The notes under the pieces were generated by a model. That model searched no databases. It saw nothing but the letters and a program-made list of their open reading frames with translations, and was not told where the DNA came from. From the NCBI RefSeq assembly GCF_037975245.1, contig NC_092576.1:32962611-33026610 (forward strand): a stretch of 64,000 bases of DNA, in the 5' to 3' direction. Positions within the stretch are counted from its first letter, which is position 1, and every line of letters starts with the position of its first letter. The position numbers and the translations under genes are program-made. This DNA is from Apostichopus japonicus. Its lineage: Eukaryota > Echinodermata > Holothuroidea > Aspidochirotida > Stichopodidae. Below are positions 1-64,000 of this stretch, piece after piece.

Positions 1-181
1 ACAGTAAATACGGAAAACGTAAACTGTTAGTGTATGACAGTGTTATTTTCTATTTACATAATAATTGAGTAGTTTGTTTATTTAACAAAATGTTAATCTA
101 ATCAAAATACTTTTAATTGCTATACTAGAGACACGATTTGTCACATATTTGGGTTATCGTATCGTTCCGTCGTCCTGTGAT

Positions 182-218
182 GAGAGAGAGAGAAAGGTGG
201 AGACAGAGAGAGAGAGAG
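182..218. repeat. GA-rich microsatellite
   Basis: Imperfect (GA)n tract interrupted by AAGGTGG. No gene is visible in 1-1100 around it; the rest of that stretch is AT-rich and contains a C10 run near 419-428. Confidence 0.9.
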
Positions 219-1130
219 CTGCAATTAGAAAGTATAAACGTGTGGAATTTTGAATGTTTAATGTTAATGCTAATGACATGAGTAATATGCGTAGTGGCTA
301 TGAAGAGTGTGTTGGTTACATCAGCTTAACTTTATGTCCACGGAATGACCGGAGAAATGTTATACGAAATATAAAAAGTTTACCAAAAATAAGCTAAAAA
401 AAGGTTATCTTGAACACCCCCCCCCCACGCCACAGCTATCAATTATCATTCAGAAATTAATGCCCTAGCTTGCACGTTTACCATATTATTATATTATAAT
501 TCCATAATCAGGGTGTTGTTAAGAACAACTAGTTTTCATATTTGTCGATACCCATCCAAATATCATCCTCTGCCTTAGTGGTATGACGTCATTGTTCATT
601 TACCACGCTATATGATTGAACATGTAACTATCATTTTCATTCGTGTTATCACAACTTATACCTATTTATTACGCGTTTATGTATGCTGCTCGCTAATTAT
701 TTTTCATCGGGAATAGTTTTTAGTTAACATAATACTGGAGAAGGTTCAGAAAAGAGAGCAAGCATAAACTGTAGGTAGTTTCGGTCATTGTTCTCTTTCA
801 ATTAGAAACATTTTATAAATTCTTTCTACAAACCTGATCATAATATGATGTTGTCATGGTAAACAAGGATCGTGATATCGCAAAATATACCAACTGATGT
901 TTTATTTTCCAGTGATGCATTAAATGGTTGTAACTTCCCAAGATTATTTACTGTTCGACGACAGCGTTCAGGAAGATTTCTGCTAAGCATCCAAAACTTT
1001 GTAATCGCAACCATTAGAGACTTAAAAAAGAGAGGTCAACGAAATAGGAGAATAAAACACGTTCTCAGTAACTGGCATGTCTTTACCAGTATCTTAGATA
1101 CTTGGATGCAATATCACTGATAATAGTGAT

Positions 1131-1530
1131 TGTGTTTTCATTCGGCCTTCTTAAATGCCAAAGACACGTAGACAGTTTCTGCGAGAGAACTGGTCTAACT
1201 CATTTATCTCCTTTAGCAAACGATCACATTTGTCTTCCAACATTCTGATTTTGTTTTTAATTTCCTGCATATCTTTCGACGATTTTTCCATCGTTACCTC
1301 TATGTCGTGTACTTTGCCGGCATGAGTTTCGAGTCGTTCAAGTATTCCGTCCATTTTTTTTTAGCAAAAGCCCTGTCAAGACAGCTTTGGAGCTTTGCTT
1401 CGAATTCTACACTTTCAAACACTTGGCTTATTACCATGGAAACAAGTTCCATTGTCTCTTTTGTTTGCAGTCTTGTGCCGATGCTTTTACTCATTTTTGT
1501 TAGTTGCCGGAGTGAAACCAACGTAGACAT
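1131..1530 (-). pseudogene. Decayed LINE ORF1 fragment (coiled-coil part)
   Basis: Two overlapping minus-strand reading frames meet at a T9 tract (A9 on the coding strand, about 1353-1361), so one homopolymer frameshift explains the break. The upstream frame (start at 1530) is a charged helical N-terminus. The downstream frame is a heptad-like coiled coil followed by SRRNCLRVFGI, a segment typical of ORF1 proteins of L1-like non-LTR retrotransposons, then a stop. Beyond the stop another frame reads ENTITIISDIA, resembling the usual continuation (ENTD..I..IA), so decay continues toward lower coordinates. No endonuclease or reverse transcriptase is seen. ORF1 normally binds element RNA. Family assignment rests on the short motif only. 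Confidence 0.6.
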
Positions 1531-2402
1531 TTTGGTCAGACAACGGTTGTTGGGTTAGAACACAGCTTAGGCTATGTTAGGATGGGTTCTTCGAAGCTTT
1601 GGAATCACAGCACTTTAATTGTATAGTTTTATAGTATATTTGTTCACTTTAGATTGCGTTCTTTTCTTCTGAGAATTGGTAACACTTTCCGGTGGCCATA
1701 CGTCTCGGTAAACAAGTCTTCCAAAGGTTTACACGATAATAAAATCTCTAATATTTACTAGCACATTATCAAACACTATAGTATCGACACATTCATAATT
1801 TTACTTTTGGCGCCAAGTCATTAAGTTATGTTGTGTTATAATCGAATACTAAATTATTAAATATTTTCTTCGACTGAAACAAACCTGGGTAGAAAATTAA
1901 ATCAGATATTTACAGTGATAACTAACCAATTTTAAATTTATCTCTAAATCTTTACGCTTTATTATACAATTTCGACGCTTTATGTTGAAAATACCGAAAG
2001 GGTACCACAATCAATTAGATTATGATCTTTTTTCTTTGGGCTATGTATCGTTACATTAAAGTAAGCAATACTCGAACCAAAATAAGCACGTTATACTTGT
2101 AAGTAGGAACTCTTCAGTTTCTTCAAAATGGGATAACCCTCTTTCTTTGTGCGTGTGTGTGAAATAGTATGTGCGTTTAGCCCTGCATTCCGTATCAACT
2201 GTACTGAACTAACGTTCCAAGCATATTTTTGTTCACATGGTGCTACATCTATTTTTAATGATTTAAACCACTATCCCCAATACAACACACACAAATATTA
2301 TAAACTGGTATATATCCATTGGTGGATATGGTGGATATATGTTAAGGGACACCTGTTTTTGCCATCTCGCAGGCTTCTCACTCTCTGCCAAGAAAGTATA
2401 GT
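1531..2402. other. No gene seen
   Basis: AT-rich sequence. The short open frames here carry no recognisable motif. Confidence 0.6.
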
Positions 2403-2493
2403 ATTAGTACCAGGGACGTCGCTAGAGGGGGGTGTGGGGGGTGTCTCACCCCCAACCTTGGTAAAAATGACGATAGTTGGAAAATTTGAGTGC

Positions 2494-2608
2494 GACAGTC
2501 GGAATTTCCGACTGTCGGAATTTCCGACTGTCGGAATTTCCGACTGTCGCCAGCTTCAATTCGGAATTTCCGACTGTCGCACTCTAATTTTTCTGACTGT
2601 CGCACTCT
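2494..2608. repeat. Short palindromic tandem repeat inside the hAT-like element
   Basis: Three to four repeats of a 16-bp unit, CGACTGTCGGAATTTC, whose core CGGAATTTCCG is nearly palindromic. The run is followed by a spaced copy and a decayed copy. A related string (AGTCGGAATTTTCCGG) occurs near the right end of the same element at about 3961-3976, inside the opposite terminus. Confidence 0.75.
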
Positions 2609-2874
2609 TATTTTCATATGTTCTTGTAATTTGTGAGTGGCATAATATTTTCGATCAAAATTGACCTTTAATCAGTCATATTTACCACGTTTTCCTCGTC
2701 ACATTGAAAAATTGTATCTCGCGATCCTTATACTCCACCATACAAAACTTCGTATGATTTTGAAAACTCTAAAATAAAAACGTTCGCCAGCTTCAATTCG
2801 GATCATTTATGAATTAATTTTGCTATTGGGTGGGTCGACCCTGTTTGCTAGCTTCAAGTAAGTTCAGGATATAC

Positions 2875-3742
2875 CAGGGACGTAGCCAGGGGCAGCAGGG
2901 GAGCGACTGCTCCCCCCTTTGAGTGTCGAAAAAAATGTTTAAAAACTGTTGTTTTTTAGCATGGTATTTTGTCAGTGCTCTTTTGATCTTGAATACTTGT
3001 CAGCTCCGTTAACTCGATTATAATCGTAATAACATTCAGGCCTACTGAGTCAACTACTTACTTAGTTTGGCATATGGCAGATGCTAAATTTAGCCTGTAG
3101 CCTTTTTCAAAACTACAGTTGGCCACTGCGTAATAAAATACACATCTACCTAACCTCACTCGATGGAATGTCACGAATTGTATGCACAACGACGACGGCA
3201 ACGTGCGTTCTCATCCTTTCTATGATTCTTCCTATAAGTTGTTGCACGAACAGCATGTTATGAAGCTAAGCTAGCAATCGTACGTGATACGCACTTCCTG
3301 CAAATAATTATTACACTGCTAATACACGGCGATAACGATATTTTTTTTTTAGGCCACTGCAAATCTGGCTGTCTTACAAAATATGAAAGTTTATATTGTC
3401 CATCAGTCTGTTAAGTTCGTCAAATGTATTGAAGTTCAAACATTGGACAATAAACAAGAATCATCCTTCTGGAAAAATTGTACAAAAGCACTATGTTTGT
3501 CTTTCTGATATATTATGTAAAAGTACATGTAAATGAATTCAAACAGGAAACAAAATCTGCTGATAATATGATATCATATGATAATGATGAAACTGGCAAC
3601 AAATTTCACCAGATCGCATCTAAGAACCTTCAATTGTTCAAAAATATCTCAAAGGGGAGGGGAACACCCCCTCCCCTTACACCCCTCCCCCATATCAATC
3701 GCAAAAAGTGCTCCCCCTTTCAAATTCCTGGCTACGTCGTTG
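2875..3742. mobile_element. Nested hAT-like MITE
   Basis: The left end is CAGGGACGTAGCCAGG and the reverse complement of the right end is CAACGACGTAGCCAGG. The flanking octamers GGATATAC (2867-2874) and GGATACAT (3743-3750) agree at 6 of 8 positions, consistent with an aged target duplication. The subterminal regions are G-rich on the left and C-rich on the right. There is no coding capacity. It lies wholly inside 2411-4053, so it inserted later. Confidence 0.65.
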
Positions 3743-4592
3743 GGATACATACATTGCCTCTATGGTATACAATTAAAACATTCAGTGCTAATCTACGGAA
3801 GTTTAAAAGTGCCATCAACATAAGCAAAAACTTTGCCCCATAAGATACAAATGTATCGAAAAAGTTCGGAACAAAAGTGCAGTCGCAAAAGATGGGGTGT
3901 CTGACTGACACTGACCGTATCGTTGACGATTAGTGCGGGGGGAGGGGGGTAAAAGGCAGCAGTCGGAATTTTCCGGCTCCAAAACCCATCCAGTTGGAAT
4001 TTCAGCCACTACACCCCCCCCCCCCCAATCATCAGGCGTTAGCTACGTCCCCGATTAGTACTAGTAGGACTAATACGGGATTCCCGGGGCTTGGGCTACA
4101 TCGCGTGCCGTATCATTATATTTTAATTTGGCGGCTAAGCTTGGCCTTACACAATGGTTTTCAGATTGCTATTTCCGGATAGAAAGTTCAATCTTTATCG
4201 GCCAGATTAAAAATGAAAGACCGATTAACAGAAGACAAGTCTGAATGGAAATTCTTAGTTTAGCGTGCAAAACACCATGAAAAGCTTCCCTAATTAGTTT
4301 GTTACCTACTTGAATGAGATGCCTCTTTTGCCAACTTCAGTAGGAATGACACCTTGAGACGGCCAGTCACAGTTCACGAATAACCACACCTATCCTTCCA
4401 TTAGCTAAGTTGACGGACATGTTTCGATTTGAAGTTAGCATACATGTTGGAAGAGATAGCTTTCCATAAAGGTACCACACCGCAATTAGCGTATAGTGTT
4501 TATCCATCGTCAGGAAAAAGAGCTACAATGACCTAAGGTAATGCTTGTTTTAGCATATTTGCAGTTGTCATCATTGTTTTTCTGCCTTTATG

Positions 4593-6320
4593 CAGTGGCG
4601 TCGCCAAGGGGGGGGGCAGGGGGCACATGCCCCCCTGGAAAACCCAGTGCCCCCCGAGTGCCCCCCCATCTGAGATTTGGGTTGGTAAAAAAATAGATAT
4701 ATATTTTGTTATATTCAACTCCCATCATCTGAGTTGGCTTTTCATGAGGACAAAGAAGCACAGTAATTCGTAATTTCTTCAAATGAGCTGCGAAAAAATG
4801 AAAAAGTTTATCCTTGAACGTCGGGTATCGAAGTCGTGACCTGCGCCATCACAACAGGTGTCGATATTTACATTGAATGTGTCAGTGCTCACGCCATACC
4901 AGCGGATATACACGTACGCTTCGCGAGCTACATGACTGTGAGAAGGGAGGGTACTGCAATATGTTGCCTTGGTCTGAGGTTGACAGGTTAGGAGCTGACG
5001 AAATGTGAGAATGTGAGGGTCCGCAGGCACCATACTTGCCTATATTTGTGGACCCATATATTAACCCTGTTGTGTAGGGGTGCAGAGGTCATTTGAGGTT
5101 AGATGCTTGTAGGAACAAATGGCGAATGTTCACACCTGCATACTGAGCCACACTCGATGTGTGATCAAACTTTGGATTGCATGGTGAGATCCCTGATAGG
5201 AGCCAATAACGATGCTGGAACCTGTTACATCTTAAGAGATAATGGGCGAAAACGAGAAAGACAAGAAAGGAGTCGGGGGTCATGCACACATTAATTCAAC
5301 AAATGTAGGTTCTATTGATATAGGGTTAGGCATAATATCGACAGCATGTGGTTCATATCTTCTGCAAAATTTTGCCCCTTGTTAAAATCATTACCTCAAA
5401 AATAGCAATTTCTGGAGATATCTTCAGATCAAATTTAGCATCAAATGTGGCATCATTTTGCATCTAGCCCATCCTCCGTATGCGAAAATTTTCCAAAGGG
5501 GAGGGGGGCAGTGGCGGCGGCACCGGGGGGGGGGCTTGGGGGGCTCAGCCCCCAATGAAAAAGTTGAGGGGGCAAATGCATGATAAGCCCCCCCCCCCAA
5601 TATTTACCAAGGCTCCGAAACGTGCATCTGCCCATTTTTCAATGCATACTTGTCGATCTGTCCGATGCACACGTATACTATATAGGTGTAATAATTTTAG
5701 TAAATGCTAGGGGGACCCTTGGCCCGTCCCCTGGCTATAGACCACATTGTCACCCCAACCGCGTCTTTACGCCCCGTGAAAAGTGGAAGCAGTGAGTGTG
5801 AGTACCGGTAAGCGCAACACAACTTCGTCTTAGGCCAATGACTTGCTTCATTTTAGCCAGTTCTCCAACATCCCCTTACTACACTCAAAAACGTCTTTGC
5901 GAGTACACTACGAGTAATAGCTACTCTCTTAAAGCACCATCGAATATACAAATTACAATGTTTTTACAGACTTTTACGTGCAATCTGAGAAATTGCAGGC
6001 TTGAGACCCATATTTTAGGGCTAGGTATTCGCAGCATAAAACACTCGGGAAGTGCCGTTTACGGCCATCTGGGGGTTTGAAAAACCCAAAAATTTCTTGT
6101 ACGCTCCGCGCCGACCGATGGTGGCGCTCCGCTTAGATAGTCTCTACACATTAGCCCCCCCCCCCAATAATTCTCCCGTTCTGCCGCGCCTGGAGGAGGC
6201 ACCCCCTCCCCTGAGACCCCTCCCCAGGACGGCGATCCGTATCCACCTAAGTGCCCCCCCCATCAAATGCTGGTGCCCCCCCTGTGCCCCCCCAGACTGA
6301 AAAGTCTGGTGACGCCACTG
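4593..6320. mobile_element. Non-autonomous hAT-like element with perfect 8-bp target duplication
   Basis: The left end is CAGTGGCGTCGCCAAGG and the right end reverse complements to CAGTGGCGTCACCAGAC. The octamer CCTTTATG is repeated exactly at 4585-4592 and 6321-6328. Terminal sequence and duplication length fit hAT. The interior is non-coding and holds several long G or C runs (near 5500-5610 and 6160-6300) that look like remains of further insertions of the same kind, but I could not pair their ends. Confidence 0.8.
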
Positions 6321-6328
6321 CCTTTATG

Positions 6329-6655
6329 TGAAACAGCATAAGTTATTCATCAAAAGCTCTGTGAGAGCTCGCTTTCGGGAACACAATACAAGAGGAGAAA
6401 TGAGTTTTTGCATTCTCTTATCGAAGTATATCTCTTCTTCCTCCCCCCCCCCTCCACCCGCTCCCATCCCTCTATGGATGTCACTATCAGATATTTCTAG
6501 CAATCCGGTCCTTTCAGAAAGAAGTACTTTCTCTCGTTGGTGAGTAAAACTGTTGTATCCTAATATTCAATAAACCACGAAAGCAGGTGTCCATTTCTTA
6601 ACTGAAGTGAGTTGCCAGTAGGTTTACATAATCTGTCCCTAGACCGTCCAATTAT
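6329..6655. other. Short unique flank before the macrosatellite
   Basis: No gene or repeat recognised apart from a C-rich run near 6441-6450. Similarity to the array starts abruptly at 6656; the preceding bases (CCAATTAT) do not match the TTAA-bearing left flank seen inside the array. Confidence 0.6.
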
Positions 6656-7126
6656 GGTGGCATACTCCTATTAGAGTCTATATCAATCCGCTCGATTGTT
6701 CTCCTTCAGGAAAAGTGCCAAAAAGCAGCGGGAGAACATCTTTTGTGACCTGTTATCAATCATAATCTAGTTTTTTGTGGCTTTCATGTTGAAGAGCATG
6801 AATGGAAGTACATGTGGTGAAAAAATTGGGTCAATTGAGGCAATTTTAGACCCCTTTAGGCTTCCCAGGAGCAGCGTAGGAAATTTGTTTACCACTGAGT
6901 GAAGAGGTTTGTTTACAAGTGACGAAAACTTCCGGCTCGGATAGCAAAAAATTTTCACGGTCATGGTACGGAAAATTGATGGTGCCATGAAAGGCCAACT
7001 TGTCAGCTATCCGGTGATGGGTAGCGTTAAGCTAGTGAAAACTTCTATCTAGACTTAGAGACCACATTACTTTTGTGATTTAGTGTGTAAGTCAATGGGG
7101 CTTTTAATGGGCGTATGCTACCTTAA
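6656..7126. mobile_element. TTAA-type MITE-like segment, first of 14 copies
   Basis: The left end is GGTGGCATACTCCTATTA. The right end GGGCGTATGCTACC, reverse complemented, begins GGTAGCATACGCCCATTA, so the first 18 bases match at 15 positions and similarity fades after about 20. In interior copies both ends are flanked by TTAA (TTAA-GGTGGC and GCTACC-TTAA). TTAA target duplications are typical of piggyBac and Kolobok families; the GG start does not fit the classical piggyBac terminus well, so the superfamily is open. The left flank of this first copy lacks TTAA. Short open frames inside are not convincing as genes. Confidence 0.65.
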
Positions 7127-7926
7127 GCAAAAATGCCAAATTTTTCATTTTAAGTGCTAGAAGTCCCAATTTTGGATCAAAGTAGTTGCTATGGTGTGTA
7201 AAAATGGTTTTCAAGCAAACGTCAGAAAATTTCACGCTTGGGTGATTTTTACGCATAAATTAGTATTACAGCCTTAAAGTACCACAAAGAGCATGTGCGT
7301 GTCCATACATTAGACTAGAACAGCCTTCTGAGCATTTCTAACCAGTTTTCCTCCCCAATAAACTATTGGGTCATTAAGCCTTGACCTACCAAAGCTTCCG
7401 TATTACGATTCCTGCCTTGAATCTGCTAAGTAGGTGCCAAATGCACGAAATTCAAAATCCTTCAGAATCAGACCAAAATGCCTGCAGTGTGTTTGACGTG
7501 AACGACTAAGTTCAGTGAAATTTGACATCTGTGGGCACCTAAAGTACATGGTAATCATACTTTGGGTTATTTTTGCTAAAGTTGGAAGTACCTGGTGTTT
7601 AACTAAGGACAAAAACTCAGTTTCAATGCATGAAATACCCCTAATGTTGTTAGCTTATGTTAGCTTAGGCCTAGGCCTCAGGTTCATAATGGCGCTACGT
7701 TAGTATCCTAGACCAAGTCTACACCAGCTGTAGCACAATGTTGTATGAGGTCTGTATCCTAAGTGGAGTGGCTGCTGAGGGCTAATACCTTGCACAGAGA
7801 ATGTTTTGAGTCTTATTTAGCAAATAATCCACAAAGGTATGCATATTCTGCTTCTGCCAATGTGCATCAAGGGGTTTTTGAGCCTATTCACTCCTCATTA
7901 GTTTTCTGTTGTTTTGTCAATTTCAG

Positions 7927-8012
7927 AGAAAGTTGATGTGCTAAGTCCTCAGCATGCACAGCGATATACTTTGAATGGGTGCGGTATCAATGGACTCAAC
8001 TGGTTAGATGAG
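7927..8012 (+). pseudogene. Exon-like segment A in the spacer (unidentified gene)
   Basis: An unusually good 3' splice site (long T-rich tract ending TCAATTTCAG) precedes 86 bases that stay open in one frame, reading KVDVLSPQHAQRYTL then NGCGINGLNWLDE, and end at GAG with GTAACA following as a possible 5' splice site. I do not recognise the protein. The same segment occurs in all 13 spacers. It may be part of a host or transposon gene captured before amplification; reading on past the donor meets a stop at CTC TGA. Confidence 0.4.
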
Positions 8013-8042
8013 GTAACAACAAATCCCAAACAACTCTGACAG

Positions 8043-8125
8043 CAGAAAGAGATATCCTGATGCTTCCATGGGAGATCGACTGTAGTAACTATAGGAACCA
8101 GTGCTTGCCACCAATGGAGAATAAG
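8043..8125 (+). pseudogene. Exon-like segment B in the spacer (unidentified gene)
   Basis: Only 30 bases after segment A, a different frame is open and reads ERDILMLPWEIYCSNYRN then QCLPPMENK, ending AATAAG with GTAATT following. In unit 1 the private G at 8078 changes one codon of this frame (ATC TAC becomes ATC GAC). Thirty bases is too short for a normal intron, so A and B may be a single exon broken by a frameshift. The family is unknown. Amino-acid composition (W, C, Y, P) looks more protein-like than chance frames nearby. Confidence 0.35.
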
Positions 8126-8431
8126 GTAATTTGACGTTGTTGTTCTCTGCCGAGCAACAAATTTGAATATTGTATCATGAAATGTGCCCCCCTATCCACC
8201 TCTCTTCTCTTATAACTGTCTTTAATACATTGTAACAACCTATGCAAAAACCTTTAAATGGACTGGATATGCTATTGAGGTGAACAGTGTATCTAGATAG
8301 CATTCCAGTAAGCTTTCCTTTTTGACTGCTGTAATACTGTTACAGTGAGGCTGTTGTTTACAAATCCCGATGATCCAGTTTTGGCAAAGAACACCTTCAA
8401 TTCTCTTCTTTTATTCTTAGTAACTTAACAG

Positions 8432-8536
8432 TTGCACTGGAGTGACATGCAATATCAGTTTAACATGTTCCAAACAGTTCAGGAATACATTGGGGTATGT
8501 CCTGTGGGTCAGTTTGTGAGGAATCTGCTGAGCTAA
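8432..8536 (+). pseudogene. Exon-like segment C in the spacer (unidentified gene)
   Basis: A pyrimidine-rich stretch (TTCTCTTCTTTTATTC) and an AG precede an open frame reading LHWSDMQYQFNMFQTV then QEYIGVCPVGQFVRNLLS and a TAA stop. No family is recognised. It lies 300 bp after segment B on the same strand and could be a 3' exon of the same captured gene. Confidence 0.3.
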
Positions 8537-8563
8537 ACAAAAGTAGTTTTCATCACTTTTCAG

Positions 8564-8720
8564 AGCCAGAGACGAAAAAGCCCTCACCGCTAACCCTTCT
8601 ATGGATGATGTTTCTGCAGGTAGGGCAAGCCAGACCAAGTGGATTGTGATCAGGGATACCAATAATACCTGCAAGAATCATAGATGCACCCAAATTGGTC
8701 AAGCTTCTCAAAATTGGTGA
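8564..8720 (+). pseudogene. Exon-like segment D in the spacer (unidentified gene)
   Basis: After CACTTTTCAG an open frame of about 51 codons (ARDEKALTANPSMDDV at its start, CTQIGQASQNW at its end) runs to a TGA stop at 8718-8720. It might be the C-terminal part of the gene represented by segments A-C, or continue segment C through a frameshift. The opposite strand also has an 85-codon frame here, which I take as a shadow. Confidence 0.3.
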
Positions 8721-8938
8721 CTGGAAGTGTTGTTGCAGACATAGACCTGGTTACTGCTTACACAGTATTGCTCATATGTGTATTTACACACTGCACCGTG
8801 CATACTGAAATCTCTGAAAATACATCTTTATGGACCTAAAATGATAATTGCATATAATTCTGTTGTGGTTTATATTGTGACGACTATGAAAAGCATCATT
8901 TTGGAAAAAAAAAAAAAATTCAACTCTCACTTAATTAA

Positions 8939-11217
8939 GGTGGCATACTCCTATTAGAGTCTATATCAATCCGCTCGATTGTTCTCCTTCAGGAAAAGTG
9001 CCAAAAAGCAGCGGGAGAACATCTTTTGTGACCTGTTATCAATCATAATCTAGTTTTTTGTGGCTTTCATGTTGAAGAGCATGAATGGAAGTACATGTGG
9101 TGAAAAAATTGGGTCAATTGAGGCAATTTTAGACCCCTTTAGGCTTCCCAGGAGCAGCGTAGGAAATTTGTTTACCACTGAGTGAAGAGGTTTGTTTACA
9201 AGTGACGAAAACTTCCGGCTCGGATAGCAAAAAATTTTCACGGTCATGGTACGGAAAATTGATGGTGCCATGAAAGGCCAACTTGTCAGCTATCCGGTGA
9301 TGGGTAGCGTTAAGCTAGTGAAAACTTCTATCTAGACTTAGAGACCACATTACTTTTGTGATTTAGTGTGTAAGTCAATGGGGCTTTTAATGGGCGTATG
9401 CTACCTTAAGCAAAAATGCCAAATTTTTCATTTTAAGTGCTAGAAGTCCCAATTTTGGATCAAAGTAGTTGCTATGGTGTGTAAAAATGGTTTTCAAGCA
9501 AACGTCAGAAAATTTCACGCTTGGGTGATTTTTACGCATAAATTAGTATTACAGCCTTAAAGTACCACAAAGAGCATGTGCGTGTCCATACATTAGACTA
9601 GAACAGCCTTCTGAGCATTTCTAACCAGTTTTCCTCCCCAATAAACTATTGGGTCATTAAGCCTTGACCTACCAAAGCTTCCGTATTACGATTCCTGCCT
9701 TGAATCTGCTAAGTAGGTGCCAAATGCACGAAATTCAAAATCCTTCAGAATCAGACCAAAATGCCTGCAGTGTGTTTGACGTGAACGACTAAGTTCAGTG
9801 AAATTTGACATCTGTGGGCACCTAAAGTACATGGTAATCATACTTTGGGTTATTTTTGCTAAAGTTGGAAGTACCTGGTGTTTAACTAAGGACAAAAACT
9901 CAGTTTCAATGCATGAAATACCCCTAATGTTGTTAGCTTATGTTAGCTTAGGCCTAGGCCTCAGGTTCATAATGGCGCTACGTTAGTATCCTAGACCAAG
10001 TCTACACCAGCTGTAGCACAATGTTGTATGAGGTCTGTATCCTAAGTGGAGTGGCTGCTGAGGGCTAATACCTTGCACAGAGAATGTTTTGAGTCTTATT
10101 TAGCAAATAATCCACAAAGGTATGCATATTCTGCTTCTGCCAATGTGCATCAAGGGGTTTTTGAGCCTATTCACTCCTCATTAGTTTTCTGTTGTTTTGT
10201 CAATTTCAGAGAAAGTTGATGTGCTAAGTCCTCAGCATGCACAGCGATATACTTTGAATGGGTGCGGTATCAATGGACTCAACTGGTTAGATGAGGTAAC
10301 AACAAATCCCAAACAACTCTGACAGCAGAAAGAGATATCCTGATGCTTCCATGGGAGATCTACTGTAGTAACTATAGGAACCAGTGCTTGCCACCAATGG
10401 AGAATAAGGTAATTTGACGTTGTTGTTCTCTGCCGAGCAACAAATTTGAATATTGTATCATGAAATGTGCCCCCCTATCCACCTCTCTTCTCTTATAACT
10501 GTCTTTAATACATTGTAACAACCTATGCAAAAACCTTTAAATGGACTGGATATGCTATTGAGGTGAACAGTGTATCTAGATAGCATTCCAGTAAGCTTTC
10601 CTTTTTGACTGCTGTAATACTGTTACAGTGAGGCTGTTGTTTACAAATCCCGATGATCCAGTTTTGGCAAAGAACACCTTCAATTCTCTTCTTTTATTCT
10701 TAGTAACTTAACAGTTGCACTGGAGTGACATGCAATATCAGTTTAACATGTTCCAAACAGTTCAGGAATACATTGGGGTATGTCCTGTGGGTCAGTTTGT
10801 GAGGAATCTGCTGAGCTAAACAAAAGTAGTTTTCATCACTTTTCAGAGCCAGAGACGAAAAAGCCCTCACCGCTAACCCTTCTATGGATGATGTTTCTGC
10901 AGGTAGGGCAAGCCAGACCAAGTGGATTGTGATCAGGGATACCAATAATACCTGCAAGAATCATAGATGCACCCAAATTGGTCAAGCTTCTCAAAATTGG
11001 TGACTGGAAGTGTTGTTGCAGACATAGACCTGGTTACTGCTTACACAGTATTGCTCATATGTGTATTTACACACTGCACCGTGCATACTGAAATCTCTGA
11101 AAATACATCTTTATGGACCTAAAATGATAATTGCATATAATTCTGTTGTGGTTTATATTGTGACGACTATGAAAAGCATCATTTTGGAAAAAAAAAAAAA
11201 ATTCAACTCTCACTTAA
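8939..11217. repeat. Macrosatellite unit 2
   Basis: Shares the 10-bp duplication and the ATTGTATC variant with unit 1 but has the consensus T at the position of the unit 1 private G. At its right end one TTAA is missing (CACTTAAGGTGG instead of CACTTAATTAAGGTGG), which accounts for its length of 2279. Confidence 0.95.
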
Positions 11218-13490
11218 GGTGGCATACTCCTATTAGAGTCTATATCAATCCGCTCGATTGTTCTCCTTCAGGAAAAGTGCCAAAAAGCAGCGGGAGAACA
11301 TCTTTTGTGACCTGTTATCAATCATAATCTAGTTTTTTGTGGCTTTCATGTTGAAGAGCATGAATGGAAGTACATGTGGTGAAAAAATTGGGTCAATTGA
11401 GGCAATTTTAGACCCCTTTAGGCTTCCCAGGAGCAGCGTAGGAAATTTGTTTACCACTGAGTGAAGAGGTTTGTTTACAAGTGACGAAAACTTCCGGCTC
11501 GGATAGCAAAAAATTTTCACGGTCATGGTACGGAAAATTGATAGTGCCATGAAAGGCCAACTTGTCAGCTATCCGGTGATGGGTAGCGTTAAGCTAGTGA
11601 AAACTTCTATCTAGACTTAGAGACCACATTACTTTTGTGATTTAGTGTGTAAGTCAATGGGGCTTTTAATGGGCGTATGCTACCTTAAGCAAAAATGCCA
11701 AATTTTTCATTTTAAGTGCTAGAAGTCCCAATTTTGGATCAAAGTAGTTGCTATGGTGTGTAAAAATGGTTTTCAAGCAAACGTCAGAAAATTTCACGCT
11801 TGGGTGATTTTTACGCATAAATTAGTATTACAGCCTTAAAGTACCACAAAGAGCATGTGCGTGTCCATACATTAGACTAGAACAGCCTTCTGAGCATTTC
11901 TAACCAGTTTTCCTCCCCAATAAACTATTGGGTCATTAAGCCTTGACCTACCAAAGCTTCCGTATTACGATTCCTGCCTTGAATCTGCTAAGTAGGTGCC
12001 AAATGCACGAAATTCAAAATCCTTCAGAATCAGACCAAAATGCCTGCAGTGTGTTTGACGTGAACGACTAAGTTCAGTGAAATTTGACATCTGTGGGCAC
12101 CTAAAGTACATGGTAATCATACTTTGGGTTATTTTTGCTAAAGTTGGAAGTACCTGGTGTTTAACTAAGGACAAAAACTCAGTTTCAATGCATGAAATAC
12201 CCCTAATGTTGTTAGCTTAGGCCTAGGCCTCAGGTTCATAATGGCGCTACGTTAGTATCCTAGACCAAGTCTACACCAGCTGTAGCACAATGTTGTATGA
12301 GGTCTGTATCCTAAGTGGAGTGGCTGCTGAGGGCTAATACCTTGCACAGAGAATGTTTTGAGTCTTATTTAGCAAATAATCCACAAAGGTATGCATATTC
12401 TGCTTCTGCCAATGTGCATCAAGGGGTTTTTGAGCCTATTCACTCCTCATTAGTTTTCTGTTGTTTTGTCAATTTCAGAGAAAGTTGATGTGCTAAGTCC
12501 TCAGCATGCACAGCGATATACTTTGAATGGGTGCGGTATCAATGGACTCAACTGGTTAGATGAGGTAACAACAAATCCCAAACAACTCTGACAGCAGAAA
12601 GAGATATCCTGATGCTTCCATGGGAGATCTACTGTAGTAACTATAGGAACCAGTGCTTGCCACCAATGGAGAATAAGGTAATTTGACGTTGTTGTTCTCT
12701 GCCGAGCAACAAATTTGAATATTTTATCATGAAATGTGCCCCCCTATCCACCTCTCTTCTCTTATAACTGTCTTTAATACATTGTAACAACCTATGCAAA
12801 AACCTTTAAATGGACTGGATATGCTATTGAGGTGAACAGTGTATCTAGATAGCATTCCAGTAAGCTTTCCTTTTTGACTGCTGTAATACTGTTACAGTGA
12901 GGCTGTTGTTTACAAATCCCGATGATCCAGTTTTGGCAAAGAACACCTTCAATTCTCTTCTTTTATTCTTAGTAACTTAACAGTTGCACTGGAGTGACAT
13001 GCAATATCAGTTTAACATGTTCCAAACAGTTCAGGAATACATTGGGGTATGTCCTGTGGGTCAGTTTGTGAGGAATCTGCTGAGCTAAACAAAAGTAGTT
13101 TTCATCACTTTTCAGAGCCAGAGACGAAAAAGCCCTCACCGCTAACCCTTCTATGGATGATGTTTCTGCAGGTAGGGCAAGCCAGACCAAGTGGATTGTG
13201 ATCAGGGATACCAATAATACCTGCAAGAATCATAGATGCACCCAAATTGGTCAAGCTTCTCAAAATTGGTGACTGGAAGTGTTGTTGCAGACATAGACCT
13301 GGTTACTGCTTACACAGTATTGCTCATATGTGTATTTACACACTGCACCGTGCATACTGAAATCTCTGAAAATACATCTTTATGGACCTAAAATGATAAT
13401 TGCATATAATTCTGTTGTGGTTTATATTGTGACGACTATGAAAAGCATCATTTTGGAAAAAAAAAAAAAATTCAACTCTCACTTAATTAA
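11218..13490. repeat. Macrosatellite unit 3
   Basis: First unit of the 2273-bp class: it lacks the 10-bp duplication and reads ATTTTATC. It has a private A at 11543 (G elsewhere). Confidence 0.95.
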
Positions 13491-15763
13491 GGTGGCATAC
13501 TCCTATTAGAGTCTATATCAATCCGCTCGATTGTTCTCCTTCAGGAAAAGTGCCAAAAAGCAGCGGGAGAACATCTTTTGTGACCTGTTATCAATCATAA
13601 TCTAGTTTTTTGTGGCTTTCATGTTGAAGAGCATGAATGGAAGTACATGTGGTGAAAAAATTGGGTCAATTGAGGCAATTTTAGACCCCTTTAGGCTTCC
13701 CAGGAGCAGCGTAGGAAATTTGTTTACCACTGAGTGAAGAGGTTTGTTTACAAGTGACGAAAACTTCCGGCTCGGATAGCAAAAAATTTTCACGGTCATG
13801 GTACGGAAAATTGATGGTGCCATGAAAGGCCAACTTGTCAGCTATCCGGTGATGGGTAGCGTTAAGCTAGTGAAAACTTCTATCTAGACTTAGAGACCAC
13901 ATTACTTTTGTGATTTAGTGTGTAAGTCAATGGGGCTTTTAATGGGCGTATGCTACCTTAAGCAAAAATGCCAAATTTTTCATTTTAAGTGCTAGAAGTC
14001 CCAATTTTGGATCAAAGTAGTTGCTATGGTGTGTAAAAATGGTTTTCAAGCAAACGTCAGAAAATTTCACGCTTGGGTGATTTTTACGCATAAATTAGTA
14101 TTACAGCCTTAAAGTACCACAAAGAGCATGTGCGTGTCCATACATTAGACTAGAACAGCCTTCTGAGCATTTCCAACCAGTTTTCCTCCCCAATAAACTA
14201 TTGGGTCATTAAGCCTTGACCTACCAAAGCTTCCGTATTACGATTCCTGCCTTGAATCTGCTAAGTAGGTGCCAAATGCACGAAATTCAAAATCCTTCAG
14301 AATCAGACCAAAATGCCTGCAGTGTGTTTGACGTGAACGACTAAGTTCAGTGAAATTTGACATCTGTGGGCACCTAAAGTACATGGTAATCATACTTTGG
14401 GTTATTTTTGCTAAAGTTGGAAGTACCTGGTGTTTAACTAAGGACAAAAACTCAGTTTCAATGCATGAAATACCCCTAATGTTGTTAGCTTAGGCCTAGG
14501 CCTCAGGTTCATAATGGCGCTACGTTAGTATCCTAGACCAAGTCTACACCAGCTGTAGCACAATGTTGTATGAGGTCTGTATCCTAAGTGGAGTGGCTGC
14601 TGAGGGCTAATACCTTGCACAGAGAATGTTTTGAGTCTTATTTAGCAAATAATCCACAAAGGTATGCATATTCTGCTTCTGCCAATGTGCATCAAGGGGT
14701 TTTTGAGCCTATTCACTCCTCATTAGTTTTCTGTTGTTTTGTCAATTTCAGAGAAAGTTGATGTGCTAAGTCCTCAGCATGCACAGCGATATACTTTGAA
14801 TGGGTGCGGTATCAATGGACTCAACTGGTTAGATGAGGTAACAACAAATCCCAAACAACTCTGACAGCAGAAAGAGATATCCTGATGCTTCCATGGGAGA
14901 TCTACTGTAGTAACTATAGGAACCAGTGCTTGCCACCAATGGAGAATAAGGTAATTTGACGTTGTTGTTCTCTGCCGAGCAACAAATTTGAATATTTTAT
15001 CATGAAATGTGCCCCCCTATCCACCTCTCTTCTCTTATAACTGTCTTTAATACATTGTAACAACCTATGCAAAAACCTTTAAATGGACTGGATATGCTAT
15101 TGAGGTGAACAGTGTATCTAGATAGCATTCCAGTAAGCTTTCCTTTTTGACTGCTGTAATACTGTTACAGTGAGGCTGTTGTTTACAAATCCCGATGATC
15201 CAGTTTTGGCAAAGAACACCTTCAATTCTCTTCTTTTATTCTTAGTAACTTAACAGTTGCACTGGAGTGACATGCAATATCAGTTTAACATGTTCCAAAC
15301 AGTTCAGGAATACATTGGGGTATGTCCTGTGGGTCAGTTTGTGAGGAATCTGCTGAGCTAAACAAAAGTAGTTTTCATCACTTTTCAGAGCCAGAGACGA
15401 AAAAGCCCTCACCGCTAACCCTTCTATGGATGATGTTTCTGCAGGTAGGGCAAGCCAGACCAAGTGGATTGTGATCAGGGATACCAATAATACCTGCAAG
15501 AATCATAGATGCACCCAAATTGGTCAAGCTTCTCAAAATTGGTGACTGGAAGTGTTGTTGCAGACATAGACCTGGTTACTGCTTACACAGTATTGCTCAT
15601 ATGTGTATTTACACACTGCACCGTGCATACTGAAATCTCTGAAAATACATCTTTATGGACCTAAAATGATAATTGCATATAATTCTGTTGTGGTTTATAT
15701 TGTGACGACTATGAAAAGCATCATTTTGGAAAAAAAAAAAAAATTCAACTCTCACTTAATTAA
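13491..15763. repeat. Macrosatellite unit 4
   Basis: 2273 bp with a private C at 14174 (T elsewhere), just inside the spacer region with CAGTTTTCCTCCCC. Confidence 0.95.
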
Positions 15764-18700
15764 GGTGGCATACTCCTATTAGAGTCTATATCAATCCGCT
15801 CGATTGTTCTCCTTCAGGAAAAGTGCCAAAAAGCAGCGGGAGAACATCTTTTGTGACCTGTTATCAATCATAATCTAGTTTTTTGTGGCTTTCATGTTGA
15901 AGAGCATGAATGGAAGTACATGTGGTGAAAAAATTGGGTCAATTGAGGCAATTTTAGACCCCTTTAGGCTTCCCAGGAGCAGCGTAGGAAATTTGTTTAC
16001 CACTGAGTGAAGAGGTTTGTTTACAAGTGACGAAAACTTCCGGCTCGGATAGCAAAAAATTTTCACGGTCATGGTACGGAAAATTGATGGTGCCATGAAA
16101 GGCCAACTTGTCAGCTATCCGGTGATGGGTAGCGTTAAGCTAGTGAAAACTTCTATCTAGACTTAGAGACCACATTACTTTTGTGATTTAGTGTGTAAGT
16201 CAATGGGGCTTTTAATGGGCGTATGCTACCTTAAGCAAAAATGCCAAATTTTTCATTTTAAGTGCTAGAAGTCCCAATTTTGGATCAAAGTAGTTGCTAT
16301 GGTGTGTAAAAATGGTTTTCAAGCAAACGTCAGAAAATTTCACGCTTGGGTGATTTTTACGCATAAATTAGTATTACAGCCTTAAAGTACCACAAAGAGC
16401 ATGTGCGTGTCCATACATTAGACTAGAACAGCCTTCTGAGCATTTCTAACCAGTTTTCCTCCCCAATAAACTATTGGGTCATTAAGCCTTGACCTACCAA
16501 AGCTTCCGTATTACGATTCCTGCCTTGAATCTGCTAAGTAGGTGCCAAATGCACGAAATTCAAAATCCTTCAGAATCAGACCAAAATGCCTGCAGTGTGT
16601 TTGACGTGAACGACTAAGTTCAGTGAAATTTGACATCTGTGGGCACCTAAAGTACATGGTAATCATACTTTGGGTTATTTTTGCTAAAGTTGGAAGTACC
16701 TGGTGTTTAACTAAGGACAAAAACTCAGTTTCAATGCATGAAATACCCCTAATGTTGTTAGCTTAGGCCTAGGCCTCAGGTTCATAATGGCGCTACGTTA
16801 GTATCCTAGACCAAGTCTACACCAGCTGTAGCACAATGTTGTATGAGGTCTGTATCCTAAGTGGAGTGGCTGCTGAGGGCTAATACCTTGCACAGAGAAT
16901 GTTTTGAGTCTTATTTAGCAAATAATCCACAAAGGTATGCATATTCTGCTTCTGCCAATGTGCATCAAGGGGTTTTTGAGCCTATTCACTCCTCATTAGT
17001 TTTCTGTTGTTTTGTCAATTTCAGAGAAAGTTGATGTGCTAAGTCCTCAGCATGCACAGCGATATACTTTGAATGGGTGCGGTATCAATGGACTCAACTG
17101 GTTAGATGAGGTAACAACAAATCCCAAACAACTCTGACAGCAGAAAGAGATATCCTGATGCTTCCATGGGAGATCTACTGTAGTAACTATAGGAACCAGT
17201 GCTTGCCACCAATGGAGAATAAGGTAATTTGACGTTGTTGTTCTCTGCCGAGCAACAAATTTGAATATTTTATCATGAAATGTGCCCCCCTATCCACCTC
17301 TCTTCTCTTATAACTGTCTTTAATACATTGTAACAACCTATGCAAAAACCTTTAAATGGACTGGATATGCTATTGAGGTGAACAGTGTATCTAGATAGCA
17401 TTCCAGTAAGCTTTCCTTTTTGACTGCTGTAATACTGTTACAGTGAGGCTGTTGTTTACAAATCCCGATGATCCAGTTTTGGCAAAGAACACCTTCAATT
17501 CTCTTCTTTTATTCTTAGTAACTTAACAGTTGCACTGGAGTGACATGCAATATCAGTTTAACATGTTCCAAACAGTTCAGGAATACATTGGGGTATGTCC
17601 TGTGGGTCAGTTTGTGAGGAATCTGCTGAGCTAAACAAAAGTAGTTTTCATCACTTTTCAGAGCCAGAGACGAAAAAGCCCTCACCGCTAACCCTTCTAT
17701 GGATGATGTTTCTGCAGGTAGGGCAAGCCAGACCAAGTGGATTGTGATCAGGGATACCAATAATACCTGCAAGAATCATAGATGCACCCAAATTGGTCAA
17801 GCTTCTCAAAATTGGTGACTGGAAGTGTTGTTGCAGACATAGACCTGGTTACTGCTTACACAGTATTGCTCATATGTGTATTTACACACTGCACCGTGCA
17901 TACTGAAATCTCTGAAAATACATCTTTATGGACCTAAAATGATAATTGCATATAATTCTGTTGTGGTTTATATTGTGACGACTATGAAAAGCATCATTTT
18001 GGAAAAAAAAAAAAAATTCAACTCTCACTTAATTAAGGTGGCATACTCCTATTAGAGTCTATATCAATCCGCTCGATTGTTCTCCTTCAGGAAAAGTGCC
18101 AAAAAGCAGCGGGAGAACATCTTTTGTGACCTGTTATCAATCATAATCTAGTTTTTTGTGGCTTTCATGTTGAAGAGCATGAATGGAAGTACATGTGGTG
18201 AAAAAATTGGGTCAATTGAGGCAATTTTAGACCCCTTTAGGCTTCCCAGGAGCAGCGTAGGAAATTTGTTTACCACTGAGTGAAGAGGTTTGTTTACAAG
18301 TGACGAAAACTTCCGGCTCGGATAGCAAAAAATTTTCACGGTCATGGTACGGAAAATTGATGGTGCCATGAAAGGCCAACTTGTCAGCTATCCGGTGATG
18401 GGTAGCGTTAAGCTAGTGAAAACTTCTATCTAGACTTAGAGACCACATTACTTTTGTGATTTAGTGTGTAAGTCAATGGGGCTTTTAATGGGCGTATGCT
18501 ACCTTAAGCAAAAATGCCAAATTTTTCATTTTAAGTGCTAGAAGTCCCAATTTTGGATCAAAGTAGTTGCTATGGTGTGTAAAAATGGTTTTCAAGCAAA
18601 CGTCAGAAAATTTCACGCTTGGGTGATTTTTACGCATAAATTAGTATTACAGCCTTAAAGTACCACAAAGAGCATGTGCGTGTCCATACATTAGACTAGA

Positions 18701-21700
18701 ACAGCCTTCTGAGCATTTCTAACCAGTTTTCCTCCCCAATAAACTATTGGGTCATTAAGCCTTGACCTACCAAAGCTTCCGTATTACGATTCCTGCCTTG
18801 AATCTGCTAAGTAGGTGCCAAATGCACGAAATTCAAAATCCTTCAGAATCAGACCAAAATGCCTGCAGTGTGTTTGACGTGAACGACTAAGTTCAGTGAA
18901 ATTTGACATCTGTGGGCACCTAAAGTACATGGTAATCATACTTTGGGTTATTTTTGCTAAAGTTGGAAGTACCTGGTGTTTAACTAAGGACAAAAACTCA
19001 GTTTCAATGCATGAAATACCCCTAATGTTGTTAGCTTAGGCCTAGGCCTCAGGTTCATAATGGCGCTACGTTAGTATCCTAGACCAAGTCTACACCAGCT
19101 GTAGCACAATGTTGTATGAGGTCTGTATCCTAAGTGGAGTGGCTGCTGAGGGCTAATACCTTGCACAGAGAATGTTTTGAGTCTTATTTAGCAAATAATC
19201 CACAAAGGTATGCATATTCTGCTTCTGCCAATGTGCATCAAGGGGTTTTTGAGCCTATTCACTCCTCATTAGTTTTCTGTTGTTTTGTCAATTTCAGAGA
19301 AAGTTGATGTGCTAAGTCCTCAGCATGCACAGCGATATACTTTGAATGGGTGCGGTATCAATGGACTCAACTGGTTAGATGAGGTAACAACAAATCCCAA
19401 ACAACTCTGACAGCAGAAAGAGATATCCTGATGCTTCCATGGGAGATCTACTGTAGTAACTATAGGAACCAGTGCTTGCCACCAATGGAGAATAAGGTAA
19501 TTTGACGTTGTTGTTCTCTGCCGAGCAACAAATTTGAATATTTTATCATGAAATGTGCCCCCCTATCCACCTCTCTTCTCTTATAACTGTCTTTAATACA
19601 TTGTAACAACCTATGCAAAAACCTTTAAATGGACTGGATATGCTATTGAGGTGAACAGTGTATCTAGATAGCATTCCAGTAAGCTTTCCTTTTTGACTGC
19701 TGTAATACTGTTACAGTGAGGCTGTTGTTTACAAATCCCGATGATCCAGTTTTGGCAAAGAACACCTTCAATTCTCTTCTTTTATTCTTAGTAACTTAAC
19801 AGTTGCACTGGAGTGACATGCAATATCAGTTTAACATGTTCCAAACAGTTCAGGAATACATTGGGGTATGTCCTGTGGGTCAGTTTGTGAGGAATCTGCT
19901 GAGCTAAACAAAAGTAGTTTTCATCACTTTTCAGAGCCAGAGACGAAAAAGCCCTCACCGCTAACCCTTCTATGGATGATGTTTCTGCAGGTAGGGCAAG
20001 CCAGACCAAGTGGATTGTGATCAGGGATACCAATAATACCTGCAAGAATCATAGATGCACCCAAATTGGTCAAGCTTCTCAAAATTGGTGACTGGAAGTG
20101 TTGTTGCAGACATAGACCTGGTTACTGCTTACACAGTATTGCTCATATGTGTATTTACACACTGCACCGTGCATACTGAAATCTCTGAAAATACATCTTT
20201 ATGGACCTAAAATGATAATTGCATATAATTCTGTTGTGGTTTATATTGTGACGACTATGAAAAGCATCATTTTGGAAAAAAAAAAAAAATTCAACTCTCA
20301 CTTAATTAAGGTGGCATACTCCTATTAGAGTCTATATCAATCCGCTCGATTGTTCTCCTTCAGGAAAAGTGCCAAAAAGCAGCGGGAGAACATCTTTTGT
20401 GACCTGTTATCAATCATAATCTAGTTTTTTGTGGCTTTCATGTTGAAGAGCATGAATGGAAGTACATGTGGTGAAAAAATTGGGTCAATTGAGGCAATTT
20501 TAGACCCCTTTAGGCTTCCCAGGAGCAGCGTAGGAAATTTGTTTACCACTGAGTGAAGAGGTTTGTTTACAAGTGACGAAAACTTCCGGCTCGGATAGCA
20601 AAAAATTTTCACGGTCATGGTACGGAAAATTGATGGTGCCATGAAAGGCCAACTTGTCAGCTATCCGGTGATGGGTAGCGTTAAGCTAGTGAAAACTTCT
20701 ATCTAGACTTAGAGACCACATTACTTTTGTGATTTAGTGTGTAAGTCAATGGGGCTTTTAATGGGCGTATGCTACCTTAAGCAAAAATGCCAAATTTTTC
20801 ATTTTAAGTGCTAGAAGTCCCAATTTTGGATCAAAGTAGTTGCTATGGTGTGTAAAAATGGTTTTCAAGCAAACGTCAGAAAATTTCACGCTTGGGTGAT
20901 TTTTACGCATAAATTAGTATTACAGCCTTAAAGTACCACAAAGAGCATGTGCGTGTCCATACATTAGACTAGAACAGCCTTCTGAGCATTTCTAACCAGT
21001 TTTCCTCCCCAATAAACTATTGGGTCATTAAGCCTTGACCTACCAAAGCTTCCGTATTACGATTCCTGCCTTGAATCTGCTAAGTAGGTGCCAAATGCAC
21101 GAAATTCAAAATCCTTCAGAATCAGACCAAAATGCCTGCAGTGTGTTTGACGTGAACGACTAAGTTCAGTGAAATTTGACATCTGTGGGCACCTAAAGTA
21201 CATGGTAATCATACTTTGGGTTATTTTTGCTAAAGTTGGAAGTACCTGGTGTTTAACTAAGGACAAAAACTCAGTTTCAATGCATGAAATACCCCTAATG
21301 TTGTTAGCTTAGGCCTAGGCCTCAGGTTCATAATGGCGCTACGTTAGTATCCTAGACCAAGTCTACACCAGCTGTAGCACAATGTTGTATGAGGTCTGTA
21401 TCCTAAGTGGAGTGGCTGCTGAGGGCTAATACCTTGCACAGAGAATGTTTTGAGTCTTATTTAGCAAATAATCCACAAAGGTATGCATATTCTGCTTCTG
21501 CCAATGTGCATCAAGGGGTTTTTGAGCCTATTCACTCCTCATTAGTTTTCTGTTGTTTTGTCAATTTCAGAGAAAGTTGATGTGCTAAGTCCTCAGCATG
21601 CACAGCGATATACTTTGAATGGGTGCGGTATCAATGGACTCAACTGGTTAGATGAGGTAACAACAAATCCCAAACAACTCTGACAGCAGAAAGAGATATC

Positions 21701-24700
21701 CTGATGCTTCCATGGGAGATCTACTGTAGTAACTATAGGAACCAGTGCTTGCCACCAATGGAGAATAAGGTAATTTGACGTTGTTGTTCTCTGCCGAGCA
21801 ACAAATTTGAATATTTTATCATGAAATGTGCCCCCCTATCCACCTCTCTTCTCTTATAACTGTCTTTAATACATTGTAACAACCTATGCAAAAACCTTTA
21901 AATGGACTGGATATGCTATTGAGGTGAACAGTGTATCTAGATAGCATTCCAGTAAGCTTTCCTTTTTGACTGCTGTAATACTGTTACAGTGAGGCTGTTG
22001 TTTACAAATCCCGATGATCCAGTTTTGGCAAAGAACACCTTCAATTCTCTTCTTTTATTCTTAGTAACTTAACAGTTGCACTGGAGTGACATGCAATATC
22101 AGTTTAACATGTTCCAAACAGTTCAGGAATACATTGGGGTATGTCCTGTGGGTCAGTTTGTGAGGAATCTGCTGAGCTAAACAAAAGTAGTTTTCATCAC
22201 TTTTCAGAGCCAGAGACGAAAAAGCCCTCACCGCTAACCCTTCTATGGATGATGTTTCTGCAGGTAGGGCAAGCCAGACCAAGTGGATTGTGATCAGGGA
22301 TACCAATAATACCTGCAAGAATCATAGATGCACCCAAATTGGTCAAGCTTCTCAAAATTGGTGACTGGAAGTGTTGTTGCAGACATAGACCTGGTTACTG
22401 CTTACACAGTATTGCTCATATGTGTATTTACACACTGCACCGTGCATACTGAAATCTCTGAAAATACATCTTTATGGACCTAAAATGATAATTGCATATA
22501 ATTCTGTTGTGGTTTATATTGTGACGACTATGAAAAGCATCATTTTGGAAAAAAAAAAAAAATTCAACTCTCACTTAATTAAGGTGGCATACTCCTATTA
22601 GAGTCTATATCAATCCGCTCGATTGTTCTCCTTCAGGAAAAGTGCCAAAAAGCAGCGGGAGAACATCTTTTGTGACCTGTTATCAATCATAATCTAGTTT
22701 TTTGTGGCTTTCATGTTGAAGAGCATGAATGGAAGTACATGTGGTGAAAAAATTGGGTCAATTGAGGCAATTTTAGACCCCTTTAGGCTTCCCAGGAGCA
22801 GCGTAGGAAATTTGTTTACCACTGAGTGAAGAGGTTTGTTTACAAGTGACGAAAACTTCCGGCTCGGATAGCAAAAAATTTTCACGGTCATGGTACGGAA
22901 AATTGATGGTGCCATGAAAGGCCAACTTGTCAGCTATCCGGTGATGGGTAGCGTTAAGCTAGTGAAAACTTCTATCTAGACTTAGAGACCACATTACTTT
23001 TGTGATTTAGTGTGTAAGTCAATGGGGCTTTTAATGGGCGTATGCTACCTTAAGCAAAAATGCCAAATTTTTCATTTTAAGTGCTAGAAGTCCCAATTTT
23101 GGATCAAAGTAGTTGCTATGGTGTGTAAAAATGGTTTTCAAGCAAACGTCAGAAAATTTCACGCTTGGGTGATTTTTACGCATAAATTAGTATTACAGCC
23201 TTAAAGTACCACAAAGAGCATGTGCGTGTCCATACATTAGACTAGAACAGCCTTCTGAGCATTTCTAACCAGTTTTCCTCCCCAATAAACTATTGGGTCA
23301 TTAAGCCTTGACCTACCAAAGCTTCCGTATTACGATTCCTGCCTTGAATCTGCTAAGTAGGTGCCAAATGCACGAAATTCAAAATCCTTCAGAATCAGAC
23401 CAAAATGCCTGCAGTGTGTTTGACGTGAACGACTAAGTTCAGTGAAATTTGACATCTGTGGGCACCTAAAGTACATGGTAATCATACTTTGGGTTATTTT
23501 TGCTAAAGTTGGAAGTACCTGGTGTTTAACTAAGGACAAAAACTCAGTTTCAATGCATGAAATACCCCTAATGTTGTTAGCTTAGGCCTAGGCCTCAGGT
23601 TCATAATGGCGCTACGTTAGTATCCTAGACCAAGTCTACACCAGCTGTAGCACAATGTTGTATGAGGTCTGTATCCTAAGTGGAGTGGCTGCTGAGGGCT
23701 AATACCTTGCACAGAGAATGTTTTGAGTCTTATTTAGCAAATAATCCACAAAGGTATGCATATTCTGCTTCTGCCAATGTGCATCAAGGGGTTTTTGAGC
23801 CTATTCACTCCTCATTAGTTTTCTGTTGTTTTGTCAATTTCAGAGAAAGTTGATGTGCTAAGTCCTCAGCATGCACAGCGATATACTTTGAATGGGTGCG
23901 GTATCAATGGACTCAACTGGTTAGATGAGGTAACAACAAATCCCAAACAACTCTGACAGCAGAAAGAGATATCCTGATGCTTCCATGGGAGATCTACTGT
24001 AGTAACTATAGGAACCAGTGCTTGCCACCAATGGAGAATAAGGTAATTTGACGTTGTTGTTCTCTGCCGAGCAACAAATTTGAATATTTTATCATGAAAT
24101 GTGCCCCCCTATCCACCTCTCTTCTCTTATAACTGTCTTTAATACATTGTAACAACCTATGCAAAAACCTTTAAATGGACTGGATATGCTATTGAGGTGA
24201 ACAGTGTATCTAGATAGCATTCCAGTAAGCTTTCCTTTTTGACTGCTGTAATACTGTTACAGTGAGGCTGTTGTTTACAAATCCCGATGATCCAGTTTTG
24301 GCAAAGAACACCTTCAATTCTCTTCTTTTATTCTTAGTAACTTAACAGTTGCACTGGAGTGACATGCAATATCAGTTTAACATGTTCCAAACAGTTCAGG
24401 AATACATTGGGGTATGTCCTGTGGGTCAGTTTGTGAGGAATCTGCTGAGCTAAACAAAAGTAGTTTTCATCACTTTTCAGAGCCAGAGACGAAAAAGCCC
24501 TCACCGCTAACCCTTCTATGGATGATGTTTCTGCAGGTAGGGCAAGCCAGACCAAGTGGATTGTGATCAGGGATACCAATAATACCTGCAAGAATCATAG
24601 ATGCACCCAAATTGGTCAAGCTTCTCAAAATTGGTGACTGGAAGTGTTGTTGCAGACATAGACCTGGTTACTGCTTACACAGTATTGCTCATATGTGTAT

Positions 24701-24854
24701 TTACACACTGCACCGTGCATACTGAAATCTCTGAAAATACATCTTTATGGACCTAAAATGATAATTGCATATAATTCTGTTGTGGTTTATATTGTGACGA
24801 CTATGAAAAGCATCATTTTGGAAAAAAAAAAAAATTCAACTCTCACTTAATTAA
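15764..24854. repeat. Macrosatellite units 5-8
   Basis: Four units starting at 15764, 18037, 20310 and 22583. I noticed no difference between them by eye except that the unit at 22583 has A13 in place of A14 (2272 bp). Confidence 0.93.
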
Positions 24855-27127
24855 GGTGGCATACTCCTATTAGAGTCTATATCAATCCGCTCGATTGTTC
24901 TCCTTCAGGAAAAGTGCCAAAAAGCAGCGGGAGAACATCTTTTGTGACCTGTTATCAATCATAATCTAGTTTTTTGTGGCTTTCATGTTGAAGAGCATGA
25001 ATGGAAGTACATGTGGTGAAAAAATTGGGTCAATTGAGGCAATTTTAGACCCCTTTAGGCTTCCCAGGAGCAGCGTAGGAAATTTGTTTACCACTGAGTG
25101 AAGAGGTTTGTTTACAAGTGACGAAAACTTCCGGCTCGGATAGCAAAAAATTTTCACGGTCATGGTACGGAAAATTGATGGTGCCATGAAAGGCCAACTT
25201 GTCAGCTCTCCGGTGATGGGTAGCGTTAAGCTAGTGAAAACTTCTATCTAGACTTAGAGACCACATTACTTTTGTGATTTAGTGTGTAAGTCAATGGGGC
25301 TTTTAATGGGCGTATGCTACCTTAAGCAAAAATGCCAAATTTTTCATTTTAAGTGCTAGAAGTCCCAATTTTGGATCAAAGTAGTTGCTATGGTGTGTAA
25401 AAATGGTTTTCAAGCAAACGTCAGAAAATTTCACGCTTGGGTGATTTTTACGCATAAATTAGTATTACAGCCTTAAAGTACCACAAAGAGCATGTGCGTG
25501 TCCATACATTAGACTAGAACAGCCTTCTGAGCATTTCTAACCAGTTTTCCTCCCCAATAAACTATTGGGTCATTAAGCCTTGACCTACCAAAGCTTCCGT
25601 ATTACGATTCCTGCCTTGAATCTGCTAAGTAGGTGCCAAATGCACGAAATTCAAAATCCTTCAGAATCAGACCAAAATGCCTGCAGTGTGTTTGACGTGA
25701 ACGACTAAGTTCAGTGAAATTTGACATCTGTGGGCACCTAAAGTACATGGTAATCATACTTTGGGTTATTTTTGCTAAAGTTGGAAGTACCTGGTGTTTA
25801 ACTAAGGACAAAAACTCAGTTTCAATGCATGAAATACCCCTAATGTTGTTAGCTTAGGCCTAGGCCTCAGGTTCATAATGGCGCTACGTTAGTATCCTAG
25901 ACCAAGTCTACACCAGCTGTAGCACAATGTTGTATGAGGTCTGTATCCTAAGTGGAGTGGCTGCTGAGGGCTAATACCTTGCACAGAGAATGTTTTGAGT
26001 CTTATTTAGCAAATAATCCACAAAGGTATGCATATTCTGCTTCTGCCAATGTGCATCAAGGGGTTTTTGAGCCTATTCACTCCTCATTAGTTTTCTGTTG
26101 TTTTGTCAATTTCAGAGAAAGTTGATGTGCTAAGTCCTCAGCATGCACAGCGATATACTTTGAATGGGTGCGGTATCAATGGACTCAACTGGTTAGATGA
26201 GGTAACAACAAATCCCAAACAACTCTGACAGCAGAAAGAGATATCCTGATGCTTCCATGGGAGATCTACTGTAGTAACTATAGGAACCAGTGCTTGCCAC
26301 CAATGGAGAATAAGGTAATTTGACGTTGTTGTTCTCTGCCGAGCAACAAATTTGAATATTTTATCATGAAATGTGCCCCCCTATCCACCTCTCTTCTCTT
26401 ATAACTGTCTTTAATACATTGTAACAACCTATGCAAAAACCTTTAAATGGACTGGATATGCTATTGAGGTGAACAGTGTATCTAGATAGCATTCCAGTAA
26501 GCTTTCCTTTTTGACTGCTGTAATACTGTTACAGTGAGGCTGTTGTTTACAAATCCCGATGATCCAGTTTTGGCAAAGAACACCTTCAATTCTCTTCTTT
26601 TATTCTTAGTAACTTAACAGTTGCACTGGAGTGACATGCAATATCAGTTTAACATGTTCCAAACAGTTCAGGAATACATTGGGGTATGTCCTGTGGGTCA
26701 GTTTGTGAGGAATCTGCTGAGCTAAACAAAAGTAGTTTTCATCACTTTTCAGAGCCAGAGACGAAAAAGCCCTCACCGCTAACCCTTCTATGGATGATGT
26801 TTCTGCAGGTAGGGCAAGCCAGACCAAGTGGATTGTGATCAGGGATACCAATAATACCTGCAAGAATCATAGATGCACCCAAATTGGTCAAGCTTCTCAA
26901 AATTGGTGACTGGAAGTGTTGTTGCAGACATAGACCTGGTTACTGCTTACACAGTATTGCTCATATGTGTATTTACACACTGCACCGTGCATACTGAAAT
27001 CTCTGAAAATACATCTTTATGGACCTAAAATGATAATTGCATATAATTCTGTTGTGGTTTATATTGTGACGACTATGAAAAGCATCATTTTGGAAAAAAA
27101 AAAAAAATTCAACTCTCACTTAATTAA
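24855..27127. repeat. Macrosatellite unit 9
   Basis: 2273 bp with a private C at 25208 (A elsewhere) in the MITE-like part. Confidence 0.95.
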
Positions 27128-30100
27128 GGTGGCATACTCCTATTAGAGTCTATATCAATCCGCTCGATTGTTCTCCTTCAGGAAAAGTGCCAAAAAGCAG
27201 CGGGAGAACATCTTTTGTGACCTGTTATCAATCATAATCTAGTTTTTTGTGGCTTTCATGTTGAAGAGCATGAATGGAAGTACATGTGGTGAAAAAATTG
27301 GGTCAATTGAGGCAATTTTAGACCCCTTTAGGCTTCCCAGGAGCAGCGTAGGAAATTTGTTTACCACTGAGTGAAGAGGTTTGTTTACAAGTGACGAAAA
27401 CTTCCGGCTCGGATAGCAAAAAATTTTCACGGTCATGGTACGGAAAATTGATGGTGCCATGAAAGGCCAACTTGTCAGCTATCCGGTGATGGGTAGCGTT
27501 AAGCTAGTGAAAACTTCTATCTAGACTTAGAGACCACATTACTTTTGTGATTTAGTGTGTAAGTCAATGGGGCTTTTAATGGGCGTATGCTACCTTAAGC
27601 AAAAATGCCAAATTTTTCATTTTAAGTGCTAGAAGTCCCAATTTTGGATCAAAGTAGTTGCTATGGTGTGTAAAAATGGTTTTCAAGCAAACGTCAGAAA
27701 ATTTCACGCTTGGGTGATTTTTACGCATAAATTAGTATTACAGCCTTAAAGTACCACAAAGAGCATGTGCGTGTCCATACATTAGACTAGAACAGCCTTC
27801 TGAGCATTTCTAACCAGTTTTCCTCCCCAATAAACTATTGGGTCATTAAGCCTTGACCTACCAAAGCTTCCGTATTACGATTCCTGCCTTGAATCTGCTA
27901 AGTAGGTGCCAAATGCACGAAATTCAAAATCCTTCAGAATCAGACCAAAATGCCTGCAGTGTGTTTGACGTGAACGACTAAGTTCAGTGAAATTTGACAT
28001 CTGTGGGCACCTAAAGTACATGGTAATCATACTTTGGGTTATTTTTGCTAAAGTTGGAAGTACCTGGTGTTTAACTAAGGACAAAAACTCAGTTTCAATG
28101 CATGAAATACCCCTAATGTTGTTAGCTTAGGCCTAGGCCTCAGGTTCATAATGGCGCTACGTTAGTATCCTAGACCAAGTCTACACCAGCTGTAGCACAA
28201 TGTTGTATGAGGTCTGTATCCTAAGTGGAGTGGCTGCTGAGGGCTAATACCTTGCACAGAGAATGTTTTGAGTCTTATTTAGCAAATAATCCACAAAGGT
28301 ATGCATATTCTGCTTCTGCCAATGTGCATCAAGGGGTTTTTGAGCCTATTCACTCCTCATTAGTTTTCTGTTGTTTTGTCAATTTCAGAGAAAGTTGATG
28401 TGCTAAGTCCTCAGCATGCACAGCGATATACTTTGAATGGGTGCGGTATCAATGGACTCAACTGGTTAGATGAGGTAACAACAAATCCCAAACAACTCTG
28501 ACAGCAGAAAGAGATATCCTGATGCTTCCATGGGAGATCTACTGTAGTAACTATAGGAACCAGTGCTTGCCACCAATGGAGAATAAGGTAATTTGACGTT
28601 GTTGTTCTCTGCCGAGCAACAAATTTGAATATTTTATCATGAAATGTGCCCCCCTATCCACCTCTCTTCTCTTATAACTGTCTTTAATACATTGTAACAA
28701 CCTATGCAAAAACCTTTAAATGGACTGGATATGCTATTGAGGTGAACAGTGTATCTAGATAGCATTCCAGTAAGCTTTCCTTTTTGACTGCTGTAATACT
28801 GTTACAGTGAGGCTGTTGTTTACAAATCCCGATGATCCAGTTTTGGCAAAGAACACCTTCAATTCTCTTCTTTTATTCTTAGTAACTTAACAGTTGCACT
28901 GGAGTGACATGCAATATCAGTTTAACATGTTCCAAACAGTTCAGGAATACATTGGGGTATGTCCTGTGGGTCAGTTTGTGAGGAATCTGCTGAGCTAAAC
29001 AAAAGTAGTTTTCATCACTTTTCAGAGCCAGAGACGAAAAAGCCCTCACCGCTAACCCTTCTATGGATGATGTTTCTGCAGGTAGGGCAAGCCAGACCAA
29101 GTGGATTGTGATCAGGGATACCAATAATACCTGCAAGAATCATAGATGCACCCAAATTGGTCAAGCTTCTCAAAATTGGTGACTGGAAGTGTTGTTGCAG
29201 ACATAGACCTGGTTACTGCTTACACAGTATTGCTCATATGTGTATTTACACACTGCACCGTGCATACTGAAATCTCTGAAAATACATCTTTATGGACCTA
29301 AAATGATAATTGCATATAATTCTGTTGTGGTTTATATTGTGACGACTATGAAAAGCATCATTTTGGAAAAAAAAAAAAAATTCAACTCTCACTTAATTAA
29401 GGTGGCATACTCCTATTAGAGTCTATATCAATCCGCTCGATTGTTCTCCTTCAGGAAAAGTGCCAAAAAGCAGCGGGAGAACATCTTTTGTGACCTGTTA
29501 TCAATCATAATCTAGTTTTTTGTGGCTTTCATGTTGAAGAGCATGAATGGAAGTACATGTGGTGAAAAAATTGGGTCAATTGAGGCAATTTTAGACCCCT
29601 TTAGGCTTCCCAGGAGCAGCGTAGGAAATTTGTTTACCACTGAGTGAAGAGGTTTGTTTACAAGTGACGAAAACTTCCGGCTCGGATAGCAAAAAATTTT
29701 CACGGTCATGGTACGGAAAATTGATGGTGCCATGAAAGGCCAACTTGTCAGCTATCCGGTGATGGGTAGCGTTAAGCTAGTGAAAACTTCTATCTAGACT
29801 TAGAGACCACATTACTTTTGTGATTTAGTGTGTAAGTCAATGGGGCTTTTAATGGGCGTATGCTACCTTAAGCAAAAATGCCAAATTTTTCATTTTAAGT
29901 GCTAGAAGTCCCAATTTTGGATCAAAGTAGTTGCTATGGTGTGTAAAAATGGTTTTCAAGCAAACGTCAGAAAATTTCACGCTTGGGTGATTTTTACGCA
30001 TAAATTAGTATTACAGCCTTAAAGTACCACAAAGAGCATGTGCGTGTCCATACATTAGACTAGAACAGCCTTCTGAGCATTTCTAACCAGTTTTCCTCCC

Positions 30101-33100
30101 CAATAAACTATTGGGTCATTAAGCCTTGACCTACCAAAGCTTCCGTATTACGATTCCTGCCTTGAATCTGCTAAGTAGGTGCCAAATGCACGAAATTCAA
30201 AATCCTTCAGAATCAGACCAAAATGCCTGCAGTGTGTTTGACGTGAACGACTAAGTTCAGTGAAATTTGACATCTGTGGGCACCTAAAGTACATGGTAAT
30301 CATACTTTGGGTTATTTTTGCTAAAGTTGGAAGTACCTGGTGTTTAACTAAGGACAAAAACTCAGTTTCAATGCATGAAATACCCCTAATGTTGTTAGCT
30401 TAGGCCTAGGCCTCAGGTTCATAATGGCGCTACGTTAGTATCCTAGACCAAGTCTACACCAGCTGTAGCACAATGTTGTATGAGGTCTGTATCCTAAGTG
30501 GAGTGGCTGCTGAGGGCTAATACCTTGCACAGAGAATGTTTTGAGTCTTATTTAGCAAATAATCCACAAAGGTATGCATATTCTGCTTCTGCCAATGTGC
30601 ATCAAGGGGTTTTTGAGCCTATTCACTCCTCATTAGTTTTCTGTTGTTTTGTCAATTTCAGAGAAAGTTGATGTGCTAAGTCCTCAGCATGCACAGCGAT
30701 ATACTTTGAATGGGTGCGGTATCAATGGACTCAACTGGTTAGATGAGGTAACAACAAATCCCAAACAACTCTGACAGCAGAAAGAGATATCCTGATGCTT
30801 CCATGGGAGATCTACTGTAGTAACTATAGGAACCAGTGCTTGCCACCAATGGAGAATAAGGTAATTTGACGTTGTTGTTCTCTGCCGAGCAACAAATTTG
30901 AATATTTTATCATGAAATGTGCCCCCCTATCCACCTCTCTTCTCTTATAACTGTCTTTAATACATTGTAACAACCTATGCAAAAACCTTTAAATGGACTG
31001 GATATGCTATTGAGGTGAACAGTGTATCTAGATAGCATTCCAGTAAGCTTTCCTTTTTGACTGCTGTAATACTGTTACAGTGAGGCTGTTGTTTACAAAT
31101 CCCGATGATCCAGTTTTGGCAAAGAACACCTTCAATTCTCTTCTTTTATTCTTAGTAACTTAACAGTTGCACTGGAGTGACATGCAATATCAGTTTAACA
31201 TGTTCCAAACAGTTCAGGAATACATTGGGGTATGTCCTGTGGGTCAGTTTGTGAGGAATCTGCTGAGCTAAACAAAAGTAGTTTTCATCACTTTTCAGAG
31301 CCAGAGACGAAAAAGCCCTCACCGCTAACCCTTCTATGGATGATGTTTCTGCAGGTAGGGCAAGCCAGACCAAGTGGATTGTGATCAGGGATACCAATAA
31401 TACCTGCAAGAATCATAGATGCACCCAAATTGGTCAAGCTTCTCAAAATTGGTGACTGGAAGTGTTGTTGCAGACATAGACCTGGTTACTGCTTACACAG
31501 TATTGCTCATATGTGTATTTACACACTGCACCGTGCATACTGAAATCTCTGAAAATACATCTTTATGGACCTAAAATGATAATTGCATATAATTCTGTTG
31601 TGGTTTATATTGTGACGACTATGAAAAGCATCATTTTGGAAAAAAAAAAAAAATTCAACTCTCACTTAATTAAGGTGGCATACTCCTATTAGAGTCTATA
31701 TCAATCCGCTCGATTGTTCTCCTTCAGGAAAAGTGCCAAAAAGCAGCGGGAGAACATCTTTTGTGACCTGTTATCAATCATAATCTAGTTTTTTGTGGCT
31801 TTCATGTTGAAGAGCATGAATGGAAGTACATGTGGTGAAAAAATTGGGTCAATTGAGGCAATTTTAGACCCCTTTAGGCTTCCCAGGAGCAGCGTAGGAA
31901 ATTTGTTTACCACTGAGTGAAGAGGTTTGTTTACAAGTGACGAAAACTTCCGGCTCGGATAGCAAAAAATTTTCACGGTCATGGTACGGAAAATTGATGG
32001 TGCCATGAAAGGCCAACTTGTCAGCTATCCGGTGATGGGTAGCGTTAAGCTAGTGAAAACTTCTATCTAGACTTAGAGACCACATTACTTTTGTGATTTA
32101 GTGTGTAAGTCAATGGGGCTTTTAATGGGCGTATGCTACCTTAAGCAAAAATGCCAAATTTTTCATTTTAAGTGCTAGAAGTCCCAATTTTGGATCAAAG
32201 TAGTTGCTATGGTGTGTAAAAATGGTTTTCAAGCAAACGTCAGAAAATTTCACGCTTGGGTGATTTTTACGCATAAATTAGTATTACAGCCTTAAAGTAC
32301 CACAAAGAGCATGTGCGTGTCCATACATTAGACTAGAACAGCCTTCTGAGCATTTCTAACCAGTTTTCCTCCCCAATAAACTATTGGGTCATTAAGCCTT
32401 GACCTACCAAAGCTTCCGTATTACGATTCCTGCCTTGAATCTGCTAAGTAGGTGCCAAATGCACGAAATTCAAAATCCTTCAGAATCAGACCAAAATGCC
32501 TGCAGTGTGTTTGACGTGAACGACTAAGTTCAGTGAAATTTGACATCTGTGGGCACCTAAAGTACATGGTAATCATACTTTGGGTTATTTTTGCTAAAGT
32601 TGGAAGTACCTGGTGTTTAACTAAGGACAAAAACTCAGTTTCAATGCATGAAATACCCCTAATGTTGTTAGCTTAGGCCTAGGCCTCAGGTTCATAATGG
32701 CGCTACGTTAGTATCCTAGACCAAGTCTACACCAGCTGTAGCACAATGTTGTATGAGGTCTGTATCCTAAGTGGAGTGGCTGCTGAGGGCTAATACCTTG
32801 CACAGAGAATGTTTTGAGTCTTATTTAGCAAATAATCCACAAAGGTATGCATATTCTGCTTCTGCCAATGTGCATCAAGGGGTTTTTGAGCCTATTCACT
32901 CCTCATTAGTTTTCTGTTGTTTTGTCAATTTCAGAGAAAGTTGATGTGCTAAGTCCTCAGCATGCACAGCGATATACTTTGAATGGGTGCGGTATCAATG
33001 GACTCAACTGGTTAGATGAGGTAACAACAAATCCCAAACAACTCTGACAGCAGAAAGAGATATCCTGATGCTTCCATGGGAGATCTACTGTAGTAACTAT

Positions 33101-36100
33101 AGGAACCAGTGCTTGCCACCAATGGAGAATAAGGTAATTTGACGTTGTTGTTCTCTGCCGAGCAACAAATTTGAATATTTTATCATGAAATGTGCCCCCC
33201 TATCCACCTCTCTTCTCTTATAACTGTCTTTAATACATTGTAACAACCTATGCAAAAACCTTTAAATGGACTGGATATGCTATTGAGGTGAACAGTGTAT
33301 CTAGATAGCATTCCAGTAAGCTTTCCTTTTTGACTGCTGTAATACTGTTACAGTGAGGCTGTTGTTTACAAATCCCGATGATCCAGTTTTGGCAAAGAAC
33401 ACCTTCAATTCTCTTCTTTTATTCTTAGTAACTTAACAGTTGCACTGGAGTGACATGCAATATCAGTTTAACATGTTCCAAACAGTTCAGGAATACATTG
33501 GGGTATGTCCTGTGGGTCAGTTTGTGAGGAATCTGCTGAGCTAAACAAAAGTAGTTTTCATCACTTTTCAGAGCCAGAGACGAAAAAGCCCTCACCGCTA
33601 ACCCTTCTATGGATGATGTTTCTGCAGGTAGGGCAAGCCAGACCAAGTGGATTGTGATCAGGGATACCAATAATACCTGCAAGAATCATAGATGCACCCA
33701 AATTGGTCAAGCTTCTCAAAATTGGTGACTGGAAGTGTTGTTGCAGACATAGACCTGGTTACTGCTTACACAGTATTGCTCATATGTGTATTTACACACT
33801 GCACCGTGCATACTGAAATCTCTGAAAATACATCTTTATGGACCTAAAATGATAATTGCATATAATTCTGTTGTGGTTTATATTGTGACGACTATGAAAA
33901 GCATCATTTTGGAAAAAAAAAAAAAATTCAACTCTCACTTAATTAAGGTGGCATACTCCTATTAGAGTCTATATCAATCCGCTCGATTGTTCTCCTTCAG
34001 GAAAAGTGCCAAAAAGCAGCGGGAGAACATCTTTTGTGACCTGTTATCAATCATAATCTAGTTTTTTGTGGCTTTCATGTTGAAGAGCATGAATGGAAGT
34101 ACATGTGGTGAAAAAATTGGGTCAATTGAGGCAATTTTAGACCCCTTTAGGCTTCCCAGGAGCAGCGTAGGAAATTTGTTTACCACTGAGTGAAGAGGTT
34201 TGTTTACAAGTGACGAAAACTTCCGGCTCGGATAGCAAAAAATTTTCACGGTCATGGTACGGAAAATTGATGGTGCCATGAAAGGCCAACTTGTCAGCTA
34301 TCCGGTGATGGGTAGCGTTAAGCTAGTGAAAACTTCTATCTAGACTTAGAGACCACATTACTTTTGTGATTTAGTGTGTAAGTCAATGGGGCTTTTAATG
34401 GGCGTATGCTACCTTAAGCAAAAATGCCAAATTTTTCATTTTAAGTGCTAGAAGTCCCAATTTTGGATCAAAGTAGTTGCTATGGTGTGTAAAAATGGTT
34501 TTCAAGCAAACGTCAGAAAATTTCACGCTTGGGTGATTTTTACGCATAAATTAGTATTACAGCCTTAAAGTACCACAAAGAGCATGTGCGTGTCCATACA
34601 TTAGACTAGAACAGCCTTCTGAGCATTTCTAACCAGTTTTCCTCCCCAATAAACTATTGGGTCATTAAGCCTTGACCTACCAAAGCTTCCGTATTACGAT
34701 TCCTGCCTTGAATCTGCTAAGTAGGTGCCAAATGCACGAAATTCAAAATCCTTCAGAATCAGACCAAAATGCCTGCAGTGTGTTTGACGTGAACGACTAA
34801 GTTCAGTGAAATTTGACATCTGTGGGCACCTAAAGTACATGGTAATCATACTTTGGGTTATTTTTGCTAAAGTTGGAAGTACCTGGTGTTTAACTAAGGA
34901 CAAAAACTCAGTTTCAATGCATGAAATACCCCTAATGTTGTTAGCTTAGGCCTAGGCCTCAGGTTCATAATGGCGCTACGTTAGTATCCTAGACCAAGTC
35001 TACACCAGCTGTAGCACAATGTTGTATGAGGTCTGTATCCTAAGTGGAGTGGCTGCTGAGGGCTAATACCTTGCACAGAGAATGTTTTGAGTCTTATTTA
35101 GCAAATAATCCACAAAGGTATGCATATTCTGCTTCTGCCAATGTGCATCAAGGGGTTTTTGAGCCTATTCACTCCTCATTAGTTTTCTGTTGTTTTGTCA
35201 ATTTCAGAGAAAGTTGATGTGCTAAGTCCTCAGCATGCACAGCGATATACTTTGAATGGGTGCGGTATCAATGGACTCAACTGGTTAGATGAGGTAACAA
35301 CAAATCCCAAACAACTCTGACAGCAGAAAGAGATATCCTGATGCTTCCATGGGAGATCTACTGTAGTAACTATAGGAACCAGTGCTTGCCACCAATGGAG
35401 AATAAGGTAATTTGACGTTGTTGTTCTCTGCCGAGCAACAAATTTGAATATTTTATCATGAAATGTGCCCCCCTATCCACCTCTCTTCTCTTATAACTGT
35501 CTTTAATACATTGTAACAACCTATGCAAAAACCTTTAAATGGACTGGATATGCTATTGAGGTGAACAGTGTATCTAGATAGCATTCCAGTAAGCTTTCCT
35601 TTTTGACTGCTGTAATACTGTTACAGTGAGGCTGTTGTTTACAAATCCCGATGATCCAGTTTTGGCAAAGAACACCTTCAATTCTCTTCTTTTATTCTTA
35701 GTAACTTAACAGTTGCACTGGAGTGACATGCAATATCAGTTTAACATGTTCCAAACAGTTCAGGAATACATTGGGGTATGTCCTGTGGGTCAGTTTGTGA
35801 GGAATCTGCTGAGCTAAACAAAAGTAGTTTTCATCACTTTTCAGAGCCAGAGACGAAAAAGCCCTCACCGCTAACCCTTCTATGGATGATGTTTCTGCAG
35901 GTAGGGCAAGCCAGACCAAGTGGATTGTGATCAGGGATACCAATAATACCTGCAAGAATCATAGATGCACCCAAATTGGTCAAGCTTCTCAAAATTGGTG
36001 ACTGGAAGTGTTGTTGCAGACATAGACCTGGTTACTGCTTACACAGTATTGCTCATATGTGTATTTACACACTGCACCGTGCATACTGAAATCTCTGAAA

Positions 36101-36219
36101 ATACATCTTTATGGACCTAAAATGATAATTGCATATAATTCTGTTGTGGTTTATATTGTGACGACTATGAAAAGCATCATTTTGGAAAAAAAAAAAAAAT
36201 TCAACTCTCACTTAATTAA
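27128..36219. repeat. Macrosatellite units 10-13
   Basis: Four 2273-bp units starting at 27128, 29401, 31674 and 33947. No private variant noticed by eye. Confidence 0.93.
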
Positions 36220-36690
36220 GGTGGCATACTCCTATTAGAGTCTATATCAATCCGCTCGATTGTTCTCCTTCAGGAAAAGTGCCAAAAAGCAGCGGGAGAA
36301 CATCTTTTGTGACCTGTTATCAATCATAATCTAGTTTTTTGTGGCTTTCATGTTGAAGAGCATGAATGGAAGTACATGTGGTGAAAAAATTGGGTCAATT
36401 GAGGCAATTTTAGACCCCTTTAGGCTTCCCAGGAGCAGCGTAGGAAATTTGTTTACCACTGAGTGAAGAGGTTTGTTTACAAGTGACGAAAACTTCCGGC
36501 TCGGATAGCAAAAAATTTTCACGGTCATGGTACGGAAAATTGATGGTGCCATGAAAGGCCAACTTGTCAGCTATCCGGTGATGGGTAGCGTTAAGCTAGT
36601 GAAAACTTCTATCTAGACTTAGAGACCACATTACTTTTGTGATTTAGTGTGTAAGTCAACGGGGCTTTTAATGGGCGTATGCTACCTTAA
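36220..36690. mobile_element. Terminal MITE-like copy closing the array
   Basis: A complete 471-bp MITE-like segment (GGTGGCATAC to GCTACCTTAA) with one private C at 36660. Array similarity stops precisely at the TTAA that ends the segment; the next bases (AGGTGACATCATAACC) are unrelated to the spacer. The array is therefore bounded by the mobile element on both sides. Confidence 0.85.
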
Positions 36691-39600
36691 AGGTGACATC
36701 ATAACCTATTAACCATTACTCAATTTGACCTGTCACTGATACTCTGTATAAAGTGCCCAGAATTGAAATATCAGGACTTCTTGTTTGCTCAGTCAAGAAA
36801 GCTGTTGTGTGTATTTTCTTACGAATTATTATAAAAATTCCACAAAAAGAAGTAATGAGATGGTTATAAGATTTGTAACTTAAACAAGTATTTTGTTCAG
36901 CTAGAATTCGAACTTTTAAGTTTAGGAGTCGGGACCGAATAATTATTGTACCCAATAGTTCAACTAATTCAACCTCTAGCGAACAAACCTATGAATGTTT
37001 ACGTCGCTATACAGTGATCCATGATACTGTACATTTGGCTGGACCATTCTCGAGGAGGGGCGTTCCAGATTTCCTGAACATTTCAGAACGACTAACTTCG
37101 TGTTATTAATTGACAGCGCACATGATGAATATGTACAGGTATTGCTGCCGTTGCATGTTCAACGACTGCATGAGTAAACAATGTAGGTATCGCACCACAA
37201 TCGGAGTAGTGCACGTCCACCTGAGAGGTTAATCATTGTCGGAATATAGCCCTAAAGTGAACTTCCGTATTGATTTTTTTGGGACATTTTCTGAGTCATC
37301 ACCATTATTTCTTATGCTTGGATGTTAACATGGATGGTCTAAAATTCTGGAGGATTGAAAGTTTTAGAATATCTTGGGCGAAACAAGAAGATTCCGCAGC
37401 GACAGCTGGAAAGCACTATAATGATAAACTTAGAGCTCTTCTAGCTCAAAATCTAAATGGTGGAAAAGGTTGAAATGTTTCACGATCGCCCAAGCCATTA
37501 GATACCATATGGGGTGAGTAGGACATGTCATTTGAGAACTTCTATCTATGCTCTAGCGGCCTTGGAATGTGACGAGTTTATAGTGTGTAGTTTAAGTTTG
37601 GGAGCAATTAATTGTGGTGCGATACCTGTAAATACTTCATTGTATGACTTGAGAGCAATACAGCTCTGATCGAGAAATGACAAGGAGCGCGAAATGTGAC
37701 AAAATATCACTTGAACATACTATACGATTTTTAATGGATTTAGTTTAAATGATATTGGTAATCCTAAATGTGAGGCGTTATGTTAGATATTTTCGCCGTC
37801 ATCCTCTTTTTTCTTCTGATTAAGTGAAATCTGCGATACATAAATGTAACTTTAAAGAAAAGTAAATAATTTTGATACATGAAGAATGACCGATAAAGAA
37901 GTAAAATAAAAGATTTTCAATTAGTAGTAGTTTGTGTGGCATTTTGCAATTCCTTAACAGCAAACTTTTGAAAATCTGACAAAACTGAAATGAGTGTCTA
38001 TGACGCGGGAGACTCTGTAATATTATTGGTCAGATTAATCCTTGAATTGATCTAAATTTGGATCAATGAGACCAGTCCATCATGACTACCACGTCAATGA
38101 CTGGTGAACTTTCACATCCTCCTTATTTCCTCACTAAATCATTTGCACCCATGCTAAAGGCCTTGCTTTTGAGCCCTTCTTTGTGAGATTACGAGATGGT
38201 ACTCCCGATAGCACGGAGTAGCGTGGGTAAGCAGATAGGGAATACTGATCTTGCATTGGGGTTTAGTAACGGTTAGGCTAAGAAGCCTTCATATCAGTTT
38301 CAATAACTCTAATAAATGATTAAATAGGTCAAGATGATTATCTTTATTTGTTCTCACATAGTTCTTGAATAAGTGATTTCAAAAACAAAATGACTTCTCC
38401 CAGGTTACTTACAAAGTCGTCATGTAAAAAAAACAAAATTTTATAAAACCTTCTGGTACACATCACCACTTTTAAAATATTACTATTGCTCTATTTAATT
38501 AAATGCTTCAAAGAACCAATCACAAGTGAAGTCAATATATTTCCAGTTAGCTCGGTCTGACGTACACGCATGTTCCCTGATATTAAAAGCATTTGCCTAT
38601 AGTATCATTGTTCTGAAAGACTAAAATGTAGGTATTACAAAATATTTTTTGTATACAAATTCTTAGCCTGTTCTTTATATCCAAAGTTAAAAACTGGATT
38701 TAATACGTTCCAAGGATGCAGCAAACGAAGTTAGCTTAAATGTATTGCATGCCATAACATGACATTCTCTTAAAGAGAATGTGAAAATGTATATAACAAT
38801 AGTGGATGCAAGAGAGATCTCATGAAGTGTTAATATACAATATAAAACTGCATTGGCAATTATAGTAAATTGCCTAAAATATCAAACATATCAAAATTGA
38901 TTACGAATAAAAACAAAATGAACGCAAACCAATGCCTTTTTTCTAAAGGGTAGGGATTGCGATCAGAACCAGAGAGCCATTGTGAAACAAAATGATGACT
39001 TTTCACGGCACAATAAGTTGGCACAAAAGACCTGTCATAGTTAATAGATAATATGTATCAGTTCATGGACCAAAATAATATCCTAAAAGATGAAAAGGCT
39101 TCATATGGCCTACTAGTAACAAAAACAAACATAATTGTGAAGATGTTAACAAATTGAGGTAACATTTTGTGTTTTGTGTGTGTGAGTGTTATTGTAGATG
39201 TAATATTGTAGTTTCTTGGATGATTTTTTGAAAATCGACAATGCAAATATAAAGTGAGTTTGGTACATTTATGCTTAAACAGTAAACAAAGTGCTAACTT
39301 CCGACTTTGATGAGATTTATAAGAATAATATTATAAGTTGAATTGTATCAGTCATAAACGTGCTCGGCTGCTTCATTCTCTGCTTGATGAGAATTGTTAA
39401 ATTTGTTAAATTTAAATTGTTTTATACTGAACACTTTTACAAATTACACAAAGTGTTTGATCTCTTAACCATTTCTAAGTAGTCGATAATGGATTCTTCT
39501 CTTCTTGGTCATTTTTCCCTATAATAAGACCTCGAATAAGCTATGTTGTAATCAAATCTCCACCACATCAATAACGTTGTTGGTCATGACGAAATAGTGT

Positions 39601-40219
39601 AATTTCATGTGCCACAAACGTTTAATGTTATTCTTCATACCTTCTTTACTTAAGTTACGTATGTGAAGAGCGTAAGTTACGTGAATAAAGAGTGGAACTG
39701 AAAAGTTCAATGTAATATCAATTAAGTGCATTGGTAATAATTTGAAACAAAATGTTGAACTGCAAAATTGTAAGCAATGGTTACATCGAATGAAAATGGG
39801 TGTGATTCCTGCATGGCCACACGATATGCAATGTATCCATTTGAACATGCACCCTTTAATACGACTGCCATAACAGTTTACCTGCCTCGAGCATTTTAAT
39901 AGGCTCTCACAGTAGATCACAGCTTCTGACTAGCGACCCCAGAAGAAATGTCAATTTAGGAATCATTAACACATTAAGGCTGGGTACCTCAGTTTCTATA
40001 CCGCATTAGTTGTGATGCTGAGGTGACTGGTTCAAATCTGTCCATTAAAATTGTTATTTGCTCTTCTCCATCAAAATGAGCATGTGTTATAGTTTCACTA
40101 CTCAATGTACTTGAACATAATACCTACTTAATCCAAGCCAAGAATGTTGCACTTATTTAGTCATTTACTTCAATCGTTCATTCAGTACCAATGTTATAAG
40201 ATCGTTGTTGATTCCTGTA

Positions 40220-40274
40220 CTGATTTATACTGATGTGGCAGTTACGTGGCTGATTTATACTGATGTGGCAGTTA
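40220..40274. repeat. 25-bp direct duplication
   Basis: CTGATTTATACTGATGTGGC followed by AGTTA is present twice at a 30-bp spacing (40220-40244 and 40250-40274). Confidence 0.9.
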
Positions 40275-40531
40275 GAAGTGGCGTCAGTGTATCATCATCT
40301 GGTACCTTCAGTTTCCTTTCTCTAGCCTTTTGACAGTCTGTACCCCTGTAGTAAGATAAATTGCAACAGTTGCAACGAAATGTAATCATAGATCTACGTT
40401 ACAATGCAAATAAAAATACACATTTTTTTACCCAATTCTATTCAAGAAAATATAGTTTTGGCTTTGCTGGTTTGAACAGGCTGCAGTGACGTCATCTATA
40501 ATACATTCTTAAAAAGATATTGTTATGTATA

Positions 40532-40559
40532 CTATATATATATATATATATATATATAT
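40532..40559. repeat. TA microsatellite
   Basis: Uninterrupted run of about 14 TA dinucleotides. Confidence 0.95.
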
Positions 40560-40720
40560 CAATTACGTATGGCCGTTACTGCATCCTATTTGATATACAC
40601 AACTTACATACAAGTGTGTATCCTTTGTTTATCTGAAACCTATAAGTAGTATATATCATGCTACCTCAGGGGGGGGAGGGGGGGTTGAAGTAGCACAATG
40701 TATACTACTCCCTTATTGGT

Positions 40721-41067
40721 CAAGCCTGTCTATAGAAAAACAGTCCTCACTCAGGCATTAATAGTTTGTTACTTGATAGCATAAACTACCCCATAAGGAT
40801 TCATCCTTGAGTGCACCTATTTAATTGACCAGTCACCTATAAGATTGTTAACACAAGTGCCCACATGGCCAGATTTACTTTCCAGTGTGCGATGAAAAGT
40901 TTGGCTTGACACTGAAATGATACACTGTGTGTTTAATCGTGAATTTGTGCAGAAGAGCGTTCAGTATGGCTAGCATTACCAACTCCGGTAGATATTCCAT
41001 CTCCCTTTTTTTGGCCAAAAACAGGGGATTTGGGTGGTATTTGCTATAAGCAGGGATGGTCGTAATG
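40721..41067. repeat. Dispersed repeat, copy 1
   Basis: About 350 bp similar throughout to 56255-56620 in the same orientation. Shared strings include GTTACTTGATAGCATAAACT, ACACTGTGTGTTTAATC and AGTATGGCTAGCATTACCAA. No terminal repeats or coding frame seen; family unknown. Confidence 0.85.
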
Positions 41068-41679
41068 ATGGGGGTTTGTGTATTTTAACTCAATAAATCA
41101 CAAATCGTACGAAAAAATACACATAAAAATTACTTACTGCCATACTTCCTGGAATTCCCTAACCTGTACGAAAGAAGTAAATCAGAAATGATAGCTGTAA
41201 GTTTATCGGACAAAATAATTCAATTTTCAAAAGTATGGCTATTAGGGATTTGTGATTAGAAAATATTGAGCAATCAACTGAATGTTATCCTTACTTTTTC
41301 ATAGTAATATGATTTAATAGTGTAACATTAAGAAGCCAATTGTTTGGTATGTCTTTGTATTTACCTATTATATAACTCTAATGAATCCGTGAATCACTAA
41401 TGTTTTCTAAGATCTAGTAGCTGCCTTATGTAACTTATATTTAGACAACAAAACTCCACATTTCCTATTTGCGATATGTAATCTATTCTTTTGATTTCAA
41501 GGTGCACACAGCAACCATCTTTTTTAAATCGTTCCTTTCAAACATTATTATATTTCTATACATGCCAAAAAATGTTCAGATTATTTTGTAGGTTAAAGAT
41601 AAATCTCCTCCATTACATTGTTAAGTGAGATTAAATCAATGATTGTGTGTATTGTAATACATTATACTTAACTACCTAC

Positions 41680-41727
41680 CTCCTTGCTGTAAACTGCATC
41701 TGTCACATCGAGCGTACGATCATCATA
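41680..41727 (-). CDS. Possible third copy of the small LRR-module exon
   Basis: An AG (41729-41728) and a GTAGGT donor bound 48 bases reading YDDRTLDVTDAVYSKE, which loosely resembles the small exons at 51389-51441 and 42430-42494 (pattern ..Y....L.L....W.). The acceptor is weak and only phase 0 is open, whereas the two better copies need phase 1. It may be a decayed exon or chance. Confidence 0.2.
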
Positions 41728-42429
41728 CTATAAGTTAGATACAATAGGAAGGTTTATGAGCTTTACCAATATGACGTCACAAAATCACTCCAACAGTTAT
41801 GAGGCGAATCAAGAATTAATTTTCATTTCAATTCAAACAAAGAAGGAAATTTGCTACAAGAAAAATGTTACTTTGGGATGAATACCAGAGATGCTTGGGT
41901 CAAAGTAATATCAATAATATCCGTCATGTGAAACTTTGAAGACATTAATATACAAACTGCAATAAGGAGCATGTATCTGGTCATTTACAGGAACAAAGGT
42001 GACAAGAATGAATGATCTATCAACTGTTCTTTGTTGCCTCTTAATCTTTTTGATATTTATGTAACGGTATCGTAGACTAACGCTGATCCAAAGTTAATGT
42101 AAAGACTATATGATACTGGACACACACGCAGCAGCAGTTGTAACTGACAGTGTGAAGCAAATGATTCTGGATTCGAAAACTCAACTGTAATACAGTAGAT
42201 AATTGCATGAGGTTTTCAGATTTTCAGAAAACATGAAAACAAACCGGTTAAACATTTTTTCATATACCCCTGAACTGTTAATTGAAATACAATCAATCGT
42301 ATACGAACACTGGCCACAGTAAGGTTGTACTGACATGATGTTATTATGTTTAATTTTCTTTGTTACTTGATTCATTCATGTGAGTCCACAGGTTAGTGGA
42401 ACATGTTTTAATAAGTTCTTAATACTCAC

Positions 42430-42494
42430 CATCCATTGACCAGATTCAAGGTTGAGGTCATAAATTTTGCCACTATCGTACGGTAACCAAGTGA
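42430..42494 (-). CDS. LRR-module exon, second copy of the 53-nt type
   Basis: Acceptor TTTCATTTTAG and donor ATG|GTGAGT bound 65 bases (2 + 63, ending in phase 0). It reads TWLPYDSGKIYDLNLESG then QWM and matches the exon at 51389-51441 (..YGYSLNLHSGDWE) in sequence, phase and in the bases before the acceptor (TCATTTTAG in both). It should follow a 77-nt-type exon of the second module, which I could not find between here and 48210. Confidence 0.6.
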
Positions 42495-45400
42495 CTAAAA
42501 TGAAAGAGGTAACAATGCCATGATTAACAAAATAAAACAAACAACATCATTATTTCACTCCCAGACATCCCAATGACCTACACTACAGTCACATAAGCCT
42601 TGAGAAATGTGTTGTGAAGAGATTTTACAAGAATCTGCTGAGCCCAGCTATTTTACATTATTACATTAACATGTAGAACATGTGCAATCAAGTCAGAAGG
42701 GCACGTTTTGACATCATTCTCTGTTCTGTTATCGAGTGAAAATGTAACTTTCATTTATGCTGAAAGCTTTGAAACGGGATAAACCAGTTTGTGTATCATT
42801 GTTTCTTAAAAACATTTAACCTGACATTCTTTAGAAAAGCATATCATTGGATTATAGTTAGATGATGGTCTCCCCTTCACTGGCATGTATCATGCAATAG
42901 GCCAATGTGTGATGCACAGCATATGTAAGATACTGGACATATTTCATGTTAACCCTGATCTGGAGATATTCCCAGTCTTAAATTACTCTCACTGCATAAT
43001 GTTATTGTAACTGTAGAACTTCCTGAGTCTGCATGGTTCTTAATTCCTCACCATATCTATGTGGTGGTATGTTTGTATTAAGACACCTACTGTAGTGTAT
43101 GTATAATTGTCTAGCAGTGACAGACACTTTGAATACAGAAGTCAAAACAACAACATCTCAGCCAGCTGTACCACCTCTATTGAGTCTTGTATCAAACTTA
43201 TTACTGCATAGCTATGTAGCATTTATATATTAGAAAAAATACATCTACTGAATATAAGACTACACACTTTAACCTTCCCAACCATACCATGAAATTACAT
43301 GTCCCTACAGGGGATTGTTTCCTTAGGTAGCCACCCTGACCTAGTACGAAACAGCAGAGAGAGACTGTGGATGCAAAGCCTTCACACCATTCAACCTCAT
43401 GAGCTCCACATTCAGGAAGGACATGACTAACTTTTCTGCTGTCCACGCCCCCCTTTCTCCCCTGTCACTCCTCTTCCCGTAGCTCTCTTCCACCCCCTTT
43501 TTTTTTCTCCACACATTTCTGTCTTTGTCCTCCAGTTTATTCACTACCCTGTTCCCTTAATCCTCTCTTTGGATCTCCTACCTCTCCTCTTCCCCCCGTT
43601 GGTTTCTTTCTTCTCTCCATCCCTTGTCTATTAATCCTCTTACATCTATCTCTTTGTGTTCACCCTGCTCAATAACCAGTTTGTATTCTGTGTGTGTTTT
43701 TGTCCCTTCTGTTACTGGTACTTTTCATTTAGCCTCTGAAGAAGTTCTTGCTACTGTAGGATTGAAATGTCAGGCCAACTTATTTTTACACATTCTCTTA
43801 CACAGGCTCCTTAGTGGATAAGCAGCATGCTAACAGTTTTATTTCATTTTGAATATAAAACAAGTTAGAAGGCTTGAGGTCTCCATCATATCAGAATCGT
43901 CTATAAATATACACCCATTTGCTTGACGTTTTACATATTTAATTTGTTATTTTAATGATAACTTCAGGCAACCAATGATAAGTAATACAATTTACATTAT
44001 TGAATACAATGATTGGATGCTTTATTAATAGTAATCAGTATCAGATCATAACGTTAATGTACAAACTGTTGATGTTGATCAATCGACAGAGGTTAACCTG
44101 AGCATTCGCATAAAGTACCTTTCACTTTCCTCGACTTCAATATTGAAGGAATATCCTTAGCAGCGATAGACGGAGGTAACAGACAAAATAAGAACCTGTG
44201 AAATAATAAAGCACAACCATGAGTCGGTCAATTGCTTGAACACAATTCACAAAAAAGTTATAGGATTTCAAGTTTGGACATTTTTTCAGCCAATTAATGT
44301 CAATGACCTGAACGAGTAAAGCATTGACAATAACACAGACGATAAAGATAACCTGTATATCATATATAAACAATGAGTAAAAGCTATTCATTAGAAGGAA
44401 AGTCATTCAATGATATAGCATTTGTTTTGCGAGTCCCTAAAATGACTTATCTTCTTTACAATTAACTTGAACAAAGCACCACTTCTGATCCAAATGATGA
44501 GTTTAACAACTAGGCCAAGGTAAACAAGAGCATCAATGATGCAGTATCTCAATACTGGAAGTTTTAATTTTGATTCCTAATTTCAAATCTTTGCTCTGTC
44601 TCTACAATTATCAATATCAATCATGGTACAACAAATATATAACTTGCATTTTTGCTACTTTGCCACGAATAGTCTCTGCAGGTTACACTTTATCCTGCTA
44701 GTCTTACCTTTAGCGCTCACTGCCTGTTAGTCGAAAGAACGACGTTGCAAGGTTTAGTAATGTCATAGAATATTTAAGAACTTGTTTTTCATGTGGTATC
44801 CTTCATCTTAGGTCAGTCTCTGTTGGACTTTTTGGTCATATAGTTTGATGTCAATGACAACAGCCAAATTAGAAGAGGCGAACAACTCGACCATATTCTT
44901 GATGCCTGCCTTGAGAGCTAGGCCTATTGACCTACTGTATGTTACTGTAGACTGTAGTGGTGACTACCATCAAAACTGTGTCCACTTCTAGATATCAAAA
45001 CAACCCACGTTTTTCCATCTCAATTTTTCGGACATGAAGATTTCATGGATTTATGACTTGGAAAAAATAATGTAAAAGAAGATTACAAGTTTTTATATGC
45101 AAGTGATGGGTGGCCTCCTCTTCCCCTAATAGCCACCTCAGTTCCTCTCCATTTTGTTATTTTATTTTAATTCTTTGTACATTTGATGTCAAACATTACA
45201 GGTTCAAAAGAAAGCTAAACATACTTCTTATAACCTTATACATCTTAGGCCTATATCCTTATAAATAAAACATAACCTTATACAATTTTTATAGTCTTAT
45301 CAAAGTTGTGATGCTATGGCCGGCTCCTCTTTTATACGTACCCATCAAACAAACTTACCCTGGTCCTTCCTAGGAAAAGCTGTCTGAACACCAGTACAAT

Positions 45401-48400
45401 GCTAATGTGGCTATCACTGAAAGCCTAATAGGCCTAGTGGCCTATATATTTTTAAATTGCACTAGGCCTACAGTAAGTAGCCTTCAGAAATACAAGAATG
45501 TGTATACGTAATTATACAAAATACATGAAGGGCAATCAAACAAACTTATCATGGCCCTTGCTCTGAAAAGCTACCTGAACACCATTATAGTGTTCAACCG
45601 ATTATGCATAACAGAAAATACCGATTACTGATTATTTTTTTCATAATCGTACCGATTACGATTATTTGAAAATGAGAAAATATCCCGTTTATACGAAATC
45701 GGCAATAAAGTTTGACAGAAACAATTATTGTTGTGATTTTCCCCAGTTTCCTTTTGCTTCGTTGTTATACAAGGCTCTAAGGTATCATTTTGTATGTACC
45801 AAATTACCTCTGGAGTTTCTCGGAAAGAATTTTTTTTTTTTTTAAATTTCCAAAATACGGAGATATGACATCCTACCTAGTCAGCACTGTGCTAAGCGAA
45901 TGGCCTAACCACCTCGACGTGAATGTCACCTGTTAATGGCTTGAAATGGGCTACGAATAGTTACTCAAAATATCCATCTCAAAAAGTATCTCAGACAAAC
46001 CATCTATCTGCAATCTTTACCAAAGTGTAAATTTTAATGACATATTGCCTTCATTCCGACATTATTTTGTACTTATTTTCAGTATTATACCGTTTATGAA
46101 CAAATAGAAATGTTACGAACTTGAAGTTAAACATACCTATTCGTTACCTATATAACTCCATTCAGGTTCAATTAGAATGTGTAAGCTTAGGCCAATCAAA
46201 CTGAAAAGCAAATTGTACCATCGTAACTTGTTTAAAATTACTCTAAAGTGTAATACCAGATTGATGTAAAGAAATAATAACAACTAGAAACTACTCCAAT
46301 ATAAAATATAACATTCCCTCTATAAGACATATCACTTACATTACCTTCCAAACAAATGCCGATTTCCAGCAAATTGAAAGTTGTAAACTAAGCTACGCAA
46401 TTTTTTTTTTTTTTTTGCAAACCGATGGTTAGGCTACATTTCCCATTGACTTAGTGTGGTTGTTAGGCTAACATGTGGTCGAAGATTGCAGTTTCCGTGG
46501 ATATTTTTAGTTTTTATTTGCGACACAACTAGAGCGAATAAACAGATGTCAAGTTTAGATTTCCATGCAGTTGATTTAGTGTGAAGTAAGGCTACTATGT
46601 GGTCGGAGATTTGTGAGGATTTTAGGTTATTTTCGCTGGTACTGCAGGCCGTAATTTACCACGGGAAGTTCCCGGTGATTGTGCGCGACCCTCTCGCACT
46701 GCTTCAAATTTTGATGCGGGGTGAGAAAACTGTTTGCGCGATTCGCGATGCAACTGCAATTCCTAGCTAAAGCAAACGCATGTCACAATTAATTTTACAC
46801 AGACACCTGATATAAAGAGGGCGATTTTTTTATATTTCATTTTTCTTTTTCGCACTCGTAATTGTGCTTTAGGAGGGCTTTTTAGCACTTGCGAGGGCGA
46901 ATCGCCCGTTGCCCCCGCTTATTTCCTACCCTGTCCAGCACATTCCTGAATTCGCGAAATTGCTATTGCTGCTATGCTTACTGTGCCAAGAAATATGCAG
47001 CCAATAACCACGAAGGAAGCAAAATCGGCGACCCTGGCAGCCTAATTTGATGAAAGTATACACTGTGAAAGACGTATAGAGGGTGTCTTATTTTAATATT
47101 TCGTAGTAAAAGAACAAACCTAATTCATCAGTTGATATTTTCAACTTCCATATGTTTTTGAATAATGATATTTTCACCTTCCATATGTTTTTGAATAATC
47201 GGTATGACATAACTGGTATTCCACGTAATTTTTACCGATTCCGATTATGTACCGATTATGCAATATTCGTACCGATTCCGATTCCGATTAGGTTAATCGG
47301 TTGAACACTACACCAGTACTATCCTTAAATGGATGTTACGTAGAATTCAGCAGTACAGAATGTAATTAGCATGCAATACACTAAAACCTCGCGTACCTAA
47401 CTACAGAACAGAAAATTGTTCGCGAGGGTAGCCATTTTCGTATATCTAACATGTAGCTGTTATGAGTCATAGCCAATCTGCTACAAAACAGACTTGGGGG
47501 CGGGGCTTAATCATCAAAAACGGACCTTTTTACTAAAAGTAGGGGCGGCAGCTCAGTGTTGTTTTAAGAAAGAAAAATCATTTAAACATCAAATAAAGCG
47601 AATAAAAGCCATTAAATGTCATATACATGTAGTAAAATTCTTATTAATACCTACCTGTAAACAACAAATGGAAGTTTAAAATTTTAATAAAATATATAAT
47701 ACATAGGACCCTATCTTAGACGATACGACTGTTGAAAGACAGTTCTATTCTATTCTCTTTCATAAAACATAAGTTTTGGAGCGTGTGCAAAACAGGTCTG
47801 TCAAAGTGTGTTTTCAGTCCAAATTAGCCCGATTTGGACATAAATCGGTGAAAAAGTCACAGAATGAGATACAATTCTGGAATAAAAAATAGTAACTTTT
47901 GTTGGTCTATATGATATATTCTTGCTCTGGAAATTCCAGAGAAAAAGAACTTTGTTTGAAGACGCTGAAAAATTTTTAAGAGAAGAGAAAGTCCCACTTA
48001 CTGTTACAATAGCTCTATACATGTAATGTATTGAGATAAAAATGTGTCTGTAAATACTCAATTCAGAAACAATAAAGTTCTGTCCTGTGAGAGTATCATT
48101 CCATTTGGCATCGAGTGATAAAACTTTTTAGGCATTTACAGTATGCCTATTTAAAGTGTGAAAGCATTATCTAGGTACACATTTCTAAGATACTCATTAA
48201 AATACTCACATTAGCTTTTCCAATCGCTGTGACTGTTGTGCAAACATCAATATGCCAGCAACCTCTGTCTCTGTCAGTTCTCTTCCCTCCTCATATGTAT
48301 CTATTGATAGCTTCTTTAATGACACAGGACAGGACAATTGTAGCCCTGAACAGAGGATGATGTTACCAGAATCAGCCTTGGAGAAGGATTGTAGAAGCTC

Positions 48401-51400
48401 CAGATGGAAGATGGGGATCTGAAGGAAGGTAACATACGATTCAATCAACATTGAAATGATTTAGAGCTATGTCAATTATACGATTATAACCTACTGTGGC
48501 CAGTAACTTTCCTGAAGGTATCTCATATCCATCTTAATACTAGCATAAATCCACTCCTCGCATTATTACGATTAGGCTCAAGTTTGTTTATTTAAATCTA
48601 AAATATATATATTAACGGAAAAATTTGTCTTCACCATTTTTAAAATGGGTTGATCCAACTTCTTTATCTAACATAATGAACAACGTATACAAAAGACAGT
48701 AACACTAAAGTGTATGAATGCATGAAACATAAAGTGTGCAAAATGACTGATATATGAATCATAACCAGGATGAAATATGGACTGTTAGGCTAGGAATGTA
48801 GTAAGAAAATGTCTTCATATAAATTAGTTATGTTAAACGTGATGTGTTATCGTGCCATACCACATGCCTAATGTGTTATATATATATTGTCACTACGGAG
48901 TGATATGAAATCTTTAAATCATCTTGTGTTATGTGTGCCACTATCTGGAGTACTCCTTGGAAAAATACTTCATTATTATGTGATTACCTTATGTGTACAT
49001 TTAACGTGAAAGTTAGTACACTGTGAAGACCAGTATGGTTTCTAGGATTAAAAGTTTAACAGCGATTGAGTCTGCTCAGAAAAACTAATACGTCCTTGTA
49101 GTCCTCCATGAAAAATGCAATGTAAAATACCTGACCAGGAACACATAATACTGAGCTATAATGACCCCTGAAAGCACATTGGCTTGTGCGCAACAAGAAG
49201 CCTATACTGATATGCCTATACCATGCACGAAATATCATCAATTGATGAAATCTGTAACTATTATATATTTCCGAAGCTGGAAATCTTACCGTAGACTAGT
49301 TACCATATATGCTTACCTATATCACACAATCCATACTACTGCATGCTAAACAACTTCCTTACAAAGCGCGTGTGAAATGTTATATATATAGGCTATGAAT
49401 ATGCTGTGAATGTTGGAACTTCATGTTTAGAAATAGGAGTGCCTAGAGAGAACATGCTAAAGTTTAACTCATCTAATTAAGCCCCTTAAATTTTGTAGAA
49501 AATACAAATAGATCTCAACGACACAAAAACACATCCCTAAAGTCCTAGAAATACTTGCTCACAACTTTTATGAAGCCCTGTCGTAAGTTACCATCAACAG
49601 TTCCCCAATGCAAATTTATTTATAAGTTTTATTTAAAAATGAATAAATTTTCCCTTTCCTCAACCACCATTGGCAAGTTGGCCCAACCCTGGCCAGTTCC
49701 GACCCATTGCCCTTAAAGTATGTAAATAACTCTTCACACAATGTCCATTAAAAACGCAATCTTCAATAGCTACTTTTGACGATGTATGAATGTTGCACAA
49801 GAAAAATAAATCACTGGCGCGCATGGTCAAAGACAGTGCAAAAAACTTTGCAACAAAGAAATTATTGCGGTGTGAATTTTACTTCAGCAACTCTCGCGGA
49901 GAGAACAAACATACTGTGAGATGAAAATCCATTTCAGTATCAGCAATGTTAGCTTCCCAAAAAATTCATAACTAGTCTCAACTCAACAATTTTGTGATCA
50001 AAACAATGATTGAAATATTACATGATATTGTTACATAAAACTCAACCAAAACTTTGTATCATGACTGCTTTCTGTTGAAACGTGTCGTCAACAAGGCCTA
50101 ATGTTAAGATATTTGAGTGCACACATATGATAGCCTATAGCAAAAACCTTGTTATCTCTTCCCCAGAAAGTAATGTTATATGTAATTGTTGTTATTTACA
50201 TAATTTGTGTTCATTGAGCACTGCAGACGCAAGAATGTTTCCAGACAATGGGTAAGGAACTATTAGCCATTTCAGATCATGGGAAGTTCGGAAAAGGACC
50301 ATGACTATTGCTTGCATGCAAATCTGTCTAATGTAAATGTTGAATGTACCTTGTGGTTGATTGCTGATTTATTTGCTTTAGAACAAATTCAATCATTGGA
50401 ATGATTGGAAGAAAGTTTGGTTCTTCTGAGGTTTGGTTTTTTGGAAAATAATGTTCATTCAAATGAAGTTCATTCAAAAAATGTGTTTTGTTATGTTTGC
50501 ATATAGGCCTAGTTGTGAGTGTGTATACTTATGGTTGCCATTCACCGGACACAATTTGAAGCTTTTGCGTCCATCTCTGAAACTTTCTTTGTCACAATGT
50601 TAAAAGACAATGAATCAAGTTATCAAATAATTTGACTGTGAAATGCAAAATGATACTAGAGTATCTCCATAAAACACTTAATAACATAATGGGGATGACA
50701 TATCTAGTACATAATGGGGATGATGTATTTTGATGTATCTAGTCCATCATAGGGATTTTGATATATCTAATATATAACAGCCTACTGACTTACACCATTG
50801 GTACATGCGTTCTTCAGTAGCTGCAAAGTACAATTCTGTTGTAAGTTACTATCTTTGGTCCAGATCTGTAACCTGTCTGAACACAGTGACTCAATAATAT
50901 TGATATTATCAACCTGAAGAAAAACACAAAATGAAGCAGTGTAAACTTTCCTCTCTGTTTTTACTTATTTTACTCTTCTATAATTGTAGTATCGTTAGTA
51001 TTTCTATAGATTAAAGAAAATCCATTGTTATGAAAATAAGTCCAAATACATACAGCAAACCAATCATTATTGAACTACCTGACTTACCACAATGTACAGA
51101 AAAGTTAAAAATACTCTCAAGAGAAAAGAAACATCATACAGGGTTTCCTTGAGTATCTTCAGTTGCTTAATTATCTGAATTAATTAGTAATTAAAACTTT
51201 CCAATGACCAACTCATATTTTAAATATTGCTTACAAAACCTAGATCTACACATTATATTCCCTAAGCTATGTCACAATCTCTGTCGTTGTCAATTGGTTG
51301 TCGGCATTTACACTACTTTCAAGTTGTTCTGCACTAATGGACACACACAATAACAAAAAGCCCTGGCGACAAGAAAAAAAAATCATACCTCCCAATCACC

Positions 51401-54400
51401 AGAATGGAGATTCAGGCTGTAACCGTAGTCTCGCCAGTATACTAAAATGACAAGTATGTTAAAATATGTTAAATTCAAAGACATCTAAGGATTTATGAAG
51501 AAGAGAAGTTAACTTTTTCACATAAATGAAACAGATACCTCTACACTAAAAAATGGAACACTTAAGACCTAACTTTGAATTTGGTGCTTTTCATCCAATA
51601 AATATGGCTTGACTTAAAACGACACAATTTTTTCTGTGTTTAGACTTAAAGTAATGTTCTTAAACAGCTATCATAAGCAGTAAGTTAATAACATTGCCAT
51701 TACAGTAGCTTGTACCAAAGGAATGTGTCGAGCATAGGACAAATCATGTAGGCGGTTAACATTTACTGCTCCTGAAATCCATGTAATCCTGATGACAAAG
51801 CAATTTATTTTGTCATTTTTTTTCACTTTTGCATCATTCTTGCTTTTAACAAAGGCTTACAATCTGCTTTTTGTACTTCTAATGAAAATGTTACAATGTA
51901 TTTTCTCTTATATCAACTCCTTGATGACTAGATTTAGTCATATAATCAACCAATACTGACAGAATCGATAGTTACTTTTTATTTTCCTAGATATCATCTC
52001 TGCATTGATAGACTCTAGAGAGGGCGAAAGAGGCAGCAGACATTCACTGAACCTTTGAAGTAGAAACGAAAAAAACAAACCAACATGAGAGAAAGATAGC
52101 AAAACAGTCTTGCTATGAAGCAAATTCAATATAGGAAATGCTTAGGAAGTGCTTCAAAATGATAGGAAAAGAAACACCATACTGTCGACATGATTTTGCT
52201 GTTTAATATGAGCAAATGAGCCCATAACTGCAGGAAGGTAATAATGTAACGTATGTTTAGGCTCGTCCTTAGGTCGTGCTAGGAGTCTATGGAATTGGTG
52301 TGCAGACAATCTGATAGATTGTAAAATAGACTCGTTGGTTATACAATTCCACGCAGTATGTTGTCCTATGTTCTAAGAGTGGGGGATTATCTCATACTAC
52401 CATATTACTGAATAAAACTTCCAAATTCATGAAGAAATTTTGGGGTTCAATTACACCTTGGCCTCTTTGATGATACTTATCATATCATGTAAGACATTTC
52501 CCAATAATATATGAAAAATATTCTTACCTTCCAAATTCACAACTGTCATTGTTTGTTTTTGTTATAATTAACATACAGTAGTGATGGCTAGTCATACCAA
52601 CATAAACAATTCATCATTTTCATGATCGTAACTCTAAAATTTTTGATTACAATGTATTTCTTGATGATACATCATTTCTAATACCAGTTTTGTCAGAGCT
52701 CTGTGTTTATCTCCATTACTTTGGTAAATCAGTTATTTTAATTGTAACAAGAGGGGATACTTTTAGGTGCATAGTATGATAACAATAACATGAGATTCAA
52801 CTTACGACAGCTCCTTAACAGACTGACAACGAAGCGCAAAACGGAATATGTTTGTTAACTGTATCTTTGATATTGTACGTGGTTCATTTCCCTCCTTCTC
52901 CATCTCTATGTGTATCTTTTCTAATGTCACTAAAGGACAGAGAGAGAGGTCAGATTGGAGTAAAATAGTGTATCCATCACACTCCTTGAAGGCCATGGTC
53001 AGGTGTAGGCAAGCTATGGTAATCTGTTAGAGAAATGAACAAGGTTAATGTATTGTAGTTATCCTCTAGTTAAAGAATCATGCTACATTATGAAAGGATT
53101 GAGGGTTTTATGTTATTGAATTAGACCATACAATTACATTGTGAGGTCATAATGACAATTCAACAGTAGCTTACCATGGCAACGAAATGCTACTGCATGA
53201 AACGATTTGGCCATTTACTTTTAGGGTTGTTTTTTTTGCTTTTTTTCAGTAAAAGTGACCTCACAATTAAAACTCAATTTATTTGAATAATTTCAAGGTT
53301 TGGATGTCTTTGTCATAGTGTGTTCATTTATGGCCACATGAAAGCAATAAATAAATTACACTATTGGTAGCGACAACAATTGGTAACGTCAGTAAGTGTT
53401 GTTAGCATTTGAAATTGTTTACGTTCGTAGGGTCATTGGGCCATTATTTTGGGATTCAACCTCCAAAGATATGTATTGGGAATCTGACCTCATGAATCAA
53501 GGACTTGGCGGTAAAATAAACCAAGCACTTCAATACATGAGAGGGCCCAGGTTCGAATCCCGGATGAGGCTGGAAGTTTTGCACTGTTTCTGTAGGTATA
53601 ATGACACACTGATTATAACTCTATTGTACAATAACAGTAAAAGACCGTGACCACATGACCACAAACCTGAGGAAATATATCTTGATTGCAATGAAAGAAA
53701 ATGACTTCACCTGTTTTGCACTCGCGAATTCCAAAACTTGTAAAGTTGATCTCTGAAGTAGTTGACTGTCATCGCCATTTACGTGGACCACTTTAGAAGC
53801 CAACTTTGTGATTGCATCAACAATCTTCTCATTATTATAGTCTTGTTCCAGCATACACATCATAGCAAACTTTTCATGTTGAAGGTTGTCTTGCAGATAA
53901 TTTACAATTTTACCTGAAGCAGTCTTATTAAGACCACAGGCAAATCTGTAAACATAGTGAAGTTCAAAGGGATCCAAACAATGGAGCAGTTCAGCTACAC
54001 TCTGACTCTCTGTTGTGGCAGAGGTTGAAGATTCTTGAGATAGATAATCAGCAATGTAGTGGGCAGCATACCACTCACAGAACAATTTGTGGTAGAATCT
54101 GACTTCCTTTTTATAGAGAAATTGATCACCAGTCAGAACATCTTCCTCAAAAAATATTCCAGTTTTAAGGTACTGCTCATAAAAGTCATCCCCAAGTCGA
54201 TTTCTCAGGGAAGTACTATCCCACACAATCAGTTGGTTTCTACCACTCAATGCCTCAAAAGCAACCTTGTTCAACTCATCATGTTTTGGGCCAAAATTAA
54301 CCTTTTCAATTGTTTTGTTCTTCAAATGACTATGGAAGCAAGCTATCACATTACGAAAGAAACTAGTAACGGATTTGAATGTCTTCAAGTCTTTGTTCTC

Positions 54401-57400
54401 GTGGCTCATGTGAGCAAACAAAACAAACAACAAAGGAACTTGACACAAGTCACCGAGTAGAGGGTTTCGTTGGAGTTTAAGTATTATTTCCCTGGCAGCT
54501 TGTTCGTCACCCGGTACAACTGCTTTTCTAATATATTGATCTCGGATGTCCTCGTTGAAACCTGTTAAACGTATACGATCAGTATGCGGTGCAAATTCCT
54601 TCGGCAAGTAGAAAGGCCTGGTAGTCAGAATGACGTCTATTTCCTGCAACATTTCTCTCCGAAGGATAAGAGAAATATCAGTCTCTAGATCATCTTTATC
54701 AGGGTATTCATCAAATCCATCCAAAATAACCAACGCACCTGAACAATTCTTTATGATTGATTCCACAATATCCTCACTCACATCTGAGTCTCTGGGTAAT
54801 ATAAAACGCCGTATTGCTTGGTATATTGACTTCACCCCTCTCAGTTGTCTTAGCCGCAGGTAAATAAGTATCGGTACATTACTTAAAGGGGATTTTGGAA
54901 CTCTTTGGCACCAATCATATGCAAGCTGTAGTGTCAGTGTTGATTTTCCATATCCGGCTTCGCCCTCTATAATTTGCCTACCACAATTCTCAGGTTTCTT
55001 TAGTAGCTCATGATGTGACTCTAAAAGTTTCCAAATTTTGTTTCCATGTCCTTGTTCAACTAACCGTTCAATGCCGCTATCAACATATACATTATCAACA
55101 CAATACATGGTGTCTCTGATGTAAGGCAATGGTTGTACAGAGTGATAAAGTATCTCATACTTTGCCTTTAATTCCTTGATGAATTGTTCCTCCTCTGTAA
55201 GAAACCAGAAAGTGTGATTAGTAACAAACTTATTTTATATCAGGAACAAATTCAATAATGAAAATGGTCAGAAGAAAGTTTTTTTTTTTTTAAATTGAAA
55301 TCTCATTATTGGTAGCTATTCAACCAAATTTCTAAAATGTCTTGATATTTTCAGTTAATTGTTAGACGTTAGATTTGTTTCTCAAACTAAATGGCTATTT
55401 GAACATCTGTGTTAATTACAAAGAAACAATTGATTCCAACATTTGGCAAAGATGTGTACAAACGAAATTCTGTCTTTGCCCAGACCATTCGGGAGTCACC
55501 ATTGGGTAATAATTGTTATATGAAGTGGGACTCATTCTGATGTTTTCAGAATGTTCATATCTTATTTTCAAAAACCATAAATACTGAAATACAAAAGGAC
55601 CTGTGAAATTAATTAATCACCATTTGGTAAAGTTAACTGTAACATTAATTTGATATGACAGCAATGAAGTCACTAAAATAATCAGTTTCAGATTTACAAA
55701 TTCTCATTTGAAGAGGACTAATACGTTGAATATTTATTTTAATTCATGTCTGGTATTGAACAGTATCTTAAAGCAATATAAGTTATTGTTTGCAGCATTC
55801 ACTGCACTCAGCTTGCAATAACTTGTACATCAGACTTACCGCGGGTGTCAGGTGGAATCAGTTACAGTATTACAAATTCTCATTTGTAGAGGATATGTAT
55901 GTTGAAATTTATTTTAATTTATGTACGGTATTTAACAGTATCTTAAAGCAATTGAAGGTATTGTTTGCAGCATTCACTGAAATCAGCTTGCAATAACTTG
56001 TACATCAGACTTACCAGGTGTCTGGTGAGTCTCAGTCATGGGCACCATCTAAACAAGAGAGAGGGAATGATACTTTCAAACATATTACCAAGAAAACTAT
56101 CAATTTGTAGTCACTATTTGCAAATAATTTGATTATGTAATTAACATTTTCTATTGAATAGGATACAAGTTAACATAATATGATTAGTGTAGCTAAGTAA
56201 CTGTTGGTTGTACCTTATTCTTATATAAATGTACTCTAGAGTCTACATGACAGTCAAGCCTGCCTATAGAAAAACTGTCCTAATCAAATTCACTCAAGCA
56301 TTAATAATTTGTTACTTGATAGCATAAACTTCCCCTCAATACTGTCATTAGGATTCATCCTTGAGCGCACCTATTTAGTTGACCAGTCACCTGCATGATT
56401 GCAAACACCACTGCTGTAAAGGTTAGTACTACTTTCCTGTGTGTGAAGACAAGTTTGGCTTGACCACTGAAACAATACACTGTGTGTTTAATCATGAATT
56501 TGTGCAGAGGAGAGTTCAGTATGGCTAGCATTACCAACTCAGGTAGATATTCAATCTTCCCAGTTTTTGGCTAAAAACAGGGAGACTGGTGTGTTATTTG
56601 CTGCAGGGAAGATCGTAATGTACAAGCTATTCTCAACACAAAACTGGTAGGGAAAGGATTTCATGACAGTTGCTTGTATTACTTATATCTATTACAACAT
56701 GAGACTATCCATTGGAAGGAATGTTATTTCAAATGAGTATAGTGTTACCTTTTTGTTGCAACATATATTGTGCATTGCTTGATTCAGTTGTTGCACTTAC
56801 TGCTGCAAAACTGCTCAATAAATAGAGATACTGTAGTGCAAGTTAATATAGTATACGTATATGGTAACCTACAGCATGTTTAATTTCTGAGTTTCCCACC
56901 TGTGTGGTGATCTTCAAACAAGTGACATGTTTCTAACTACTTTCTTTATGGTCTGTACCTTGGCTGATTGTACTAATAGATTACAACATCTCAGCGGGTG
57001 TTTCTTTACTAGTTTATCTATGTGTTATATTCTTTGCATGTAATAACAAGATTCAAGGCTCGTCGTTACTAAAATACAACCACCCAAGCCACATTTGTTT
57101 CCATACCACCACCAGTCCTCAGTGGGGAATATTTAAGCACCCCAGAATCTTAGACTGAATTAGCCTTACAGTATGTTTAACAGCTTGATATATTTTGTTT
57201 CCCATGATTGACTTTTTAATTTCAGATATAACAGTCTTACCTCTTCGTCTTCCACAATTTTCCTCTGACTCCTTCGGTAGATTAACACTGCAGGAATAAT
57301 TTATGTAAGGTTAAATAACCAGAATGCAAAGATGCATTGTTGTTTCGATGTTGTAACATGAGCAGTTATATTCATGAATCTGACGAAATGTATAGTGAGG

Positions 57401-60400
57401 GTGTACAACATACTTGATCTTAGTAATATAGTGAAAAAAAAAATGCACAATGACACAGGCTGGCCTTAAATGACCATTGACCTCAACAACAGGCATCTTG
57501 TTCTAAATGTGATACATACATCAAGATACTTAATATAACATCGGTCCTTGTTGAAATATTGTGTAAAACAAGGGTCTCACAATTTGACACCTGGTGAACT
57601 CAAACGACCACTGACCTCCGCCCAATGTTCTCACTGTGGTACAATTACATACCAAATATGCGATATGTCAAAGCTTCCCTTTTGATATTATGTTAGGAAG
57701 GTATGTTAGTGTAGAGAGACAGGTAAGAGGGGAGTGAAGTAAATGTTGGTGTTTGTTGACTTCATATGACCTTAGACCTCCACCAAAAAAAAACATCCAC
57801 ACACCAAATATGAGATCTGTCCAAGGTTCCCTTCTTGCAAGATCATGTTTACAAAGCTTTCACGATTTGACCTGTTGTCCCAAGTAAACCTTGACCTCCA
57901 CCAAAATCAATGGGCTTCTTTTACTCAATGTTATACACCTTCATACCAAGTATGAGATCTTCCAAGGCTTCTAATATTGAGATATCATGTTTTACAAGGT
58001 TTTCATAATTTGACCTCTGATGACCCCAAATGACCTGCGACTTCCACAAAAACAATGAGCTTCTTTTAATCAATGAGGTTCTCCGTCACATTAAATGTTA
58101 GGTCTGTTCATGCTTCCCTTCTTGAGACATGGTGTTTACAAGGTTTTCACAATTAAACCCTAGTGACCCCAAATGACCTTTGACCTCCACCAAAAACAAT
58201 AGGCTTCTTTGACTTAATGTGGTTCTTATACACATCAAATATGAGGTCTGCCCATGATTCCCATCTGAAGAAATTGTGTTTACAAGGTTTTCACAATTTG
58301 ACCCCTGGTGACCTCAAATGACCTCCACCAAAAACAATATGCTTCTTGTACTCAAAGTGGTACATCTTCACATTAAATATGAATTGGTCCGACCTACTGT
58401 ACCCTTCTTGAGGTATCATGTTAACAAGCTGGGCATCACAAACGCGCACATACACAAATACGACATCATTACTATTATCATGAAAATAAAAAAAAAAAAC
58501 AATTTTAGATAAACAAATGGTTATTATACTTTTCGGTTAGTCAATAAGGATAATGTAGATGCAATAAAAACAAATAGAATACAAGAAAATAGCTAACAAA
58601 CTTTACTATATTGCAATGGAATTCTGCTATGCATCATGGTACCTACCTATCAGACAGATGAACAAAAGCACCAGAATTAGAAGTACTGCAATTATGGTTG
58701 CTACCACAGCAACTTTCGATAAACCGGAGATCCCCATGTTGCCATCTGTAAATAGGAACCAGAAAGCCTGTGGGCTTATTGTGATTCCTTGCCAATTGAG
58801 ATTATAACACCAAGCTTTCTTCATTGTTGATTAAATTGATCAGCAAGGTTCTTTCACTGACTGTGGACCTATCTACTAAATATGTTAACGTATCATGTTT
58901 ACAAGCTACTTTTAGCAAAAATCAACTGAAGTCCTGCCCCCTAATAAATGTGCATAATATCGAGTTGAACATACATTATCATGTACCCGCTATCTACCAA
59001 CCACTTCACACAAAGTATGATTCAATTCTGAAAAGTCAGATTTAGAAACCATAAGTCGGATCAAAGAAGAAGTCGCTAGAGATGCAAACTAGCCATTCAT
59101 TTAGAAGCATAACTTCTATCAGATATCAAATTCACTGCTATAAGAAAAATAAAAGCTACTGAACATATGGACTGTATTCTTACTACACCAGCAGGCTACT
59201 GGATCTCACAATTGCAAAATCATTCACCTCTTAGAACTAGATAAAAGAGAATATTTAGATCAATTCTGTTGTAATCTCAGGTCAATAAACCCTGGCTACT
59301 TGATCTCTCTGAATCTGAACACCCTTATCGTCAAGTTCTATTTCATATCTTGAGAGATGGGTTTACTGTCTTCTGCTATGAAAAACAAGATTCCCTTTCT
59401 TAAATATAACATATCGCAAACAGTTTAGTCTTAACCGAGAACAAAGCATCGATAGCAAACAAACACCTACCATATGCCACATTAAGGTCTATTCTTGCTG
59501 CTTTTATAGGAGGCTTGAACACATCTGAATTCTGTCCTACTATAAAACACTCTAATGTGATCCCTCTTTCAGGTGCAGATAAAATTTTGAAGTTTGTTGT
59601 AAGAGAAATGTCAAAGATTCCTCCCTTTTCTGTTGATATCCTTTCCAGCTCTGTTAGAGATAAATCAGGATAGTTCCCATAAGTTCTCCACTGTAGTTCA
59701 ACTTCTGGTCGTATTCCACGAACTGAACACGTCAGGTTTCCTTCTCTTGCGACGTCAAGTACACAATACTGTGTATTGTCACATCCTTCTACAGTTATGT
59801 ACGGCGGGCTTGGATAGGCTATTCAAGAGAAAAGGAGAAAATTGTGTTTTTATTTCGCAATGACTGGTTAATTACTTAAATATAGTCAATACAAACTTAA
59901 CATGTAAAGAGGTCTGTACATTAAAGAAACATATATTAGACAGATCATATAAACATATATGTTCCATTGTCCACATATGTTGCATTACAGTCCATTCATA
60001 TTGTGAATGAGTATATTGCATAATTGTTATCACTTTATAGTTATGCCATGCGAGGAGTAGATGTTAAATGGCTTCTGTGTCTATATCTTCTAACTACCAA
60101 AGATTTATATTCTTCATCTAAGGGTAAGTTTTATTAAAGTTCAGGCCCTTGACAGGACAAGCTCGAAGTCGTACGTTTCAACAATTAGACACATCTATAC
60201 ATGAATTAACAAATGAACTCTTTTCGTTACAATAGATGGATCTAAGTGCAATTGCTTTACTACAAATCGTTCTTACTGTAAGTTACAGAATCTGTGGATA
60301 GATGGACTCGAGCGTTTGCAGGTTTCAATTAGACATTTGTTCTTTGATTCAATTATGTTACACCTTTTATGAAGTCAAGGTTATTCGGTTACTAGATGAG

Positions 60401-61088
60401 GGTTTTATAACATTTATGTATACATCAAAGTACTCACCTAAAACAACAACATCTATTGTTTGTATATGATCCATGTCATAATCGCTGGAGACACAAGTAT
60501 AAATGCCTTGGTGATACAATTCAGTCTGTGGGAACATCAGTGACCCATCAGGAGTCAATCTGAAATCCTTGTTGTATGTTTCATTAAAAACCTCTTTCCA
60601 GGTTTGCACTCTAATTAGAATGACTTCTGGGGTTTCCGATCTATCAGTGGATCTCTTCCAAACTAGAATCCTTTCGTTAAAGTCATTACAGGGTAGAGTC
60701 ATAGTAGTATGAAGCTCAACAGGATGTCTAATAGGACTGTGTGATATGTCAGCACTTCCATTCTCTAAGATAACTATGGTCTCATTCTCCTCCAAGATCC
60801 AAGTGTTCTCGTTTACGCTACATACCAATACTGACAATAACGGGGAGTCTTTATGTATTTTAACAGTCGAACGAGTAGTGAACGTTACTTCATTGTTTCT
60901 GATTTGTGTCATATTCGACTCCAAAAGTTTATCACGCTGAGAGTTTCGCTGATTCCAAATCAAAGAAATTCTAGGACGGACATTTTCGACAGAGCAACTC
61001 AACTCCAGAGGGTTTTCGTATAACATGTAGCATATTTCACTCTTATCTTGACACTCTTCAATCACAGGATATTCAAGTTGCGGCTTAA
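42430..61088 (-). CDS. Ig-transmembrane-NACHT-LRR receptor gene (partial, split)
   Basis: Eleven consecutive minus-strand exons join in phase, 61088 to 48210, giving about 1110 codons without a stop; a twelfth exon (42430-42494) belongs to the same module type but cannot be joined because a connecting exon was not found. Order: Ig1, Ig2, Ig3, transmembrane helix with basic residues after it, short cytoplasmic linker, NACHT ATPase, LRR-like modules. Known biology: NACHT domains are STAND ATPases of NLR immune sensors that oligomerise on activation, and most NLRs are soluble. Here the order predicts a type I membrane protein with an Ig ectodomain and the ATPase inside the cell, so ligand binding outside could control NACHT assembly; this is inference. 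Extracellular and transmembrane exons follow phase 1 rules, as is usual for Ig genes. The first exon starts in phase 1, so a signal-peptide exon must lie upstream. The 3' end is unknown. Confidence 0.75.
43440..43850 (+). mobile_element. CT-rich repeat carrying a hammerhead motif (retrozyme or Penelope-like fragment)
   Basis: About 190 bp of strongly pyrimidine-biased plus strand (43440-43625), then a T-rich stretch leading into the hammerhead motif at 43729-43778, and a tail TACACATTCTCTTACACAGG. Retrozymes and Penelope-like elements carry minimal type I hammerheads near their ends, which is the basis of this call. Boundaries are estimates, and no reverse transcriptase is present. It lies in the intron between 48210 and 42494, opposite to the gene. 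Confidence 0.45.
43729..43778 (+). ncRNA. Degenerate minimal type I hammerhead ribozyme motif
   Basis: In order: stem I strand TTAGCCT, core CTGAAGA (matches CUGANGA), stem II AGTTCT/AGGATT with a 9-base loop and two wobble pairs, core GAAA, TGTC containing the UH cleavage site, then stem I partner AGGCCAA (GCCT/AGGC perfect, plus TT/AA beyond one mismatch). Stem III is almost absent, as in dimer-acting hammerheads where a palindromic ACGT serves; here it is ATGT, which looks like CpG decay of ACGT. This copy is therefore probably weak or inactive as RNA. Confidence 0.55.
45588..47310. mobile_element. Non-autonomous hAT-like element in an intron
   Basis: Perfect 17-bp terminal inverted repeats: TAGTGTTCAACCGATTA on the left and its exact complement on the right. 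The flanking octamers CACCATTA (45580-45587) and CACCAGTA (47311-47318) agree at 7 of 8 positions. Subterminal repeats of ACCGATT occur at both ends. No transposase frame. It contains a 33-bp tandem duplication (around TTCCATATGTTTTTGAATAA near 47135-47200). Its termini differ from the CAGTGGCG-type elements at 2411-6320, so it is a separate family. It sits in the intron between the exons 48210-48418 and 42430-42494. Confidence 0.8.
48210..48418 (-). CDS. LRR-module exon, second copy of the 218-nt type
   Basis: Acceptor CTTCCTTCAG and donor AT|GTGAGT bound 209 bases, starting phase 0 and ending phase 2. It starts IPIFHLELLQSFSK and ends AQQSQRLEKL. It aligns with the exon at 52806-53023 (same length class, same phases, CPLVTLEKI against CPVSLKKL), so the module was duplicated. 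Amphipathic leucine pattern fits an LRR-like solenoid, not a textbook LRR. It follows the 120-nt exon at 50794-50913 in phase. Confidence 0.7.
50794..50913 (-). CDS. LRR-module exon (120 nt)
   Basis: Acceptor TTTTTCTTCAG and donor GGT|GTAAGT bound exactly 40 codons, phase 0 at both ends, starting VDNINIIESLCSDRLQIW. It completes the first module (218, 77, 53 and 120 nt). The equivalent exon of the second module was not found below 42430. Confidence 0.7.
51389..51441 (-). CDS. LRR-module exon (53 nt)
   Basis: Acceptor TGTCATTTTAG and donor GAG|GTATGA. 53 bases, entering in phase 1 and leaving in phase 0, reading YWRDYGYSLNLHSGDWE after the split first codon. The homologue at 42430-42494 supports that it is a real exon. 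Confidence 0.65.
51976..52052 (-). CDS. LRR-module exon (77 nt)
   Basis: Acceptor CTACTTCAAAG and donor A|GTAACT. 77 bases (1 + 75 + 1) link the preceding exon (phase 2) with the next (phase 1). Across the junction the sequence reads CQSVKELSFSECLLPL then SPSLESINAEM, an L..L.F..C.L pattern like one LRR turn. The frame continues past the donor to a stop near 51940. Phase agreement on both sides is the main evidence; the acceptor is moderate. Confidence 0.6.
52806..53023 (-). CDS. LRR-module exon (218 nt)
   Basis: Acceptor ATTTCTCTAACAG and donor TC|GTAAGT bound 218 bases, phase 0 to phase 2, beginning ITIACLHLTMAFKE and ending ALRCQSVKELS. It directly follows the NACHT exon, which ends in phase 0. 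The paralogous exon at 48210-48418 confirms the boundaries. Confidence 0.7.
53550..53560 (+). other. Pol III B-box-like sequence (possible tRNA-derived SINE remnant)
   Basis: GGTTCGAATCC is a perfect B-box consensus, and the flanking bases make a T-arm-like stem with 4 of 5 pairs. An A-box candidate about 45 bp upstream (TTGGCGGTAAAAT) is poor and no complete cloverleaf can be drawn. It lies in the intron after the NACHT exon. Confidence 0.3.
53711..55194 (-). CDS. NACHT ATPase exon
   Basis: A single 1484-bp exon (acceptor GGTTTCTTACAG, donor CAG|GTGAAG), about 494 codons, phase 1 in and phase 0 out. Counting from the LPYIRD segment: Walker A GEAGYGKST at about 56-64, Walker B LVILDGFDEY at 133-142 with the double acidic DE, an arginine-finger-like TTRPF at 169-173, and HKLFCEWYAAHYIADYL at about 347-363, the counterpart of the FxxFxAAxY motif in the helical region of NLRs. 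The pre-NACHT segment ends VDNVYVDSGIERL, the linker style of invertebrate NLRs. All ATP-binding residues that I can check are intact, so an active STAND ATPase is expected. It is placed on the cytoplasmic side of the membrane helix. The frame runs 30 codons past the donor into the intron, which would give a truncated product without LRRs if unspliced. Confidence 0.9.
55695..56046. repeat. 176-bp tandem duplication including a juxtamembrane exon
   Basis: 55695-55870 and 55871-56046 are diverged tandem copies (both contain GCTTGCAATAACTTGTACAT then CAGACTTACC). The right copy holds the 34-nt exon 56015-56048. In the left copy the donor (GTAAGTC) survives, but the exon body is changed and no acceptor remains at the matching place. 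Confidence 0.85.
56015..56048 (-). CDS. 34-nt cytoplasmic linker exon
   Basis: Acceptor CTCTCTTGTTTAG and donor G|GTAAGT. It reads MVPMTETHQTP, phase 0 in and phase 1 out, matching the neighbouring exons. It joins the basic juxtamembrane exon to the NACHT exon. Because 34 is not a multiple of three, skipping it would shift the frame. Confidence 0.65.
56255..56620. repeat. Dispersed repeat, copy 2
   Basis: About 365 bp similar to 40721-41067. Located in the intron between the exons 57241-57287 and 56015-56048. Confidence 0.85.
57241..57287 (-). CDS. 47-nt basic juxtamembrane exon
   Basis: Acceptor ATTATTCCTGCAG and donor GAG|GTAAGA. It reads LIYRRSQRKIVEDEE after the split codon. The RRSQRK cluster directly after the hydrophobic stretch is a typical stop-transfer signal and places the following NACHT region in the cytoplasm. 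Confidence 0.7.
57460..58440. repeat. Imperfect tandem repeat, about 140-bp period, seven copies
   Basis: The string GACCTCCACCAAAAACAAT or close variants recurs near 57478, 57615, 57772, 57893, 58031, 58181 and 58320. TTTACAAGGTTTTCACAATT recurs between several of these. Copies are diverged (spacings roughly 120-155 bp). Located in the intron after the transmembrane exon. Confidence 0.85.
58647..58745 (-). CDS. Transmembrane exon
   Basis: Acceptor CCTATTTACAG and donor ATAG|GTAGGT, 99 bases, phase 1 at both ends. After a short linker (DGNMGISGLSK) comes an uninterrupted hydrophobic run of about 22 residues, VAVVATIIAVLLILVLLFIC. With the Ig domains before it and basic residues after it, this predicts a type I single-pass membrane protein. 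Confidence 0.8.
59471..59818 (-). CDS. Ig-like domain 3 exon
   Basis: Acceptor CTATTCAAG-side AATAG and donor CATATG|GTAGGT bound 348 bases, phase 1 at both ends as is classical for Ig exons. It begins YPSPPYITVEGCD and contains the core cysteine and tryptophan (GNLTCSVRGIRPEVELQW) and the second cysteine (ITLECFIVG). It resembles the first Ig domain of the upstream exon (CSVENVRPRISLIW), so the two are paralogous. No in-frame ATG lies near the start, so simple ORF searches miss it. Confidence 0.75.
60438..61088 (-). CDS. Exon encoding Ig-like domains 1 and 2
   Basis: Acceptor CCTTACATTCAACAG and donor TTAG|GTGAGT bound 651 bases, phase 1 at both ends. Domain 1 has the cysteine-tryptophan core ELSCSVENVRPRISLIW and a second cysteine in SVLVCSVNEN. 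An additional cysteine pair (EECQDKSEIC) lies before the core and recurs in domain 3 (EGCDNTQYC). Domain 2 is V-like: TLPCNDF, ILVWKRS, and HQGIYTCVS, the usual D.G.Y.C motif with H for D. NMT, NET and similar sites suggest N-glycosylation. The frame extends to an ATG in the preceding intron, which I do not take as the start because the acceptor is good and the phase agrees. Confidence 0.8.
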
Positions 61089-62523
61089 CTGTTGAATGTA
61101 AGGAAATGAAATTAGCGTGTAGTGAGTAGTGAACGAATAGGATTTTGTACATCTATTATGCATCAAAGCAATCAACTTATGTTAAAGGTCCACTTAATAC
61201 AGACAAATAGAAAACTACTTAAAAGTGTTAAATAAACATCAGCTTTACATAAGGGCAATTCTTAGTATGGTTCTGGCAATCACTCCAGCCTCCTGGACTA
61301 ACATGTTTGTCTTTATATAATTATATATATCGATGTTGAATGTTTGATTCATCACATGTACATACACGTTACATAAATACCTTGTCTCATCGTTTCATTG
61401 CATATCTGGGTCATTCCGCCTCAAATCAACCAATTTTCTGAAAAGTTCCCAGGTGACCCTCTCAGAATTAGATGAAATTTCATCAGAATGATTGAGTTTG
61501 TCCCAAATGAACACATACAAAAAATTAAAATCATACTCCATGTCGTTTTCGAGATATGGCCCGATGAAATGTGGTCGTTGTGGCCATTTTGCTCGTTTGC
61601 GATTCGCAAAAAGTGACTTTTGTGATATTTTCCGACTTTGAAAGCTCATAATTCAGTCTTTGTACCAGGTAGAGAGCTCAAATTTGGTATTCTAACTTAC
61701 TTCTTGCCAAAATTCATGAATCTGCACTCAATTTAACTGTATCTCCTTTATATTTCTGGTTATGATCACCCAAAGTAGGCACTTTATTCTGTCAAAAATG
61801 TTTTTTGTGATTTTTAAGGTCACCCTGTGCCCAAATGAGAGGTCACATGAATCCTATATTCCTTGGGTATTATTTATGGTTGCATGTCTATACCCATAAG
61901 CAATTATAAGCCCACCAATGCATTAATTAAGAAATGGCATGGGCCCAAAGTTGGCTCCAGCCAGAAAAAGGTCAAAAAGACCCCGCCCTTCTTGACCTCG
62001 CTTGACCCCGCGATCAATTGAAACATTTGAAATTTACACCAGTTAAATATATATATTATATCTACTTGTACATCAAATTTCAGCTTTGGCACTCAACTCC
62101 TTCATGGTATGGTGGCAATTTCAATATTAGACGTTTTTCGCACATTTTTTAACAACTCCATACACTAAGTGAATATCACAGTGTATTTCAAGTTTGAAGC
62201 TTGTGTAATGTATTTTTTGCAGTTAAAAAAAGTTTTTATTATTGTTTTTAGAAATGGGTTGATGATGCATGTATTCCACTGCAATAAACAATCACTTCAG
62301 TTAACCCTCCAATAGGCTGGTCCCTCATACCTGTAGTGCCTCAAAATCTCCCAAAACACACGACACAATTTGGAGCCTTATATACAGTAGTATATATCAA
62401 ACTGTTGTAGAGTTTCACTTGAAACATGGATTAAACCACACAATACAATTTAAATTTATAAGTACTTATAAGTACTTAAAAGAATAGTCCAGGTCAAAAT
62501 TTCTTTTTGAAGTTTTAAAGAGA
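61089..62523. other. Intron or upstream DNA, no exon recognised
   Basis: A signal-peptide exon for the receptor should lie at higher coordinates, but no hydrophobic start with a phase 1 donor was recognised. A minus-strand frame at 61395-61649 shows no domain and looks like repeat-derived sequence. Confidence 0.5.
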
Positions 62524-62992
62524 AACATAATCCAAGCATTCTGGTGAAATTTGCATTCAATTCCTATGTTCCTTTTTTTGAGATATTAACAGTTGAAGTT
62601 GTAACCTTTGGTACTAAAAGTGAACTTGGAGCAAACAGGTTTGACGTCATTGTTGCACTATGATAACTAAAGTTATTTTTTTCTTTAAAATTTATGTCTA
62701 ATTTTATACTCCACAATTGGATGCATCCATAATGTTAATGTACCATAGGTATTGGTATTTTATAATCTTCATATCCCCTTTAGACAAACTAGTAACCCTA
62801 TCCAATCAAGGTCAAATCAATAGACTGAAAAATACAGAAAAAAGACAACATTATTTGTCAGTGTGCAACTGTGACATCACACCTGTTTGCTTCAAGTTCA
62901 CTTTGGTAGAATATCAGATAACTTCAACTGTCAATATCTCAAAAACGGTATAGGAACTGAATGCAAATTTCCTCAGAATGCTTAGATTATGT
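62524..62992. repeat. Long foldback (inverted repeat) element
   Basis: The arms 62524-62659 and 62863-62992 are inverted copies. For example CAAGCATTCTGGTGAAATTT and AAATTTGCATTCAATTCCTA on the left match the complement of the right arm with few changes, as does GTGAACTTGGAGCAAACAGG. The arms are about 130 bp, the loop about 200 bp. Transcribed, it would form a long imperfect hairpin. No coding frame and no clear target duplication found. Confidence 0.85.
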
Positions 62993-63789
62993 TCATTTTT
63001 AACATATATTTCATATTAATCGCATACAGTTCCCCCAACCCACTAGTTTGAACTCAACCAATCAGAGATGCAGGTTTAGTTTTGAGCCTTTGCTAAATAT
63101 ATTGTAGATTCAAAAACGTCGAGTTGGTTAAACTTGGTACAACCAGCAAGCTGGTACTCTAACAACTCCCTGGTTCAACTGCCATAGACAATCTACACAA
63201 ATCAAGCATGGTGTTGTATTACATATCGATCAATGACGTTTGTAGCTTTTAAATATTCATATTATGGGTGAGGTTTATTGGGATCCCAACAGAAAATATC
63301 TTCAAGAACTACAAAGTTAAAAGTTGTAAATTTATCGACTTTTATGCCACCATTTGAAGTAAGATTTGAATAAATAAGCTAGTTATGTATGTTGTTATGG
63401 CATCGAGGAATCAGTGAGGTTGAAAAAACCCATAGAAAAGGACGCAAAATGCTACTTTAACCTAACCCAGTCCCCTTTTTTTCCCCTCATGCTACACAAA
63501 CACTGGTAAATCATTTGTATAAACCTTTTGAACAATATCACATTTAGACACTACATTCTAGAACAATACTACCAGTGTGTCACATGCAGACACCACCATA
63601 AACTATAGCAGGAATACGATCTCATCACATTTTTATACCCATTGATGTTGGAAAGATTGAGAAGCGGCGACTCTCCAATGACCAACCACTGCAAAATTGT
63701 GCCCATTAGAGACCATGCAGAGGAGAGAGAATCCATTTCTGCTAATATTCAACCTCAGGCTGACACGAAAGAGTACCAACCAGGCGTTA

Positions 63790-64000
63790 CATCGCTGGAA
63801 TGTACGACAATGAGTGGTACATTGGTATATAGTGGAAATTTCAGAGGATGAAAATGTCTTTGTGAAGTTAATGAAACAAACCAAGAACTCCAATGCACTT
63901 TCTTGGCCACAAAACACCCACAATAATTGTTGGATACCATTCTAAGCTATTATTTGTGTCATCAGTGCTCCAGAGTTACAGGGATATGGAGGCCGCCAGT
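63790..64000 (+). pseudogene. Broken coding fragment with a WYIG...WP...CW.P motif
   Basis: One frame reads YIAGMYDNEWYIGI then a stop; a one-base shift restores VEISEDENVFVKLM, SWPQNTHNNCWIPF, a stop, then ICVISAPELQGYGGR. This succession (Y.A..YD..WYIG, V.F/L.., WP....CW.P) resembles a C-terminal segment seen in many uncharacterised, partly transposon-associated metazoan proteins; I cannot name the family securely. One frameshift and one in-frame stop mark it as dead here. It runs off the right edge. Confidence 0.5.

Follow-up and report, generated by a model that had tools for sequence, protein, structure and literature searches.

The vertebrate NACHT proteins NLRC4, NOD2 and NLRP3 are soluble and carry CARD or PYD effector domains. 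In the sea cucumber Apostichopus japonicus, AjNLRC4 (MN607598) was described in 2021 as a membrane receptor with Ig domains outside and a NACHT domain inside the cell, which binds microbes and polysaccharides, forms oligomers through its ectodomain and dimers upon infection, is internalised, and drives phagocytosis via actin, its NACHT domain binding beta-actin (PMC8699970). The Ig domains of AjNLRC4, and not its NACHT domain, were reported to bind and recruit caspase-1, with MLKL being cleaved (PMC11932488). Another A. japonicus protein, AjNLR-new (PIK48001.1), similarly has Ig, transmembrane (TM) and NACHT parts within one protein, but its description gives it two TM helices and a reversed orientation, the NACHT being outside (PMC13133943), and it is set beside the present gene by that description alone. 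In the holothuroid Chiridota heheva, which was also compared by description alone, an Ig V-set domain occurs among the NLRs, and the word 'transmembrane' is absent from the main text of the paper (PMC8913654). PMC13228809 cites an earlier report of an expanded NLR family, named there CARD-containing, in a sea cucumber genome. The Ig-TM-NACHT architecture is thus already known, having been published for AjNLRC4, and it is possibly an old holothuroid trait.

The DNA analysed here, hereafter the window, is a stretch of 64,000 nucleotides of A. japonicus contig NC_092576.1, in which the original prediction had read a minus-strand gene beginning at 61088 and encoding Ig-Ig-Ig-TM-NACHT-LRR. The exons from 61088 to 48210, proposed to be in phase and stop-free, do form an open phase-matched model, which extends further to 44119. 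The six exons from 61088-60438 through 55194-53711 have AG/GT borders and join into 887 codons with 0 stops, in comparison to 62 and 91 stops in the other two frames of the same join. The junctions 58647/57287, 57241/56048 and 56015/55194 proved exact, with AG/GT borders and an in-phase join, and the AjNLRC4 model lends them support. Position 61088 had to be given up as the gene start, as a signal-peptide exon and an Ig-V exon precede it; these were located 1.5-2.1 kb past the window end by comparison with the DNA upstream of two paralogs, and the Ig-V exon corresponds by homology to the exon that opens the AjNLRC4 model. The resulting model comprises 14 exons from the signal peptide to exon b2, with 1265 codons and 0 stops (Table 1). 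Exon i2 was set 2 nt longer in this model, the shorter version throwing a2 out of frame. Predicted from the DNA, the window gene looks like an apparently intact receptor gene. An Rfam scan of 3500-14000 gave nothing, and neither did the frames of at least 90 aa in one copy of the 2273-bp array.

Table 1. Exons of the predicted receptor gene, in order of transcription (window numbering).
Feature	Position	Strand	Remarks
Signal-peptide exon, beginning at its ATG	66114-66060 (window numbering continued past window end)	-	MGKFTVHLTFFLVVQVVC
Ig-V exon	65814-65491 (window numbering continued past window end)	-	
Exon with two Ig domains (Ig1, Ig2)	60438..61088	-	phase 1-1
Exon with third ig-like domain (Ig3)	59471..59818	-	phase 1-1; sub-threshold Pfam ig match
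Transmembrane exon	58647..58745	-	placed by frame, borders and hydropathy
47-nt juxtamembrane exon (linker 1)	57241..57287	-	with junction codons VLIYRRSQRKIVEDEE
34-nt cytosolic linker exon (linker 2), predicted	56015..56048	-	
NACHT exon: NTPase core and subsequent helical domains	53711..55194	-	Walker A/B intact
C-terminal module exon a1, first copy	52806..53023	-	no Pfam/PDB match
C-terminal module exon b1	51976..52052	-	
C-terminal module exon g1	51389..51441	-	
C-terminal exon i2	50794..50913	-	likeness to NACHT exon end by eye and by weak translated match
C-terminal module exon a2, second copy	48210..48418	-	33% identical to a1
C-terminal module exon b2	44119..44195	-	last exon placed in model

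Pfam searches assigned NACHT to 55234-53621 (E=5.2e-19), and V-set (E=6.8e-6) and ig (E=1.7e-5) to the 61 kb exon, while the 59.8 kb exon gave ig at E=0.0023, below its cut-off, and the Ig-V exon gave V-set at 25.3 bits, just short of the cut-off of 26. The three scanned Ig exons match Ig families only, with no CARD, PYD or DED (Pfam, E<=1), and the unscanned signal-peptide, TM and linker exons are too short for such a domain. The window gene shares with vertebrate NLRC4, NOD2 and NLRP3 the NACHT core, by sequence and by fold, and has a signal peptide, Ig domains and a TM helix in place of their CARD or PYD. NLRC4 was nearest to the window NACHT in the sequence search (E=5.3e-20), and the fold model, with a mean pLDDT of 73 usable for fold assignment only, matches NOD2, NLRP3 and NLRC4 among the matches listed (best E=5.2e-15, TM-score of the query 0.34-0.51). 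The Ig1-2 model (pLDDT 81) is all beta with two beta domains, and matches Ig pairs, among them those of UNC-5 and JAML, with a best E of 1.9e-9 and a query TM-score of 0.33. There is one TM-grade helix only, with a mean hydropathy of 3.86, the runner-up at 1.69 being the signal peptide, which was called by eye and hydropathy. As originally read, the helix is followed by RRSQRK and both nucleotide-binding motifs of the NACHT exon are intact (Walker A, GEAGYGKS; Walker B, LVILDGFDE). The predicted order Ig-TM-NACHT stood on Pfam and frame; the ectodomain is predicted to hold four Ig domains instead of three and the LRR part found no Pfam or PDB match. Judged on these sequence features, the gene is very probably an AjNLRC4 paralog whose product has four Ig domains behind a signal peptide, then one TM helix, a short juxtamembrane linker of basic character, an NLRC4-like NACHT and two copies of a C-terminal module.

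For comparison, twelve loci (L001-L012) were picked, non-randomly, from Ig, TM or NACHT matches in the genome. The AjNLRC4 locus, L001, lies on the same chromosome as the window gene and was recognised by the published primers, of which EX-F has a single genome match with 1 mismatch (2 allowed), EX-R has 1 mismatch, and qF and qR have 0. In a search of 13 sequences, L001 matched the window exons at E=6e-144 for NACHT, E=5e-15 for Ig1-2 and E=1e-16 for Ig3. Its model of seven spliced exons, with 0 stops, has the Ig-V, Ig1-2, Ig3, TM, 47-nt, micro-exon and NACHT exons of the window gene with identical phases, while identity between the two genes is 46% in the NACHT exon and 23% in the Ig1-2 exon. 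AjNLRC4 also differs in being described in its paper as without LRR and with a second TM (PMC8699970), the latter being a moderately hydrophobic stretch within the NACHT exon of our model. The published LRTD at 177-180 served as the sole anchor of the model numbering. On this scale the recombinant ectodomain starts at 31, where the published Ig-like domain (31-132) also begins, the TM helix falls at 479-502 in comparison to the published 483-503, the Walker A segment starts from 599 in comparison to the published NACHT at 600-757, and the hydrophobic stretch at 785-794 in comparison to the published 'second TM' at 776-795. The published siRNA has 2 mismatches at the spliced Ig3/TM junction in comparison to 4 at the best genomic site in the locus. 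This agreement of the published coordinates with the spliced model implies that TM and NACHT share one chain in AjNLRC4, as is predicted for the window copy.

A different reading of the locus would be that two adjacent genes, one for a short-tailed Ig membrane protein and one for a separate cytosolic NACHT protein, had been read as one. The joins at the window locus are indeed predicted, a TM copy at C16:32545462 has its next NACHT match 219 kb off, and, among the matches listed, 88 of the 139 Ig loci lack a NACHT match within 25 kb. Against such a split stand the single published chain of AjNLRC4, with TM and NACHT at the predicted spacing, and the conservation of the donors and acceptors between TM and NACHT, both micro-exons being phase-true in L002, L003, L012, L008 and AjNLRC4 (the TM donor is unaligned in L012 and L008). 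The 47-nt exon keeps its length, borders and frame in these four loci and is also 47 nt long in the AjNLRC4 model; linker 2 measures 34, 28, 28 and 34 nt in L002, L003, L012 and L008 and 31 nt in AjNLRC4, the frame being kept in every case. We consequently regard the reading as two genes as very improbable. The original proposal of one membrane protein that joins an Ig ectodomain to a cytosolic NACHT, here taken as a type I receptor, is well supported by paralog conservation and the AjNLRC4 coordinates, the topology of the window copy being a prediction. The 'different signalling logic' suggested for it finds no support as a discovery, since the architecture and the membrane location had already been published for AjNLRC4 (PMC8699970).

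The closest paralogs also inform on the condition of the window copy. In P2 (C16 31.25 Mb) and P3 (C16 32.29 Mb) all 14 exons are present and stop-free, and each copy has 14 of 14 GT donors, 13 of 13 AG acceptors and gaps of only 3 or 6 nt, while for P12, represented by a 10-kb piece only, 7 of 14 exons were placed, with the TM donor unaligned and b1 partly placed and containing a stop. The pN/pS values, pooled over three close comparisons that are mutually non-independent, were 0.30 for NACHT, 0.41 for Ig1-2, 0.47 for Ig3, 0.45 for Ig-V and 0.23 for the signal peptide. Linker 1 had a value of 0.68 and the TM exon one of 1.42, from 18.0 nonsynonymous against 5.0 synonymous changes; linker 2 had zero synonymous changes, and no constraint could be demonstrated for the TM and linker exons because the changes were too few. 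The tail exons ranged from 0.50 to 1.97 on few changes, g1 being not computable. These values bear on whether the family architecture is real and the window copy itself silent or decaying. The window gene is one of many copies, its tail exons carry little sign of constraint, and the C7 relative L008 has a frameshifted Ig3 with 5 stops; 1265 codons with 0 stops, consensus borders, and Ig and NACHT pN/pS well below 1 speak against a silent or decaying window copy, a reading that we consider unlikely.

The C-terminal tail is built from a duplicated unit, whose exons are open with borders kept in two paralogs. The original reading of these modules as LRR-like was by eye only: against Pfam, the tail exons had no match, LRR included, at E<=1, and the PDB yielded a single chain, unrelated, at E=0.89. 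Four rows (the window twice, L002 and L004) went into an a-type exon profile, which found sense-strand matches 3' of NACHT in 8 of 12 sequences, of which the window, L002 and L004 match by construction and L003 is a close-group member outside the profile rows. Outside the close group, the matches were L005 (E=1.3e-12), L007 (E=2.3e-6), L009 (E=1.2e-8) and AjNLRC4, which thus shares a candidate C-terminal module exon 3' of its NACHT with the window gene (E=3e-4). None of the antisense frames rose above the inclusion threshold with this profile, and an a1-type exon was not found in the 1.7-4.7 kb searched 3' of NACHT in L006, L008, L010 and L012.

In the genome as a whole, the first-pass matches listed were 141 for the Ig exon, 106 for NACHT (Pfam) and 24 for the TM exon. 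Of the 106 NACHT matches, 40 had a same-strand Ig match no more than 25 kb upstream, and 23 of the 24 TM matches had a same-strand NACHT no more than 25 kb downstream; on C7, the TM exon was found at 17 of 18 NACHT matches and the Ig exon at 1 of 18. Merging with the 150 rows of a search with the joined TM-linkers-NACHT sequence gave at least 208 NACHT loci and at least 139 Ig loci, counts that are lower bounds because the searches scored the best 106 of 489, 146 of 259 and 150 of 339 candidates. For at least 50 of the 139 Ig loci, the closest NACHT lies within 25 kb in the 3' direction and in the same orientation, most pairs being drawn from match positions alone; besides the 88 mentioned above, 1 has NACHT on the opposite strand and 0 are located 3' of NACHT. 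The Ig-NACHT distance over 51 pairs has a median of 3.4 kb and a range of 2.1-20.7, and 1000 draws of random placement, uniform along contigs and ignoring clustering, gave a mean of 2.4 pairs and a maximum of 8.

Under strict rules, 8 of 12 chosen loci had a phase-matched TM exon lying between their Ig3 and NACHT exons when the sense strand was read, and 0 of 12 when the antisense strand was; under relaxed rules the counts for a TM-like exon were 11 of 12 and 4 of 12. The twelve sequences were 11 loci and the window, L011 (no Ig) being left out, and TM matches had been listed beforehand for five of them, L002, L003, L008, L012 and the window. Among the best 150 of 339 candidates, no intron-less (retrocopy) match was open across the exon joins, and the rows entering the TM part carry stops. 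Among the papers listed in literature searches, which most subscription journals lay outside, none counts Ig-TM-NACHT genes in A. japonicus as judged by title or start of abstract. The window gene is very probably a sister copy of AjNLRC4 and one of some fifty likely relatives.

How such a receptor might signal can be outlined in four steps. The variable Ig ectodomains would bind a surface ligand, as published AjNLRC4 binds microbes and polysaccharides; binding would cluster the receptors; the NACHT parts gathered at the inner membrane face would then undergo nucleotide exchange and oligomerisation; and the NACHT assembly would recruit effectors of phagocytosis, of lytic death dependent on caspase-1, or of both. 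Both Walker motifs are retained in the 10 aligned NACHT exons, which together with the low pN/pS of NACHT suggests that nucleotide switching matters, and we propose the oligomerisation step tentatively, at a little under an even chance. Alternatively, the NACHT of the surface receptor could act as an adaptor that binds actin or another cargo, with no NACHT oligomerisation. The ectodomain oligomers, the post-infection dimers and the NACHT-beta-actin binding described in PMC8699970, and the binding of caspase-1 via the Ig domains rather than NACHT described in PMC11932488, would suit an adaptor. The retained Walker motifs and a NACHT pN/pS that is the lowest among the well-sampled exons do not favour it, and the actin result is itself uncertain because the primers printed for the NACHT construct match a p62/SQSTM1-like locus. 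We therefore hold the adaptor reading to be rather doubtful.

The discrepancy concerns the printed AjNLRC4-IN primers, for which no match at <=3 mismatches was found in the genomic letters of the AjNLRC4 locus, a search that a junction-spanning primer would escape. IN-F has a single genome match, at C14:1474164 with 0 mismatches, and IN-R, which was compared with the letters of individual loci, matches with 0 mismatches 3 kb downstream of that site, facing IN-F. The frame beneath IN-R matches the UBA domain of sequestosome-1/p62 (E=2.7e-13); the frame beneath IN-F had no Pfam or PDB match, and by its p62-like letters we presume that it belongs to the same p62/SQSTM1-like gene. The terms 'p62' and 'SQSTM1' are absent from the main text of the AjNLRC4 paper (PMC8699970), and the match may be a table error only.

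In general, the explanation as a whole, namely that the window gene is an apparently intact AjNLRC4 paralog with a ligand-clustered, NACHT-oligomerising mechanism, appears probable to us. What is new here is the full anatomy of the gene, the family size (not claimed as unpublished), the C-terminal modules missed by Pfam and the primer warning; the 5' exons, the tail modules and the primer discrepancy are of direct relevance to the published AjNLRC4 work. The at least 50 Ig-NACHT pairs and the 17 C7 NACHT loci with a TM exon, with Ig3 broken in one copy read, form the basis for a more speculative possibility, to which we give appreciably less than even weight: a large clustered surface repertoire, comparable to antigen receptors, in which diversified Ig ectodomains would directly switch a membrane-tethered NLRC4-like ATPase in the manner of an inflammasome. 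NLRs are mostly viewed as cytosolic sensors, and a farmed animal with about fifty NLRs that are likely to sit at the cell surface would make the switching of NACHT from outside the cell testable.

Among the genome-search matches listed, the TM exon was kept at 17 of the 18 NACHT matches on contig C7 (3.1-12.3 Mb), mostly lying about 3.6 kb upstream of NACHT, and no match to the Ig1-2 exon was found in this set. At L008, a C7 relative, Ig3 was frameshifted and the TM, linker and NACHT exons were all open. Close copies of the window Ig exon were found on contigs C9 and C16, with no NACHT match within 25 kb of either among the matches listed.

Possible other N-terminal parts were noted at two NACHT loci. 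The L011 locus (G000:C12:31612001-31622000), which belongs to a large C12 cluster, carries two DED-like frames, recognized by eye, at 3010-4011, followed by the NACHT exon, and it may therefore be an ordinary cytosolic NLR. At the L021 locus (G000:C16:2302701-2310700), a frame upstream of the NACHT exon (6156-6578, oriented) contains MGNRSSKKKSSKRGLKTD. By eye, this sequence resembles a myristoylation plus basic membrane anchor. The anchor-like sequence is perhaps a second means of tethering NACHT.

Locations of repeats, Ig exon copies and primer sites (G000, whole genome)
Feature	Location	Description
Tandem array	window 6647-36510	unit ~2273 bp, 14 near-identical copies
Duplication	window 55680-56015	175 bp, 1.9 copies, 88% matches
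Ig exon copy	G000:C9:13401900-13402664	85%
Ig exon copy	G000:C16:32543132-32545569	88%; TM exon present
Primer match sites	L013 (G000:C14:1473001-1480000)	positions 1164 and 4150

For the intracellular AjNLRC4 construct, both primers as printed matched the L013 locus with 0 mismatches, facing each other; this locus is p62/SQSTM1-like and not AjNLRC4.

The copies of the tandem array were 99-100% identical over the 300-nt reference stretches compared. An Rfam search of window 3500-14000, covering part of the array, gave no match, and the single copy examined (18028-20301) was without a stop-to-stop frame of at least 90 aa. On sequence inspection, the 175-bp duplication extends into the 34-nt linker exon of the window gene and its donor.
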